Origin: a virus
Direction: 5' to 3' (one strand)
Length of the DNA: 53,517 nt
Virus record (IMG/VR): IMGVR_UViG_3300036845_000533
Span: 1-53,517 of that record
Shown piece by piece: positions 1 through 53,517 of the stretch; positions within the stretch are counted from its first letter, which is position 1, and each line of letters opens with the position of its first letter. Both the position numbers and the translations under genes were made by a program. Under the pieces are notes generated by a model. It was not told where the DNA came from and did not search any database. It worked only from the letters and a program-made list of their open reading frames with translations.

Positions 1-7
1 GTCTGGA
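1..7. repeat. Terminal 7-bp direct repeat (copy 1)
   Basis: The first seven bases, GTCTGGA, are identical to the last seven of the window (53511-53517). With the HNH and small-terminase genes facing each other across the junction, this suggests a circular map whose overlap was left in. It could be an assembly overlap, a cohesive-end remnant or chance; seven bases alone cannot decide. Confidence 0.4.
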
Positions 8-60
8 GCCTTCCCGATTCCAGAAAAAGAGACCGCCTATCCCCCTCGACGCGTCTCCGG

Positions 61-423
61 CTACCCCTCCCCATGGGTCTCCCGCCAGGTCTTCGAGCTG
101 TGGCATACATGGCAGGCGCTTTGCAGGTTGCTCCATTCCAGGCGACCGGCCGGCCAGTCGCGGATGGGAATCTTGTGATCTACCTCGCTGGCCGGGTGAC
201 CGGGGCAGTGCGTCCTGAGTTCGCAGACTGGATTCGCAGCCACCTTGGCCGCGCGCAGGCGAAGCCACTGCGTATCATATCCTCGCGACCAGGCGCTGCC
301 GCGAACAGTCTCGACAGTCCGCGCATGCCTGACGCATCGGCCATGCTCGACAAGCTCCGGGCATCCCGGATAAGCACAGGGCCGCTTAGGGAGCGCGGTG
401 TTGCTGGTGGGAAAAATCGACAC
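61..423 (-). CDS. HNH endonuclease, terminase-associated
   Basis: This 120-residue protein is a small HNH nuclease of the kind encoded beside terminases in HK97-like phages, where it assists DNA cleavage during packaging. The N-terminus has a possible zinc site (C16, C21, C30, H33). The HNH core follows: VC at 66-67, C73, the DH pair at 82-83 (general base and metal ligand), N99, and a C104xxC107H108 zinc knuckle. The start is a GTG with only a weak ribosome-binding site. Once the ends are joined, the next gene in the direction of transcription is the small terminase subunit about 100 bp away, the classical HNH-terS-terL order. It is therefore probably the first gene of the late operon. Confidence 0.85.
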   Translation of the reverse strand: MSIFPTSNTALPKRPCAYPGCPELVEHGRCVRHARTVETVRGSAWSRGYDTQWLRLRAAKVAANPVCELRTHCPGHPASEVDHKIPIRDWPAGRLEWSNLQSACHVCHSSKTWRETHGEG

Positions 424-716
424 GACTGACTATTACCGGCCCATGGGAGCCGGGACAAAGAACCGGGACTCGGAACATCGTCGACTGCCGAGGCAGGTAT
501 TGCGGCCCGTACCGCTGCCCCGCGAAAAGGGCGATTAGCAGGACGATAACATACTTCGCAGAATAATCACAGGTTTTTGCACGGCGACCTCATCTGACAG
601 TTTTTTGGGTTTGCTTCCCTCACAGCACACGTTTATGCCGGCAAACGCCCAAAGGGGCTGCGTCCAGTCTCCTGAAGGCAGCCCCCGGCTGGCGTGCGTG
701 AATTCGTTACAGAACT
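424..716. other. Intergenic region before the late operon
   Basis: This 293-bp stretch has no convincing gene or tRNA. It lies just upstream, on the minus strand, of the HNH-terS-terL late genes, so a late promoter is expected here. No good -35/-10 pair for the housekeeping sigma factor is visible reading leftwards. The right end carries the hairpin at 654-685. Confidence 0.5.
640..685 (-). terminator. Hairpin terminator candidate after the 717-1049 gene
   Basis: A perfect 8-bp stem pairs GGGGCTGC (654-661) with GCAGCCCC (678-685) around a 16-base loop. Read on the minus strand it is followed by TTTGGGCGTTT, a poor U-rich tract. It sits right after the stop of the 717-1049 gene, so a modest rho-independent terminator is plausible. 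A second short palindrome (GCCGGC) lies just beyond. Confidence 0.4.
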
Positions 717-1049
717 TTACTGATCCTCCACCTTGACCAGAGCCTCCAGTGCGTCCTGGGTATCAATCTCACCTTCCCAGTACGAGATGAGTGTAGACCG
801 ATTTAACTCAATCCACCCGCGAAGCAAAGTTAACGCCTGGGTTTCCATTTTGCCTTCCAGGACCTTGATCCCTGGGCGAACCCCAACTGTCGCCATATCT
901 CCGGGCACTGCTTTGGCGCTCGATGAGACCTTCACGCGAACATCATGGCGCGCGCCGCCGCGTACTGAAATCCAGACCACGAAAGGTAGCCCCGTGTGTT
1001 TCGGGAATAAATTTGCCATCTCGTAAGGAGCCTCTACCGAGCCGATCAT
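717..1049 (-). CDS. Conserved hypothetical small protein
   Basis: The 110-residue product begins MIGSVEAPYEMANLF and contains a GGARHDVRVKV segment, then VGVRPG, then a helical stretch (RGWIELNRSTLISYWEG). It resembles a family of short uncharacterised bacterial proteins with the pattern TGLPxxVWxSxRGxARHDxRVKV and a C-terminal WIxLNxxxLIxYW. I know no function for them. The ATG has a GGAGGTG ribosome-binding site close upstream. The gene diverges from higBA, so the two share an intergenic promoter region. It is separated from the phage late genes and is best seen as accessory cargo. Confidence 0.6.
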   Translation of the reverse strand: MIGSVEAPYEMANLFPKHTGLPFVVWISVRGGARHDVRVKVSSSAKAVPGDMATVGVRPGIKVLEGKMETQALTLLRGWIELNRSTLISYWEGEIDTQDALEALVKVEDQ

Positions 1050-1100
1050 TTCACCTCCACTTTTCGCGGTCGCCCGGTCTTGCGCTCGCGGGCTGCTTCT

Positions 1101-1155
1101 ATGTTATGTAAGTATTTTACTTGCATACTTTGTACGCATTTTGCTAACATTAAAT
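1101..1155 (+). promoter_or_regulatory. Divergent promoter/operator region of higBA
   Basis: Between the two divergent genes lies an AT-rich stretch with overlapping inverted repeats. AAGTAT (1110-1115) pairs with ATACTT (1125-1130). A longer, one-mismatch dyad spans 1106-1126 (ATGTAAGTA/TACTTGCAT). Such dyads are where HigA-type antitoxins bind to repress their own operon. A possible -35 TTGCAT (1121-1126) is 16 bases from TAACAT (1143-1148). That would place transcription very close to the higB start, so the promoter call is tentative. Confidence 0.45.
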
Positions 1156-1449
1156 GTGAACGTGATCAACCGGCGAACGCTGGTGAGATTCGGGGAAGAA
1201 TACCCCGCCGCAAAGAACGCTCTCTTTGGTTGGTACAGGCTTACGAAATCTGCGAAGTGGCACAGTTTTCAGCAAGTTCGTGACGCGGTCCCAACCGTCG
1301 ATCAGGTCGGCAAGGTGCTCATCTTCAATATCGTCGGAGGCGACTACCGCCTGATCGTTCGCGTTTCCTACAACTCGCAACGCCTGTACGTTAAGGCTCT
1401 CATGAAGCACAAAGAATATGATCGCAAGGAGTGGATGAAATGGGCATAA
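1156..1449 (+). CDS. higB: HigB-family toxin (mRNA interferase)
   Basis: This 97-residue protein belongs to the HigB/RelE-like toxin family, ribosome-dependent ribonucleases that cleave mRNA during translation. The start is taken at GTG 1156 because family members begin MNVI(S/N)RxTL; a TTG at 1141 would add five residues. Family features seen: NRRTLVRF at the N-terminus, ALFGWYRLT, VGKVLIFNIVGGDYRLIV in the central strands, and the C-terminal VKALMKHKEYDRKEW. It overlaps higA by 10 bp, the usual toxin-first order of higBA. It is one of few plus-strand genes in the window. In a phage it may stabilise lysogeny or exclude other phages. Confidence 0.85.
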   Translation: MNVINRRTLVRFGEEYPAAKNALFGWYRLTKSAKWHSFQQVRDAVPTVDQVGKVLIFNIVGGDYRLIVRVSYNSQRLYVKALMKHKEYDRKEWMKWA

Positions 1450-1841
1450 CGACTCTCGACCCGGTAGCCTACGGCAAGCTGCTTGCCGCGGAGTTGCCAA
1501 AAGCAATTGCAAACGACGAAGAATTCGACCGTATGGTCGAGCGCCTGGAAGCCCTGGATTTTTCAGATCGAGCGCTCACGGCCGAGGAGGTGGCGCTTCG
1601 CGATCTACTGGCTACTCTCGTTGAAGCGTACGACGATCAGGTTGAGATCCCTGACGTACCTCCCCACAAGATGGTGCAATTTCTCATGGAACAACGCAGC
1701 CTGAAACAAGCGGACCTGGTTGCACTGTTAGGTTCGCGCGCTCAGGTGTCGGACCTTGTGAATGGGCGCCGCGGCATCAGCAAGGCGCAAGCCAAGAAGC
1801 TGGCAGGTTTCTTTCATACCAGCGTCGAAGCATTTCTCTAG
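1440..1841 (+). CDS. higA: HigA-family antitoxin with XRE helix-turn-helix
   Basis: This 133-residue antitoxin neutralises HigB and represses the operon. ATG 1440 is preferred because an AAGGA ribosome-binding site lies 9 bases upstream; a GTG at 1431 in the same frame is possible. The N-terminal half is helical and acidic, the likely toxin-binding part. The C-terminal 55 residues are an XRE domain with the recognisable KQADLVALLGSRAQVSDLVN recognition region, then KAQAKKLAGFF. This HigA has the helix-turn-helix at the C-terminus after an N-terminal extension, as in other members of the COG5499 type. Confidence 0.85.
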   Translation: MGITTLDPVAYGKLLAAELPKAIANDEEFDRMVERLEALDFSDRALTAEEVALRDLLATLVEAYDDQVEIPDVPPHKMVQFLMEQRSLKQADLVALLGSRAQVSDLVNGRRGISKAQAKKLAGFFHTSVEAFL

Positions 1842-1848
1842 GCTGCGT

Positions 1849-2151
1849 ATGCGCGCATGTACCGTCCAGATACCCTGTACCCAGGGCGGCCACTACGAGC
1901 ATCGAGTTGAGGCCAGCAGTTCACTGGACGCGGCATCGAAGGCCCTGGCGAAGCACGAAGAATACGCGAGAACGGGGAAGCTGAGTAAACCAAATCCACT
2001 TAGGCCATCGGACACCATCGTCGTGTACGCTGAGGGCGCCGCGAATGGGACGTCGTTCCGGGCCGGCGATCCGCAGCACCACGAATATCGTTACACCGTG
2101 GCGAGGGTGCGCGAGTGGCGATCGCTCGGGACCAGAAGCTGGGGCCAGTAG
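1849..2151 (+). CDS. Hypothetical protein downstream of higBA
   Basis: An ORF of 100 residues starts at ATG 1849, 8 bases after the higA stop and in the same direction. It has a KALAKHEEYARTGKLSK helix and an HHEYRYTVARVREW C-terminus. I do not recognise it. It may be co-transcribed with higBA. Its last 61 bases overlap a convergent minus-strand ORF, so at least one of the two may be spurious. Confidence 0.45.
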   Translation: MRACTVQIPCTQGGHYEHRVEASSSLDAASKALAKHEEYARTGKLSKPNPLRPSDTIVVYAEGAANGTSFRAGDPQHHEYRYTVARVREWRSLGTRSWGQ

Positions 2152-2423
2152 TGCCGGTGCCCGAAGCAGCGGCAGGAAGCTAGCCGTTCGATCTGGATCC
2201 CAAAGGAACCCGGCCTTAAACCTAACTGTTCGATTCTGACCTGCCCCTGTACATAGCCGGTTGCCGCGTTGGTGAGTTCGATCTCAACGACAGCCTTCGC
2301 ACGCTTCTTCCTAACCTTGGCCAGGCCGCAATCAATCAGGTGTGCGGCAGCGCCGGCGGATTTGTAGAAGACCGCGGCGCCGCGATACACCGCGACCCGG
2401 TGAGCGAATCGGAATTTGAGCAT
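2091..2423 (-). CDS. Hypothetical protein, doubtful
   Basis: This 110-residue ORF begins MLKFRFAHRVAVYRG and has a basic KVRKKRAKAVVEIEL segment. No domain is recognised and there is no clear ribosome-binding site before the ATG. It overlaps the end of the 1849-2151 ORF. It is listed because it fills an otherwise empty 360-bp interval; it may not be a gene. Confidence 0.3.
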   Translation of the reverse strand: MLKFRFAHRVAVYRGAAVFYKSAGAAAHLIDCGLAKVRKKRAKAVVEIELTNAATGYVQGQVRIEQLGLRPGSFGIQIERLASCRCFGHRHYWPQLLVPSDRHSRTLATV

Positions 2424-2514
2424 TTAGCCGAAGGTAACATGTAACTCAAGAAATGAGCGCGCAACGTCGGTTGTCGGACCTCCACGCTCATTTGAAGAGT
2501 CACGGTCCACGGAA

Positions 2515-3147
2515 TTACTTGAGGGTATCGACTCGCTGCGACTGTCTGGCTCTTGACTGACGCTCCAACTCCGACTTTAAGGAAACCATGATTACGACCG
2601 AGACGTCGTGAATCTCTCCGCTCTCACTTGCCATGGCTATCACGGAGTCTCGAACCCACGTGGCTGATCTGAATTGAAATTGGGCTCCGTAGGCATTCTG
2701 TCTGGTCTCCACGTCGGTTCCCGTCGGCTCGCCGAATCTCGCCTTCATGTCGCTCAGGACATCAGCGTACCCAACGGCGTGCCGCCATACAGATAGTTGC
2801 CCGAGTTTACCGCCTGAGAATATCCCGTAATCCAACGCTACGTCAAAGATGTCGTCATGGACTAAGCCATCACCCAAAGGCACCTTCACGCCGTCTCGAC
2901 CGGCAAGAGCGTCCGCGTAATCGTTGCACAATGTAACACTCACCTTCGCCTTCCGCGCTTGTTTTTCCGTGGCAACGCCAGCACACCGCGTCAGGTAGTC
3001 ACTGAGATGCGCCGTGCGACCGACAAATTGCTGAAAGCTTTCGCCGATTACGTGGCCCTTAATTGGCATCGCAGTCTGGGCGGCACAAGTTGCCGCAGCG
3101 ATGATAAGTAGGCTACCGAGCCCAAGACTTCTAGTTCTTACCGACAT
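2515..3147 (-). CDS. Exported hypothetical protein
   Basis: This 210-residue protein has an N-terminal signal peptide: positive start MSVRTR, hydrophobic core LGLGSLLIIAAATC, and a likely cleavage after CAA. The mature part has three cysteines (C55, C74 and the signal-region Cys) and no catalytic motif I recognise. It is last of three exported proteins transcribed in the order 3927, 3443, 3147. It overlaps the preceding gene by 10 bp, which indicates translational coupling. The style (GESFQQFV, FGEPTGTDVETRQNAYGAQF) resembles uncharacterised secreted proteins of Acidobacteriota. It is probably a lysogenic-conversion gene acting outside the cytoplasm. Confidence 0.65.
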   Translation of the reverse strand: MSVRTRSLGLGSLLIIAAATCAAQTAMPIKGHVIGESFQQFVGRTAHLSDYLTRCAGVATEKQARKAKVSVTLCNDYADALAGRDGVKVPLGDGLVHDDIFDVALDYGIFSGGKLGQLSVWRHAVGYADVLSDMKARFGEPTGTDVETRQNAYGAQFQFRSATWVRDSVIAMASESGEIHDVSVVIMVSLKSELERQSRARQSQRVDTLK

Positions 3148-3443
3148 CCGGCCCGCTCCGTTTTATCCTTAGCCTTTCCCGCGGCCGTGGTCTGCCACTG
3201 CATATTCGTAGGTGAATCCTTACCGCCGCAAGCGAGCGGTTTGACGTGGTCCTTCACGTAGCCCGGGCAGGCGCCGGATGTCTTGCCGGTTGACGGGCAG
3301 GGCTGCTCGCGCTGGAACTCTGACTTAGCGGTATTACTCCGGGCGATGCGGCCATTTTCGTTGCGTGCGCAGGAGGTGCATTTATTCGCGGCTGGGTACG
3401 CGGCGAGGGTAAGCAGGAGAGATGAGAGTACGAATTTGGTCAT
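3138..3443 (-). CDS. Exported HNH-type nuclease-like protein
   Basis: A 101-residue protein with a signal peptide (MTKFVLSSLLLTLAAYPAA) followed by a small HNH-like domain. CPSTGKTSGACPGY leads into a DH pair (VKDHVKPLACGG), then NMQWQT and a KAKDKTE helix. This is the signature of short secreted HNH-signature proteins common in Gram-negative genomes, with the DH pair as metal and base residues and N of NMQW as the HNH asparagine. Export of a nuclease from a prophage would act on extracellular or periplasmic DNA. It is coupled to the downstream exported protein (10-bp overlap). Confidence 0.7.
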   Translation of the reverse strand: MTKFVLSSLLLTLAAYPAANKCTSCARNENGRIARSNTAKSEFQREQPCPSTGKTSGACPGYVKDHVKPLACGGKDSPTNMQWQTTAAGKAKDKTERAGCR

Positions 3444-3480
3444 TAGGGATTGGTTTACTGATGGATGGCGGGATTGAGGC

Positions 3481-3927
3481 TCAGTGCTTTTTCTTCTTCT
3501 TCGGTGCCCCGAAAGGTTGCGTCTCGCACATCCGTTTGACGTCGCGCGAGATTAATCCAGACGAGGCAGCGAACACCATCTCACCCTTCTTATCGAAAAC
3601 CGCAAGGTTCTGGTGTTGGGACCAAACAGTCAGGTCTTGCTCGACGCGGATAAAGTAATCGGCGGTGTCCTCTTTGCTCACGACCAATAAAGAGGGGCAC
3701 TCTTTGTAAACTTGGGCCATCACCGCGGTCGTGAACTTCGATTGCCCGGCCTGGGACATCCCGAAGGCGCTAGCTGTTTGCGAACTAACCGCGCCTGCGT
3801 TGAAGCTACTCGCACGCCATGTCTCACTGTCGGAGACGAAGACACGGATTTTCGGCTGATCGTCGGCGAAGGCAAGGAACGTAAACACACCAATTCCGCC
3901 GAGTCTCAGGATTTTAAGGATTTTCAT
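3481..3927 (-). CDS. Exported hypothetical protein, acidobacterial type
   Basis: A 148-residue protein with an N-terminal hydrophobic signal (LGGIGVFTFLAFA) and a mature part beginning around DDQPKIRVFVSDSETW. The pattern KIRVFVSDSxxW, then VYKECPSLLVVSKEDTADYFIRVE, then NLAVFDKKGEMVF matches a family of secreted proteins frequent in Acidobacteriota, of unknown role. The C-terminus is very basic (APKKKKKH). It is the first gene of the three-gene exported cluster. Upstream is an AT-rich leader with an inverted repeat at 3956-3969. Confidence 0.65.
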   Translation of the reverse strand: MKILKILRLGGIGVFTFLAFADDQPKIRVFVSDSETWRASSFNAGAVSSQTASAFGMSQAGQSKFTTAVMAQVYKECPSLLVVSKEDTADYFIRVEQDLTVWSQHQNLAVFDKKGEMVFAASSGLISRDVKRMCETQPFGAPKKKKKH

Positions 3928-4018
3928 AATTCTAATTCTAATTTTATCACGTTATAAATAGCACTATTTCTATGAGGTTCGTGAAATATTAGGGGTGTTT
4001 TTTAACTGAATAGTTAAA
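3928..4018 (-). promoter_or_regulatory. AT-rich leader with inverted repeats upstream of the exported-protein cluster
   Basis: This AT-rich stretch contains a perfect 14-bp dyad AAATAG-CA-CTATTT (3956-3969) close to a TATAAC hexamer on the minus strand. It also contains a second perfect dyad TTTAACT-GAAT-AGTTAAA (4001-4018). This layout suggests a controlled promoter for the three exported proteins. No good -35 hexamer is visible, so the exact promoter is uncertain. Confidence 0.4.
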
Positions 4019-4119
4019 GTGCTTTTCGGGGTCGAATCCATGCCCCGGCTGGTCATACTGGACACACTATCGAAGCTCGTGAAGATCTGGCGCGGTACCC
4101 GCAGATGAATTCCGAATCA

Positions 4120-4314
4120 TCATGGTTCGGTGGGATTGACGGTCTGTCGGTGAGACCACTTCATGAGTTCTGCCACGGTCGTCGTCGACGGCAACGTGCC
4201 GGCACAATGTCTCAAGTAATCGGCGAGCAATTCGTCGAGCGCCTTATGCAGCTTGATGTGCCGCTTGCGGTGTTCCTCCGGCGTCATGCGCCTGGTTGGG
4301 CCCTTGGCGTTCAT
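4120..4314 (-). CDS. Conserved small phage protein
   Basis: The 64-residue product begins MNAKGPTRRMTPEEHRKRHI and continues LHKALDELLADYLRHCAG and ELMKWSHRQTVNPT. I recognise this as a small conserved protein of many phages and integrative elements (pattern RHxxLHKALDELxADY, then SxxxLMxWSxxQ), of unknown function. It is the last gene of the second early operon and overlaps the preceding gene by 4 bp (ATGA). Confidence 0.75.
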   Translation of the reverse strand: MNAKGPTRRMTPEEHRKRHIKLHKALDELLADYLRHCAGTLPSTTTVAELMKWSHRQTVNPTEP

Positions 4315-4532
4315 GCGCTCTCATCGGATTCCGCCGCCACGTTGTACGGCCTGTAGTTCGGGTTTCCTTCGTTTACCGCGTCGGCCAGCCTGATCCATGC
4401 GCGAACCGAACTGCTTCCGGCGCCGTTTTCTTTTGAGGACCAGCCCGCGGCAATTCCCAGAGCGAGGTTGATCGCGCTGTATTGGTCGCTCGTAAGCGTG
4501 AGCGTTACAGTGTCGCCGTCGCGCTTCATCAT
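4311..4532 (-). CDS. Hypothetical protein
   Basis: A 73-residue protein, MMKRDGDTVTLTLTSDQYSA, with a short predicted helix (NLALGIAAG). No domain is recognised. It overlaps both neighbours by 4 bp and belongs to the same operon. Confidence 0.65.
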   Translation of the reverse strand: MMKRDGDTVTLTLTSDQYSAINLALGIAAGWSSKENGAGSSSVRAWIRLADAVNEGNPNYRPYNVAAESDESA

Positions 4533-4960
4533 GGCTCGATGACCTCGACCCTCGTCACAGTAATCAAGTCCCGCGCGGATAGCCAGGCAATCGTACTCTC
4601 GAAATCGCCTTCATCGTCGGGCGGCTCGAAGACCTGAACCGCCAGGGGCGAGATGGTGCCATCCATCATTTGGGCTGCCGTCAGTAACATATCGGTTAGG
4701 CTTTCCCGCAGGTAAGTGAGCGCACCTTCCTGCTCTTTCGGATCTACTTCGAACCACGCGTCGTGATCCACGTAGCGAAAGCGGTGCCGCATCATGATCT
4801 GGCCCGTCGCGCGGTTCTGGACAATAAAGGCGCGAAAGAAGGCCTCCCCGCCACGGTCGGTTAAGCGCGCCGCCACCTCGTCATCGAGTATGATCAACGC
4901 CAGGAGTTTTTCCTCGTTACTCATCCAGCCAACATTGCCGGGTATTTCCGGGTTCTTCAT
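4529..4960 (-). CDS. Hypothetical acidic protein
   Basis: ATG 4960 is chosen over an upstream in-frame start because it lies just past the previous gene's stop (4971) and has a GGAGG about 13 bases upstream. The 143-residue product begins MKNPEIPGNVGWMSNEEKL. It is rich in acidic residues and has a predicted alpha/beta arrangement, with no motif I can name. It is part of the 10414-4120 operon. Confidence 0.6.
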   Translation of the reverse strand: MKNPEIPGNVGWMSNEEKLLALIILDDEVAARLTDRGGEAFFRAFIVQNRATGQIMMRHRFRYVDHDAWFEVDPKEQEGALTYLRESLTDMLLTAAQMMDGTISPLAVQVFEPPDDEGDFESTIAWLSARDLITVTRVEVIEP

Positions 4961-4970
4961 GCCTTGATCT

Positions 4971-5639
4971 TCACCTCCTCGACTCTGGAAGCCACTTATC
5001 AAATCTCGCGCGGGCATGGTCGAGCGCTTCAATCCCGCCGCGCTCCGTCCGCGCGATCGCAAGCAGATTCGGCAACCCGGTTTCTATTGACTCCATAACC
5101 TCGGCCCGCGTTGCCTCTCGTCCGCACGCAATCCACTCCACGGATTCCGGTTCTCCCATTTGGATCAGAGTCCCGTTGTCTACTTTGAAAACTTCGTACT
5201 CCCTCGTATGCCAGAGCATGACAACTCCGGGATTTCGTTTTAGGCCGAAACCGGCCGCGTTCCCCGCAATGGCTGCCGTCAGCTGGTCTTCCCTGCGGAC
5301 CATGCGGGGATTGTTGAGGAACGGGCAGTTCGCAGCGGACCAGGCCGCACATTCCCGATGGCACGGAGGCTCGCTCGATGTCCGGTTGATCCCGCACATC
5401 GGCCCGCCCACGAAAGTTACGTGCACACCCAGCCTCGCGCCGCACACCCAGCAGAGCCTTTCCCGGATGGCTCGAAAGAACTTCTTCCGGTCCATCGCGC
5501 GAAATTCCGGCTTCCCATCCAGCCAGTCCACAAACCACGGCACCACATAACCCCGATCGTCGACGGGGAGGCCGGCCATCCGTTGAGGCAAGGGCTGCAA
5601 CTCGGAACGCAGTCCTGGACATTTCGTTATAGGGTTCAT
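4971..5639 (-). CDS. Conserved phage protein with two Cys pairs
   Basis: This 222-residue protein has GYVVPWFVDWLDGKPEFR at the N-terminus. A cysteine-rich centre follows (CWVCG, then MCGINRTSSEPPCHRECA and CPFL), then MVRRE. The order VPWFVxWxDGKPEFR, CWVCGxxLG, GPMCxxNRTxSEPPCHxxCA is a pattern I recognise from conserved phage and prophage proteins with no assigned role. The cysteines and histidine could bind zinc. It is coupled to the upstream gene by a 4-bp overlap. The C-terminal third (EYEVFKVDNGTLIQMGEPES) may be a separate sensor-like fold. Confidence 0.75.
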   Translation of the reverse strand: MNPITKCPGLRSELQPLPQRMAGLPVDDRGYVVPWFVDWLDGKPEFRAMDRKKFFRAIRERLCWVCGARLGVHVTFVGGPMCGINRTSSEPPCHRECAAWSAANCPFLNNPRMVRREDQLTAAIAGNAAGFGLKRNPGVVMLWHTREYEVFKVDNGTLIQMGEPESVEWIACGREATRAEVMESIETGLPNLLAIARTERGGIEALDHARARFDKWLPESRR

Positions 5640-6553
5640 ACTTTGATCCTCACTTCCCGTGGGGCAACCTCCTTACCCTTGGTGCCACGGATCACCGATG
5701 GCTGCCAGACGAGCTGCTTGTACTTGCCGAAGAGTCCGCGGCCTTCGCGGTAGTCTTTGAAGTGCCCCCGGCAGATGTGCATGGCTTTCGCTAGTCCGTT
5801 CGCTGCAGCATTGCCCTGCGTCTTCAGGATCTGCTTCAGCGGTTCAATCTCGAGCGTATGAAACGGCGTGGGCCAGATCCCCGTCCGCGCGTGATACTTT
5901 TTAGCCAGCGGCGCCGGCGTCTCCTGGTCGACCACCTTCACGTTCTTGCAGTGCAGGAACGACACCGCCAGGAGCGCCGGATGGAGAAGCGTCAGGCATC
6001 CCGAGAGCACATCGTTCCACCTGGGGTCCGCGTAGCACTGCATGTGCGGTGTACCAACCAGCGCGCCGTCTTTATCGACCATGAAGAACCACGTACCCGC
6101 CGGCCCTTCGATGGGTTTGTTCCGGCAATTATAGTCAGTGAAAATCTCGGCCGCCAAGATCCACTTCACGTTGTCGGGTACATCTTCGCCCTGCCAGGAT
6201 TCCGCCACCATCCAGAGAACGCCCATCCGCGCGGCGCGGCCGAGATTGGCTGATACGTTTGTATCTCCGTACTTATCGCTATGAATCGTCTGGGGCAGTT
6301 TGTGCTCGGTCCAGAACATCTCATACGGTGGCGCCAGGTTCGGGAAGTCGCGCGTCAGGTCCCAGAATTCCTGGCCGGTGCCGCGGAAGTAGTAATCCGC
6401 AACGTTATCGATCAGCAGGACGGGAAACTCCTCCGCATAGATCGCCCGGATATGCCGCGCGTGTTGCGACCACTTACCTGCATACTGGTCGGCAATCCAC
6501 CAGGGCATCCCGAGCCGGTCGGCTGCGCGCACGTCGTCAATCAAGCGCGCCAT
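5636..6553 (-). CDS. Conserved phage hypothetical protein, 305 aa
   Basis: ATG 6553 (MARLIDDVRAADRL) is preferred over an upstream TTG. The C-terminal part carries NVKVVDQETP, then YHTLEIEP-like and ICRGHFKDYREGRGLFGKYK followed by WQPSVIRGTKGKEV. This is a motif order common to a large phage family annotated only as hypothetical. The RGHF-YREG-GLFG block is its most conserved part. Function is unknown. Its place beside small regulators and nucleases suggests an early role. It overlaps the next gene by 4 bp. Confidence 0.7.
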   Translation of the reverse strand: MARLIDDVRAADRLGMPWWIADQYAGKWSQHARHIRAIYAEEFPVLLIDNVADYYFRGTGQEFWDLTRDFPNLAPPYEMFWTEHKLPQTIHSDKYGDTNVSANLGRAARMGVLWMVAESWQGEDVPDNVKWILAAEIFTDYNCRNKPIEGPAGTWFFMVDKDGALVGTPHMQCYADPRWNDVLSGCLTLLHPALLAVSFLHCKNVKVVDQETPAPLAKKYHARTGIWPTPFHTLEIEPLKQILKTQGNAAANGLAKAMHICRGHFKDYREGRGLFGKYKQLVWQPSVIRGTKGKEVAPREVRIKV

Positions 6554-6586
6554 CTGCTTAACCGCCCCACACAATTGCGCGCAGCT

Positions 6587-6829
6587 TCATAGCACCATCC
6601 GTAGGGGATATGCCAGGATGCCGGCGTCGCGCGGCTTGGCCTGCTCGACCAGGTCCAGGTCAAATTCGCGGTGGTCGAACTCTTCGCCCTCGCGCACCGC
6701 GATCCGCGTAATGAACGCGTGACACGGAACGCCGCCGAGCGTATGTCCTTCCCAGATCCGCGCGGGAACATCGACGCCATCCACAACCATCCGAATCACT
6801 TGCGACGTGCTTTCCAGAACAATCTTCAT
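6587..6829 (-). CDS. Hypothetical beta-rich protein
   Basis: An 80-residue protein starting at ATG 6829 (MKIVLESTSQVIRMVVDGVD), with an AAAGGA-like ribosome-binding site further upstream. The alternating hydrophobic pattern and WEGHTLGGVPCHAFITRIAV suggest a small beta-rich fold of the type often seen in phage genomes. No function can be assigned. Confidence 0.6.
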   Translation of the reverse strand: MKIVLESTSQVIRMVVDGVDVPARIWEGHTLGGVPCHAFITRIAVREGEEFDHREFDLDLVEQAKPRDAGILAYPLRMVL

Positions 6830-6904
6830 GTGTCTTCGATCCTTTCTTTGCAACCTTGCTTTTAAGCAGTCTTACGTTCCGTCAATTCGAGTAATTATAT
6901 AACC
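6830..6904 (-). promoter_or_regulatory. Intergenic spacer, possible internal promoter
   Basis: This 75-bp AT-rich gap interrupts an otherwise overlapping operon. On the minus strand it contains TATATAAT directly after the MerR-like gene and, further on, a TTGACG. No well-spaced -35/-10 pair is formed by these. A short dyad TGCTT-AA-AAGCA lies near 6861-6872. The spacer could hold a promoter controlled by the neighbouring MerR-type protein. Confidence 0.35.
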
Positions 6905-7294
6905 TCATTCCGCGGTGCCCAGTGGAATCTCGACCAGAACCATCGCGCCCGCTGTCCGCGCGATCACATCGCAGATCCGTTTGGGTGAGCGTTCGACCGT
7001 CACACGCTGGCGGTCATCAACCAACAGGTACATGTGGCGGCCATCGATCCGGATACCGTCCCGGCGAAGCCGCCCCAGAATCAGGCGGCATTTCTGTAGC
7101 GAGATTTTCTTTTGGCGAAGGGCCGCAATCAGACGAACTTCGGCCAGCTCGCGCGGACCGTAAATCCTTCTGCCGTGCGCGAGCGCAGGACACACCAGGT
7201 TTCTCTCATCCCACCACTGCAGTTGGCGCAGGGTGATTCCGGCAGACTGGCTGACGGCGTTGCTGCTCCATCCCTCGAGCGTTGCGCCCTGCAT
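6905..7294 (-). CDS. MerR-type DNA-binding regulator
   Basis: The 129-residue product (ATG 7294; a TTG at 7321 is the alternative) has a MerR/HTH_17-like winged helix. NAVSQSAGITLRQLQWWDER is the recognition region, followed by RRIYGPRELAEVRLIAALRQ and an ISLQKCRLIL helix. The C-terminal half is a small predicted alpha/beta domain (MYLLVDDRQRVTVERSP) without recognised effector residues. It probably regulates transcription of the second early operon or of the gap just downstream. Confidence 0.75.
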   Translation of the reverse strand: MQGATLEGWSSNAVSQSAGITLRQLQWWDERNLVCPALAHGRRIYGPRELAEVRLIAALRQKKISLQKCRLILGRLRRDGIRIDGRHMYLLVDDRQRVTVERSPKRICDVIARTAGAMVLVEIPLGTAE

Positions 7295-7298
7295 GCCG

Positions 7299-7667
7299 CT
7301 ATTCCTCACTCGCAGCAGCAAGAGTTACTTCTCTACATCGGCACGCTTTGGCGGCCGTCGTCTTGTCGGCGCGCTCGATGATCTGCCAACCGGTTCCATT
7401 GCAGTGCGGACAATTCTTACTGCTCGGTAATGGTGCGCTGGTCGTCGCCGTATTCTTGACCGGATGAAAGTAGTGGTAGATCTGGGCCGGCATTGGCGCC
7501 TGGATCTCGTCCTGTAGCCACCTTGTCACGAATACGCGTGCCGCTCCTACAGAGGGCGCAGTCTCCAGCATGTCCACCAGAATTTCTTGCGCTTCTTCAG
7601 CGTCGGGATAGTGCGGTAAAAAGCGCAATCGCCGGACTTGCTCAAGTGCGGTTTGGCGGGCAATCAT
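7299..7667 (-). CDS. Zinc-ribbon protein next to the replication gene
   Basis: This 122-residue protein has a helical N-terminal half (ALEQVRRLRFLPHYPDAEEA) and a C-terminal CPHCNGTGW...CRCRE motif like DnaJ-type zinc knuckles. It overlaps the stop of the winged-helix replication-like gene by 4 bp, so the pair is translationally coupled. A helper of the replication initiator is a reasonable guess, based on position only. Confidence 0.65.
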   Translation of the reverse strand: MIARQTALEQVRRLRFLPHYPDAEEAQEILVDMLETAPSVGAARVFVTRWLQDEIQAPMPAQIYHYFHPVKNTATTSAPLPSSKNCPHCNGTGWQIIERADKTTAAKACRCREVTLAAASEE

Positions 7668-8695
7668 TTCATCACCTCGCCTGGGTAAAAGATTCCTTTG
7701 GCGTGCCGTTCCGCATCGGCCTTGATGGCGCGCTGCTCACTCAACGACGAAATACGCTCTAGCCGTTCCGCCTTGGGCTCGAAGGCGCGCCGTGCCGGCG
7801 TCCGTATAACCGGCGCCACGATCCACTCGCCTTCCTTGACCCAGCGCCAGAGCTGCGGGATAAACGCGCCGGCTTCCAGCGTGGCCCAGTACTCGCGCCA
7901 TTGCTGATGCCGTGATCGGAGCGTCGCCACCAGTTTGGCTGCCTGCTGCCAGTTCTCGTGGAGTAGCCGGTCGATTTCTTCCAGTGCGGCCAGTGCCTTA
8001 CCCGGTTGTGGGTGTACGGCAACTAACTCCTGCCAGAGCGCTTCACTGTAGCGCGATCGCAGCGGACGCCGTGCCGCGTTCAGACGAGCCGGCATTTGGT
8101 CTTCATCAAGAGATTTATCCACAACCAGAGCGGGGGTCGCCGGCGCCTGTCTTGGCTCCGCATGGTGTACGCTCCGGTCGGCGGCAAGCCCCTCGTTGTT
8201 AGATAAGTAGGTTCTATCAGTAGGTTCAGTTAATAAGGAGACGGGCGGGTCCAGAGTTCCATTTTGATACTCTGCAGAGTTCCATTTTGACACTCTGGGA
8301 CTTGGGTTCTGTTCGCCTTCTCTTTGCTCTGCGGGCGGGCTCGCGCCGGGGGCCTTTTCCACAGGCTTGGAAAACTTGATCCTCGCTTGAGCCAGCATTT
8401 TGGCCCACATCTCCCGGGCGGCAATGATGTACTGATTAACCCGTTGTGTGTGTCTGATGATGACGAGGCCCCATTGCTGAAGTTCGCGCAGGGCCCGAAG
8501 GACGGTGCTACGGCTCAACGATAAATCGGTAGCTAACCGGATTATCCGCGGGTTGCATTGGCCGGTGATCCGGTTCTTGTAGTCATCCAGAAGGGCCAGA
8601 AGGTGTTTCGCGTTGTTTGATAGACAAGGATCCGCCTCGAGAAACTTTGGCAGAACGATAGATGGTTGAGTTATTGTGGTCATAGATGTGTTCAT
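7664..8695 (-). CDS. Winged-helix replication-initiator-like protein
   Basis: A 343-residue protein starting at ATG 8695, with AAAGGG five bases upstream; a TTG at 8740 is less likely. The N-terminal domain (about residues 20-90) is a winged helix: NAKHLLALLDDY, CNPRIIRLATDLSLSRSTVL as the helix-turn-helix, and RALRELQQWGLVII as the wing. A proline/serine-rich linker with WNSAEYQNGTL follows. The C-terminus has aromatic and charged helices (YWATLEAGAFIPQLWRWVKE). This arrangement matches phage and plasmid replication initiators annotated as helix-turn-helix proteins. A regulator is the alternative. The phage origin may lie inside this gene, but no clear iterons were seen. Confidence 0.65.
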   Translation of the reverse strand: MNTSMTTITQPSIVLPKFLEADPCLSNNAKHLLALLDDYKNRITGQCNPRIIRLATDLSLSRSTVLRALRELQQWGLVIIRHTQRVNQYIIAAREMWAKMLAQARIKFSKPVEKAPGASPPAEQREGEQNPSPRVSKWNSAEYQNGTLDPPVSLLTEPTDRTYLSNNEGLAADRSVHHAEPRQAPATPALVVDKSLDEDQMPARLNAARRPLRSRYSEALWQELVAVHPQPGKALAALEEIDRLLHENWQQAAKLVATLRSRHQQWREYWATLEAGAFIPQLWRWVKEGEWIVAPVIRTPARRAFEPKAERLERISSLSEQRAIKADAERHAKGIFYPGEVMK

Positions 8696-8744
8696 AGAAA
8701 CCCTTTCTGAACAAGGCTTTTTAGTAGGAGCTTTCTTCAATCAG

Positions 8745-8789
8745 TGAAATGAACCGCTCACGGAATGGACCCCATGGGCGGTTTTCTTT
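8745..8789 (-). terminator. Weak hairpin between VRR-NUC gene and replication gene
   Basis: AACCGC (8752-8757) can pair with GCGGTT (8777-8782) across a 19-base loop that itself has a small stem. A T-rich tract (TTCTTTTT) lies on the plus-strand side. It could act in either direction; on the minus strand the tail is poor. This is a low-confidence call in a 94-bp spacer. Confidence 0.25.
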
Positions 8790-9158
8790 TTAGGGGCTGC
8801 GCTCGTGGCGCGTCAGCCAGTCCTGCAGCTCTTGGGAAGACGTCACCACGGCGACGCGCAACCGGTAGCCCAGGGTTAGTTGCTGGATCTTGACGATCTG
8901 CTCGGCGGACAGAACGCCACCCGATTGACGTTTCACTTCCAGTAGGAATCCCGGATACTTCGCGTGAATGACGATGTAATCCGGCAGGCCCTTCTCACCG
9001 ATGACGATCCAGCGCCCGTCAATTGTCCGGAATCGGCCGACATGTTGGCGGCTGATCCAGTAGCCGCGGAGTCGCAGCAGATCCAGGCAGGCGCGTTCAA
9101 CATCGTTTTCGGCCAGCGGTAAAGGCGCCGTCAATCGGAATGTCTTCGGAATTGTCAC
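8790..9158 (-). CDS. VRR-NUC domain nuclease
   Basis: The 122-residue protein has the VRR-NUC signature of PD-(D/E)XK nucleases that act on branched or flap DNA: ENDVERACLDLLRLRG (helix with the conserved glutamate), GLPD with D60, then FLLEVKR with E74 and K76, and a helical AEQIVKIQQL with a conserved Gln (Q87). These standalone VRR-NUC proteins are common in phages, where a role in Holliday-junction or flap resolution during replication has been proposed. The start is a GTG overlapping the next gene by 4 bp. Confidence 0.85.
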   Translation of the reverse strand: MTIPKTFRLTAPLPLAENDVERACLDLLRLRGYWISRQHVGRFRTIDGRWIVIGEKGLPDYIVIHAKYPGFLLEVKRQSGGVLSAEQIVKIQQLTLGYRLRVAVVTSSQELQDWLTRHERSP

Positions 9159-9388
9159 AGGGGAGACTCCTCAAGTACCGATAGGCCGCCACGAATTGCG
9201 GGATCCTGTTCCGGAAAGTCTCTCGGTTCCAGCCGGTTGAATTCGGCGATCCACGCCTCGATGCTCATGCCCGAGTTCATGGTTTGTTTCAGGAAGCGTA
9301 TCCCCATGCGCAGGTATTCGACCTGTTGGGAGAGAGTCTCTATTTCTTCGTGGAGATCGGTTACGATTTGTTCTTCTTCAATGGTCAT
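9155..9388 (-). CDS. Small coiled-coil hypothetical protein
   Basis: A 77-residue protein starting at ATG 9388. The N-terminal 45 residues form a probable coiled coil (EEEQIVTDLHEEIETLSQQV, then EYLRMGIRFL). The C-terminal part is AWIAEFNRLEPRDF. No function is recognised. An upstream in-frame start at 9436 would overlap a 28-residue ORF and is less attractive. Confidence 0.55.
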   Translation of the reverse strand: MTIEEEQIVTDLHEEIETLSQQVEYLRMGIRFLKQTMNSGMSIEAWIAEFNRLEPRDFPEQDPAIRGGLSVLEESPL

Positions 9389-9393
9389 AGGCG

Positions 9394-9480
9394 TTAACGA
9401 ATGCGATCTCCGCGCTCGAAGCCGGCGCACTCCCATGCATAGCTATTCGACCGGTGTTGATCTACTGCGCGGAAGATCAT
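9394..9480 (-). CDS. Possible 28-residue mini-gene
   Basis: The ATG at 9480 overlaps the stop of the preceding gene as ATGA, and the ORF ends at TAA 9394, five bases before the next start. It thus fills an 88-bp gap exactly. The product is a 28-mer that starts MIFRAVDQHRSNSYAWECAG. The coupling is suggestive, but the length makes a chance ORF possible. Confidence 0.4.
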   Translation of the reverse strand: MIFRAVDQHRSNSYAWECAGFERGDRIR

Positions 9481-9743
9481 GCAATCTCCGCGGAGTAAGC
9501 CGTCAATGGACGGTCTGGTTCCCCATCAGCGCGTGGCCCGTTGCGTGACGCCAGACGATAGAACCGCAAGGCTTCGTCCAGGGTTTTGAACTGCCGCGCT
9601 TGGTCCCGGGCTTCCGTTACGATGAGGTGGACGAACTCGCCGCCTTCATCCGGCCGCGGAGTCGGATCATAGTCCACCAGGTACTTGCCGTTATACTCGG
9701 TGGGCTCTCCGTCAACCCGGTCAATGAGCTTAATCGTGAACAT
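9477..9743 (-). CDS. Hypothetical protein
   Basis: An 88-residue protein, MFTIKLIDRVDGEPTEYNGK, with a VHLIVTEARDQARQFKTLDE segment and an ALRFYRLAS helix. It looks like a small alpha/beta phage protein of unknown role. It is overlapped by its operon neighbours on both sides. Confidence 0.6.
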   Translation of the reverse strand: MFTIKLIDRVDGEPTEYNGKYLVDYDPTPRPDEGGEFVHLIVTEARDQARQFKTLDEALRFYRLASRNGPRADGEPDRPLTAYSAEIA

Positions 9744-9993
9744 CTACACCATCCTTTCGAGCAGCCAGTGCAGCCTGAATTGCTCGTTCTAGTCCGCAAT
9801 TGCATTCAGTTATTTCGTACCGGCAACCTTCGCGATGCTGCATCCAATCGACTGCGACATCCACTAGCCGCAGGACCAGCGGGATGTCATGATCGACCAT
9901 TGCGCAAGCTGTTTTCCATCCATCGCGTGGATCTTCCAGTGCTGCCTTGCGCCGTGCGTTTATCTCCGCGAGGGTTGCGGCTAGGGTGGTCAC
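9730..9993 (-). CDS. Hypothetical protein with Cys/His cluster
   Basis: An 87-residue protein, N-terminally helical (TLAATLAEINARRKAAL). It has a possible metal site in HREGCRYEITECNCGLE and a helical C-terminus. The pattern WMQHxxxC....CNCGLExAI occurs in small phage proteins of unknown function. It overlaps the next gene by 14 bp. Confidence 0.6.
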   Translation of the reverse strand: MTTLAATLAEINARRKAALEDPRDGWKTACAMVDHDIPLVLRLVDVAVDWMQHREGCRYEITECNCGLERAIQAALAARKDGVDVHD

Positions 9994-10208
9994 TCGGTGG
10001 CCTCCCTGAGATCGTCCTCGGACAACTCGTCTGGATCGTCATCAGAACTCCAATCTGCGATGTTCAGAAAGTCGTCCCCCTCGAATTGCCATTGGTTAAC
10101 TGGGTCATTCCGCAACGATTGCAGCGCCTCTTCTTTGCTCTCGGCCAAGAGTTTTACTGTGACCATGGCCGTAGCCTGAATCCGCATGTCTACAAAAAAG
10201 GTTTTCAT
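9990..10208 (-). CDS. Hypothetical protein with acidic tail
   Basis: A 72-residue protein, MKTFFVDMRIQATAMVTVKL, then a short helix (ESKEEALQSL) and an acidic C-terminus (DDDPDELSEDDLREATE). The beta-beta-alpha start with AESKEEAL resembles small phage proteins annotated as DpnD/PcfM-like, but this is only a loose likeness. Confidence 0.55.
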   Translation of the reverse strand: MKTFFVDMRIQATAMVTVKLLAESKEEALQSLRNDPVNQWQFEGDDFLNIADWSSDDDPDELSEDDLREATE

Positions 10209-10414
10209 TTCCCCTCACTTTTATCCGCGCTCACTTGAGCGGCCGGCGCGACGCGCTCCCCGCCAAGTTTCATCTGGCCCCAGTCGTAGTGGAACTCCTT
10301 GCCGCACTCGAGACAGACCACATAGTGGCCGCTTCGGTCAGAGCACATCATGGGAAAGGTAAAGCGAGGGTGGCGGCAGCAGAATTGCCGCAGAAGCTGG
10401 AGGATGATGCTCAT
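10205..10414 (-). CDS. Small zinc-ribbon protein
   Basis: A 69-residue protein with CCRHPRFTFPMMCSDRSGHY followed by VCLECGKEFHYDW. Acidobacterial and phage proteins with the pattern CRHxxxTFP...YxVCLxCGxEFxYDW are common and uncharacterised, probably binding one zinc. It is the first gene of the second early operon. GGAGG lies five bases before the ATG, and the strong terminator at 10447-10484 lies about 33 bp further upstream. Confidence 0.7.
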   Translation of the reverse strand: MSIILQLLRQFCCRHPRFTFPMMCSDRSGHYVVCLECGKEFHYDWGQMKLGGERVAPAAQVSADKSEGK

Positions 10415-10446
10415 CGAGCCTCCAGGAATGGTTCGGGTGCCGCAGC

Positions 10447-10484
10447 AAAAAAAACGGACCGCGGCTTTCTTTCTCCGCGGTCCG
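10447..10484 (-). terminator. Strong rho-independent terminator
   Basis: A perfect 10-bp GC-rich stem pairs CGGACCGCGG (10455-10464) with CCGCGGTCCG (10475-10484) around a 10-base loop. On the minus strand it is followed at once by eight T residues (the A-run 10447-10454 of the plus strand). It lies about 250 bp past the integrase stop, beyond the presumed attP, and 33 bp before the next gene, so it ends the early/integrase transcript. Confidence 0.9.
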
Positions 10485-10587
10485 CGACGAAGTGATCCCC
10501 CAGTGATCCCCTAGTCGTTTTTAAGTTGTCTGTAAACTGCTGAAAAATTAGTGCGTTACCGACCCATGCGGATCGTTGCAGATTGAC

Positions 10588-10596
10588 AGTATAGCA
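10588..10596 (-). promoter_or_regulatory. Possible extended -10 promoter in attP
   Basis: On the minus strand TGC-TATACT forms an extended -10 element. No good -35 stands 17 bases upstream. Any transcript would run straight into the terminator at 10447-10484. It is a candidate only. Confidence 0.25.
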
Positions 10597-10637
10597 TGTA
10601 ATGACTTTGTAAGCTGTTGATTCTATAGCGGTGCAGA

Positions 10638-10667
10638 TACGGTGAAAAACGGTGAAATACGGTGTTT
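10638..10667 (+). repeat. Three 10-bp tandem repeats (ACGGTGAAA type)
   Basis: ACGGTG occurs at 10639-10644, 10649-10654 and 10659-10664, exactly one per 10 bp; the first two copies continue GAAA. The spacing places them on one face of the helix, as expected for cooperative binding by Xis, IHF-like or AlpA-type proteins. Confidence 0.7.
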
Positions 10668-10730
10668 CGGGGTTACTTGATCCCCTAGTTGATCCCCTTG
10701 TTTTTGGCGCACGAAATGATGCGCCAGAGG

Positions 10731-12008
10731 TCACTGGATGGACACCGCCGTTCCGATCCGTGCAGCGACATCAGCGGGAAATGCGATGCGGCCGCGGAGC
10801 AGGCTTTCGAGGTGGGTCATCTGTGAAATGGTAAGCGAATCGACGGGCTGCATGTAGACTCTTGCTGTCATGTCCGGCTTCGAGTGGCCGAGCTGCGCCT
10901 GCACTGCTTTGAGGTCAAGGCCGACGAATTGAGAGATCGTCGCAAAGGATCGGCGCAGCATCTGGAAGTCAACGTCCTGAACCGGAATTTTAGCGCGTAC
11001 CGCGGCCGGTCGTAGGATGCCCCGCACGATATTGGAATAGATTGCCGGTCGGCCAGTGCTGCCGCGGAACAGAACATCCTTCGGGCCAATCCCTTCGGCT
11101 GTGATCCAGGCATGCACCTCGGACGCGAGCTCCGGCGGAAGGTGAATGAATCGAGAGGCCCCGGTCTTCGTGCTCTTGACGTTTCTCCAGCGATCGAAGG
11201 CCTTGTTGATGTGGATCCAGGTCGGACCGACATCCGCCACCGTGACGGCCATCAATTCGGCCGGCCGGGTGGCGCCGAGGATCGAAACCCAGACGATCAG
11301 ACGATCCCGGATGCTCAGTTCGTTGAGTAAGGCCGGAAGATACTGCGGCGGGAAAACACTCTTATCCGGCTTGATCGCCTGCTTGGGAACTTTGAGCCGA
11401 ACCGTCACAGAACGCGCCGGATTGCGTGTCGTCATTCCCCGTTCCAGAGCGAGATCGAACACGGCTCGAAGGTTCGTTAAGACATGCGTGGCATACGACG
11501 TACTGATGCCCTTCTTGATCACCTTCTTTTTTCGAACATCCTGCCGGTGAGCTAGCGATCCCATGAACCGCTTGAGATCCTCCGGCATGATTGAATCGAC
11601 CTCACGCTGACCCAGCGCGGGAATGATCGAATTATTGAAGATCGACCGGGTATTACGGCGCGTGCCTTCTTCCCAGTCGACTTCCCGCATGGTCAGGTAA
11701 TCCTCACAAAGATCTGCTACCTTTGCTCGTCCTGTGGTGGCCACAGCCTGGCCGGCCTGGCGGCGCAGCCATGCAACGTGCAGGTCTTCCGCCTGGCCCT
11801 TGGTTAGTGCGGCCTTGGTCCCCAGGATGCGCTTGCGGCGCAGCCGGCGTTTGGTCCCGTCCGGTCCGACCTCGTGCACATACCAGAGGCCCATCCATTT
11901 CTTTTCGCGTTTGCCGACCAGTTCGACCCATCCGTTCTGGTGGCTCTCCCGGTGGCGGTGTGCGGCGCAATATGCGGCAAGGTCCAGCTGTGTTTGTCCG
12001 TCCCTCAT
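10731..12008 (-). CDS. int: Tyrosine recombinase (phage integrase)
   Basis: The 425-residue integrase catalyses site-specific recombination between attP and the host attB. An arm-binding and SAM-like core-binding region covers about residues 20-200 (LCEDYLTMREV, ALGQREVDSI, YATHVLTNLRAVF). The catalytic domain follows, with R248 (GATRP), K281 (STKTG), R352 (MLRRSF), H375 (QLGHS) and the nucleophile Y385 (RVYMQP). The box-II histidine expected three residues before R352 is Q349, a variant I have seen in acidobacterial integrases. Its start overlaps an AlpA-like gene by 4 bp. attP lies just past its stop. Confidence 0.95.
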   Translation of the reverse strand: MRDGQTQLDLAAYCAAHRHRESHQNGWVELVGKREKKWMGLWYVHEVGPDGTKRRLRRKRILGTKAALTKGQAEDLHVAWLRRQAGQAVATTGRAKVADLCEDYLTMREVDWEEGTRRNTRSIFNNSIIPALGQREVDSIMPEDLKRFMGSLAHRQDVRKKKVIKKGISTSYATHVLTNLRAVFDLALERGMTTRNPARSVTVRLKVPKQAIKPDKSVFPPQYLPALLNELSIRDRLIVWVSILGATRPAELMAVTVADVGPTWIHINKAFDRWRNVKSTKTGASRFIHLPPELASEVHAWITAEGIGPKDVLFRGSTGRPAIYSNIVRGILRPAAVRAKIPVQDVDFQMLRRSFATISQFVGLDLKAVQAQLGHSKPDMTARVYMQPVDSLTISQMTHLESLLRGRIAFPADVAARIGTAVSIQ

Positions 12009-12229
12009 GACTTCGCCGTCCTCGCTTTGCGTGCTGCTGCCTTTGTCGCCGTCTTGCGCGGTCGTCCCACCTTGCCGATGACCACCGCTTTCAGATCTTT
12101 TTCACTGATCATATGGAAGACTCCGAAGCGGGACGTCTTCAGACGGCCGTCCCGGATCAGCCCGTAAATCCGCATGGTCGATACACCGAGGCGTTTGGCC
12201 GCGTCGCCTACCGTAAGAGGTGCGCTCAT
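12005..12229 (-). CDS. AlpA/excisionase-like DNA-binding protein
   Basis: A 74-residue protein with a MerR-like (HTH_17) fold: PLTVGDAAKRLGVSTMRIYG, then LIRDGRLKTSRFGVFHMISE and a very basic tail (GRPRKTATKAAARKARTAK). It overlaps the start of int by 4 bp. The size, fold and place make it the leading candidate for the recombination directionality factor. A second AlpA-like protein is encoded at 12592-12807. Confidence 0.75.
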   Translation of the reverse strand: MSAPLTVGDAAKRLGVSTMRIYGLIRDGRLKTSRFGVFHMISEKDLKAVVIGKVGRPRKTATKAAARKARTAKS

Positions 12230-12519
12230 GCGCGCCGCCCCTTAGCCGCTTCCAACTTGCGTAGCCGGGTCTTTACTTCGCTCAGTTCGCGCGCCCGTAT
12301 CGCGTCAAGCGCTTCTAGCCTGGTCATCTGTTTGGTGAGCGCGGAGATCGACGCCGTACCGGCTACGATCATTTTCGAATGGCGCTCGACTACGCTCTCG
12401 ATACGACTCAAGCCGTCCCGCAACTCTTCGCGCACCTCCTGGCGGAATCCGCCCATTTCGCGGTTAAAGCTGTCCGCCAGGTTTTGGATCAGCGTTTCTA
12501 TGTGATTTCCCGATTGCAT
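12226..12519 (-). CDS. Coiled-coil hypothetical protein
   Basis: A 97-residue, almost entirely helical protein (FRQEVREELRDGLSRIESVV, then MTRLEALDAIRARELSEVKT), predicted to form a coiled coil. No domain name can be given. An AGGA ribosome-binding site precedes the ATG. It ends in a 4-bp overlap with the AlpA-like gene. Confidence 0.65.
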   Translation of the reverse strand: MQSGNHIETLIQNLADSFNREMGGFRQEVREELRDGLSRIESVVERHSKMIVAGTASISALTKQMTRLEALDAIRARELSEVKTRLRKLEAAKGRRA

Positions 12520-12591
12520 GTTCCTGTTTAGTCCCTTTTTGTTTCAGGCGATTGCACTACTTCGGATAATTGTATAACAGAACATAGGATT

Positions 12592-12807
12592 TCACTGGAT
12601 CGGAACGCCTTTCGCCATCGCTCTATGGCAACGTTCCAGAAAGGCCTCGATGTCGGATTCGCGGAAACGGACCGATTTGCCGAGCTTTAGCGACGGAAGG
12701 ACCGGCCGATATCGGCCTTCAGCATGATCCATGACCCACGCTACTGAGACGTTGAGCATTTCCGCTACCTGTCGCGCATTGAGCAGCGCCGCGGTTGGTT
12801 TAGTCAT
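12592..12807 (-). CDS. Second AlpA/excisionase-like helix-turn-helix protein
   Basis: A 71-residue HTH_17 protein: LLNARQVAEMLNVSVAWVMD, then RYRPVLPSLKLGKSVRFRES and a DIEAFLERC helix. This is the classical AlpA/Xis type (LGKSVRFRxxDIxxFL). It starts with MTKPT, preceded by the same GAAGGGAAG ribosome-binding segment as the sigma-factor gene at 13414. Its start overlaps the sigma gene's stop by 8 bp. It may regulate excision or early transcription. Confidence 0.8.
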   Translation of the reverse strand: MTKPTAALLNARQVAEMLNVSVAWVMDHAEGRYRPVLPSLKLGKSVRFRESDIEAFLERCHRAMAKGVPIQ

Positions 12808-12824
12808 TAGACTGGCTTCCCTTC
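12794..12824. repeat. 31-bp translation-start repeat, copy A
   Basis: This segment matches 13401-13431 at 27 of 31 positions. Both copies cover a GAAGGGAAG ribosome-binding site and the codons for MTKP(T) at the start of two adjacent genes. See the copy at 13401. Confidence 0.75.
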
Positions 12825-13414
12825 AAGGCAGAACTGGCAGCCAGGCGGATGCGTAATTCCGCCCGCGCATAGACCAGGCGCGATTTGACGGCTGTCTCAT
12901 TAATCCCCAATGCTGCAGCAACTTTACGGCGGGGCAATTCCTGGAGGTACCTCAGCGATATCACCCCACGCAGCAACGGCGGGATCCGCTTCACTTCCGA
13001 CCTGAGAAGTTGATTGAATTCTAAACAGGCAAATATGCGTTCAGGATCATCGTCCCCGGACCGCAGTTGAACCGGTACGCGTTCGTGAGCCAAATCCGCG
13101 GCGTCTAGAAAGACGAAGCGCCGCTCTCGATGCCGCAAACGCATCAACATCCGGCACTCATTCACAACAATTCGCCCCAGCCACTTCCCGAAACCTGCCT
13201 CATCCTGGCTCTGTAACTGATCCAAATGCTGGTAAGCCCTTAAGATGGCATTCTGCGCCTGATCCTTTGCCTCGTCGCGGTCGCGCAGAACATGAGAGGC
13301 TATGCCCACACAGTTCCCCCAATGCCGCTCAACGAGCATGCCAAATGCCTTGTCGTCGCCTTTCCGCGCCAGGTCCACAAGTTGCAAATCTGAATAATTC
13401 GTTGGCTTGGTCAT
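12800..13414 (-). CDS. ECF-type sigma factor
   Basis: The 204-residue protein (ATG 13414) has the two-domain layout of extracytoplasmic-function sigma factors. Region 2 spans about residues 10-95 (DLARKGDDKAFGMLVERHW, EAKDQAQNAILRAYQHL, KWLGRIVVNECRML, RLRHRERR). Region 4 spans about 135-190 (RIPPLLRGVISLRYLQELPR, AALGINETAVKSRLVYARAE). There is no region 1.1 or 3. It would direct host RNA polymerase to its own promoter class. Upstream, overlapping by one base (TGATG), is a small CxxC protein. ECF sigmas are unusual in phages; acquisition from a sigma-rich host is likely. Its targets are unknown. Confidence 0.85.
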   Translation of the reverse strand: MTKPTNYSDLQLVDLARKGDDKAFGMLVERHWGNCVGIASHVLRDRDEAKDQAQNAILRAYQHLDQLQSQDEAGFGKWLGRIVVNECRMLMRLRHRERRFVFLDAADLAHERVPVQLRSGDDDPERIFACLEFNQLLRSEVKRIPPLLRGVISLRYLQELPRRKVAAALGINETAVKSRLVYARAELRIRLAASSALKGSQSND

Positions 13415-13431
13415 CACACTGGCTTCCCTTC
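13401..13431. repeat. 31-bp translation-start repeat, copy B
   Basis: A near copy (27/31) of 12794-12824. It covers the ribosome-binding site and first codons of the ECF sigma gene. This points to a small duplication or recombination at gene boundaries. Confidence 0.75.
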
Positions 13432-13635
13432 GGGCGTTCCGCCGAAACACTCGAGACACACGATCACGAGCCCCCGCCGATGCTGCGCCAATAGCCGCTG
13501 GCTCGACGGCGACAGCACGATCGGTGCCTCGCACCGCTGGCAGCGGTCCGTCACCGTGCTTCCGGCTGCTAGCGGCACCCTCGTATCAAGATCGGCCACG
13601 CGCATCGAGACGAGCACAACGGGTTCGTCGATCAT
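13414..13635 (-). CDS. Small CxxC zinc-binding protein upstream of the sigma gene
   Basis: A 73-residue protein with two CxxC motifs (DRCQRCEAP and VCLECFGG), 25-30 residues apart, forming a probable zinc ribbon. Its stop overlaps the sigma-factor start by one base. A zinc anti-sigma usually has HxxxCxxC, which is not present here, so an anti-sigma role is only a possibility based on coupling. Confidence 0.6.
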   Translation of the reverse strand: MIDEPVVLVSMRVADLDTRVPLAAGSTVTDRCQRCEAPIVLSPSSQRLLAQHRRGLVIVCLECFGGTPEGKPV

Positions 13636-13874
13636 CCCTGCTCCTTCGTGAGTGCGGTCGCGAGAGTGATGCCGGTCGCCGGTGGATTCATATCGACGAC
13701 GATGCCGTCGACGGTCACGATCCCACGCGCCTTGTTCGCGCGGTCGGCAGCGCGCACCGCCTGCCGGTGTAGTTCGGTCAGCACGCGCAGCGCGGCTTCC
13801 TGATCGCCCAGCGGCCAGTCCGCAAAAAGGTCAAACCACTCCGATTCGAGACTCTTGCTACGGCGCCGGCTCAT
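13632..13874 (-). CDS. Hypothetical protein
   Basis: An 80-residue protein: basic start (MSRRRSKSLESEW), a helical centre (QEAALRVLTELHRQAVRAAD), and a VTVDGIVVDMNPPATG tail. No family is recognised. It overlaps both neighbours by 4 bp. Confidence 0.6.
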   Translation of the reverse strand: MSRRRSKSLESEWFDLFADWPLGDQEAALRVLTELHRQAVRAADRANKARGIVTVDGIVVDMNPPATGITLATALTKEQG

Positions 13875-14332
13875 TGCTGCCTGCCTGGCGGCAAGCCAAG
13901 AGTCTGCCGGCCGGCTTCGAGCGCGGCGAACATGGTCTTACCGGGCGCGTATTCGATATAGGGCATGAACACTTCCACCGCCTGGACCATGCCAGTTTCG
14001 ATCATGGCGAGCTGCGCCTGCGTCCAGCGGAGTAACTGCCGCCATGCGACGCGCTCGGCCTTCTCGCGTAACCGGATCTTCTCCTTAGAGTCGACATAAG
14101 TGTTGCGCCGCTTCAGCAGGATCTGATAGACGGGCTCGACGCGCGTCGGCATGACAAACAGAACGTCGCGGCCGTTCATGCGCATCGACCAGCGCAGGCC
14201 GGTGACTTTGCCGCTCTCATAGTCGGTGGCGATCTGCGTGGCGCCGGCAGCGATCAGACACGCAGAGACTTCCGCGGCCGTACGCGTGGGACTGATCTCG
14301 GTCGATTCCATGAAGAGGGTTTTTGTGGGCAT
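13871..14332 (-). CDS. Conserved phage hypothetical protein
   Basis: A 153-residue protein with STEISPTRTAAEVSACLIAA, then GLRWSMRMNGRDVLFVMPTR, RVEPVYQIL, and AERVAWRQLLRWTQAQLAMI followed by ETGMVQAVEVFMPY. This pattern (an AERVAWRxxxxWxxAQLALIExGM core) is widespread in phage recombination and early operons, but its function has not been established as far as I know. Confidence 0.8.
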   Translation of the reverse strand: MPTKTLFMESTEISPTRTAAEVSACLIAAGATQIATDYESGKVTGLRWSMRMNGRDVLFVMPTRVEPVYQILLKRRNTYVDSKEKIRLREKAERVAWRQLLRWTQAQLAMIETGMVQAVEVFMPYIEYAPGKTMFAALEAGRQTLGLPPGRQQ

Positions 14333-14383
14333 AAAGGATGACGCATGAGGGGCCGGGGTTTTGTACCCCGGCCCGTTGCCTGT

Positions 14384-15256
14384 TTAAGCTGCCTTTGAAC
14401 TCGACATCCTGTAATACCGAGACCAGATCTTCTTGGCCTCACGACGAAAGTGCTCTTGCCGGTAAATCTTCTTCTGAGTCCAGTCTTTTAACTTACTGGA
14501 CAACTCGCGCGTATCGTCGTTTGGGTCTGGATTACTCTCATTCAGGACTTCATCCCAGAAGCGTAATGCTATTTCCGGATTCGTCGACCAATCAGCAAAA
14601 ATCTCCGCAACCAAGCCGGGTTTCCCGACCATCCACGCATGTCTGGCGGGCTTCCGCTCATTATCTTGGTGTAGGCTGCTGATCGCATCCAGCCAGACAG
14701 CGAACTCACGATTTAAACTCTCGTGAAAGTATGATCCGTGAGCACGCGATCCAAACTTATGGACGACCTGATTCTTATCTGTCTCGGGGAGGTCGCGGCG
14801 ATAGAAATCAATTCCATTTGCAACCTTGAACAGAAAACTGCGGCTAATATTCACCAGTTCTTCGTATCCGGCGACGTCCACACCGATTTTGTCGGTATTG
14901 CTTCTGGCGGACCTTGGATTATCAAAGAGGTCGAACAACACTGGCGCTTCCTCCATCGATGACATGGAGTATCGGTTGATGGTCACTCCCATGTCTTCTG
15001 GGAAGACGCTGACATCACAACCGGCGAGGGCGGTCGATGTATGCTGCCCGTCGGCCCGCCATTCCCCTTCTTCATCTTCGACGGTAACCGTGGACCACGA
15101 TGGTGAGTTAAAGGTGCGCTCCTTCAGCCGGGCGTTGAAGAACGCTAGCCGCGAGTCTTTAAGTAGGCGTTCTCCCGGAAGTGGCCTCATCGATGCGAAT
15201 TTCTGGGCAAGTTCCTGTGTGAGGGGGACAAGTTCCGAACTGAGTTTCTTTACCAT
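14384..15256 (-). CDS. ParB/DGQHR-like protein
   Basis: ATG 15256 (MVKKLSSELVPL) is chosen because AGGAAG lies upstream; a longer reading would overlap the previous gene by 182 bp instead of 98. The 290-residue product has RPLPGERLLKDSRLAFFNAR, then GEWRADGQHTSTALAG, VFPEDMGVTINRYSMS and VLFDLFDNPRSARSNTDKIG. DGQHT in that place is the equivalent of the DGQHR/ParB-Srx nuclease signature. I recognise related proteins in prophages and mobile elements, without known activity. The C-terminal half is helical and charged and ends in SRYYRMSSSK. Confidence 0.7.
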   Translation of the reverse strand: MVKKLSSELVPLTQELAQKFASMRPLPGERLLKDSRLAFFNARLKERTFNSPSWSTVTVEDEEGEWRADGQHTSTALAGCDVSVFPEDMGVTINRYSMSSMEEAPVLFDLFDNPRSARSNTDKIGVDVAGYEELVNISRSFLFKVANGIDFYRRDLPETDKNQVVHKFGSRAHGSYFHESLNREFAVWLDAISSLHQDNERKPARHAWMVGKPGLVAEIFADWSTNPEIALRFWDEVLNESNPDPNDDTRELSSKLKDWTQKKIYRQEHFRREAKKIWSRYYRMSSSKAA

Positions 15257-15773
15257 GACTTTCTTCCTGTCTCGCGCATTCGCGCGGTGTAAAGGCGTCT
15301 TCCTGCGCATTGGCGGATTGGCCTGGGTTGATGGTGTCAAGTTGCGCCTCGATCCAATCGATCAATTGGCACAGCTCAAGTTTGATTACGCTTTCGGGCG
15401 TCCACCTCTTATGAGCTTTGGCCCTTCTATAGTTCGCCTCCTCTCTGCGCCGCTTAATCTCGGCGCGCAGGGTTTTATAGAAACCTGCTCGTGACTGTCC
15501 ACCAGGGCTGGCATCCGGTGAGTACCAATCGCAAAGGTCGCGAAGTTTCCTGTCGATCATGAAGCGATACCTACCGTTGCCGTGATATTGGATGTGTAGC
15601 CAAGGAATAGCTCCAACGCGACCCAAGAACGTTCCGGTGACCTGGACCGGTCCGCCGCCTGCCGCCAATTCGTCCACGGTCTGAATGAGTTGCTGTGTGC
15701 TCCGGTATCGCTGCGTGTAGCTGCTCTTGGCCTTGGCTTCTTCTGTCAATGAACTGCCGCGCTTTCTGCCCAT
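15159..15773 (-). CDS. Hypothetical protein with helical C-terminus
   Basis: ATG 15773 has GGAGGG five bases upstream. The 204-residue protein begins MGRKRGSSLTEEAKAKSSYT and contains a central FLGRVGAIPWLHIQYHGNGR segment, and then KTLRAEIKRRREEANYRRAK. No domain is recognised. Its last 98 bases overlap the start of the ParB-like gene, a long overlap for this genome, so its true end could be earlier in the cell through processing, or the next gene may start further downstream. Confidence 0.55.
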   Translation of the reverse strand: MGRKRGSSLTEEAKAKSSYTQRYRSTQQLIQTVDELAAGGGPVQVTGTFLGRVGAIPWLHIQYHGNGRYRFMIDRKLRDLCDWYSPDASPGGQSRAGFYKTLRAEIKRRREEANYRRAKAHKRWTPESVIKLELCQLIDWIEAQLDTINPGQSANAQEDAFTPRECARQEESHGKETQFGTCPPHTGTCPEIRIDEATSGRTPT

Positions 15774-15790
15774 AAGACCCTCCAAGGGAA

Positions 15791-15817
15791 GGCGGCAAGC
15801 CCTGGCGGCCTGCCGCC
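15791..15817 (-). other. Hairpin in the spacer before the 15773 gene
   Basis: GGCGGCA (15791-15797) pairs perfectly with TGCCGCC (15811-15817). No U-tract follows on the minus strand. It lies between the proline-rich gene and the next ribosome-binding site and could affect mRNA stability or re-initiation. Confidence 0.4.
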
Positions 15818-15830
15818 GGCTTCCTACTTC

Positions 15831-16520
15831 TTATTTGTGATGCGTAACTTCCGGAGGGGGAGCCGGAAGCGGAACCCAGACCCAAAGCCAGCCACTAATC
15901 TGCGGAAAGTAGGCCAGCGCCCAAAAACCCATGTCCGTGCCACCCGGCTCGTCGGGCGGTTTGTTGATGGGGTTCTCGACCGAACCGGTCTCCCCGCCGG
16001 GAGGCGGTCCCGGAGGCACCGGCCAGACGTTCGGCGGGATGGGATGCTCGACGTGCGGCGGCGGCAGGATCACCCCGCCCGCTGGCGGATTCGGCCACAC
16101 GCTGGGAGGAATGGGATGCGAGACGGAAGGCGGCGGCCCGCCGGGCGCTATGGGGTGCGTGGGGAAGCCGGGACCCTGCGACGGCCCAGGCGGATAGTAG
16201 ATCGGATGCGTGGGCACCCCAGGGCTGGGCCAGATACCGACGCCAGGAGGATTGGGCCACACGTTCGGCGGAATGGGGTGCGACGGATACGCCGGGGGCC
16301 CGCCCGGCGCTATCGGATGGGCGGGGTATCCCGGTCCAGGCCATACACCAGGCGGCGGCCCTCCCGGCGCAATAGGGTGCGCCGGATAGCCGGGTGATGG
16401 CCAGACACCGGGCGGGAAGTAAATCGGGTGCGTGGGTGCGCCCACACTTCCCGGCGGAATCTCAATGGGATGTGCAGGCTGCGTCGCGGGGACCAGCCAG
16501 ACAAGCATAGGTGATGTCAT
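15831..16520 (-). CDS. Proline-rich HPI-repeat protein
   Basis: A 229-residue low-complexity protein. Nine HPI motifs, each preceded by A, T, S or E, occur at irregular intervals with linkers such as PPGVWPSPGY, APGGPPPG and PPNVWPNPP. The C-terminus changes to an aromatic segment (MGFWALAYFPQISGWLWVWV). I recognise similar proline-rich proteins ending in VWVP in other phages, annotated only as hypothetical. They may be extended, polyproline-II-like linkers. The role is unknown, and the position inside the recombination operon is odd for a structural protein. Confidence 0.7.
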   Translation of the reverse strand: MTSPMLVWLVPATQPAHPIEIPPGSVGAPTHPIYFPPGVWPSPGYPAHPIAPGGPPPGVWPGPGYPAHPIAPGGPPAYPSHPIPPNVWPNPPGVGIWPSPGVPTHPIYYPPGPSQGPGFPTHPIAPGGPPPSVSHPIPPSVWPNPPAGGVILPPPHVEHPIPPNVWPVPPGPPPGGETGSVENPINKPPDEPGGTDMGFWALAYFPQISGWLWVWVPLPAPPPEVTHHK

Positions 16521-16753
16521 TCGTTTATTGCTCCTTTTTGGTTGTTACTAAAGTAAGCGACCTTACTCTCCTGCAGTGTGCTACTGCTTTGTGTCAGGTT
16601 CATTTCGGCCAGCCGGATTACGGCGTTGAAAATCTTCTGCGTCCGCGCCTTCATGCGGTCGTCGCGGGCAGTGTCGGCGGCCAGCGTCGCATACGCGATG
16701 GCGACCACTAATTCGGTGTAATCGTTGCCATCCAGCTTCAGGGTGACGGTCAT
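16517..16753 (-). CDS. Small hypothetical phage protein
   Basis: ATG 16753 (MTVTLKLDGNDYTELVVAIA) overlaps the previous stop as ATGA. The 78-residue product has a YTELVVAIAYATLAAD helix and a KARTQKIFNAVIRLAEMN helix. No function is recognised. A longer in-frame reading upstream has unlikely, Arg-rich codon use and overlaps the neighbouring 51-residue gene. Confidence 0.65.
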   Translation of the reverse strand: MTVTLKLDGNDYTELVVAIAYATLAADTARDDRMKARTQKIFNAVIRLAEMNLTQSSSTLQESKVAYFSNNQKGAINE

Positions 16754-16905
16754 ACGTCCGGCTTCGCCACGGTGAGAAAATCTTCGATGGTTCCCTGGAT
16801 CTCGGCCGCCAATTGATGAACAGCCTGCGGGTCTATCACGCCGGCATCGTCGCAGAAGTATTCGGCCAGCTCGTAGCATTTGGAATCGAATGTCTCAGTG
16901 CCCAC
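16750..16905 (-). CDS. 51-residue small protein
   Basis: The start is GTG 16905, two bases after the previous stop, with GGGAG about 13 bases upstream. The stop TGA overlaps the following ATG. The product begins VGTETFDSKCYELAEYFCDD and ends IEDFLTVAKPDV; it is acidic and mostly helical. The tight fit between two genes supports it. No family is recognised. Confidence 0.6.
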   Translation of the reverse strand: MGTETFDSKCYELAEYFCDDAGVIDPQAVHQLAAEIQGTIEDFLTVAKPDV

Positions 16906-16906
16906 G

Positions 16907-17341
16907 TCAGTTCACTCCCTTCGCGCGCCCTTTCTTGCGGGGCTGCGACTCCTCATCCTCTGCGGGGGGCATATCTTCGAACCGGAAAGCCTCCTGCATC
17001 TCTTCCGCAGTCATTGACTCCTCGCGGATCGCGTCGCCCGTGTCCAGCCGGATGATGCTCTTGATCCCGCGCCGCGGCGTGTCCATGGCCGTCCGGCATT
17101 CCGTATCGCGCATTTCGTAACCCTGGTTGATTTTGTCGGTCAGGGAAGCCACCCGGCCATTGGCTTCAGTGATCTGCGAACCTAGTGCGGCAGAGACTTC
17201 CTTCTTCTGTTCACGCAGCGTGAAGACCGTCTGCGCTTCGCGCGCCAGACTTTCGCCCAGAATGCGGATCTCTTCCAATGTGAAGTTATAGCGGACGGCT
17301 TCCACCTGCCGGGGCTTCGGTTCCGGCTTGCTGCTGCTCAT
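16907..17341 (-). CDS. Conserved phage protein next to recT
   Basis: A 144-residue helical protein with LEEIRILGESLAREAQTVFT, then REQKKEVSAALGSQI, GRVASLTDKINQGYEMRD, and RGIKSIIRLDT then REESMTAEEMQ. This coiled-coil plus IIRLDTG...REE(S/A)MT pattern is common in phage genomes beside RecT. Its function is unknown; a packaging or recombination accessory role is possible. It overlaps recT by 4 bp. Confidence 0.75.
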   Translation of the reverse strand: MSSSKPEPKPRQVEAVRYNFTLEEIRILGESLAREAQTVFTLREQKKEVSAALGSQITEANGRVASLTDKINQGYEMRDTECRTAMDTPRRGIKSIIRLDTGDAIREESMTAEEMQEAFRFEDMPPAEDEESQPRKKGRAKGVN

Positions 17342-18438
17342 GGCTTGTCCGGATGTCCTCCAGTCCGTAGAATTTCGACAACGTGTTCATAATCGACGCA
17401 ACGGATGTCGTGGACAGAATCGACGGCATAGTCCTTCTTCAGAAAGGCGAGCAACTCTCTCTCGCGCCAGCCGGATTCTTCGGCGATCTGTTCGAGCCGC
17501 CGCGCCTGTAGGTCCGAAATCAAGATGACGCCGCCGGGCTTCGCCGGATTCTCCGGCGCCGGCTTTCCGCCTTCCTCCCCGGCCCTGGGCTCGACGGTCG
17601 AACCCGGGACTTCATCCATCGGAACGGGATTCAGCTCCTTCGGAAGATCCGTATAGGTCTGCGCCATGCCGGCGTCCGCCTGGTCCGAGAGGCTCATGGC
17701 CACGCGTAACTGATACGACTTCGGCGCCAGCTTCAAAGCCTGAATCAGTGGCGTCTTGCGGTACATCCAGTCTGGCGAATCTTTCCACGGACCCTGCAGA
17801 ATCTTTTGGCCATCGCCGTCAAGAACGAACTTGCCGCGGTCCTTCTTGTAAGCGCCCTGGGAGTATTGATCGCGGTGGGCTTCGATCTCCGAGACCGACA
17901 TGAATTCGAAGTTCCGGCCGCCGTCCTTGAGAACGTACCCGCCCCAATACCCGTAGATCGCCCCGCGATCGACGCGCGGATCCCACCGGTGAAACCAGAA
18001 GGTCTCGCTGCCCTTCTGGAAGTTGAACTCATCGTTGTCATGTACCGGCTGCGCGTCGATCAGATTGTATTCGCCGCTGTTGCGGGCCAGCTTCACAATG
18101 CCTTTGTAGCCGGCCTGCATCTGGCATTCGTAACCGCCAATCTTCGAGTTGTAGTACGGGATCAGAAAGGCTTCCCCGCTCATGCCGTCCGGTTCCAGTC
18201 CCAGAATCGACGCTTGTACCAGAGCGCCGCAGATGGATGTCGCAGAGCATTTGGCGAGCAGCGGCGTGCGGCCAAAGGCGGTTAGCGCAAGACGGATCAT
18301 GCGCTCGGCGCTGATATGTTTCGGCAGCGCCATGGCGATCTGGTCTTTGTACTTTTCCAGCAGATGCCGCAGATCGTTGATGGATGTCTCTGGCGGTCCC
18401 GTTGCCGGGCGTACTTCCTTACTCGTTGTCGTTGCCAT
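17338..18438 (-). CDS. recT: RecT single-strand annealing protein
   Basis: The 366-residue protein matches RecT, which coats ssDNA and anneals complementary strands with a partner exonuclease. Seen: ISAERMIRLALTAFGRTP near the N-terminus, then CGALVQASILGLEPDG, EAFLIPYYNS, ECQMQAGYKGIVKLARNSGE and NLIDAQPVHDNDEF, and DWMYRKTPLIQALKLAPKS. The C-terminal 120 residues hold a Pro/Glu-rich linker, then a helical segment (ISDLQARRLEQIAEESGWRE, LLAFLKKDY) absent from classical RecT, possibly a partner-binding tail. Together with the exonuclease at 19482-20090 it forms the homologous-recombination pair of the phage. Confidence 0.93.
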   Translation of the reverse strand: MATTTSKEVRPATGPPETSINDLRHLLEKYKDQIAMALPKHISAERMIRLALTAFGRTPLLAKCSATSICGALVQASILGLEPDGMSGEAFLIPYYNSKIGGYECQMQAGYKGIVKLARNSGEYNLIDAQPVHDNDEFNFQKGSETFWFHRWDPRVDRGAIYGYWGGYVLKDGGRNFEFMSVSEIEAHRDQYSQGAYKKDRGKFVLDGDGQKILQGPWKDSPDWMYRKTPLIQALKLAPKSYQLRVAMSLSDQADAGMAQTYTDLPKELNPVPMDEVPGSTVEPRAGEEGGKPAPENPAKPGGVILISDLQARRLEQIAEESGWRERELLAFLKKDYAVDSVHDIRCVDYEHVVEILRTGGHPDKP

Positions 18439-18445
18439 GGTTCTC

Positions 18446-19153
18446 CTACCTGGCGCTCCTGGAATTCACGCCTTTCGTCTTGATCATTTTCCAGCCGGGA
18501 ATATTGAACCCCTCGCGCATCGTCCGCGCCATGGCGTCGAGCGCGCTCTGCCGCGGTTCCGCCAGCGAAACCGGAATACGGCCGTCCCCGATCGCCCGGT
18601 AGAATTCGCGCAGGTTGACAGCCTCGGCCCGGTAAATGTCCCGCGCACCTGGCACTACCATCGACGGCCCCAAAGCGGCCGGCGGCAGAGTGAAGGCCGG
18701 CCGCGGCGAATCCAGAATGGCCTGGATCTGCTCCACGGCATCGGGCTCGCCGGCGGCTTCGACGGCGACAATTTCCCGCTCGATGCGCAGAGCCTCGGCT
18801 TCCGCGGCTTCCCGCTCGATCCGCAGCCGCTCGGTGCGTTCGCGGTCCTCGACGATCAGCGCCCACCGTCCCAGTTCATTGCGGAGATGCTGCTTGGCGG
18901 CAGGTAATCCACCCACGGCTTTCTTCTTCGTCGCGATCGCGACTTGATGCGCCCGGTATGCAGCGGAGATCATCGGGTCGAATAGTTCGTCACCCTCGCG
19001 GATCAACGGATTGATAACGTCATTCAGGTAGTGGTCGGCAGCGACGGCATCCGCATCGTTTTGAATGGCGAAGGCCAGGGCCCATGCGCAGGTGGATAAC
19101 GCCCGGGTTTCGATTTTGGATACGTCTGCCTTTTGGTCATCAAGCGTCGCCAT
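18446..19153 (-). CDS. Phage recombination-cassette coiled-coil protein
   Basis: ATG 19153 overlaps the previous stop (TGATG). The 235-residue product starts MATLDDQKADVSKIETRALS and has a central charged coiled coil (EDRERTERLRIEREAAEAEA). Near the end are PGARDIYRAEAVNLREFYRA and GWKMIKTKGVNSRSAR. This architecture (coiled coil, then YRxEVxxLxxL and a KTKGVNxR end) is conserved beside RecT genes in many phages. Its biochemical role is not known. Confidence 0.75.
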   Translation of the reverse strand: MATLDDQKADVSKIETRALSTCAWALAFAIQNDADAVAADHYLNDVINPLIREGDELFDPMISAAYRAHQVAIATKKKAVGGLPAAKQHLRNELGRWALIVEDRERTERLRIEREAAEAEALRIEREIVAVEAAGEPDAVEQIQAILDSPRPAFTLPPAALGPSMVVPGARDIYRAEAVNLREFYRAIGDGRIPVSLAEPRQSALDAMARTMREGFNIPGWKMIKTKGVNSRSAR

Positions 19154-19485
19154 CACATAGACTCCTGCAGGTGGATCAGGTGGTTAAGAACCATGCGTAA
19201 CTCCTGAAGGTTCAGGGAGTCCAGATAGTCCCGGTCGAGGTGCAGCTTGCCGGTCCCCTCGCACCGGGGGCAGCAATGATCGTCAAAGATCCAGCCGGTT
19301 CCCGCGCACTGGTCGCAGTCCAGCGGAAGAGTACCGGCGATCTCGAGGCATTGAGCGTGAACCGAGAGCAGTTCCACGGCGGCAACGTGAAGCGGATCCG
19401 CGAACACCAGCGGCCCCGCGGACAGCACGGAATAGGCTTCGGCCACGTTCTGTGGTTTGAGCAATACAGCCGCCGGGCTCGTCAT
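19153..19485 (-). CDS. DnaJ-type zinc-knuckle protein
   Basis: ATG 19485 overlaps the exonuclease stop as ATGA. The 110-residue protein has a helical N-terminal half and two CxxCxGTG repeats (CDQCAGTGW and CPRCEGTGK), like one zinc module of DnaJ. The C-terminus (LNLQELRMVLNHLIHLQ) is helical. It may mediate protein contact between exonuclease and RecT-associated factors, inferred from its position between them. Confidence 0.65.
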   Translation of the reverse strand: MTSPAAVLLKPQNVAEAYSVLSAGPLVFADPLHVAAVELLSVHAQCLEIAGTLPLDCDQCAGTGWIFDDHCCPRCEGTGKLHLDRDYLDSLNLQELRMVLNHLIHLQESM

Positions 19486-20090
19486 GCCGCCCTCCGCGTT
19501 TCTTCGAGAGCACGCACGAAGGTTTCCAGATCCTGCCGCAGCGTTTCGGCCAGAAACCATTCCATCCGGTAGGTCCCGTCGTGATTCAGCTTGACCGCGG
19601 CCCGGTGACGGACGCCCAGGGCATGCGCATAAGCCGCGAGCTGATACCGAACCGCGCTCATGATGCCGGTCTTCCAGTCGAAGACGACCAGTACCTTCTT
19701 GCGCCGCGGAAAGCTGTACCACGCCAGCACATCGGGTGTGCCGCAGAAATCGAATTCCGGGCAGTAGAGCGGCTTCTCAACGCTCTCTGCCAGCGGTTCG
19801 AATCCCGTGTGCCGGATCATCTTATCCAGAGCCAGGACATAGCCGCCGATCTCCGGATCGACGGAAGCCCAATCCAGTTCGCCGCGCAGAAGCAGAGCGG
19901 CGGCCTGATGCACGCGCGTGCCGCGTTCGCCGGCACGCCGCAGGATGTCATCGGGAATGCCGTCGAGATCGATCAGGCCGGCCGCTGAGAGAACCTGCGT
20001 AACGCTCGGAACGAACCGGCCGCCCACTGTATACCGATGGCCCCATGGCTCGAAATGAAGATCTTGCGTCGTCATAAAAAAGACAGTCAT
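19482..20090 (-). CDS. PD-(D/E)XK exonuclease (RecB/Cas4-like)
   Basis: ATG 20090 is chosen because it overlaps the previous stop. The 202-residue protein has the signature of the RecB-like nuclease family: RGTRVH with H61, GTPD with D120, VVFDWKTG with D138 and K140, then a YQLAAY motif with Q150 and Y154. It would degrade one strand of dsDNA ends to supply ssDNA to RecT, as the exonuclease partner in phage recombination systems. It is encoded four genes before recT in the same operon. Confidence 0.9.
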   Translation of the reverse strand: MTVFFMTTQDLHFEPWGHRYTVGGRFVPSVTQVLSAAGLIDLDGIPDDILRRAGERGTRVHQAAALLLRGELDWASVDPEIGGYVLALDKMIRHTGFEPLAESVEKPLYCPEFDFCGTPDVLAWYSFPRRKKVLVVFDWKTGIMSAVRYQLAAYAHALGVRHRAAVKLNHDGTYRMEWFLAETLRQDLETFVRALEETRRAA

Positions 20091-20281
20091 ATCCTTTCCG
20101 CTTCCAGCCGTTCGAGATACCGGCGGGAGCAGTCTGAACACATCCAATAAACGTCCGTTACTTGGATCCCGGGCTTCTCATGGCAGTCGTCGCACTTGAC
20201 GACAAACTGCTGAGATCGCCATATCCGCGCTTTGGTGGCATGCCGCCACCACTCGCGACGCGGATAGACGAAGCGGGTCAC
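20087..20281 (-). CDS. Small CxxC protein
   Basis: A 64-residue protein with KCDDCHEK and MCSDCSRRY, forming one zinc ribbon, and a basic N-terminus (RREWWRHATKARIWR). It is coupled to both neighbours by 4-bp overlaps. A DNA-binding role is possible; no family is recognised. Confidence 0.6.
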   Translation of the reverse strand: MTRFVYPRREWWRHATKARIWRSQQFVVKCDDCHEKPGIQVTDVYWMCSDCSRRYLERLEAERI

Positions 20282-20550
20282 CCGACTTTGCTAAATGGCT
20301 GCCGGCCCCTCCTTCGAGCAGCCGGCTTCGGCAGGATCACGGGCGCTGCCGTCGCCTCCTGAACTTCAGGATGGTACTCGCCCCGCATCTGCGGGACCGG
20401 TAAATGGGCCAGGATGAGTTCGTCTAGGACTGCGCCGTAAGGTATGTAGTAACCGGCAGTCTGATGGCGTCTCTCGCATTCGGCCCTCAACAGATCGATA
20501 GCTGCCTTAGACAGGCGAGCCGTGAATTTTGCGAACTGCGATTTGAACAT
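20278..20550 (-). CDS. First gene of the early operon, possible ribbon-helix-helix protein
   Basis: A 90-residue protein. The N-terminal half (KFTARLSKAAIDLLRAECER, YYIPYGAVLDELILAHLP) could form a ribbon-helix-helix DNA-binding unit, and the C-terminus is Pro/Arg-rich (KPAARRRGRQPF). It has a strong ribosome-binding site (AGAGGAG, 8 bases before ATG) and is the promoter-proximal gene downstream of the 20594-20622 promoter. A Cro-like or early regulator role is plausible, based on position only. Confidence 0.65.
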   Translation of the reverse strand: MFKSQFAKFTARLSKAAIDLLRAECERRHQTAGYYIPYGAVLDELILAHLPVPQMRGEYHPEVQEATAAPVILPKPAARRRGRQPFSKVG

Positions 20551-20593
20551 TCAGGACTCCTCTTTCCGGTGTCCATCCCCAGCGAACAATAGA

Positions 20594-20622
20594 ACTATAA
20601 GATGGTTCCGCAACGCCGTCAA
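20594..20622 (-). promoter_or_regulatory. Leftward early promoter, near-consensus sigma-70
   Basis: On the minus strand TTGACG (20617-20622) is followed after exactly 17 bases by TATAGT (20594-20599). The transcript would start near 20587, about 37 bases before the ATG at 20550, with a good ribosome-binding site in between. This is the best promoter in the window and should drive the exonuclease-RecT-integrase operon. Confidence 0.85.
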
Positions 20623-20677
20623 TGGGGACCCGCGCGTCCGAATAGGCAGTCATTTAAAGCTGTCGATAGCTAGACGA

Positions 20678-20696
20678 TTAGCAGATATACAGCTAA
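20678..20696. promoter_or_regulatory. Inverted repeat, possible operator
   Basis: TTAGC (20678-20682) and GCTAA (20692-20696) are separated by nine bases. The size and spacing suit a dimeric XRE repressor. It lies upstream of the early promoter. Confidence 0.4.
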
Positions 20697-20798
20697 ACAT
20701 TTATCATTCGTCAATTCACTTACCGGACGTGTCTTTTCAATAACTTAGAAAACCAAAAATTCCATTAAAATCCACTGTATTTAACGGCACTGCGGGCT

Positions 20799-20860
20799 AA
20801 AAATATTTTTGACCACCGGCGTTTTTGACGTCGGTTTTAACAGGAGTGTGTTTAAACCGA
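20799..20860 (+). promoter_or_regulatory. Dyad cluster in front of the repressor-like genes
   Basis: A perfect 12-bp palindrome (20799-20810), a 7/6-matching dyad at 20815-20835 and a 10-bp arm pair at 20831-20860 (9 of 10 paired) follow each other. The cluster holds TTGAC-like -35 candidates for a rightward promoter but no matching -10 at a normal distance. It may be autoregulated by the two XRE proteins. Confidence 0.45.
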
Positions 20861-20888
20861 ATATATGGGCAACTAGAACAGACGCCCT

Positions 20889-21110
20889 GTGCATTTCGTA
20901 CCCAAAATAGTCGGACAGAACATCCGGCGTATCCGGAAACGCAAGGGCTTCACGCAGGAAACCCTGCGCGAATTGGCGGGCATCCCCAGCCGGACTCATT
21001 TGAGTGAGATTGAGAATGGAAAAGCCGGCTATCCACAGCTCGACACGATCGAGCGGATCGCCGCGGCGCTGAACGTCCGCATGGAAACGCTGCTGAAAGG
21101 TTGCCCGTAA
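20889..21110 (+). CDS. XRE-family repressor-like protein 1
   Basis: A 73-residue protein consisting of one XRE helix-turn-helix: NIRRIRKRKGFTQETLRELA, then SRTHLSEIENGKAGYPQLDT and ERIAAALNVRMETLLKGC. The start is GTG 20889, with weak ribosome binding. Its stop TAA overlaps the next ATG (TAATG). It faces away from the early operon, the position of a CI/Cro-type regulator. There is no peptidase or oligomerisation domain, so SOS-induced self-cleavage is not expected. It is a close paralogue of the next gene. Confidence 0.85.
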   Translation: MHFVPKIVGQNIRRIRKRKGFTQETLRELAGIPSRTHLSEIENGKAGYPQLDTIERIAAALNVRMETLLKGCP

Positions 21111-21334
21111 TGCCGGACCAGGCCAGCGTGTCTGAGATCGTCGCCGGGAATATTCGCCGGATCAGAATCCAGAAAGGAATCACGCAGGATGCGCTGGCAG
21201 AATTAGCGGGATTAAACAGGACGCATATGTACAGGATCGAGAACGCCATTCAATCCCCGACGATGACCACGCTGGAGCGTATCGCCGGCGCCCTGGCCGT
21301 GCGTATGGCGACGCTGCTGCGGGGCTGCCCCTGA
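21110..21334 (+). CDS. XRE-family repressor-like protein 2
   Basis: A 74-residue XRE protein, starting at the ATG that overlaps the previous stop; AAAGG lies upstream. The sequence NIRRIRIQKGITQDALAELA, then NRTHMYRIENAIQSPTMTT and ERIAGALAVRMATLLRGC matches its neighbour at about 39 of 66 aligned positions. Two coupled paralogues may form heterodimers or bind different operators. It is followed after one base by the convergent stop of a late gene, with no terminator between them. Confidence 0.85.
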   Translation: MPDQASVSEIVAGNIRRIRIQKGITQDALAELAGLNRTHMYRIENAIQSPTMTTLERIAGALAVRMATLLRGCP

Positions 21335-21335
21335 G

Positions 21336-21623
21336 TTAGATCATCTTGTCGACGACCCGCTCCACGGCATCGTGCAGGGCGGCGTCGGTAATCTCGGCCC
21401 CGTCGGTCTGTACCTGCGCATCCATGACAGTCGGGGATTGGAGTTGGCCCGCAACAGCCTCCGGACTCTGATAGCAGAGCTGCCCCCACTTATAGCGGGA
21501 GTTGTGCCCTGGCGTGGCGGCGTCTTCGACCAGATAGTAGTTCGCGATTTCGAGCGCGGCCACTTTGATGCGGCTGCGGAACTCGGGATCGGTCATGAGC
21601 GCGGCGGATTCGGTGTATGTCAT
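21336..21623 (-). CDS. Conserved protein downstream of the tail fibre
   Basis: A 95-residue protein: MTYTESAALMTDPEFRSRIK, NYYLVEDAATPGHNSRYKWG, and VMDAQVQTDGAEITDAALHD. I recognise this as a short conserved phage protein encoded just after structural genes (pattern ALMxDxxFxxRVKVA...TPxHxxRxKWA), with no known role. The start overlaps the tail-fibre stop by 4 bp. It is the last late gene. Confidence 0.75.
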   Translation of the reverse strand: MTYTESAALMTDPEFRSRIKVAALEIANYYLVEDAATPGHNSRYKWGQLCYQSPEAVAGQLQSPTVMDAQVQTDGAEITDAALHDAVERVVDKMI

Positions 21624-24600
21624 GCTTTCTTTCCTTTGATGATTGCTTCGAGTTCGTTTAGTCGCTTATCTACCTGCTGCAGCGCCAGCACGGCATGAAA
21701 CAAAATCTGGTTCGGATCGTAGCCCAGGATTTCGCTGCTCTCCGCATCGCCCGGACGCAATCTCACGTCGAAAGGATAGACGCTATCGGGCAGGGTCTCT
21801 TTCAATTCCTGTGCTACAACTCCGCTGGCGCGTTGTCCTTCCTTCATCCCGCCCAGGCCGTTCCATTCGAAAGACACCGGTCGCAGCCGGTTGACAATGG
21901 AAAGGCCACCTTCGAGATCCCGGATATTTCTCTTGAGGATCCGGTCTGACGTGTAGGCATACGTGACGTTCGTCTGGCTTCCTCCGTCATTACCACTCAC
22001 GCTCATGTTGATTCCGGCGGCAAAATTGATGGCCGGGCGTGTAGCTGTCGCCACGGAACTCCCATTGAGAAAAACCGTAACGCCAAAGAAGCCGATGGTG
22101 ACCGCCCCGGTGGAACCCGAAAGGCTTAGATTGGTTGATGTGTTGGTGGCGAGAGAACTAATGCCGGTATAGCCCAGAGTAACCGCACCGGTACTTGCCG
22201 ATGCTGTGATCGGAGCGTTCGCCGCAATCGAAGTAACCCCGCCGCCTCCCGTCGAGATCGGGTTGCCGTTCACGCGATAAGTTCCGGTGATATTGAGGTC
22301 ACCACTTACGTCCAATGCATAGGCCGGAGCTTTTGCGATGCCGACGTTGCCAATCGCGAATTGAAACACCGATGCACTAAGTTTCATCGGGGTATTCGCA
22401 GTATTGGCGTCATTCACCGCGCTGATCCCCAGGAATCCGCCGCCGCCGTCCGCAATGAAGAGATTCTCGTTGGTGGTCGTTCGCACCTGGAATGGCACCA
22501 GCGGATTACTCGTGCCAATGCCCACATAGCTGGTAGCAGCGACCCGCATTCGTTCGACCACATCGCCGCTGGTAGTGCGCGTCATGAAGATCAGATCACC
22601 AGCTGGCCCGGTGCTGTTCGTCACCACACACTTGATGGCAGAGGAAATGCCGAAGCTGGAACCAAAAAGGATCTGGCCCCCGTTATTAGCGCCTGCGCCC
22701 GAATCCTGCAGGTAAATCGTTCCGCCCGTGGCGTCTCCGTTGGTGTAGGAAGTCTTGGTAGTGCCCGCGCCGTAGACATGAAGTTGGCTCGCGGGCGTAG
22801 ATGTTCCGATGCCGACATTGCCCGCCGATGTTAGGCGCATGTACTCCGTACTATTTGCGAACATCAGGACGGGAGTATTGGAAAACGTTCCGACTCCGCC
22901 GCCCCCACCTGCGCCTGCTTGAATCCGCATATCAATTCCTGTAGCGGTCGAGCGGATCGCCCCGGCGACATCCAAGGGAACGCCCGGGGTCGCTGTGCCG
23001 ATGCCGACGTTACCGCCTGAAAACTCATGCACGCTGGCGCGGTAGCTAAGCGGAACATAGGCACTATTGGCATCGTTCATTGCCTGAACGATCAATACGG
23101 TTCCATCGGTAGTAACGCACAAATTTTCGTTGGCACCCGTTCTTACTGCCAGCGCACCGCCTGGAGTCGCTGTGCCGATGCCGACGCTGCCGCCAAGCGG
23201 GTTTAAGAGCAGATTATTATAGCCTGTGCCAGCAATACCGGCCTGTATGACACCGACATTATTCGTGGTGCCGAACCCGATCCACAGACTCTTGTTGGTG
23301 TTGCCCGTCGCGGGACTGCCGGTGATGATAAGCTGCGCCGCGCTCATCGTGGTCGTCAAATTACTGGCATCGCCAACAATCGTTGCGACACCATTTACGG
23401 CGGGATCGAGATTCACCGATAAGTGGTTCTGGCCCGATATCGTCGAAAAAAGTCTCCAGCTATTGGTGGCTGCGTTCAGGCCCACGAAACACTGCTCTGC
23501 GGCTGTGGAATTGTCAAGCCAGAACCCGGCCCCCGTTCCCGTCACATAACGCATACGGACGTGGCCAGTCACGTCCAGTGCTTCGGTGGGAGACGACGTG
23601 CCGATGCCGACCAAACCGGCGGCGCTGATCCGCATGCGCTCGGTGATGGTGGCCGCGCCATTATTAGTCTGGAAGACAATGTTGCCGTATCCCACGCCGC
23701 TCGTGAACGTACTCTCCGCGAACATAGCGATCTCGGCGTCAAGTTGACTGTTGGCTCCGTCGTACCCGAAGCCCCTGAGACCCGTCAGCTTGTCCCCGGC
23801 CTGCAATGCGGTGGGGGCGGCGGATGTCCCGCGAGCAACATGGGAAGCCCAATTACAACCCAAACTTGCTTGAGCGCCGGTGTATACAAACTGCGCCACG
23901 ACGGTGTTGGGACCGGTCGGGCCGGTTAACGTCAAATAGCCGTTGTTGTAATCGAACAGCAGGTTGGGCGATGCTCCCATCGCCCCGGCCTTATTGACCT
24001 GGACCTGTTGATCCGCGCCCGCCGCCGTTCCCGCAGCCGCCGTGGCCCACTTCACGCCAAGAACCTGCGTACTGTCGGCGGACAGTACTTGCCCATCAGT
24101 ACCCACCGGCAGCCGTGTGGTGGCGGTTCCATGCACCACGAGATCGCCCTTGGTCGTCATGGGATCTACCATCACATTCGGAACGCCGATCGTAATGTTC
24201 TGTGCGGACTGGCTGATGAGCACGTTACTTCCGCCGAGGAGTGTCACTGCTCCCGTCAAGGCTCCGGGCGAGAGCGAAGTAACGCCCACGAAGGCAGCGG
24301 GCGCGGCCCACTTCATACCTAAATCCTGAGTGGTGTCCACGGTGAGGATCTGCCCCGCAGTGCCGACTGGCATACGAGTGGTCCCCGCCGTTAAGCCATG
24401 CACGATCAGATCGCCCTGTGAGGTGGTGGGGTCGGCCATGCCTGTCGAGCTGTTGATATTCGGGACGGAAATCGCAATCTGCTGGCCGGAAGAGTTGGTG
24501 ATCTGGCTCAGGGAGACATTCGCCCCCGCCGTAAAAATCACCGCCCCACTCAATGCGCCAGGCGAAATCGTGGTCACGACCATAGTCGAAGGCGAAGCCC

Positions 24601-25834
24601 ATCTCAGGCCCGTCGACTGCGTGGAATCTGCGGTCAGTTGCTGACCATCGGTGCCGACCACGATGCGCGTCGTCGCGGAACTCGTGCGGGTAATGAGATC
24701 GCCTTTGGCGGTCGTCGGGTCAACTAGAAACTGTGGCGCCGTGGTGATCTTGGACCAGGGCAAGCTGGTGATCCAGGCCGGATTCGCGTACGACTGCGTG
24801 GCATCGACAGCGTTAGTAACCATCGACACGGTGTAGTCCCCGGCTTGCGCGATCACGGCTCCCGTGCGGCCAAAGGCGCTGGTGACGCCAATGGCGGGCG
24901 GCGGCTGCCAGCGCAGGCCCAAAGGCTGCGTCGAATCCGCGACTAGCATGTAGCTGTTCGCCCCGACGGGGAACCGCGCGACCGCTGACGAGCCCCGCAC
25001 GATCAAATCCCCTAACGTCGTGGTGGGATCCGACAGAATGGCAGCTAGTTTAGAAAAATCCACCGCAGCGTAAGCTGCTCCGTTCCAGTACCAATAGACC
25101 GAAGCTCCCTGGTAGCCGATGCCGCCGTAACCGGCATCCGGACTCACGTATGAACTGGAGGACGGCCACGCTTTGGGACTGAAGACCATATCGGAGCGGA
25201 TGCGCATGGTGGTGTGGGTGATGCCGGTGACCTGAACCACTGCAGCCGAGCCGTCATCTGCGCCGCCACCCACCAACAGATGACCAGTGCTGTAATTAAA
25301 AACGAGGTTGGGCGAAGCACCCGGCACACCCGCTTGATTGAGCATCACCTGGGTATCGGAGCCGGGAGCGGCGAAGCCCGTGATAGTGCCCCAACGCAAC
25401 CCGGTGGACTGGCTGGAATCGCAAATGAGAATATGCGAGTCGGCGCCCACCGGCAGTCGTGTGGGTGGCGCTCCCGAGGGCTTGGCGATCAAATCGCCCT
25501 TGGTGGTGGTGGGGTCGAGCATGCCCTGGGCCGCGACGCCCCACTTAACGCCTAACGTTTGGGTGTGGTCGATGACCAGGGCGAGCCCGTCTGTAGTGCC
25601 TATCGGCAACCTTTGCAGTGATCCCACGGTGCCAGCTGTAGGCCCGTGGACGATGAGATCGCCTACCGTGGTGGTGGGATCCGTGAAGACGCCGCTGATC
25701 GTGCAGTTATAGAGATTGAAGCCACCGCCATTGACATCCCCGCCCCAGTTCCGGATGTCGTTCGCCAGGTTATTCAGGTCGACATTGAGTAACTTGTCGC
25801 TGGTCGTAAAACTGTTATTACTGAGCCAAGCCAT
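21620..25834 (-). CDS. Tail fibre with C-terminal S74 self-cleaving chaperone
   Basis: A 1404-residue fibre. The N-terminal half has six copies of a repeat starting DPTTTKGDL or similar (residues 52, 107, 269, 372, 468, 557), each followed by TRLPVGTDGQxLxxDSTQxxGLRW. The middle carries six GxVGIGTxxP repeats (about 741, 883, 941, 1006, 1103, 1162), the type that forms triple-beta-helix shafts. The end (about 1290-1404) is a Peptidase_S74/endosialidase intramolecular chaperone: TSDRILKRNIRDLEGGL with the catalytic Ser1296, then ASGVVAQELKETLP and a terminal coiled coil. It would trimerise the fibre and then cleave itself off. This is probably the host-recognition protein. Confidence 0.9.
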   Translation of the reverse strand: MAWLSNNSFTTSDKLLNVDLNNLANDIRNWGGDVNGGGFNLYNCTISGVFTDPTTTVGDLIVHGPTAGTVGSLQRLPIGTTDGLALVIDHTQTLGVKWGVAAQGMLDPTTTKGDLIAKPSGAPPTRLPVGADSHILICDSSQSTGLRWGTITGFAAPGSDTQVMLNQAGVPGASPNLVFNYSTGHLLVGGGADDGSAAVVQVTGITHTTMRIRSDMVFSPKAWPSSSSYVSPDAGYGGIGYQGASVYWYWNGAAYAAVDFSKLAAILSDPTTTLGDLIVRGSSAVARFPVGANSYMLVADSTQPLGLRWQPPPAIGVTSAFGRTGAVIAQAGDYTVSMVTNAVDATQSYANPAWITSLPWSKITTAPQFLVDPTTAKGDLITRTSSATTRIVVGTDGQQLTADSTQSTGLRWASPSTMVVTTISPGALSGAVIFTAGANVSLSQITNSSGQQIAISVPNINSSTGMADPTTSQGDLIVHGLTAGTTRMPVGTAGQILTVDTTQDLGMKWAAPAAFVGVTSLSPGALTGAVTLLGGSNVLISQSAQNITIGVPNVMVDPMTTKGDLVVHGTATTRLPVGTDGQVLSADSTQVLGVKWATAAAGTAAGADQQVQVNKAGAMGASPNLLFDYNNGYLTLTGPTGPNTVVAQFVYTGAQASLGCNWASHVARGTSAAPTALQAGDKLTGLRGFGYDGANSQLDAEIAMFAESTFTSGVGYGNIVFQTNNGAATITERMRISAAGLVGIGTSSPTEALDVTGHVRMRYVTGTGAGFWLDNSTAAEQCFVGLNAATNSWRLFSTISGQNHLSVNLDPAVNGVATIVGDASNLTTTMSAAQLIITGSPATGNTNKSLWIGFGTTNNVGVIQAGIAGTGYNNLLLNPLGGSVGIGTATPGGALAVRTGANENLCVTTDGTVLIVQAMNDANSAYVPLSYRASVHEFSGGNVGIGTATPGVPLDVAGAIRSTATGIDMRIQAGAGGGGGVGTFSNTPVLMFANSTEYMRLTSAGNVGIGTSTPASQLHVYGAGTTKTSYTNGDATGGTIYLQDSGAGANNGGQILFGSSFGISSAIKCVVTNSTGPAGDLIFMTRTTSGDVVERMRVAATSYVGIGTSNPLVPFQVRTTTNENLFIADGGGGFLGISAVNDANTANTPMKLSASVFQFAIGNVGIAKAPAYALDVSGDLNITGTYRVNGNPISTGGGGVTSIAANAPITASASTGAVTLGYTGISSLATNTSTNLSLSGSTGAVTIGFFGVTVFLNGSSVATATRPAINFAAGINMSVSGNDGGSQTNVTYAYTSDRILKRNIRDLEGGLSIVNRLRPVSFEWNGLGGMKEGQRASGVVAQELKETLPDSVYPFDVRLRPGDAESSEILGYDPNQILFHAVLALQQVDKRLNELEAIIKGKKA

Positions 25835-25861
25835 GACGATGGTCTCCTCGTCGATTGCGGT

Positions 25862-26179
25862 TTAATGTTCCACTAGCGCTTCCAACTGCGGTAAGCCGTT
25901 GGCCTTCCCGGGCACCAGCGGAGGATCATCCGGCACGACTACCAGGATGGTGCCCATCTGCGCACCCGGTCGGGCGTTCTCGAAGCGCTCGATGCCACGC
26001 GTCACCAGGGCCTGGCGGATTAAGCCGCGCTGCTTCTCCACGGCCTGATCGCGTAGCTTGCGGGCCTGGTCGAGTTGTTCCGAGAACATGCCGACCTGGG
26101 CCCAGGCCTGCGTCAATTCCTGGTCGATACCTTGTGCTGCCTGTATCTCCCGCTGATCCAACTGAATCGTCTTTTCCAT
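25862..26179 (-). CDS. Small coiled-coil protein between fibre genes
   Basis: ATG 26179 has AAGGAG eight bases upstream. The 105-residue protein has a coiled-coil core (GIDQELTQAWAQVGMFSEQL, DQARKLRDQAVEKQRG) and a Pro-rich tail (DDPPLVPGKAN). It may be a fibre assembly chaperone or baseplate component, guessed from position. Confidence 0.55.
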   Translation of the reverse strand: MEKTIQLDQREIQAAQGIDQELTQAWAQVGMFSEQLDQARKLRDQAVEKQRGLIRQALVTRGIERFENARPGAQMGTILVVVPDDPPLVPGKANGLPQLEALVEH

Positions 26180-26192
26180 AGCTTTGCTCCTT

Positions 26193-29100
26193 CTATACGA
26201 CACTCATAACCAGACCGCCATTGACGGTCACGGTTTTCCCATCCGCTGATTTGAACGTCGAGATCCCCGCGTTAGCCCAACCCTGCCCAAAGATTCCAAA
26301 CTGGCTAGCCGCTACCTGCGCATTGGCCTGAAGGCCATTCCCCGACCACGTACCGTTATAGTCACAGCACTTCTTACCGCTGACCGTGAAGGCATCCGTC
26401 GTGCCGGAGGGATTGATCGCCAAGGCCTCGCCGGTGATTTGCCCGGTACAGGAAACGCTGCCACACCCAACCCCATTCGCACCGACATTTACACCCGCGC
26501 CGGTGAACGACCCGTTGGTATAGCCAGCAAAACTCACCGTCGCGGCGGAATTGAGGGAAACCACAACTGTACCCGTACCGGAAACGGACACGCCGGTGCC
26601 GCCGCTAATCTGCGTCACTCCGGTATTGGAGATGACGACCGCGCCCATAGTAGGATTCACCGAAATCCCTGGCCCGGAAGCGCTCACGGAGGCGACCGCG
26701 CTTCCGCCGCCTCCGACCCAGTTCCCGCTCGCGTCCACCAGTGACTTCGAGCCCTGGGAAAGAGTGCCGCGAAGGACGACGTTCCCATTCGTGTCAACGC
26801 TGAAGTTTGTCAACGCGGCATGGTTGTAGAGATAGAAAGAGGAGTCTCCGAATATGGACTGAACGGAACCATCAGGGTTGTATATAGCGCCACCGGAAGA
26901 AAGACTCACTGTAATTGTCGAGGGATTTACCGGGCTGTACATGGCCAGCCAACCCCAAAATTGCGAAGGAAAATCGCTGCCTTGCGAATTCCCATTAACC
27001 ATCGCCAGCGACGTGATGATCCCATAGTTCTGTGAAGAAGTTCCCCTCAGCACTAAGCCACGATTCAAGAAGACTGACCCGAATATCTGCGAAGCGTTAG
27101 CTGGTGCTCCCGTGCCTTCATAGATCATAATGCCGGGAAACTGGTAAGTATTGTTAGATGATCCGACGCCGCTCCAAATGCCCTTGCCCATCAGGATCGT
27201 GTAGGCCGAGTTGTAAGGGGGAGTGCTGTTATTGGCTGCGAAGCCGATGCTGAACTGATCGGTGTCTCGAATATAGAACTTGCCGGAGCCATCGATCAGA
27301 ACCTGCCAATTACCAGTGCTCTTCCCACCCGCCGCGAACTGGTTAAACCAAGCTCCTGAAGTTATACCAACAGGAACCGTCTGAACCGCACCACCGTCAC
27401 CGGGATGAGGAGGATTGGTGAGCATGGCTCCCATGCGGCCCATCTCCGTGCCATAGTTGTCGCGCAAGGAAATATACGGATAGGGCGAACCAGCAGCGGC
27501 AGCGATTCCGCCAACCTGCACGATGCCATTTGGATCGATCCAGAGAGGCGCATGCGCGGGAGAATCCCCGCCCACCCAAAGCTGCCCAAACCACGCGCCG
27601 CCATAGTTATTTGATCCCACGGTGTTTTGCGGCTGCTGCCCGGTGCTTACCTGCGCCACGCCAATCCAGCCGACCATCTTACTGTTGCTGTCGAAAACGC
27701 CGATCTGCCCGGCCTGTGAAGTCGTGGAAAAGCTGTTTTTGCCGCCGACCTGTAGGAGCGAGCCGACCTGGATTTTCCCTGCGCCGATACCGCTCACCGT
27801 CAGATCGGTGCTGTTGGGATCCCAAAAAAACTCACTGGAGAACCATTGCGGCGTAAGCGGATTCCGGCTGGGAATAATCACGCCTTCGGTCGGCGTATAG
27901 GTGTAAGCAATGAATGGTGTTTTGCCGGTCTCCAACGAATTACGGTTTCCCTGTGGGTCGCGGCTGAGTAAATAAAACTGTAACGGAACAGGGACGCCGA
28001 ATCCGAACGGACCCGGTGAGGGAATCGCAGGCGTGGTGAACTTATTCTGCCCCTGCGGAACCTGCCAGATAATCGGTTGGGAGATGTCACCGTTGACCAC
28101 TAACGCTACGGACACTCCGCCGAACTGATTGCTGGCCGGAGGGGACCACGCGCCATTGGTGCCATTGATCGCGAAGGTCACCATACGCACGCCGTCACTG
28201 GAAGTCGACTCGGTGGGCACCACCGTCGCGCCCGCGTTGACGGTCACAAGCGGTGCATACTCCTCGCCGCCGCCCATCACGCCTATCCCTGGAGGGCCGA
28301 CGGTCCAGGCCACCACCGGCGACGTCCAAGTCGGGCTTCCATAGGTCTTGGGGTCGTCTTCCAGTTGCCCGTTGAAGTCCACCGAAATCGCGGCAATGGT
28401 CCAGGTCTCCGGAGTGACCGGCACGTTTTGAATCTGTGGAGTGGCCTGCGTGTCGGTAGCGCTCATCTGCGACCAGATTTGCGCGGGCACGGGCGCTGTT
28501 CCAGTAGTCGCTACGCGGTAAAGAAACATCCCGGCGTAGCGCACCAGATTGGTCGTCGGGAGCACCCAGGAAAAGGTTGCCTCCAGGACGAAGGAGCCAT
28601 CGAGAAGATAGATCACCTGAGCCGATCCCGGAACGATCTGGAGATTGGTGACCTTGGGCGCGGCGGGGGTCGGGTCAATGGTGATATCGACCGAAGGCGT
28701 GATCCCATCCACAATGCTGTTCTGGTCGCCGCCCACATCCGTCGACACGAAGTACACGCGGAAGCTGCCTTTCGATGCCGGGTACTCGGTTGACTTCCAG
28801 GACTGTACCTGCCCCACTGTCGCCGCAGTTGCTACAAAGGGATGTTGCATGGCCTGGATCAACCGGCCACTATCGAAGTACTTGTACCAGATGGCTACGC
28901 CTCCAAATGCACTCAGCCCTGGCGGGCGGTGCGCTTCCTGCTCCGGCGTGGGCGGGGTGTAGCTGAACGTCAATGTGTAGAGCGGCGGCGCGAGATTGTA
29001 TTCCGTATTGACCGTTACGCCCGCGTTCGTCACCAGCCACGCGACCTCCATGCCGCTCACGTAGGTGCTTGACACGGCGGGGATGGTAACGACAACGGAC

Positions 29101-29597
29101 GGTGTGGGCGTCTGGGTCGTGTCATTGGCGCGGACGAGCTGCGGAGTGCTATTGGGACCGAAGGCCGCGAGGTAAATGCGAACGCTGCGGTCGACGTCGC
29201 CCTCCGGAATCAGGACCGCCACCGGCGATTTGGTGGTGTTCTGATCCCGCTGGGGATTCCATTGGCCGCTGACTTGAGCTGATCCATCCAGGGACGTACT
29301 CCCGTCAAGCGGAGCTTCCGCGCCCGAACTGATATCGGGATCCTCGATGAAGACCGCAGCGCCCGCATAATTGTTGGCCGTAGCGGAGGCATCTGCGGTG
29401 TAGGTAACATCCACCTCCACCAGATCCGTTTCGCGCGGGATCACTTTTTGGCCGGTGATCGTAACCGGCGGCGCGGCACCCACGCTGCCGCCTCCAGCCC
29501 CGGCCACCGACGTTTCGACAATCCATGACCCTGGAGTCGCGCCCACGCGTGAAATGGGGCGGGGCGGTTTGACGTTTCGATTCGGGAAAAGGCTCAT
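26193..29597 (-). CDS. Large minor tail protein
   Basis: A 1134-residue protein. The first 570 residues look like repeated beta-sandwich, fibronectin-like units (VTNLQIVPGSAQVIYLLDGS, PETWTIAAISVDFNGQLEDD). The middle has collagen- or beta-helix-like Gly-rich runs (VQVGGIAAAAGSPYPYISLR). The C-terminal part has repeated SxGxGVSVxGTG motifs. It lies between the hub gene and the fibre and overlaps the hub gene's stop by 4 bp. A second receptor-contacting or spacer tail protein is likely. Confidence 0.75.
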   Translation of the reverse strand: MSLFPNRNVKPPRPISRVGATPGSWIVETSVAGAGGGSVGAAPPVTITGQKVIPRETDLVEVDVTYTADASATANNYAGAAVFIEDPDISSGAEAPLDGSTSLDGSAQVSGQWNPQRDQNTTKSPVAVLIPEGDVDRSVRIYLAAFGPNSTPQLVRANDTTQTPTPSVVVTIPAVSSTYVSGMEVAWLVTNAGVTVNTEYNLAPPLYTLTFSYTPPTPEQEAHRPPGLSAFGGVAIWYKYFDSGRLIQAMQHPFVATAATVGQVQSWKSTEYPASKGSFRVYFVSTDVGGDQNSIVDGITPSVDITIDPTPAAPKVTNLQIVPGSAQVIYLLDGSFVLEATFSWVLPTTNLVRYAGMFLYRVATTGTAPVPAQIWSQMSATDTQATPQIQNVPVTPETWTIAAISVDFNGQLEDDPKTYGSPTWTSPVVAWTVGPPGIGVMGGGEEYAPLVTVNAGATVVPTESTSSDGVRMVTFAINGTNGAWSPPASNQFGGVSVALVVNGDISQPIIWQVPQGQNKFTTPAIPSPGPFGFGVPVPLQFYLLSRDPQGNRNSLETGKTPFIAYTYTPTEGVIIPSRNPLTPQWFSSEFFWDPNSTDLTVSGIGAGKIQVGSLLQVGGKNSFSTTSQAGQIGVFDSNSKMVGWIGVAQVSTGQQPQNTVGSNNYGGAWFGQLWVGGDSPAHAPLWIDPNGIVQVGGIAAAAGSPYPYISLRDNYGTEMGRMGAMLTNPPHPGDGGAVQTVPVGITSGAWFNQFAAGGKSTGNWQVLIDGSGKFYIRDTDQFSIGFAANNSTPPYNSAYTILMGKGIWSGVGSSNNTYQFPGIMIYEGTGAPANASQIFGSVFLNRGLVLRGTSSQNYGIITSLAMVNGNSQGSDFPSQFWGWLAMYSPVNPSTITVSLSSGGAIYNPDGSVQSIFGDSSFYLYNHAALTNFSVDTNGNVVLRGTLSQGSKSLVDASGNWVGGGGSAVASVSASGPGISVNPTMGAVVISNTGVTQISGGTGVSVSGTGTVVVSLNSAATVSFAGYTNGSFTGAGVNVGANGVGCGSVSCTGQITGEALAINPSGTTDAFTVSGKKCCDYNGTWSGNGLQANAQVAASQFGIFGQGWANAGISTFKSADGKTVTVNGGLVMSVV

Positions 29598-32500
29598 GTG
29601 GTGTAGATAGCTCCTGACGTGATACGCGCCGTCCCGCCAGCCGTGGAAAGGGTATATTGCTGCGTGCCGTCCGGAAATACATCTCCTCCCGTCGTAGCAA
29701 TGATGGTGTTGTTGGGGCCGATGTTGAAGACCAGCAGTCCGCCCTGATAGTCCCCGAGGCGCGGGAGCGTAATCGTCACGTCATTGGCCGAGGTATCCAC
29801 GCGGATCACCTGATCGCTGATCGCAACGGCGAACGGCCCTGCGCCGGGCCCCACGGTCCGGACCGGCACGGCGAACACCCAGCAGGGCCGGATGGGCGCT
29901 CCCAAACTGCTGAAGTTGTTATTCGCATCGACCGTCGCGATCTCGAAGATCATTTCCTGATTCTGATAAGCCGTGATCGGAATGGTTCCGATCACGCTCT
30001 TGGCCGTGGCCTGGGTGTTAGCTATGGACATGGTGGGCAGATCGTAGCTGTAGGTACTGGCGACAATGAAAAACGTCGAGACGTTGCCCGCCGCGCCGCT
30101 GGGGTTGATCTCCCACGCCGGATCAATGGTGAGTGTGGTTGCCGTGTTGCCGGTGATATTCCTTTCCTGCCCGGCGCCGGGACCCTCCCAGATGATGACG
30201 TGATATCCGATCAATCCGTCCGGAGTCAGGCCAGCGGACTGCGAATTGATGAAGAGCGCGTCCCCGATGGTGGTGTCGCTGTTGATATTGGCCTCCGCTA
30301 TCACCACCAGGACGTCATTGACGTTGAAATAGCCACCTTCCGGAGTGGTGACCGTAAAACTCGTGGCGTCATTGGACTCGACCACCGAGTAGTTGATGGC
30401 CTGATCGGTGGCATCTCCAGCCCCATTCATCGCCGTGCCGATGTGGAAGAGGGTGCGGTTCGCAAACTCGTTGACGGTCATCCCCGCCAGATCCACCACG
30501 ATGTTGGTGAGGGTTGCGGAGTTCACCGAACACCCGACCACGCCGAGATTCGCCGCCCAGCGCATGCGCAGGCGGAAGTGATCGAACTTGGGGTCCGGGG
30601 CGCCATACGATGCGCCAGCGCCGGAGGATCCCTGAATGGTGATATTCGCGGACGGCGCGGCTGGCGGTGAGGCGATTTGCGGCTTACCGTAGACCGAACC
30701 CATGTGGTAGATGTCCGGTCCGCAAAACACGTCGTAGCCGATGGAGTTTGGATCCCAGATCACGCCGGTCCACGTGAACTGCCCGTTGCCGCCGGATGGC
30801 ACGGTGAAGGTGGCGATCGCTGAAGCGAGCGAATACAACCCGTTGGCGTCGATGCCATAGAGCACCGCCGCATAGTTGCCCGCCGGTAATGCGCCGCCTG
30901 TCGTGACGGCCTCCGTCGCCGCCGAAGTATCCGGTGCCAGCAGCGTCGGAGAGAAGGAATTCACCGGAGTCGTCGATGTGATGTCAACCAGCAGATCGCT
31001 CGAGTTCGTCCTCTGGGTCAGACCGAGAGTCTCGAAGTCGTGGCCATCCGTCACCGCGCCCGGAATCAGACACCACGGCGCATGCGCCCCGGACGCCACA
31101 ATGGGACCGGCTGGCACCCACTCCGACGCTACCAGCGCTGCATTGACGGCGCGGATCTGCACGATGTAGGAGATTCCATCGACCACGCCGCCGATCACCA
31201 CCTGCGTGACGCCCGGATTGATCGAAGTTAAGCCGGTCCACGGTGGATGCGGCTCCAGAATGTAATCCGCACTGGTCACGGCGTTGGTGGGAGAGGGCGT
31301 AACCGTTGCCGTGCTCGTTCCCGAAATGGCCGTAATCGTGAAGATCAGCGGCGGCGACGCACTTTTAACCGTCAGCGTGGCGGAAATATAGGCGTAAACG
31401 AGAACCGGATCCGAAAAGGTTGCGTTGCCCAGCCGGTCAATCGACACGGTGCCTTGAGTAACGGTCGCATAGTACTGCTGATACTCGATTTCGATATGAC
31501 CGCCCTGCAGTACATAGCCATCGGCCGGCGCAGTCCAGCTCACGAGAACGGTATCGTGAATGGCTCCATTGACGACGACGGTGGTGGAGTAATCGCTTTC
31601 CAGTTCGACATTGGTAGGTGGCGCGGGATTGTAGGTGCTGGGAAGAACGGCCTGCTGGTAGCCTTGCGCGGTGAGTTCTTCGATGGGATTCCAGTCGTAA
31701 ACGGAACTATCGGTTTCCTGCACGTCGGCGCTGACGCCCAGCATAATCACTGGCGCCGACCCTCCCGGCACCGTCTGTTCAGTGGAGGTAAAGCGGAGCG
31801 CAGTAACTTCGAGAGTCTTGGGTGGGTTCGGGGAGTTACCCCAGCCGAAGAACGGTATCGTGACCTGAATGACATCCAGCACGGCCATGGCATATCCAGC
31901 CAGATTGAAACTCAGGGTTCCGGTGCCGAATTGCCGCCGCCGCAGAAGTTCGATCTTGCAGATGCGCTGGGCCATCGAAGACGAGATGGTAAACGGAAGC
32001 TGGATGTCGAGCCAGCGGCGGATGTTCAGATCCTGAGAGAGATTGATGTCCTGATAATGCTGCTCCCAGGCCGATGGACTGGTGTCCGGTTCTTGTCCAA
32101 TGCTATTGGTAAGCGCAACGTAGCCGTAGCCGTCATAAGTCGTCTGGTCGCCGGAAAGATAGTTGAAGGTCGAAGACCAGGACGACAATCCCGAAACGGG
32201 CGGACCCAAGGTATAGCCGTGCGTCGAATCCTGCGCGTAAGGAGGAATATCGCCGGGTTGCCAGTCATTGTCCGGCGAAACATACATGCCCTTGACGCCG
32301 TTGTAGAGATCACGCAGGGAAACGGTAGGCTTCCAGCGCATGGGGCCTGCCATTTGTCCCATGGTCGGCGCAGGATAAGGCGTGGCCCCATACCAGACGC
32401 CGGGCCAGATGATCCACTGGCCCGCCGAATAAGTAATCTTGCCCGCGCAGCTGGTCAGGAGATTTTGCAGGATCCGGCCACGCCCCAGAGACAGATCAAA

Positions 32501-33688
32501 GTGACCATTGCAGCTATAGCGCGGTTCCGTGCTGCCGTCTGCCAGCGGAACCGCCTCATCGCAGTGATTGGCTGCCGTAATCAGCGGCGCAGTCGGGACC
32601 TCGGTCTGATAGGTCGCCGCGAAGCCATAGGTGGTGTTCATCAGGTAGTCGGCGATGCAGAGCGCGGCGTTCTCGGTATAACCGACCGGCCCGCGCGGAT
32701 CGGTGATGTTGTTCTTGCCGTGGATCAGGAAGCTGATCGAAGGAATGCCTCCGGAGAAGGCTTGCTGATTATAAGTCATGCGAATCATCGCGCAGGCTTT
32801 GCCCTGGAGGATGTGGTCTGCGGTCCACGGATTGACGGGGTTCGTGATGATGTCGTTCAGATCTCCGCCGTTGGGGGTGCCGGACGTCATGCCTATGAAG
32901 GTGCTGGTCTGATTGCCGAGTAGAACCTCCATGTAGATGTTGTTGCCATAGTTCGGCCAGACGGTGTTCACCTGGCCGCCCGGCCCCAGCGTTGTATCGA
33001 GGCCTCCGCAGAGATACTGGAAGGTCATGTAACTCGGGGTGGCCGGGTAATGAATCGGGTTGAAAATCTTATATTTGCCATTCAGCGGCTTGCCGGAGAC
33101 AGCCGTCACATTGCTGATCCAAACCTGATCCCCATCCAATAAGAGCGGGATGTCGCCGCCACTGGTTTTCGTGGTAACGGTCACCACACCCTGGGCGCGA
33201 ACAATGCTCGCGATCGCAACCACCTGCTGGGTCGGTGTGAAACTGTTGCCGATGGTGACGAAGGGGCCGGGATTGCCAGAGCCATCATTGCGGCTTAACT
33301 GGACTTGCTGCTTGTCGAACAGAAGCCGGTCCACAGACTGGATCTCGTGCGCAGCCAGAACGATCACCATATCCAGGTACTTATCGTTTGAGCCGAATTC
33401 ATTGATGAAAACGATGGTGCCGCCCACCGCGCATTGGCCGTAACAGATATCCCACGCCTTAACCGGATTGCGGCTGGCGAAGGTGACCCCGGGCGTCGCG
33501 GTGGCGCTCGAAAGCAGGGTTCCGAGCCCCGAGAGCAGCATCCCGGCACCGGAAGTCACCAATGCGCTCAGAATCAGGGCCGTCATAGAACCAACGGCAA
33601 TCGCACCGATTCCGCCCGAAGCCACCACAATCGCCACGGCGGCGATGATTTCCAGACCGCCAATAATGATCGAAGCGAACTTGGACAC
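29594..33688 (-). CDS. Central tail hub protein (gpJ-like)
   Basis: A 1364-residue protein with the size and position of the central tail hub. The start is GTG 33688. The N-terminus has a hydrophobic, Gly-rich segment (IIIGGLEIIAAVAIVVASGG) like the membrane-related segment at the tail tip. Then come NPVKAWDICYGQCAVGGTIV and SISFLIHGKNNITDPRGPVG with ENAALCIADYLMNTTYGF, the core pattern of phage tail tip attachment proteins. Further on are fibronectin-like domains (NVELESDYSTTVVVNGAIHD). It caps the tube, binds the NlpC/P60-like protein and carries the fibres. Confidence 0.85.
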   Translation of the reverse strand: MSKFASIIIGGLEIIAAVAIVVASGGIGAIAVGSMTALILSALVTSGAGMLLSGLGTLLSSATATPGVTFASRNPVKAWDICYGQCAVGGTIVFINEFGSNDKYLDMVIVLAAHEIQSVDRLLFDKQQVQLSRNDGSGNPGPFVTIGNSFTPTQQVVAIASIVRAQGVVTVTTKTSGGDIPLLLDGDQVWISNVTAVSGKPLNGKYKIFNPIHYPATPSYMTFQYLCGGLDTTLGPGGQVNTVWPNYGNNIYMEVLLGNQTSTFIGMTSGTPNGGDLNDIITNPVNPWTADHILQGKACAMIRMTYNQQAFSGGIPSISFLIHGKNNITDPRGPVGYTENAALCIADYLMNTTYGFAATYQTEVPTAPLITAANHCDEAVPLADGSTEPRYSCNGHFDLSLGRGRILQNLLTSCAGKITYSAGQWIIWPGVWYGATPYPAPTMGQMAGPMRWKPTVSLRDLYNGVKGMYVSPDNDWQPGDIPPYAQDSTHGYTLGPPVSGLSSWSSTFNYLSGDQTTYDGYGYVALTNSIGQEPDTSPSAWEQHYQDINLSQDLNIRRWLDIQLPFTISSSMAQRICKIELLRRRQFGTGTLSFNLAGYAMAVLDVIQVTIPFFGWGNSPNPPKTLEVTALRFTSTEQTVPGGSAPVIMLGVSADVQETDSSVYDWNPIEELTAQGYQQAVLPSTYNPAPPTNVELESDYSTTVVVNGAIHDTVLVSWTAPADGYVLQGGHIEIEYQQYYATVTQGTVSIDRLGNATFSDPVLVYAYISATLTVKSASPPLIFTITAISGTSTATVTPSPTNAVTSADYILEPHPPWTGLTSINPGVTQVVIGGVVDGISYIVQIRAVNAALVASEWVPAGPIVASGAHAPWCLIPGAVTDGHDFETLGLTQRTNSSDLLVDITSTTPVNSFSPTLLAPDTSAATEAVTTGGALPAGNYAAVLYGIDANGLYSLASAIATFTVPSGGNGQFTWTGVIWDPNSIGYDVFCGPDIYHMGSVYGKPQIASPPAAPSANITIQGSSGAGASYGAPDPKFDHFRLRMRWAANLGVVGCSVNSATLTNIVVDLAGMTVNEFANRTLFHIGTAMNGAGDATDQAINYSVVESNDATSFTVTTPEGGYFNVNDVLVVIAEANINSDTTIGDALFINSQSAGLTPDGLIGYHVIIWEGPGAGQERNITGNTATTLTIDPAWEINPSGAAGNVSTFFIVASTYSYDLPTMSIANTQATAKSVIGTIPITAYQNQEMIFEIATVDANNNFSSLGAPIRPCWVFAVPVRTVGPGAGPFAVAISDQVIRVDTSANDVTITLPRLGDYQGGLLVFNIGPNNTIIATTGGDVFPDGTQQYTLSTAGGTARITSGAIYTT

Positions 33689-33694
33689 GGAAAG

Positions 33695-34138
33695 TTAAAC
33701 TCTCCAGCCACGCGCGATGCGCGCCAGCGGAACCCATGCCAGGCCGACCTTGGCGGGAGTAACGATCTCGCGGCCATTGAGATCCATGATGCCCATGGAG
33801 TAGCCGCTGCCGCGCCGGATCAGGGCCACGTCCCCGCGCTGCATGCGCAACGGATCGACTTCCGGCATCTGGTGGTCCCCGCAGACCTTCTCAACCAGAG
33901 CCATCACCGACGTGCTTCCGACATGTTCCCGCACCAGATGGAGCGCCTCGGTGCGGTTCCGGTAGCGGCCCCGGACCCAGTCGGCCATGTCTCGTCCAGT
34001 CATCGCCAGGACGGCATCGCAAGTAAACAGACCGCAATCGAGGAGGCCATAAGCGAACCACTTCGACCGGCTCCCTTCGAGAAATACATCCAGACGGGAC
34101 GGCCAGTCCCACAGCCGGACCAGACCCTCATCAGGCAT
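33695..34138 (-). CDS. NlpC/P60-like (DUF6950) tail protein
   Basis: A 147-residue protein related to the DUF6950/NlpC-like tail-tip family. The key segment is FAYGLLDCGLFTCDAVLAMT, containing the presumed nucleophile cysteine of the papain-like fold; LRMQRGDVALIRRGSGYSMG and MGIMDLNGRE follow, and the end is WVPLARIARGWRV. It is encoded directly before the hub gene, as the endopeptidase of lambda-type tails is. It could cut peptidoglycan during entry. No catalytic histidine is obvious to me, so activity is uncertain. Confidence 0.75.
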   Translation of the reverse strand: MPDEGLVRLWDWPSRLDVFLEGSRSKWFAYGLLDCGLFTCDAVLAMTGRDMADWVRGRYRNRTEALHLVREHVGSTSVMALVEKVCGDHQMPEVDPLRMQRGDVALIRRGSGYSMGIMDLNGREIVTPAKVGLAWVPLARIARGWRV

Positions 34139-34730
34139 TGTAGGAACTCATGGGAGTGGCACCGAAATAAATGGTGGTTTCGATGAGTCCCTGCACGAAT
34201 TCAAGGCCCGTATCGCCGGGATAATCGAGCTGCTGATCGTCGTTGGTGTAGCGCCGCGCCGCGACGACATTCAAAATCACCAGCTTGTTCTCGCACGCGA
34301 TGGTGATGACCGCGCTCTGACCGGCCACGTCGATCGTGGGCTGATCCATGTAGCCCACGAAGATCGGGATGGGCGTGTCGACGAAAACCCCTGCGGCGGT
34401 GAAAAAGCCCAGATAAACCGTGACTGGCGCGCCCAACGAAAACTCAGTGAGGACTTCAGTGAGCAGGTTTGTGTCGACGCCGCTGAGCGTGAGTGTGATT
34501 CCCCGCGCGTTCACGCTCGAACCCTCTTCGATGGCCGAAAGCGAGCCCATCGTGCCAATCCCGCTGTAGGTATGCGCGGTTGAAGCACCTGCGGCGGTAA
34601 ATGTGATCTGGCCCCAGCCGGTCCACAGATACACCGGCCCGCTCGTAAACGTAGCTGCAAGAAAGATCGCCGGATAAACCACGTTGGACTGGCAGGCATC
34701 GAGCATGGCGGTGGATAACTGGCGCGGCAT
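34131..34730 (-). CDS. Tail-tip protein (DUF2163-like)
   Basis: A 199-residue protein starting MPRQLSTAMLDACQSNVVYP, with a beta-rich middle (ITLTLSGVDTNLLTEVLTEF, APVTVYLGFFTAAGVFVDTP, IPIFVGYMDQPTIDV). The N-terminal part (LFLAATFTSGPVYLWTGWG) matches phage proteins of the DUF2163 kind that sit between distal tail protein and hub. It overlaps the next gene by 8 bp. Confidence 0.7.
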   Translation of the reverse strand: MPRQLSTAMLDACQSNVVYPAIFLAATFTSGPVYLWTGWGQITFTAAGASTAHTYSGIGTMGSLSAIEEGSSVNARGITLTLSGVDTNLLTEVLTEFSLGAPVTVYLGFFTAAGVFVDTPIPIFVGYMDQPTIDVAGQSAVITIACENKLVILNVVAARRYTNDDQQLDYPGDTGLEFVQGLIETTIYFGATPMSSYNA

Positions 34731-35324
34731 TCAGATAGCCTCCCGGAAGTCGACATTGAACCCGTATACTCTCTGCAGCCCGAGCGACCAGGAGCGCTTG
34801 GCATCCTTGAGACACCAGAGCCCGACGCAGTTCTGGAGAACCACCGCCGCTCCGCTGGGGATCGACTCCCGGATATTGGGCCAGATGGTCAATGCGCCGT
34901 TAGCCTCCGACGTGACGCGGTACATGCGGTATCCGATCTGAATCAGATCTCCGACCCTCAGTGCGCCGCCAGGAATGTTTAGTGTGAGGTTATACCCGCT
35001 CGCGGCGGTAGCGGCCACCGTGGGCGATCCGCTATAGCCGGACTGCGGAGCCGTGAAACGCGGGTCGCCCAACTGGAAACAACCGGTCTGACCTTGCAGA
35101 GATTCGAGGAACGCAATCCACTGCTGGGCCGGATTCCCACGCAGCGGTGGCAACTGGAAGGAACCTTCGAGCCACGAAGAGTTCCAGTTCTGAAGCTGGA
35201 GTTGCCCTGTGAAGGGCGAAACGGAGGTTGCCACCGCATCGTAAGCCGTCCAGTCGATATTGGCCGGGGCGGGAGGATAGCTCGGGAACGGAAAGATCGT
35301 ACGATTGTTGAATGTCACCGGCAT
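34731..35324 (-). CDS. Distal tail protein candidate (DUF2460/Dit-like)
   Basis: A 197-residue protein: MPVTFNNRTIFPFPSYPP, NWNSSWLEGSFQLPPLRGNP, QWIAFLESLQGQTGCFQLGD, and GALRVGDLIQIGYRMYRVTS. The RVGDxIxIG and FLxSLxGxxGxFxLGDP patterns are typical of siphovirus distal tail proteins. It lies between the tape measure and the hub genes, the correct place for Dit. Confidence 0.75.
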   Translation of the reverse strand: MPVTFNNRTIFPFPSYPPAPANIDWTAYDAVATSVSPFTGQLQLQNWNSSWLEGSFQLPPLRGNPAQQWIAFLESLQGQTGCFQLGDPRFTAPQSGYSGSPTVAATAASGYNLTLNIPGGALRVGDLIQIGYRMYRVTSEANGALTIWPNIRESIPSGAAVVLQNCVGLWCLKDAKRSWSLGLQRVYGFNVDFREAI

Positions 35325-35332
35325 AAGATCAA

Positions 35333-38300
35333 CTACTGCGGACTGCGCTTCTGGAACTCAACCTGTACCGCCAGCGCATTGGAGACGCTGGCATTGTGTG
35401 CGGCGATGAGACCTTGCCGGGTGCGCTGCTCGGTCAGCACCGGATCGGTGCCGCGGTTGTCCTGAACGATGGTGTAATTGACGGCTCCGCCACCGCCGGA
35501 GGCTCCATTCGGGACCACGCGCCCGGGCACGGCGGGAATGAACTTCTCCGGACCGCGCTCTCCGACCGTGTAGCCCATACCGGCGTCGACGTCGCCGCCC
35601 GCCGCCATTGGCGTAAAGACGCTCGAGACGGCTTCCGTTGCGGCCCCGCCACCACTCGCGGCAAACTGACTCCCTACCGCTACGCCCGCCCCCCCAAGGC
35701 CCGCACCGATAGCGCCCCACGGCAAATTGGGAATCGTGGGAACAGGGAAGCCGATCGGAGGCGCGCCCACGGACGACTGCGGGTTGGTCGAGAAGCCGGT
35801 CTCAGCGATCTGGACCCAGAACGCTCCCTGCGGCGTCTGCCCGTCCTGCTTCCAGCTGGCCAGAATTTGCGCCGCGGACTTCTGCCCGATGCCAGGAAGA
35901 CTGCCGGCGTCGATATGGCCTGCCGGGTGTCCGTGCGCGCCGACTGGAAAGCCGGGGATGTTCGGCCAGTGCCTGTGAATCCAGGGACCGAGCTGCCCCA
36001 GAGCGTGACCGGCTTGCTGACGGATGGTGGCGCGGACCATCTCCTCGCCAATGTCCTTAAACATCTTTCCCCAGCCGGCTTTCTGCCCGGTCATCGCCTT
36101 GGTTAAGGAATCGCTGAACCTGTTGAGGCTGTCCTCGAGCGACCGGTAGATGATCTGCGCAGTCGTCTCGCCTTCGCGCTGCATCTCCAGGAAGAACGCG
36201 CGCACGCCGTCCTGAAGCCGTCCCATGGCCAGAGCCTGCTGCGCCATCGTCTGGAGCCGCTCGTCTTCGAGCTTTTTCAGGGAGAGCGTCGTCTCAAGGG
36301 TGCCTTTGCCCGCGTCCTCGATGTCATGCAGCGCGGCGATCTCTTTGTCGAGAGCTTCCAGCCGGTCCTTATACGCCATGCCGGTCGCCAGCGCGTCATG
36401 GAGGATCTGTGCCTGATGCTTACTCTCGTCGAGGGCTGCGGTGGCCGCGATGACGCCTTCCGTGTCCGGCCCGTATTGATTCCGCTGGCGCATCTGCGCA
36501 TATTTTGCGTCGAGCGTCGCTTTCCGGACGGCCTCCGCGCCCTCCATCTCCGCGGCGCTAATGGCTTCGGTCGACGAGATCTCCAGATTCAGACTGAGCA
36601 ACTCTCCCTTCAGCGCCGCAGCGTTGCGCAGCTCGTTGAGCCGGATCATATCCGCGATCTCTTCGGCGCTGGCGTGCTTGCGGAATAACTGGTAAGCCTC
36701 GTAAGCCAGCCGGATGTGCTCGATCGCCGCCGCGCCTTTACCCTGCGCATCGTAGATGGCCTGCTCCACGGAAAGCTGCTCGCGCAGTGCCGCAGTGGCT
36801 GTATTAACCTCGCCGGTGTGCGTGGCTGCCGCCTCTGCGGCCATTTCTCCGCGCACCTTCTCGACATCCGCGGCGCGCGCACCGGCTGCTCCCGGCGCGG
36901 TGTAGTCCGTTCCGAACCGCTCCATGAGACGGCCTTCGATCTTGGCTGCGGTCTCGGCGTCGTAGCCCTTGCCGATCGCGGCGTTGAGCAACTGCTGCGC
37001 GGCGGTCTTTTCGTGGATCGACCGCGTGGTGTTGTCGACCGCGGTCTTCCATTGCGCCTCGCGGTCCAGCAGGACTTTCCCTTCCGCATCGGCGCGGATG
37101 GTGGCTTCATCCTTGGCAGAAAGCGTCGCGCCAGGTCTGGTGAGCTTCAGTTCCTCCTTGGTTTTGGCGACCGCGCGATCGCCCGCCAGACGCATATCTG
37201 CGGCGAGCTTTTCCTGCGGCGTTTTGCCTGCCGTGTACAGCTGCTCGGCGGCTTTGTTCAGATCCTCCTGGCCGCTGAAGAGGGCCTTCTGGCGGATCTT
37301 CACCAGCTCTAGTTCGGCGCTGGCGGCCTTCTTCGCGGCTTCCGCTTCCGCTTCGAGCTGCTTTACGCGCCGGTTCGCCCCCGCCTCAACCGCAGAAGCG
37401 GACTCGAGGCGCATGGCTAAATCGCGCCGCTGCGTCTGCGAGAGGAGACCCGCGTCCTTACTCTCGGCAATGCCCTTGAGACGATCCCTATCCCGTCTGG
37501 CGGCGTCGTCCGCGAGCTGCTGCGCGATGATCTCGGCGCGGCCCCGTGATTCGGCGGCGAGCGCCTTCTGGCCTTCCAGAGTTTCGCGCTGGCGCAACCG
37601 GGCTGCTTCCGCCGCTGCGATCATCGCGTCCGCGGCAATCCGTCTGTTGGTGTCCTCCCAATTCGGCGGCTCAATGGTCCCTCTCTGTTCCATGCCTCCA
37701 ATGCGGGGAATACCCAGCGAGTCCACCCAGGATTTGACGGCACCGGCACCGCGTTTGGCCAGGTCATCAAACAGCGCGGCCACTTCGACGATGCGCACTT
37801 TGGCCTCTTCGGTAAAGGCGCGCAGGCTGTCCAGATTGATTCCCATGGTGAGTTCGGTGGGAATGTCCCGGATGTCTTTCCCGATTTGCAGCAAATCCTT
37901 ATGCAACTGAACCACCTGCTGGCGGGAGATTTTGTCCATCGTCAGGCCATACTCCTGGACGTTCTCGGTAGCCCGGGCGAATCCTGCATCCAGCTCCTCG
38001 AGAGCCTGCCCGGCGCTGGCGCCGAAGGTCTTGGTCGCCAGTTCGGCTTTCTCGATGGGATCCGCCATGGCATCGAACTGTCGCGCAATATTCCCTAGTT
38101 CTTCCGGGCTGGCCGAGCCCGTGGTCGCCTGCATCGCAAGGTAAAGCGAACGGATGTCTTCGAGTTTTTTCCCGCTCAGGGTGGCCGCTGCATCGATCGC
38201 CTCGACCGATTCGATGGGCGTCTTATTGGCCGCGGCGAAGATGGCCTGCTGCTCGATCAGTTTTCCGCGGGCGTTCACGAGGCGGATGGTTTCCTCGGCA

Positions 38301-38722
38301 GCGATACCCGCGGCGATCGCAGCGACGGTAAACGGAGTCGGAGACAGAGCGATGCGCAGTGCCCGGTATCCGTTGACCAGTTGATTTGTAGTGATGGCCG
38401 AAGTGCCGGCGGTGGCGGCGTACTTCGCCATCGCGTTGAGAGCGAGAGTATGCGAGGCGGCCAGCGCAGAGAGCGCTTCCGCGCCGTGCAGCGCGCCCTG
38501 CGCATACTGGCTGAGCGTGCGGCCCGTCGCATCGACATCGCCTGCCAGCCGTTTGACGCCCGTCGAAGCTGTCGCTGCGCCAATAGCGATCTGACGGCCA
38601 GCGATGAGTCCGGCAGCTCCGAACGTCCCCAGCTTCTTGGACGCCCGCTCGGTCTCGGCATCCAGCTTTGAGCTGCGCGCCTCGAAGTCTACCGTGATGA
38701 TCCCAGCGCGCCGCGTTGCCAT
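35333..38722 (-). CDS. Tail tape measure protein
   Basis: A 1129-residue, predominantly helical protein with long coiled-coil tracts (ASAVEAGANRRVKQLEAEAE, ASAELELVKIRQKALFSGQE). The N-terminus carries hydrophobic helices (FTVAAIAAGIAAEETIRLVN). The C-terminus has the tape-measure signature AAGGDVDAGMGYTVGERGPE then KFIPAVPGRVVPN. In lambda about 1.5 A per residue sets the tail length, which would give roughly 170 nm here. A short SLPGIGQKSAAQILASW segment, near residue 945, looks like a helix-hairpin-helix. The gene follows the chaperones and the gp10-like gene. Confidence 0.92.
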   Translation of the reverse strand: MATRRAGIITVDFEARSSKLDAETERASKKLGTFGAAGLIAGRQIAIGAATASTGVKRLAGDVDATGRTLSQYAQGALHGAEALSALAASHTLALNAMAKYAATAGTSAITTNQLVNGYRALRIALSPTPFTVAAIAAGIAAEETIRLVNARGKLIEQQAIFAAANKTPIESVEAIDAAATLSGKKLEDIRSLYLAMQATTGSASPEELGNIARQFDAMADPIEKAELATKTFGASAGQALEELDAGFARATENVQEYGLTMDKISRQQVVQLHKDLLQIGKDIRDIPTELTMGINLDSLRAFTEEAKVRIVEVAALFDDLAKRGAGAVKSWVDSLGIPRIGGMEQRGTIEPPNWEDTNRRIAADAMIAAAEAARLRQRETLEGQKALAAESRGRAEIIAQQLADDAARRDRDRLKGIAESKDAGLLSQTQRRDLAMRLESASAVEAGANRRVKQLEAEAEAAKKAASAELELVKIRQKALFSGQEDLNKAAEQLYTAGKTPQEKLAADMRLAGDRAVAKTKEELKLTRPGATLSAKDEATIRADAEGKVLLDREAQWKTAVDNTTRSIHEKTAAQQLLNAAIGKGYDAETAAKIEGRLMERFGTDYTAPGAAGARAADVEKVRGEMAAEAAATHTGEVNTATAALREQLSVEQAIYDAQGKGAAAIEHIRLAYEAYQLFRKHASAEEIADMIRLNELRNAAALKGELLSLNLEISSTEAISAAEMEGAEAVRKATLDAKYAQMRQRNQYGPDTEGVIAATAALDESKHQAQILHDALATGMAYKDRLEALDKEIAALHDIEDAGKGTLETTLSLKKLEDERLQTMAQQALAMGRLQDGVRAFFLEMQREGETTAQIIYRSLEDSLNRFSDSLTKAMTGQKAGWGKMFKDIGEEMVRATIRQQAGHALGQLGPWIHRHWPNIPGFPVGAHGHPAGHIDAGSLPGIGQKSAAQILASWKQDGQTPQGAFWVQIAETGFSTNPQSSVGAPPIGFPVPTIPNLPWGAIGAGLGGAGVAVGSQFAASGGGAATEAVSSVFTPMAAGGDVDAGMGYTVGERGPEKFIPAVPGRVVPNGASGGGGAVNYTIVQDNRGTDPVLTEQRTRQGLIAAHNASVSNALAVQVEFQKRSPQ

Positions 38723-38726
38723 ATAG

Positions 38727-39170
38727 TTATGTCCGCATCACGCGAACGCCGATCACTTCTGCAAAGGCGTCAATGGCGCGATCCGCACAGGACTCCGCGG
38801 AGCGGCGCATGAATGGATTGGGCATCGTCTTCTTGCCGGAATCCACTCCGCGGTGGCTAACGATGCGATGGCCGTACTCCAGCCAGAGCGCCACCGGACC
38901 GGCATTCCCGTAGCCGGTGGATGCGACGGCGAACCTGTGGTCCTGGCTCACCGCGATGTCGGTTATCAGCGACGCGGCCAGCGGAGGAAAGCGCGACTTC
39001 CCGATTTCTCTTTCCTCCTTGCGCCGCGGAGTGTTGTTCAGCAGTTCCTGCTGGATCACAGCTCCCGCCGCAATAGTGGCAGGCTCAAGACCCTTCGCGA
39101 TGTCGGACGGCACGGCGCGGACCATCTGCTGCGTCTCGACCAGACCGGTAATGCGGAGTTCGTCGCCCAT
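38727..39170 (-). CDS. HK97 gp10-like neck/tail-joining protein
   Basis: ATG 39170 (MGDELRITGLVETQQMVRAV) is preferred; an upstream reading is Arg-rich and lies over the chaperone gene. The 147-residue product has PATIAAGAVIQQELLNNTPR, ALWLEYGHRIV, and MPNPFMRRSAESCADRAIDA, the hallmarks of the HK97 gp10 family (xxWLExGHxxxxxxPNPFMRxA). In HK97 the gene lies between head closure and tail terminator. Here it is placed after the chaperones and just before the tape measure. Confidence 0.75.
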   Translation of the reverse strand: MGDELRITGLVETQQMVRAVPSDIAKGLEPATIAAGAVIQQELLNNTPRRKEEREIGKSRFPPLAASLITDIAVSQDHRFAVASTGYGNAGPVALWLEYGHRIVSHRGVDSGKKTMPNPFMRRSAESCADRAIDAFAEVIGVRVMRT

Positions 39171-39175
39171 GGGTC

Positions 39176-39649
39176 CTATTGCGCCGGGACGGCATCTGCC
39201 AGTGCGGACGGAATCGGCACGTTGAGCTTCGACAGCATCTCCACCAGGGCCATCGGACGCTCCACCGCCATCTGCTCGATCGCCGCGAACGTCGCGTCGT
39301 CGCCGGTGGGCTTGGCCGCTTCGCGAATGGAGACGCCGCAGCACGCTGCGACTGCCCGAAAGACCTCAATCACGTCCTTAGTGATCAGATCGCCCGCGTG
39401 TTTCAGGCCCACCTTCGGATCCGCGGCGGGGTGCTCGGTATTCGACAAAGCGTACAAGAGGCCGCGCAACTGCGCGGCGTTCATCAGGGAAGGCGTGAAT
39501 ACCGCGCTCAGAAGATTGAATCCGCAAACGGCTTCCGCGTCGGCGATCTCGTTGAAGTCATAGACCAGCGTGAATGTGACGTTGGGCGTGTCCTCGAAGG
39601 AAAACTCCACCCGGGTTTTGCCGCCATCCTCGTCGTGAATTGTTTTCAT
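39176..39649 (-). CDS. Tail assembly chaperone 2
   Basis: A 157-residue protein: EFSFEDTPNVTFTLVYDFNE, then EAVCGFNLLSAVFTPSLMNA and AQLRGLLYALSNTEHPAADP, VGLKHAGDLITKDVIEVFRA. This beta-then-helix arrangement with LRGLLYALxxxEHPxxxxxxVGxxI is typical of tail assembly chaperones. It overlaps the preceding chaperone by 4 bp (ATGA), so the two are translationally coupled; no slippery heptamer for a programmed frameshift was seen. Confidence 0.75.
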   Translation of the reverse strand: MKTIHDEDGGKTRVEFSFEDTPNVTFTLVYDFNEIADAEAVCGFNLLSAVFTPSLMNAAQLRGLLYALSNTEHPAADPKVGLKHAGDLITKDVIEVFRAVAACCGVSIREAAKPTGDDATFAAIEQMAVERPMALVEMLSKLNVPIPSALADAVPAQ

Positions 39650-40326
39650 TGCTTCAAAGCTCCAATGCTGGTAAAGACCTGCTTGATGCGTTCTCCGGTA
39701 AGCGGCTGTTCTTCGGGCGTGAGCCGCTCATCCGGGTGCAACATGAAGCGGTCCATCGAGACGCTCCGTTCAGGCGCGCGGTAGGAGAAGTTCACCAGGT
39801 GCGCCGTCAGATTCGCCATCATCATCTCGAGCGGGCGCTGGCTCTCGATCCGGGCTTCCTGAAGCGCGTCGAATTGTCGGCGCGTCATGTCCAGCCAGTC
39901 TTCGTCGCTCAGACGGAACCGGATGCGCGCGGTCGCCCAGATCTCGACCCAGGTTTGAATTTTCGCGGGCCGTTCCGGTTGGTTATCCTTCGGCCGGCGG
40001 GCTTTCGTCTCCCTGGGCACAGGATCCGGCATAGAGGCCACAAAGGCATCGGCGAGTTTCCTGCGGATCGCGGGCAGGTTCTTCCGGCCGATCTGGGCTC
40101 CGATCTCGACGGCGGTCATCTGGCTGCCGGCCCGCGAGAGGCAGCCGTGAAGCAGCGTACGAATCAGCAGGGCGGAAAGAGTCCACGGCCGGATCGTATT
40201 GAGCATGTCGATCCCCGTCGCGACATGACAATCCAGCAGGACCCCGTAGGTGATCACCAGGGGCCACTTCTTACCGGCAAGTTCGACCTCAACCCGCCGG
40301 TGAAGTTTTTGGGCAAGCCCGCTCAT
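39646..40326 (-). CDS. Tail assembly chaperone 1
   Basis: A 226-residue protein. The N-terminal 90 residues (RRVEVELAGKKWPLVITYGV, LLDCHVATGIDMLN, TLSALLIRTLLHGCLSRAG) match phage tail assembly chaperones that keep the tape measure soluble. The C-terminal part (WVEIWATARIRFRLSDEDWL, MTRRQFDALQEAR) is the WxxxxxxARxxLxLSxxxFWxxTPRQxxAL extension of such proteins, together in one chain. It overlaps the next chaperone gene. A Pro-rich linker joins the two parts. Confidence 0.75.
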   Translation of the reverse strand: MSGLAQKLHRRVEVELAGKKWPLVITYGVLLDCHVATGIDMLNTIRPWTLSALLIRTLLHGCLSRAGSQMTAVEIGAQIGRKNLPAIRRKLADAFVASMPDPVPRETKARRPKDNQPERPAKIQTWVEIWATARIRFRLSDEDWLDMTRRQFDALQEARIESQRPLEMMMANLTAHLVNFSYRAPERSVSMDRFMLHPDERLTPEEQPLTGERIKQVFTSIGALKQ

Positions 40327-40339
40327 GCGGTCGAGGACC

Positions 40340-40804
40340 CTAAACGACCGTTTCGGTGATCGCGCCGGAAATCTGGAGTTCCGTCGAGAACTCGATGGGC
40401 TTATTCAGCTCAAACGGGCCGGGATCATACTTGGTGATGTATCCGGTGCCGGTGATGGTGTACGTTTTCGTTCCGCGCAAAATGGACGAGACGATCTGCC
40501 ACGGAATGAAAGCCTGACTCTGGGCCATGGTCAGAAACTGGAGATGTGTAATGTCGCCGGTATGCTGCCCGGTGATCTTGATGGTGCCGGGTTTGATCAT
40601 GCCGGGAATGAATTCTTCCGTGTTGTTGATCGAAAGCAGATGGCTCGTGGCGACCTGCGGCACATCGAGAAGCGTGGCCGTGATCGATTTGACTTCGACC
40701 ACGTTGGTGAAAACGGGCGGACTCGCGGTGGTTCCGATGGCAAACGTGGCGAGATAGCCAGTGGTGGCTTTCGAAGCATAGGTAGCGGGCGGTGCAAACG
40801 GCAT
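40340..40804 (-). CDS. Major tail tube protein
   Basis: A 154-residue, beta-rich protein with the tail tube pattern: TGYLATFAIGTTASPPVFTN, VVEVKSITATLLDVPQ, INNTEEFIPGMIKPGTIKIT, and ELNKPIEFSTELQISGAITE. The VVEVKSI, then PGMIKPGTIKITG strands correspond to the tube-forming beta barrel shared by siphovirus tail tubes and Hcp. Its place between tail terminator and chaperones agrees. Confidence 0.85.
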   Translation of the reverse strand: MPFAPPATYASKATTGYLATFAIGTTASPPVFTNVVEVKSITATLLDVPQVATSHLLSINNTEEFIPGMIKPGTIKITGQHTGDITHLQFLTMAQSQAFIPWQIVSSILRGTKTYTITGTGYITKYDPGPFELNKPIEFSTELQISGAITETVV

Positions 40805-40806
40805 GT

Positions 40807-41229
40807 TCAGACTCCTTGAATCGGACGTTGAGAGGGGAGAGGAAAGGTCGGGTAATAGTTCACATAGAACTCAATCAGCCGGCGGTAGTTGCGTGCTGCG
40901 GGATCTTGCTCGAAATCAATCATGTCGGACGGGAAGATGCTGTCTACCTGCGTCGCGTCGGGATCGGTCAGTATTCCCCGGTAACCCATCAGGACCGCGG
41001 AAATGCGGTCGGCCAGGTCGAAAGCGGTGGCCTGAGTCGTACCGAAGCAGTTGAACTCCATGCGGCGCTGCGCCATACCTCCCGGAACCTGCAAGCCGGC
41101 GATGGTGCGTTCGTGAATCGTGAGAAATGTATAATTTGGCAGGGTCGCGTTCGAAGGCAGTTGATTGGCAAAGCCGCCGATGAAGTTCAGCGACGTGTTG
41201 ATCAGCATGACCAGCCCTTGTTCGAGCAT
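40807..41229 (-). CDS. Tail terminator/completion protein (DUF3168-like)
   Basis: A 140-residue protein: MLEQGLVMLINTSLNFIGGF, then TLPNYTFLTIHERTIAGLQV and AQRRMEFNCFGTTQATAFDL, ADRISAVLMGYRGIL. The order (N-terminal helix, TIxxxxxxxxxxxxGxxxxRxxxxCFGxTxxxAxxLADRI) matches the tail completion proteins (DUF3168/gp17 type) that close the tail and join it to the head. It follows the glycosyltransferase block and precedes the tail tube. Confidence 0.75.
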   Translation of the reverse strand: MLEQGLVMLINTSLNFIGGFANQLPSNATLPNYTFLTIHERTIAGLQVPGGMAQRRMEFNCFGTTQATAFDLADRISAVLMGYRGILTDPDATQVDSIFPSDMIDFEQDPAARNYRRLIEFYVNYYPTFPLPSQRPIQGV

Positions 41230-41235
41230 TCGCGA

Positions 41236-41931
41236 CTAACTAAGCGGCGCGAGCTTCAATGGACCCGCGTGAAGAAAAGTGGAGTCAGCCGGAAAGCTGT
41301 CTCCGATAACCATATGGCGGTAGCCATCCTCCAGGGTGTTGCCGGGGTCCTGGCGGTTGTACCACTCGAATTTGCGCACGCGGTCGTCGCGGTACATGTA
41401 CCCGAAGTGCAGGAGCTGCGCGTCGAGCCGCCGCGCGACACTCTGCAGGGGGATAGGCGCGTTGCCGCAATGAAACCCGCCGCGAGCCCGCGCCATGAAC
41501 GGAGAGCCATCTGGCCGGAACATGCTGGGGCGCGAGAAATGGCCGTATATGCCGTCCAGGCGGATCTGGTTTTCCGAGTCCCACAGATAAAGAATCTGGA
41601 ACGAGTAGCAGCCCCTCGGACTTCGCATGGCAGCCAGCACAGCCGGCACCGACGAGGGCGCCAGCATCTCATCTCCGTCGATCATCAGGACCCACTCGTC
41701 GCCATCGCATTCGCCCAGCAACCAGTTCTTGTCGCGCGTCTCGTCGAGCCCCTCGAAGGGAGAAGCCAGCACCTCGACGCGGGGAATCGCCGCGCAGATC
41801 TCCGGCGTGCCATCGGTCGAGTGATCGTCCATCACGAGGACGCGATCGCACACCGGCAGGATCGACCGCACCGAGCGGGCGATCCAGCGGGCTTCGTTCT
41901 TTACCCTGAGAAGCCCGATCATGTCAGACAC
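41236..41931 (-). CDS. Family-2 glycosyltransferase 1
   Basis: A 231-residue GT-A fold enzyme: IGLLRVKNEARWIARSVRSI, DRVLVMDDHSTDGTPEIC, and VLMIDGDEMLAPSSVPAVLA with DGDE as the DXD-type metal-binding triad. It has the N-terminal nucleotide-sugar domain and a shorter acceptor part (YMYRDDRVRKFEWYNRQDPG). It would move a hexose from a nucleotide sugar to an unknown acceptor. It is the last of five consecutive glycosyltransferase genes and overlaps the previous one by 8 bp. Confidence 0.88.
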   Translation of the reverse strand: MSDMIGLLRVKNEARWIARSVRSILPVCDRVLVMDDHSTDGTPEICAAIPRVEVLASPFEGLDETRDKNWLLGECDGDEWVLMIDGDEMLAPSSVPAVLAAMRSPRGCYSFQILYLWDSENQIRLDGIYGHFSRPSMFRPDGSPFMARARGGFHCGNAPIPLQSVARRLDAQLLHFGYMYRDDRVRKFEWYNRQDPGNTLEDGYRHMVIGDSFPADSTFLHAGPLKLAPLS

Positions 41932-42544
41932 ACTGGAATGGAACCCCGGACCATTTCCGCTTCAGCCGTTGCCGGTAGATGCGGTTCTGAGCCTGCCACG
42001 AAGAATCAAATGTGCTCAAGCCGCTATGCGTCGCTTCCGCGGGCGGGACCACCACCGGGATCCCCCGCGCGTGCGCCTCGAGGCAAAGGTCTTCGACATG
42101 ACAATGAAACCCGTCGAAAGTCTGCTCATCAAAGCGCAGACCGGAATCCCGCCGGAAGAACACGGAACAGGAATCGAGCGTCGAGACGGGACCCGGCACG
42201 TCTTCAATGGCGCCATCAGACTGGACCTGCAACTCCGTGTTATGGCACCAGCGGTAATGCCGGTCCAGATCAATCCCGACGATGCCCGTCACGAAGCCAT
42301 TGGCGGCCATCGCCGTAAAGGTTTCGAGGGCGCCGGCGCCCAGATAGACATCGGCATGCAGCAGGCCGAATACGGGAGTTGCCGCCGCATCGAGAAAGCG
42401 ATTGCCGATCGCAGCGAGCGATTCGCCGTGCGCGTTCACCACCCGCGCAACGACCATCGCCATCCGGGTGTGAAGCGTTGAGAAGGCGCATGACTGCTCA
42501 ACATCCTTGCTCACGACGGCGATGGTCAGTTGCGGCGTCTGCAT
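41924..42544 (-). CDS. Family-2 glycosyltransferase 2, divergent
   Basis: ATG 42544 (MQTPQLTIAVVSKDVEQSC) is used, two bases from the previous stop. The 206-residue product is a divergent GT2: FLDAAATPVFGLLHADVYL with HADV in the DXD place, DSCSVFFRRDSGLRFDEQ and CHVEDLCLEAHARGIPVVVP, the typical acceptor-side helix. The nucleotide-binding N-terminus is shorter than usual. Activity is less certain than for its neighbours. Confidence 0.7.
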   Translation of the reverse strand: MQTPQLTIAVVSKDVEQSCAFSTLHTRMAMVVARVVNAHGESLAAIGNRFLDAAATPVFGLLHADVYLGAGALETFTAMAANGFVTGIVGIDLDRHYRWCHNTELQVQSDGAIEDVPGPVSTLDSCSVFFRRDSGLRFDEQTFDGFHCHVEDLCLEAHARGIPVVVPPAEATHSGLSTFDSSWQAQNRIYRQRLKRKWSGVPFQCV

Positions 42545-42545
42545 T

Positions 42546-43103
42546 TTAGTTGTGGATGAAAAGTACCCCTGGCACCTTGGCATGCCTGACGCCTGCCGCA
42601 ATAAGATCGTCGATCAGAAAGTGATCGGCCATCCGCAACCCGTCCGGCCGCTCCCACGGAAAGGGCTGGAAGCACTCGCGTTTGACCAGAAAGCCGCCCT
42701 TGTCGATATCGAGGCCAGGCTCGACCCGGATCGGCGCATAGACGCCGGTGAGCCGCGGATCGTAGAGCATGTCGCAATACGTCAGATCGGCTTTCGGCTC
42801 GAGCATCAACTCGAGGAAGCGCGGCACGTAGTAACCGTCGTCCGAGGGAAAGCAGAGATACTCGCCCATGGCATGTTTCGCGCCCAGATTGGAGGATTCG
42901 TAGCAGTTACTCTTCCGCGCCGCAATGTACTGGAAGCGGTGGTCATACATATCGTTCAGCCTCTCCAGGTTTCCCCACTCGCGGTCCCCGTTATCGACCA
43001 CGATCACGTCGAAACCCGGCTCGGTCTGCACCTTGAGCGACCACAGCAGGCAGGCCAGCGCGTCGGGACGGTCGTAGGCGGAGACGATGAAGCTACACTT
43101 CAT
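42546..43103 (-). CDS. Family-2 glycosyltransferase 3
   Basis: ATG 43103 (MKCSFIVSAYDRPDALACLL) overlaps the previous stop (ATGA). The 185-residue enzyme has FIVSAYDRPDALACLLWSLK, DVIVVDNGDREWGNLERLND, NLGAKHAMGEYLCFPSDDGY with a SDDG metal motif, and a C-terminal RMADHFLIDDLIAAGV. It is a compact GT-A domain with little else. The substrate is unknown. Confidence 0.83.
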   Translation of the reverse strand: MKCSFIVSAYDRPDALACLLWSLKVQTEPGFDVIVVDNGDREWGNLERLNDMYDHRFQYIAARKSNCYESSNLGAKHAMGEYLCFPSDDGYYVPRFLELMLEPKADLTYCDMLYDPRLTGVYAPIRVEPGLDIDKGGFLVKRECFQPFPWERPDGLRMADHFLIDDLIAAGVRHAKVPGVLFIHN

Positions 43104-43804
43104 CCGGCAGCCTCCCATTTCGCCTGATAGATCCTGCGGCCCGGCTCAATCGACAGCGGCTGGTATTCCCCTTTGTAATGCCGGAAGGTCGAAGGCAGCA
43201 TGGCGTGATCGACAAAGCAATGATCGTAGATGCCCACGTCGAGACCGGCCAACCGCACCCGACGGCAGTAGTCATTGTCTTCCCAACCGTAAATCGGAGC
43301 GCCCGTCTCGTCGGACCCGCCAAAGCGTTCATCGAGGAGACCCACCAGATCGATCGTCCTCCGCGGAATCAGGACAGCTATGAAGCACACCATTTCATCG
43401 GCGCGCAGTCCGATCCCGCGCGGATTCTGATTCACATTCCCGGCGTTGTTCGCAGCCGCGGCGATGAGGCCATAATTGCTGTGCTCTGCGGCGAGACTCT
43501 GCAGCGTCGAGAAGCCGAAGGGCGTCTGGAGCAGCGCGTCGTCATTCAGTAGAACCACATCGCGCGCCGCCGCTGCCTGGATGCCCAGATTACAGTTCCT
43601 CGCGAAGACGAAGGGCGCGACGCCCGCAAGGATTGTCGAGTGGTCGACAATGTACTGCCGGAACTCGCCCTTCACTCCGAAGTCGATGCCGTCGTCGATC
43701 ACAATAATCTCCACACCCGGATCGTAGTGATGCACGTTGATAACGCACGCCATGAGATTCCGGAGACTGCGGCTCGGGATGACAACCGTGACGGAGGATT
43801 TCAT
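43100..43804 (-). CDS. Family-2 glycosyltransferase 4
   Basis: ATG 43804 (MKSSVTVVIPSRSLRNLM) overlaps the previous stop as ATGA. The 234-residue protein has VTVVIPSRSLRN, EIIVIDDGIDFGVKGEFRQY, FVFARNCNLGIQAAAARDVV, LLNDDALLQ (NDD) and the acceptor-side helix GWEDNDYCRRVRLAGLDVGI. This is a typical GT2 fold with rhamnosyl- or galactofuranosyl-transferase-like features, though sugar specificity cannot be read from sequence. Confidence 0.85.
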   Translation of the reverse strand: MKSSVTVVIPSRSLRNLMACVINVHHYDPGVEIIVIDDGIDFGVKGEFRQYIVDHSTILAGVAPFVFARNCNLGIQAAAARDVVLLNDDALLQTPFGFSTLQSLAAEHSNYGLIAAAANNAGNVNQNPRGIGLRADEMVCFIAVLIPRRTIDLVGLLDERFGGSDETGAPIYGWEDNDYCRRVRLAGLDVGIYDHCFVDHAMLPSTFRHYKGEYQPLSIEPGRRIYQAKWEAAG

Positions 43805-44472
43805 GCGGCTCCGATGGCATGTAGAGAGTGCCGCCGCCACGCGTAGGAAGGCGGATCACAGGGTGCCCAGTTGCCGCTCTCCTCTACCGCGCGCGGACTG
43901 GTGTTGCCGGGATGTATGGTCGCGTGCATCAGATCGATGCGCTGCGAGATCGCCAGCACTTTGGCTTGTCCCGCCACCAAAGTGAAGGCCAGATCCTCAT
44001 GGATGTGCTGGTCTTCGAAGGGATGCTCGAGCGCCCAGCTGCGCCGGTACGCAAGCGAGGTTCCCAGGCACAGCGCCGCGTTGCCCGAGTACAGATGCCA
44101 GCGTTCGCCGTCGGTGAAGCGCATAGACCGATAGCCCGTCACCATAGCCGGCGAATGGCTCAGGATCTCGGTCTGATCGCGCATCCGTCCCGGTTCGGAG
44201 TGATCGTCGTCGTCCCATGTGGCGATAATTTCGCCCTGCGCCATCCGGACGCCGATATTCCGCTTCGCGCCGATGGTAAACCCTTCAGCCACATGGACAT
44301 GCCGGACCCTGGATGTGTCCCTGGGGATCAGATCCGAGACATCGTCGCCATCGGCAAGGATCAGCATTTCCCGCGGCTCATAGTCCTGGCGCAGGAAACA
44401 CGCGATCGACTGCGGAAGCCAGTTGCGCCGATTGCGGGTCAGGCAGAGAGCGGTCACCAGAGGGCGTTGCAT
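43801..44472 (-). CDS. Family-2 glycosyltransferase 5
   Basis: ATG 44472 (MQRPLVTALCLTRNRRNWLP) is used; a longer reading overlaps the head-closure gene and is Arg-rich. The 223-residue protein has TALCLTRNRRNWLPQSIACF, EMLILADGDDVSDLIP, GAKRNIGVRMAQGEIIATWD then DDDHS (the DXD triad), and EDQHIHEDLAFTLVAGQAKV. It is the first of the five glycosyltransferases and lies immediately behind the head-closure gene. Confidence 0.87.
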   Translation of the reverse strand: MQRPLVTALCLTRNRRNWLPQSIACFLRQDYEPREMLILADGDDVSDLIPRDTSRVRHVHVAEGFTIGAKRNIGVRMAQGEIIATWDDDDHSEPGRMRDQTEILSHSPAMVTGYRSMRFTDGERWHLYSGNAALCLGTSLAYRRSWALEHPFEDQHIHEDLAFTLVAGQAKVLAISQRIDLMHATIHPGNTSPRAVEESGNWAPCDPPSYAWRRHSLHAIGAA

Positions 44473-44477
44473 ACGGT

Positions 44478-44870
44478 TTAAGGGGAGGACTCGTCTCCGA
44501 GGGCAAGACAGTTCAATACCAAAATCCGGTTCAGTGCCATGACGTTCGCCACGGACTGAATCACGTAGGTATCGCCAAACTCGGTCACCAGACGCATCCC
44601 GCCAGCGATCCCCGGCTGGTACCGGATCGCCACCGGGATAAACACCATGCTGGTGGTCTGCCCACCCCGCACCGCGTCGACGCCGCGCACCGGGTTCAGC
44701 GCCGCCTTCGCGGTGGTAAATGTCGTCCATGTACTGAGCAGGCCGCCGGCGTCATAGGCGGGCGGGCTTCCCGGCCCGTACGATTGAATCGTGACCAGAT
44801 GGCGCATCCGGCCCATCTCGATGGTGGGCCACCCGTTGACGACTTTGACAAACTCACTAAGGACCGCCAC
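44478..44870 (-). CDS. Head closure protein
   Basis: A 130-residue protein with GRMRHLVTIQSYGPGSPPA, then STWTTFTTAKAALNPVRGVD, AVRGGQTTSMVFIPVAIRYQ, and MRLVTEFGDTYVIQSVANVM. The MRHxVTIQ...WxxxxxxxAxxxPxxG...RY motif order is that of SPP1 gp16/HK97 gp9-type head-tail joining proteins. The GTG at 44870 is the annotated start; ATG 44816 or 44807 (MRHLVTIQ) is quite possible. Confidence 0.75.
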   Translation of the reverse strand: MAVLSEFVKVVNGWPTIEMGRMRHLVTIQSYGPGSPPAYDAGGLLSTWTTFTTAKAALNPVRGVDAVRGGQTTSMVFIPVAIRYQPGIAGGMRLVTEFGDTYVIQSVANVMALNRILVLNCLALGDESSP

Positions 44871-44876
44871 TGTCGG

Positions 44877-45614
44877 TTATCCGCGCGTCCCACAGAAGTC
44901 AAGCATCATGTGCTGCATAAACATACGTTCGATATTGGACGGCACCAGGCCAACGGCGCCGCGGTTTTCAAACCAGAATCCGACCAGATTCAGGATGGCG
45001 AGGTTCAACATTTGAGGAATCCCCGACACGATCGTGGAAGTTACTTGCTGATTCGGCGGCACGGAGGCAATGGTGTGCGTGTCGATGGCCGTCGGATCCG
45101 GATCGTACCCCGCCGTGAAGTTGATCTGAAGCGAATTCGCCACATACAGGGACGCGGGCCAATACTGCCCCGGCATCGGAAAGATGCGCGGCGGTTCGGT
45201 GATGCGGTCGAGCACGAAGTCCACGTCCTGCAGCAGTGTCTGGGTGTTTCCGGTCGAATCGATAAAGATCATGCCCTGAACGCTAATGACGGGCGGATAA
45301 GCCAGCTTGATCATCTGCGAGTAGTTCCAAAGTGTCGAGGAGTACCGCGGCAGACTGTAGTAAGCGGGCGGATAGGCCGATTGCGACTGAATCGTGTCCG
45401 TGTAGTACGGGAAGCTGTCGAGCACCTGCGTCCAGGTCCGCTGCGCCAGTCCGCGTCCGGTAATGATCTCACCCTGGATGCGTGCCGCGGTGATCCAGTT
45501 CGTGATGAAGACATCCTCCTGCGTCCAGGAGTCGGGAACGCTCATGAAGAGCCGTGCGTCCGCCAGAGTCACCGGTTCAGCGGTGGGAAGTGAAGTCTCT
45601 CTGCAATAGCCCAC
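44877..45614 (-). CDS. Head-tail adaptor (HK97 gp6-like)
   Basis: A 245-residue protein: EPVTLADARLFMSVPDSWTQ, EDVFITNWITAARIQGEIIT, GRGLAQRTWTQVLDSFP, YPPVISVQGMIF, and NSLQINFTAGYDPDPTAID. This is the pattern of phage DNA-packaging/head-tail connector proteins (LxDAKxxLRV, WIxAAxxxxExxTGRxLxxQTW, INFTAGYG). The start is GTG. It forms the ring under the portal. Confidence 0.85.
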   Translation of the reverse strand: MGYCRETSLPTAEPVTLADARLFMSVPDSWTQEDVFITNWITAARIQGEIITGRGLAQRTWTQVLDSFPYYTDTIQSQSAYPPAYYSLPRYSSTLWNYSQMIKLAYPPVISVQGMIFIDSTGNTQTLLQDVDFVLDRITEPPRIFPMPGQYWPASLYVANSLQINFTAGYDPDPTAIDTHTIASVPPNQQVTSTIVSGIPQMLNLAILNLVGFWFENRGAVGLVPSNIERMFMQHMMLDFCGTRG

Positions 45615-45615
45615 T

Positions 45616-45825
45616 TTATTTTTTTCGTCGTCGGGTTAATGGTCGCGGAAGAACTGCCGTTTCGACGGCCGGCTGAAGCATGGCGACTTCGGACGGACCG
45701 ACCACGGCAGTTTCGGATGGGCGCAGTGTGCGGGTGTTCTCCCAGCCGCAGTTCATACAGACGACGATCGGCTGGTCGGACTCGGGCGGAATCTCCTGGC
45801 GGCAGCGGTCGCAGATGTCATACAT
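45616..45825 (-). CDS. Small zinc-ribbon protein in the head region
   Basis: A 69-residue protein with MYDICDRCRQEIP and VVCMNCGWENTRTL: two CxxC pairs, one zinc. The C-terminus is basic (PLTRRRKK). It is small and lies between the decoration-like and adaptor genes. The role is unknown. Confidence 0.6.
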   Translation of the reverse strand: MYDICDRCRQEIPPESDQPIVVCMNCGWENTRTLRPSETAVVGPSEVAMLQPAVETAVLPRPLTRRRKK

Positions 45826-45838
45826 GATGGTGCGTGGT

Positions 45839-46321
45839 TCAACTCAACACGCCACCACCGGCATTGGTGGCCGTCGTGCTTGTATCTGCCATCCACGTGC
45901 CGTTGTACGACTTCAGCTTCACGGAATTGCCGATGAACCCGTTCATGGTCACGACATGGTAGATCGAATTGATCCCGTTCGCGGGCGTGGTGACCGTGTG
46001 GGCAAAAGCGGTTCCTGACAAGATGGTCAGTGTTTTGCCGTCGTCCGTGCCAGCTACCGGCAGCGCCAGTGTCAAAGCAGCAAGGCTCGTCGCCATGATG
46101 ACCGCCGTGCCCGACTTGATGCCGATCGCGCCGCTCTGAACTTCTGTCTCGACTTTATCGCCCGCCGTGATGTCCGGAGAGCCTGGACCGACCGTGCCAG
46201 CGAAGCCGGGCAGCGGTGTGGCGAGTTGCGATGGTGCCAGGACCACCACCGGATGGACTGCTGCATCATGAGTGGTTTCATGAGCGGTTTCATGGACTGT
46301 ATCTAGCATTTTGGTACTCAT
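45839..46321 (-). CDS. Capsid decoration-like protein
   Basis: A 160-residue protein with a His/Thr-rich start (VHETAHETTHDAAVHPVVV), then beta-rich IKSGTAVIMATSLAALTLAL, PVAGTDDGKTLTILSGTAFA, NGFIGNSVKLKSYNGTWM. The pattern (ALTLALP...DDGKxLTI...AHTVTTPANGIN) is found in phage decoration and fibre proteins. It is encoded close to the capsid gene, with an AAGGAG ribosome-binding site. A head decoration role is an inference. Confidence 0.6.
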   Translation of the reverse strand: MSTKMLDTVHETAHETTHDAAVHPVVVLAPSQLATPLPGFAGTVGPGSPDITAGDKVETEVQSGAIGIKSGTAVIMATSLAALTLALPVAGTDDGKTLTILSGTAFAHTVTTPANGINSIYHVVTMNGFIGNSVKLKSYNGTWMADTSTTATNAGGGVLS

Positions 46322-46352
46322 AGTGACTCCTTTTTTGGTTGATGTAACGGAT

Positions 46353-46538
46353 TTATCGGCGCAGAGGGGCGACGCCCAGCAAGCCCGACAGGAAATAAAG
46401 CAGCCAGAGAACCACGCCCACGATGATGACGATGCGAATCATACGTGCGATAGCCGGGTCCATCGGAATCATCTGGATGAGCCATAAAGCCAGACCGACG
46501 GCGACCAGAACGATGACGATCTCGATCAGGAATCCCAT
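46353..46538 (-). CDS. Small two-helix membrane protein (Thivi_2564-like)
   Basis: A 61-residue protein with two transmembrane helices (IEIVIVLVAVGLALWLIQMI and IRIVIIVGVVLWLLYFLSGL) joined by a short PMDPAIARM loop. This fits the Thivi_2564 family, common in Gram-negative bacteria and phages, of unknown role. A strong AAGGAG precedes it. With no recognised lysis genes, it is a weak candidate for a holin or pinholin, although its place in the head cluster is unusual for one. Confidence 0.7.
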   Translation of the reverse strand: MGFLIEIVIVLVAVGLALWLIQMIPMDPAIARMIRIVIIVGVVLWLLYFLSGLLGVAPLRR

Positions 46539-46557
46539 AGTGTTTCTCCTTCCGCAG

Positions 46558-46621
46558 CCGAAAGCATGGTCCGACGATCGTTACCCTGTGTTCGCAAGGC
46601 GCGACCGGACACTGCTTTCGG
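46558..46621 (-). other. Long-range hairpin after the capsid gene region
   Basis: CCGAAAGCA (46558-46566) pairs perfectly with TGCTTTCGG (46613-46621). An inner GTCCG (46569-46573) pairs with CGGAC (46606-46610) after a two-base internal loop. It lies in the 101-bp gap between the capsid stop and the next gene. No T-run follows on the minus strand, so mRNA processing or stability is more likely than termination. Confidence 0.5.
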
Positions 46622-46639
46622 CATCACGGATTGCTGTTG

Positions 46640-48061
46640 TTAGTAAGCGTTGGTCAGATAGGCCACTGGGTGTGTTCCAGCGTCCAATAAATTTCCGTCC
46701 CCCCTGTAAAATGCGAGGAATGCCACCTGGCCAAAATCGGCAAAGCGCTCTTCAAGTCTGATAACAGACATTTCCTTGACGCGCCGGATCATGTACATCT
46801 TGAGCGGGCCAAAGACGACGCTGATCACGCTGACGGTGGGTGAAGAGGCCACCGTCTGCAGCTGCGCCATATCGTTGTTGATCGCATAGCCGTAGCCATT
46901 GATCGTGTCGGGCTCTTTCACTGCGACATTGGGCACCCACAGCGGACGCCCATACTTGTCCTTGATCTTTTTGAGCGCCTTCAGCGTCAAATCATGGAAC
47001 ATATACTTCGCTCCAGGGCGGTACAGCGGATCGATGCTGTGTTCCAGATTGGTCATATCGTCCGAGCCGATGGTGTTGCCGCCGCCCACGCCGTCATTGG
47101 CTATGGAACCGATGGCGAGAGGCCCGGCGTTGGCCGCGGTGACGATGCCCTTGGGCTGGTTCGAGCCGGTGCCGAGGGTAAACAGGTTGTTCTGGATGCG
47201 GCCCAGGCGGATAGCAAACTTCTTGGTTAGGTAGGAATCGAAGTCGAAGGCCGAATCCTGCAGCAGTTCGATCGAGATTTTGATCAATTTGGAGCTGAAC
47301 TTATAAGCTCCGAACATGATCTGCCCGAGAGTGACGTCCTGCGTCGAAACCTGCTGGTTTTCCGCGATCAGTTCGCCCATCACGGTGGTGTCGTTATCCG
47401 TCGGGAAGGGCAACGGCTGGCCGGTCGCCGTATCGAAAGTATCGGACTCCTGCAACATCGGGCCGTAATACTTCATGGCTTCGGTGACTTTATCGACGAA
47501 CCCCACCGGCACGAAGAAGCCGGTGGTCGCGCCGGGATAGGCACCCTGGCCGCCGGAGCCCATGTCGCGCACTTCGCGCGCTGCTCCGAGAGAGCGCAGC
47601 TCCCGGTTGATCAGATCGAGGTCGTCCTTATCGAGCGCGCTGCGGATCATCTTGGAGGAACGGTACAGAACCTCCTTGTCCCGGTCGCTGATGCCGCGGA
47701 TGAGATACGCGCCGCGCATACGCCGCTCGTCTCCATAGCGCAGATAGTTGAAATAGGCGCGGTAGTATTCGTCGGCGGCGTTCTTCTGTGCCGGCGCGTC
47801 GTTCGGATCGAGGTGCTGGAATGCGGGGTTCGGCACTCGGCCGTTGGGCGGCGCGCCGGTCGCGCGCAGTTCCTCGTCGGTCTTTTCGGCTTTCTCCATG
47901 CGCGTGATGCGGGCACCGAGCGACTGGAGGTCGGCGTCCATAGCGTCCCATTTGGCGATGTCTGCTTTGGTTTTCAGGCCGGTGCTGTCGGTCAGCTCCT
48001 GCATGTCGTGGAATATCTTCGCGCGCTCCTCGCGGAGCGCATGACTTTCATTGGCATTCAT
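46640..48061 (-). CDS. Major capsid protein, HK97 fold
   Basis: A 473-residue protein. The N-terminal 120 residues are a helical, charged delta domain (REERAKIFHDMQELTDSTGL, ARITRMEKAEKTDEELRAT) that would act as scaffold and be cleaved. The HK97-fold body follows: TGFFVPVGFVDKVTEAMKYY, LPFPTDNDTTVMGELIAENQ, FSSKLIKISIELLQDSAFDF, RLGRIQNNLFTLGTGSNQPK, GIVTAANAGP, and VIRLEERFADFGQVAFLAFY. AGGAG lies upstream of the ATG. It follows the protease gene. Confidence 0.93.
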   Translation of the reverse strand: MNANESHALREERAKIFHDMQELTDSTGLKTKADIAKWDAMDADLQSLGARITRMEKAEKTDEELRATGAPPNGRVPNPAFQHLDPNDAPAQKNAADEYYRAYFNYLRYGDERRMRGAYLIRGISDRDKEVLYRSSKMIRSALDKDDLDLINRELRSLGAAREVRDMGSGGQGAYPGATTGFFVPVGFVDKVTEAMKYYGPMLQESDTFDTATGQPLPFPTDNDTTVMGELIAENQQVSTQDVTLGQIMFGAYKFSSKLIKISIELLQDSAFDFDSYLTKKFAIRLGRIQNNLFTLGTGSNQPKGIVTAANAGPLAIGSIANDGVGGGNTIGSDDMTNLEHSIDPLYRPGAKYMFHDLTLKALKKIKDKYGRPLWVPNVAVKEPDTINGYGYAINNDMAQLQTVASSPTVSVISVVFGPLKMYMIRRVKEMSVIRLEERFADFGQVAFLAFYRGDGNLLDAGTHPVAYLTNAY

Positions 48062-48183
48062 ATGACGATCTCCTGTTGGATAAAAATTGGATTCGCTTAG
48101 CCGTCAGGTCTGCCAGAACAAGTTCAGGGGACCGCTTCGTATCCACTACTGGGGCGTAACTGCGCCCGGGAGTAACACAAACT
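48062..48183 (-). other. Spacer between protease and capsid genes
   Basis: This 122-bp interval is one of the few gaps in the late operon. It holds a short GGGCG/CGCCC stem (48152-48167) and the capsid ribosome-binding site. No convincing promoter was seen on the minus strand, though an internal promoter for the highly expressed capsid would be expected in this place. Confidence 0.4.
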
Positions 48184-49512
48184 CTAGAGAGCCATGGCGA
48201 TAGCGAGCAGGCGTTGCCGCCGCATGCGAAGCATGGCTTCGGGGTTTCCTTCCAGATCGAACAGTTGATCCGGGTTTAAGTGCGACCGGCTATCCTCGGT
48301 CACTTCGATATCGTTGGCTTTCGCCATGGCGACCAGCTTCTTCCATGCCGCCGCTTTGTCCGCTTCACTGACGCCCTTCAGTTGGTTGAAACGGGCGAGA
48401 GCGTTGCGCAGATGGCGCTTGGTCTTCTCGTCGGTCGAGAACTTCACCGGCAGCTTCCAGGTGCTGGTATCGTCTTTGTCCCCGACGATCAGGAAGGCGT
48501 CCGCGGTGAGATCTTCGCCGTCCACGCGCTTGGTCCGCGGCTTATCCTTGGCGCGGCACGTGTGCGCATCGAAAGCCGCACTGGCTGCCTCTACCGACTT
48601 CGTCCGGCTGCGCCAGCCGCAGGAACACTTCGCGTAGACGTTTTTCTTCGCCGTGTCGCATACCATACTGAGCGACCGCGCCTTCGCCATGCCGCCCGGC
48701 GTATTGGCCGGCATGTCGCCCGGGATGCCGTTCGTGCCGCAGCGCCCGCAGCGGCAGTTCACGTCGTTGCATTCCTCGTTCGAGCACTCGTCGCAATCCC
48801 CGTCCTGGCAGGCCGCGCACTCGCAGGCGCATTCGTTCATATCGTCCGCAGCGTCATCGTCGGATCGCGTTAGATAGTCGTAGGTTTCCTTTACATGCGC
48901 GGCTATGTGCTGGCGGACTTCCTCCGGCATACCCTGCGGGAACAGCGAGCGCAGGGAACTCAACTCCGTGTTGGTCTGCGGATACGCGGGGTAGGTCACC
49001 GTCGAGACATCGAACAGATCCAGGTCCAGCACTTCGCGCATCGAGCGCGTAAAACTGGGATCGTTGGGGTCCTTCTCATCGATCCAGCGCTGCCCGCCGT
49101 CGTGGATCGAGAAGCCGAAGCTGCACTCGTCGACGTCGCCGCGCTCGACCGACTCCGCCAAATCGCGCGCATAAGTGGTCTGCGGCAGCAGCGTTTTGAA
49201 CTTCAAGCCCTTCGCGTCCGACGACAGTTCCGTGGTGCCGGATTTGGTCCTGCCGAGCACCATGTTCGGATCGTGGTTGATGAGATGGCGCACGTCCTGC
49301 TTTTCGGCCAGTGCGCGATTGAACGCGCCGGGCATGATCCGTTCGCGCATCCCCCATCCAAGATCTTCCGAGACGGTATTGTAGGTCGCTGCATAGCCAC
49401 TGAGATACTGTTTGCCGTCGTCATTGGTCTCAGAGCGAAGTTCGGTTGCGCGCAGCGTCCGGACCTCGCGGATGGGCATTGCGGGCTTCAGAGAGGGGGA
49501 ACGGTGGCTCAT
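48184..49512 (-). CDS. Prohead protease fused to Cys-rich module and C-terminal domain
   Basis: ATG 49512 (MSHRSPSLKPAMP) has AAAGGAG nine bases upstream; ATG 49533 is the alternative. The 442-residue protein has an HK97-type protease (about 10-190): YLSGYAATYNTVSEDLGWG, RERIMPGAFNRAL, LINHDPNMVLGR with H80, CSFGFSI with S131, and LFDVSTVTYPAYPQT. Then comes an acidic linker and a Cys-rich module with ten cysteines at residues 228-258. C285, C296, C298 and C319 follow. The C-terminal 115 residues resemble the DUF6582-type domain seen in protease/scaffold fusions (ADAFLIVGDKDDTSTWKLPV, RHLRNALARFNQL). It processes the capsid shell. Confidence 0.88.
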   Translation of the reverse strand: MSHRSPSLKPAMPIREVRTLRATELRSETNDDGKQYLSGYAATYNTVSEDLGWGMRERIMPGAFNRALAEKQDVRHLINHDPNMVLGRTKSGTTELSSDAKGLKFKTLLPQTTYARDLAESVERGDVDECSFGFSIHDGGQRWIDEKDPNDPSFTRSMREVLDLDLFDVSTVTYPAYPQTNTELSSLRSLFPQGMPEEVRQHIAAHVKETYDYLTRSDDDAADDMNECACECAACQDGDCDECSNEECNDVNCRCGRCGTNGIPGDMPANTPGGMAKARSLSMVCDTAKKNVYAKCSCGWRSRTKSVEAASAAFDAHTCRAKDKPRTKRVDGEDLTADAFLIVGDKDDTSTWKLPVKFSTDEKTKRHLRNALARFNQLKGVSEADKAAAWKKLVAMAKANDIEVTEDSRSHLNPDQLFDLEGNPEAMLRMRRQRLLAIAMAL

Positions 49513-49532
49513 AGATCGGTGCTCCTTTCGCA

Positions 49533-51038
49533 TCAAGTCTGATCTTCAACCGTGGTGTCGTCAGAAACGGTGCCCGCCGCTGCGCCGCTGGGAGGCGTTT
49601 TGGCAGCAGGCGGCTCGTCGGGTGGTGGCTGCGGCTTCGCACCCTGCCCCGATCCGTCCTGAAAGCCGGGATCGATCGGCGTGGTAGAGAGCGTCATGTT
49701 GACGGGCATCCAATACTGCTCCGCCCAGTCGGCCTCAATGGGATTTAATCCCTCCAAAGTGAGAATGTCGTTGGTGTTCAGGTAGCCCCATTGCCGCCCG
49801 CTGGCGTTGAAGCGTTCGCGGCTGACCGCGTCGCCGCGGATCATGGAGGTGACATCGAACGACACGAAGAACGGGTTCTTGGTACGCCCGCGTCCCGCAT
49901 TCGGACTGCGGAAGAGCTTACGCTTCCATTCCAGCTTGATGGCCGACATCCAGGGCTCGAGGGTGTAGTCGAGCAGCTCCTGGTTCTCCTGTTCGGTGGA
50001 GGCCTTGGAGCCCTTGGTAGTGTCGCCCACCATGCGCACCGGAACGTGGAAGATCGAGGCGATCTCGGTACGGATATAAGTGCGGCTCTCGATGGTCTGG
50101 GCTTCCTGCGGGTTGTTCGACATGGCCTTCCACTCAAAGCCGGGCGGCATGACGGCAATGCGGTTGGCGTTCTCGCCGCCCTGCGCTTCCATCCACGAGC
50201 GCCGCGCCTGCTCCTTATCCTCCGGCCGGAGATTCATGGGCAGTGTGAGCAGGCCGCCCGGGCGGGCGAAATTCGCGAAGTACTTCGCGCCGAACTTCTC
50301 CGTCGCGAGCGCGAGGCCGATGGTCTGCCGCGCCAGCCACACCACGCTCTGACCGAGACGGCCATCGAAGGAGAGTCCCGGCACATGCAGCATGTCCTCC
50401 ATGGGGATAATGCGTTCGGGCTGGTTGTAGGCGTCCGCTTCCGAACGGTCGTTATCGTCGATGCCGTCGGTGGTGTTGTATGCCAGCGTGCCTGCGTCCA
50501 AGTAGACCGGGTACGGACGCCACTCCTCGGGAGGCAGGAGCACCGGCTGCGTCATGCGCCGCGGCCTGGTCTTCGCGGGATTGCGCGGCCACAACGCCGC
50601 CGGGCGTTTACTGGCGTCGCGCTGGATCTCGGCGTAGCCGTTGCTCCAGGCGAGGCAATGCAGCAGAAAGGCTTTCAGAAAGGTCTGCCGCGACATTTCG
50701 ATGTTGGGCTGCAGATGAATTAGTTCGTATAACTCGTGGTCGTAAGAAATGCGATGCACCGCGCGTTGATTGACCTTCGAGAAACTCCGCTCCTGAATGT
50801 CGAAGGGCAGTGAGGATATCTTCCCGGCAATCAGATCCGTGCAGGTGAGGAAGGTGGAAACCTGAAACGCCGTCAGTTCGGAGACGCGGATCCCGGAATC
50901 GGTCCGGCCGCCCTGAAAAATATCCAGCAGCCATTCCGCTGGATAACTCAGCGGCGTCTGTGGATTCTCAAGACTGGTCCGGTACTCCAGGACCGGATAG
51001 CTCCAATCGCGCGGGATGACCGCGAGTTTAGATGTCAT
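49533..51038 (-). CDS. Portal protein, HK97 family
   Basis: A 501-residue portal starting at ATG 51038. Seen: SELTAFQVSTFLTCTDLIAG, IQLNPNIE-like HLQPNIEMSRQTFLKAFLLH, CLAWSNGYAEIQRD, QTIGLALATEKFGAKYFANF, ARPGGLLTLP and TYIRTEIASIFHVPVRMVGD, typical of the HK97 portal clade. The dodecamer forms the DNA entry vertex and meets the terminase. The C-terminus is Pro-rich and disordered. Its start overlaps the previous ORF by 11 bp and its stop lies inside the protease leader. Confidence 0.92.
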   Translation of the reverse strand: MTSKLAVIPRDWSYPVLEYRTSLENPQTPLSYPAEWLLDIFQGGRTDSGIRVSELTAFQVSTFLTCTDLIAGKISSLPFDIQERSFSKVNQRAVHRISYDHELYELIHLQPNIEMSRQTFLKAFLLHCLAWSNGYAEIQRDASKRPAALWPRNPAKTRPRRMTQPVLLPPEEWRPYPVYLDAGTLAYNTTDGIDDNDRSEADAYNQPERIIPMEDMLHVPGLSFDGRLGQSVVWLARQTIGLALATEKFGAKYFANFARPGGLLTLPMNLRPEDKEQARRSWMEAQGGENANRIAVMPPGFEWKAMSNNPQEAQTIESRTYIRTEIASIFHVPVRMVGDTTKGSKASTEQENQELLDYTLEPWMSAIKLEWKRKLFRSPNAGRGRTKNPFFVSFDVTSMIRGDAVSRERFNASGRQWGYLNTNDILTLEGLNPIEADWAEQYWMPVNMTLSTTPIDPGFQDGSGQGAKPQPPPDEPPAAKTPPSGAAAGTVSDDTTVEDQT

Positions 51039-51297
51039 CAAATCGGCTCAACCGGATGCCCGGCTCGAGGAGAAAGAAGTCGATGCCGTATTTTTCGCGC
51101 AGCGGATCGAGCGCCGCATCGATGATCACGCGCTGTTGATCGTTCACCGGGAAGTCCACGCGGAGGATGTACAGCTTCGAAAGATCCTTGTTTGTTCTAC
51201 GTTCTTTCTTTGCTCCGAACAGTGAGAGGACTTCATCTTTCGGCTTATTCCGAGGCCGGAACCAATCAAACCAACTCGTAAGCTCACTGATGCTCAT
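51028..51297 (-). CDS. Hypothetical protein between terminase and portal
   Basis: An 89-residue protein: MSISELTSWFDWFRPRNKPK, then KKERRTNKDLSKLYILRVDF, FPVNDQQRVIIDAALDPLRE and YGIDFFLLEPG. The beta-alpha-beta pattern LYILRVDFPxxxxxxxxIxxxLxxLxxxYGIDFxLLEPG looks like small phage proteins, unknown function. Position only ties it to head assembly. Confidence 0.65.
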   Translation of the reverse strand: MSISELTSWFDWFRPRNKPKDEVLSLFGAKKERRTNKDLSKLYILRVDFPVNDQQRVIIDAALDPLREKYGIDFFLLEPGIRLSRFDDI

Positions 51298-51313
51298 CAG
51301 GCCCCGGAGTCGG

Positions 51314-52936
51314 CTACCATACTTCGATCGCGCTTTTGTTTGGTTGCGACATCAGCATCGCCCGGGTCATCGCATCAGCGAGCGCGGACATGCCATCAAT
51401 ACGGCTTGTGCTCTTATCGCGATCCGGCTTGGTGAACATGATATTGTCCCTGCCGTCAGTGATCGTACAGACGCAGCCGGCGTGCCAGCGCAGGACCGGG
51501 TGACCACCGTGGTGAAGTCTTTTGTTTACTACCAACTCCTTGATCTTCTTTGTGGCCTCACTCAGCGATTGATATCCCTGGCGGACATCCACGCACTGAT
51601 AGCCGTCCTCGACCATCGAGACTGAAATCTGGCGGGAGTTCCATGGATCCCAGCAAATCTCTCTTAAGTCGAACATTGAAGCCGCCCACTCAAGCCGTGC
51701 CTGGACGTCACGGTAATCGATGACCTCACCACAAGTGAGTTCGATAAATCCATCCCGGTCCCACTGTGAGAGCGGAACACCAAGCTTCACTTCCAGTTTT
51801 CTAACCTTCGCATCCGGCAGCCAAAAGAACGGGAGAACATCGTAACTCTCGCCGTCGTCGCAGGGGAAAACTAACACGGCGGCGCTCATGTCGGTCGTCA
51901 TCGAAAGATCCACGCCCGCCCAGCAGCGTCGTTCAATAAAGTGTGAGAGCACCGAATGCGGAAGCGGCTTTACCTTGTCCTCCGGCGCCCGCGGCAGCAA
52001 CCCGTTCGCCACCCATTCACCAGCAGATAAGTCCCACTTATTCATCTCAATGGCTCGATCTTCCTTGTGATCCCATACGTTCAGAAAATATCGTTTGAAG
52101 CTAGTGAGATCACCCTCGGCAGCCGCGGACTCATACTCCTTACGAATTTGGCCCTTGTCAAGAAACCCGCCGTTTTCCTTCAGGCTGGGATTAGCCTTGA
52201 TCCAGGTTGCCGGCAGCGATGGATCGTCCGTCTTTTCCGCCCCGTAAATCCGGCCAAAGAATCGGTCATCCGAAACGACACCATCGCGAATCTTGCGCGT
52301 CTTCTCGTGGAGCTTCCAGGCAAGCGGGCTTTCCTCCTGTACGCCAGCGGTCGTGATCGCGATCGTCAAGGTTTGCTTTCGGGTGATACCACCCTTCGAG
52401 AGGACGTCCCAGTTCTCGAGCTGCTTGCGTGTCTTCCACCGGTGGACCTCATCGGCAACTACAAACGCCGGATTCACACCATCACCAAAATCTCCATCGG
52501 CGGCAATGGCTGTGTAGAACGAGTCGGGCTCATTCCTTTTTACAATCCGGTTTGTACCACGCATGATGCGCAGATGCTTCTTCAGCACCGGCGACTGCTC
52601 GACCATCTTGCAGGCCGCGCGGTATACGTTCAGCGCCTGGCGGGTGGCAGCGGCGGCGCCATATACCTGACACCCCGGGCTTGAGGTAACAATCAGGACC
52701 AGCAGCACGATGCCGGCTACGAATTCGGTCTTACCGGCCTTCTTGGGTACCTCGAGATAAACCATCTCGATGATTCGATTCCCGTTTTGATCGACCCTGC
52801 CAAATATGGCTGCCAGCGCTTCTTCCTGCCAGGGACACAACAGGAACGGGGTTCCCCACCACTCGTCAGCCGAGTGTTTGAGAACTAACTCAAAGAAGTT
52901 ACAGGCTGCGTCGGCGTGGGCTTGAGAGAAGGGCAC
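51314..52936 (-). CDS. terL: Terminase large subunit
   Basis: A 540-residue protein with the two terminase domains. The ATPase has LEVPKKAGKTEFVAGIVLLV, the Walker A segment (residues 64-71), and AFVVADEVHRWK, Walker B (D162, E163). An adenine-motif-like region (LCPWQEEALAAIF) lies near the N-terminus. The nuclease domain begins at CWAGVDLSMTTDMSAAVLVF with D343 as the first metal ligand. It drives DNA packaging through the portal. The start is GTG, one base after the small-subunit stop. It belongs to the HK97-like Terminase_1 lineage. Confidence 0.94.
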   Translation of the reverse strand: MPFSQAHADAACNFFELVLKHSADEWWGTPFLLCPWQEEALAAIFGRVDQNGNRIIEMVYLEVPKKAGKTEFVAGIVLLVLIVTSSPGCQVYGAAAATRQALNVYRAACKMVEQSPVLKKHLRIMRGTNRIVKRNEPDSFYTAIAADGDFGDGVNPAFVVADEVHRWKTRKQLENWDVLSKGGITRKQTLTIAITTAGVQEESPLAWKLHEKTRKIRDGVVSDDRFFGRIYGAEKTDDPSLPATWIKANPSLKENGGFLDKGQIRKEYESAAAEGDLTSFKRYFLNVWDHKEDRAIEMNKWDLSAGEWVANGLLPRAPEDKVKPLPHSVLSHFIERRCWAGVDLSMTTDMSAAVLVFPCDDGESYDVLPFFWLPDAKVRKLEVKLGVPLSQWDRDGFIELTCGEVIDYRDVQARLEWAASMFDLREICWDPWNSRQISVSMVEDGYQCVDVRQGYQSLSEATKKIKELVVNKRLHHGGHPVLRWHAGCVCTITDGRDNIMFTKPDRDKSTSRIDGMSALADAMTRAMLMSQPNKSAIEVW

Positions 52937-52937
52937 A

Positions 52938-53471
52938 TCAGTTTACCGTTGGCGCGACGCGCGGCGCCCGCGGCTGAGTCAGGATGGCCGCGAGATCCGC
53001 CTCGCCTGTATTTTGTTTCTCGATCGCCAGACGCGCACGGCTTACCGGGGACAAGCCGAATTCGCCCGAGAACTGGCGGACCTTATCCCAGGCCGCGCGG
53101 CTAATCGCGATCGCCGGATGATGCTTACGTTTCAGGACCACCTTTTCGCCATATTTAATGGGCTCTTCGACGATAATGCCTTCTTTGGCAACCAGGCTGT
53201 CCGCCTGGACCGCGCGCTGGTAGTTCACGCAGCCCATTTCCAGCATCATCGCGTCCGGCCGGTGGTCCTGCTGCATGTCGGTAAGTTCCGCGGACCAGAA
53301 TTTCCACGCTGCGCGCGCTATGCCTTTAAGACGTGTTGGGCACGGAGGAAGTCCGCGCGTGGCTCGCACCTCAGAGGCGATCTGCGCTTCGAGTTTCCGC
53401 GCGCCGACTCTACGGGTGTCGCCGTCCCTCAATTTCTGAGCCGCCGTCTTCGGCTTTCTTCCCCGTTTCAT
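52938..53471 (-). CDS. terS: Terminase small subunit (P27 family)
   Basis: A 177-residue protein: basic start (MKRGRKPKTAAQKLRDGDTR), GIARAAWKFWSAELTDM, VNYQRAVQADSLVAKEGIIV, KYGEKVVLKRKHHPAIAISR and GEFGLSPVSRARLAIEKQN. This is the P27-type small terminase that recognises the packaging site. It is directly followed by terL. Through the junction of the window ends, the preceding gene is the HNH endonuclease at 61-423. Confidence 0.9.
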   Translation of the reverse strand: MKRGRKPKTAAQKLRDGDTRRVGARKLEAQIASEVRATRGLPPCPTRLKGIARAAWKFWSAELTDMQQDHRPDAMMLEMGCVNYQRAVQADSLVAKEGIIVEEPIKYGEKVVLKRKHHPAIAISRAAWDKVRQFSGEFGLSPVSRARLAIEKQNTGEADLAAILTQPRAPRVAPTVN

Positions 53472-53517
53472 GAAATCAATACGCTGATTTTCGTAGTTAG
53501 GTGGCGTGCGGTCTGGA
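53472..53517 (-). other. Terminal non-coding segment before terS, probable packaging-site area
   Basis: With positions 1-60 this forms an approximately 100-bp gap between HNH and terS when the ends are joined. In HK97-like phages cos/pac lies in such a place. No repeated motif other than the shared GTCTGGA (53511-53517 and 1-7) was recognised. Confidence 0.4.

Follow-up and report, generated by a model that had tools for sequence, protein, structure and literature searches.

A five-gene glycosyltransferase cassette among the head-tail genes of a temperate phage is predicted to modify virion proteins

Results

Five back-to-back genes on the minus strand (GT1-GT5, positions 41236-44472) encode GT-A glycosyltransferases of the family-2 type in the window, i.e. 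the whole analysed stretch of 53,517 nucleotides (IMG/VR record IMGVR_UViG_3300036845_000533). The cassette probably glycosylates virion proteins of the head or tail, the late operon co-producing the enzymes and their substrates. According to the best reading, it is a widespread and modular new variant of the mechanism known from phages Che8 and Corndog; the mechanism itself is not new. Virion glycosylation was preferred because the genes are intact and selected, the cassette recurs in morphogenesis operons, an empty site was found, GT1 is homologous to Che8 gp108, and GT5 has protein glycosyltransferases among its relatives. The reading was further favoured by the failure to find GtrA, flippase and thymidylate synthase genes in the 14 records searched and by a C-terminal tail of the major capsid protein (MCP) encoded beside related cassettes.

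Cassette layout and flanking genes

The products of GT1-GT5 are 223, 234, 185, 206 and 228 aa long, respectively. GT5 would have 231 aa with the GTG start at 41931; the ATG at 41922 is favoured by the homologues. Overlaps of 4 nt were determined at GT1/GT2 and GT2/GT3, and 1-nt gaps at GT3-GT4 and GT4-GT5. The upstream boundary is formed by the head closure gene (HC, Phage_HCP; 44478..44870, minus strand; PF05521, 5.7e-14; phrog_25), 5 nt from GT1, and the downstream boundary by a tail terminator-like gene (TT; 40807..41229, minus strand), 6 nt from GT5. The matches of the latter to the tail-terminator PHROGs (phrog_347/123) were weak, E 0.014-0.02, and the gene was assigned because of its position and the profile homologues at the same position in relatives. 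The preliminary description of five coupled GT-A genes (185-234 aa) between head closure and tail terminator was borne out by the coordinates, Pfam matches and motifs. Its DUF3168-like downstream flank agreed with the data in position and homologues, but the Pfam scan of 40807-41229 gave no DUF3168 match.

Further structural genes lie on the same strand. The head-tail adaptor (ADP; 44877..45614; phrog_442, 3.9e-12) was used as a search seed. The MCP of HK97 fold (46640..48061; PF05065, 1.7e-51) and the putative major tail (tube) protein (40340..40804), assigned by position, a weak PF06199 match (0.05) and a homologous gene in relatives, are candidate acceptors. DUFa (45839..46321), a Thr-rich capsid-adjacent protein whose homologues in relatives lie between MCP and adaptor, is a possible decoration protein and a possible acceptor. 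The phage is temperate, since a tyrosine integrase is encoded at 10731..12008 (minus strand; PF00589, 2.2e-14); an integrase was also found in most of the relatives tested. A scan for promoters and terminators gave no signal above the shuffled expectation.

All five GT genes are under purifying selection: the dN/dS values of GT1-GT5 against the homologues of locus L063 were 0.13-0.27, and those of HC and ADP were 0.14-0.16. Together with 41 invariant columns in GT5 across 25 homologues, these values indicate that the cassette is more than a chance arrangement.

The five enzymes

The curated Pfam cut-off of PF00535 was passed by GT1 (43801..44472, minus strand; 3.6e-14), GT3 (42546..43103, minus strand; 5e-14) and GT5 (41236..41922, minus strand; 1.3e-12); GT5 also matched PF13704 (1.7e-9). 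The GT-A-like proteins GT2 (43100..43804, minus strand; PF13641, 4e-4; phrog_29879, 7e-6) and GT4 (41924..42544, minus strand; PF13712, 1.6e-4) remained under the Pfam cut-offs. They were assigned as glycosyltransferases because their catalytic motifs are conserved and, in the case of GT4, also by fold (model pLDDT 76; top fold match Majastridin, E 1e-7). The motifs are WDDDD (metal) and IHED in GT1, LLNDDA and GWEDNDYCRR in GT2, FPSDDG in GT3, HADV and HVED in GT4, and DDHSTDGT and IDGDE in GT5. In the alignments, an invariant metal motif with a downstream acid was found as DDD and ED in GT1, NDDA and D in GT2, DD and D in GT3, HAD and VED in GT4, and as DGDE in GT5; the homologue alignment of GT2 has invariant NDD and D...E. 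The dN/dS was 0.16 for each of GT1, GT2 and GT3, and 0.27 for GT4.

The nearest solved relatives of GT5 in the sequence search were GmaR (4e-10) and SunS (8e-8), with ThuS also among them, and the GT5 model (pLDDT 94) matched the SunS/ThuS fold with E 1.6e-10. SunS and ThuS are peptide S-glycosyltransferases and GmaR is an O-GlcNAc transferase, all soluble glycosylators of polypeptides. In contrast to these, GT5 is a bare catalytic domain and scored 23.6 bits (2e-5) with the SunS family model (TIGR04195), far under the cut-off of 350 bits, so that the relation is one of similarity only. The protein-glycosyltransferase likeness of GT5 thus lies under the family cut-off, which counts against the reading. 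Unlike GT5, GT1 and GT3 have profiles that match glycan-extending synthases as nearest solved relatives. On sequence and model, GT5 is the proposed protein-attaching enzyme; the acceptors of GT-A enzymes are not readable from the fold. For GT1, homology was found to the GT domain of Che8 gp108 (hhalign 95.7%, hmmsearch 1e-13).

None of the window GTs has a strong membrane span, the highest mean hydropathy being 1.75 (GT2) compared with the threshold of 1.9 over 19 residues. Among the cassette proteins, the transmembrane-like threshold was exceeded by 4 of 234 GT ORFs and by none of the 153 others.

Related cassettes in other phages

The preliminary description had treated the five-gene block as singular. 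The database search does not agree with this, as the block represents one form of a modular cassette that is widespread, with 96 non-redundant viral GT5 loci. In 89 of these, head or tail genes lie on the same strand within 8 kb. The assigned junctions were MCP|ADP (28 loci), ADP|HC (17), HC|TT (6) and before the tail tube (3). The junctions differ while the operon stays the same, therefore the constant element is the structural block and not any single neighbour. The relatives are dozens of uncultured soil phages, some of them linked to Acidobacteriota, e.g. the prophage L147.

In 68 of 79 cassettes, GT1 opens the series and GT5 closes it. The middle genes, GT3 and GT4 in the window, vary and include in relatives Methyltransf_11, DegT/DnrJ (DegT being a sugar aminotransferase), the deacetylases YdjC and PIG-L, epimerase, TOD1, 2OG-Fe proteins and other GTs. 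A methyltransferase, not homologous to the Firecracker enzyme, was present in 50 of the 96 loci and is absent from the window cassette. The empty site was seen in the GT-free relatives L078 and L080, where the HC-TT spacing is -3 nt, compared with 3.2-5.3 kb in the GT-bearing relatives.

No near-identical sequence to positions 35000-53000 was found in INPHARED. The tblastn search of GT1, GT2 and GT5 against this database gave one relevant match, phage GX15bay (Caudovirales, MK557849), the only annotated INPHARED record of this kind, in which a GT5 relative of 29% identity lies in a block of GT and methyltransferase genes. Its block is upstream of the terminase and not among the head-tail genes. 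GT1 also matched, weakly, a short Salmonella phage record that carries no annotation.

Capsid tail and candidate acceptors

A C-terminal Thr/Ser-x-Ser-Pro tail was detected in 42 of the 47 MCPs encoded directly upstream of a cassette, and the Thr/Ser-rich tail is missing from the GT-free clade L245/L248-L251. The MCP of L029 is one example with a TTSP tail. The association of the tail with the cassette position gave a Fisher value of 2e-6, yet only 4 changes occur on the MCP tree, i.e. the tail is phylogenetically clustered, and the association is therefore treated as suggestive. The window's own MCP lacks such a tail, and the remaining structural proteins in its lineage revealed no GT-specific tail either. 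Within this lineage no structural protein stood out in bulk Ser/Thr content as an acceptor signal. When all loci were pooled, the MCP was Ser/Thr-enriched with p 3e-5, a value uncorrected for the relatedness of the loci. In mycobacteriophages, the capsid and tail-tube glycans are located at the C-termini (PMC12619734).

Discussion

To our knowledge, a few mycobacteriophages are the only phages whose own enzymes have been shown to glycosylate the virion. The capsids of Che8 and Corndog are glycosylated by phage GTs (PMC12363180). Corndog encodes an O-methyltransferase and three GTs between portal and protease (PMC4351075), and in Corndog and cluster O the capsid and tail tube are modified (PMC4351075, PMC11600133). 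The window shares with these phages a block of several GTs in the structural operon, to which Corndog adds the methyltransferase; the GT families and the position of the block differ, and the known systems come from phages of Actinobacteria, the present cassettes from soil phages linked to Acidobacteriota. DegT, YdjC, PIG-L and epimerase genes are an addition of the window's relatives. Che8 (gp108-gp110) is similar in its gp108, but its genes lie at the genome end, outside the structural operon, and gp110 has no counterpart in the window. Judged by profile comparison, Che8 gp110/Corndog gp38 (Glyco_transf_25-like), essential for capsid glycosylation there, is without homologue among the window GTs; the same was found for the Glyco_transf_25 protein gp36 of Firecracker, which corresponds in position to Corndog gp38. 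The preliminary description proposed an undescribed virion-glycan system. Virion glycosylation is indeed best supported, by the operon, the gp108 homology and GT5, but multi-enzyme virion glycosylation is already known, and in Corndog its genes lie within the structural operon.

In the proposed mechanism, the GTs would be synthesised in the cytoplasm alongside the proteins of head and tail, and the host would supply the nucleotide sugars. GT5, the near-universal last gene, may attach the first sugar to a side chain of a freshly made structural protein. Extension and decoration of the glycan would then fall, step by step, to GT1, GT2 and the enzymes of the variable middle, which are GT3 and GT4 in the window and other GTs, methyltransferases, deacetylases, aminotransferase or epimerase in relatives. 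The likely benefit is shielding of the particle, or changed adsorption or stability in soil.

Alteration of a host polysaccharide during infection or lysogeny, leading to serotype conversion or superinfection exclusion, is an unlikely explanation. It would suit a temperate phage with an integrase, as most tested relatives have; GT1 and GT3 resemble polysaccharide GTs of the WcaA/EpsD/chondroitin type, DegT and epimerase are also found in O-antigen loci, and soluble GTs can work on lipid-linked glycans with host flippases. However, the GT genes are translationally coupled and embedded among late head-tail genes, not in a lysogenic module, the enzymes have no strong membrane span, and GT5 is closest to protein GTs. 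GtrABC serotype conversion likewise involves a phage-encoded family-2 GT, but neither GtrA (PF04138) nor the Polysacc_synt flippase was found in the 14 records searched (window and 13 relatives), and the window has no membrane-anchored GT; GtrABC was rejected on these grounds. The earlier claim that a flippase and a gtrA/B-like membrane protein are absent held for these records and for the window GTs, all below the 1.9 threshold.

The cassette could also be cargo of a recombination hotspot without a virion role, its junctions tolerating insertions and its GTs being selected for another purpose. Several junctions are occupied and the middle genes are freely swapped, which fits such cargo; nearly all of the 96 GT5 loci, though, lie in the capsid-to-tail-tube block, where neutral cargo would be expected elsewhere too, the gene order is conserved under purifying selection, and the MCP tail tracks the cassette position. 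This explanation was considered improbable. Glycosylation of DNA bases for escape from restriction is more improbable still. Hydroxymethylated bases can be glycosylated by small GT-A enzymes of other phages (Pyle 2024, cited in PMC12619734), but no thymidylate synthase/hydroxymethylase-type gene (PF00303) was found in the 14 records, on which ground DNA modification was rejected. Moreover, Pfam scans revealed no base-modification family among the window genes covered, the GT genes lie in the structural and not the replication block, and deacetylases and aminotransferases fit glycan building better.

Virion-protein glycosylation may, tentatively, be extended to a general scheme. Many uncultured soil phages, with Acidobacteriota among their hosts, could carry exchangeable protein-glycosylation islands within the morphogenesis operon. 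In these, the constant GT1...GT5 frame would put a core glycan on the Thr/Ser-Pro C-terminal tail of the MCP (or on a tail protein), and swappable middle enzymes, some of which would produce or alter unusual amino sugars, would vary the glycan type between phages. Such islands would be analogous to the bacterial glycosylation islands of flagellin or S-layer; a phage counterpart is undescribed in the literature searched. No description of such soil-phage cassettes was found in that search, which covered few subscription papers and preprints.

The virion glycans of mycobacteriophages shield the particles from antibodies, which soil phages of free-living bacteria do not encounter. A widespread and variable glycan cassette in their particle operon would therefore imply another primary purpose; if the reading is true, this may be binding to a receptor, stability on soil surfaces or escape from predators. 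The MCP C-terminal tail provides a specific candidate acceptor, a division of labour among the enzymes is proposed, and the cassettes offer small, soluble enzymes that are candidate protein glycosyltransferases.

Five glycosyltransferase genes in the late operon

The window (53,517 bases, from an IMG/VR virus record) encodes an integrase, RecT, terminase, HK97-type capsid and S74-type fibre, by which the phage is predicted to be temperate and siphovirus-like. The genes on its minus strand were ordered as portal, protease, major capsid protein (MCP), a small Thr-rich protein (DUFa, 45839-46321), head-tail adaptor (ADP), head closure (HC), GT1, GT2, GT3, GT4, GT5, tail terminator-like (TT), putative tail tube, chaperones, neck and tape measure. 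The five consecutive, coupled glycosyltransferase (GT) genes proposed in the preliminary description between HC and TT (41236-44472) were confirmed. Two 4-nt overlaps were detected, and all the other gaps, both cassette borders included, were 1-6 nt. The Pfam family-2 cut-off was passed by GT1, GT3 and GT5. GT2 and GT4 fell below it; both kept the invariant GT-A motifs of their own families in alignments, and the structure model of GT4 matched a GT of known fold. The nearest relative, L063, carries the identical gene set in identical order, and the dN/dS values against it were 0.16 for GT1, GT2 and GT3, 0.27 for GT4 and 0.13 for GT5 (over 42 codons), with 0.16 and 0.14 for the flanking HC and ADP. 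All five are real genes under selection.

Elsewhere on this strand, a Sigma-70/ECF-type sigma factor (12800-13534; Sigma70_r2 1.2e-8, r4_2 2.9e-7), possibly a late-gene regulator, and, amid the tail genes, a DUF6950 protein (33695-34138; 2.8e-30) were detected.

Predicted roles of the enzymes

The functions of all the cassette genes were inferred. The structure model of GT5 (pLDDT 94) was closest among solved structures to the peptide S-glycosyltransferases SunS and ThuS (E 1.6e-10, TM 0.59). By sequence profile the best solved matches were GmaR (4e-10), which acts both as an O-GlcNAc transferase and as a flagellar anti-repressor and whose acceptor is flagellin, and SunS (8e-8); SunS was also the best NCBIfam model, scoring well under its cut-off. 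The profiles of GT1 and GT3, used as an internal control, matched heparosan, chondroitin and other glycan-extending enzymes. Because GT5 is nearest to protein GTs and GT1 and GT3 find glycan-extending enzymes, these comparisons suggest that GT5 would start the glycan by joining a sugar to protein and that the remaining GTs would elongate it.

Cassettes in related phages

IMG/VR was scanned with GT5, ADP, GT1, GT2, GT3 and the MCP of a related phage, resulting in more than 200 loci, which were annotated by profiles made from the window's own genes; clustering of GT5 at 95% identity left 96. The contigs are fragments with genes called by simple ORF rules, and the following counts vary with profile thresholds. 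Head or tail genes lay on the same strand within 8 kb in 89 of the 96 loci. Cassettes with a fully assigned junction were located at MCP|ADP (28), ADP|HC (17), directly before the tail tube (3) and, as in the window, at HC|TT (6). Among the 79 loci having both GT1 and GT5, the cassette began with GT1 and ended with GT5 in 68. The middle was variable, containing GT2, GT3, GT4, Methyltransf_11 proteins (50/96 loci), TOD1-like GTs (25), YdjC deacetylases, some GT-fused (20), DegT/DnrJ aminotransferases (17), PIG-L deacetylases, an epimerase and a 2OG-Fe oxygenase. Such predicted content is that of a glycan-building island. Overlaps of 4 nt were common between neighbouring genes (62 of 476 pairs). 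Among 50,697 INPHARED records no isolate with the cassette was found; the Caudovirales record GX15bay (MK557849) carries a distant GT5 relative in another setting.

Among relatives within the window lineage (ADP 49-85% identical), a cassette of 3.2-5.3 kb separates HC from TT in some, while in L078, L080 and L081 these genes nearly touch or overlap by a few bases. The cassette is cleanly gained or lost between two coupled assembly genes.

One relative was located within a contig of bacterial origin, classified as Candidatus Sulfopaludibacter (Solibacteraceae, Acidobacteriota), in the order portal-protease-MCP-GT1-GT2-GT5-ADP-HC-TNF-TT-tail tube, with an integrase upstream and non-phage genes farther along. 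An integrase was present in most viral relatives tested. The label 'soil' rests here on the Acidobacteriota link, on GX15bay and on the usual origin of sequences of this kind, not on contig metadata. In the Acidobacteriota contig that holds this prophage, the region upstream of its late genes (L161, L162; G001:C1:125001-165000) has, next to an integrase, open frames of very large size and further genes of non-phage type, possibly a defence island. In the Acidobacteriota genome G255 (L151), a GT5-like domain lies within a 1768-aa open frame and may be a chromosomal relative of the cassette enzyme.

Candidate acceptor

In 42 of 47 phages with the cassette directly after the MCP gene, a short Thr/Ser-x-Ser-Pro extension (TGTFTTSP or a variant of it) closes the capsid protein, compared with 1 of 10 where the cassette is located elsewhere. 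Among HK97-type capsids, L029 and L221-L240 were compared with L245 and L248-L251; the latter form a clade without GTs that branches from within the tailed capsids, and they lack the extension. In an MCP tree for which the last 12 residues had been removed, the extension was gained or lost only 4 times, therefore few independent events support the association. Mycobacteriophage glycans are likewise C-terminal, on capsid and tail tube, according to published summaries (PMC12619734). The window capsid is of a different type and lacks this extension; its acceptor could be the capsid at another site, the tail tube or DUFa.

At L242 (3429-10532), and likewise L241 and L244, MCP and S78 protease genes are adjacent, and portal and adaptor are missing; in L242, two integrases and a weak match to a small terminase were detected as well. 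This element resembles a phage satellite that encodes a capsid. The Thr/Ser-Pro tail is retained on that capsid although no GT gene was seen at the locus, as if it were modified in trans by a helper.

Discussion

Modification of the cell surface by the cassette enzymes is disfavoured by their position in the late operon and by how few of the cassette proteins have membrane-like segments. It is also disfavoured because neither GtrA nor a Polysacc_synt flippase was found in 14 records, in line with the earlier remark that no flippase or GtrA-like protein is present. Modification of DNA is disfavoured as well: thymidylate synthase-type genes were not found in the window or 13 relatives, and base-modification families were absent among the window genes scanned. 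Neutral cargo agrees poorly with cassettes confined to the capsid-to-tail block and with their conserved gene order.

Virion glycosylation itself has precedents. In the mycobacteriophage Corndog and its relatives, three GTs and an O-methyltransferase are encoded between the portal and protease genes (PMC4351075, PMC11600133), and capsid glycosylation in Che8 and Corndog requires phage GTs (PMC12363180); the principle is therefore known. GT1 is homologous to the GT domain of gp108 of Che8, where virion glycosylation is proven. No window GT profile matched Che8 gp110 or Firecracker gp36, the positional counterpart of Corndog gp38; the gp110/gp38 class is essential for capsid glycosylation in Che8 and Corndog. 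The cassette probably works like these systems and belongs with them only in part. The preliminary description of a candidate for an undescribed system goes too far as regards the principle; what is new is the enzyme set and its spread over many soil phages that are uncultured and linked to Acidobacteriota, the several junctions occupied within one operon, the constant ends enclosing a variable middle with sugar-tailoring enzymes, and the capsid C-terminal tail as a candidate acceptor.
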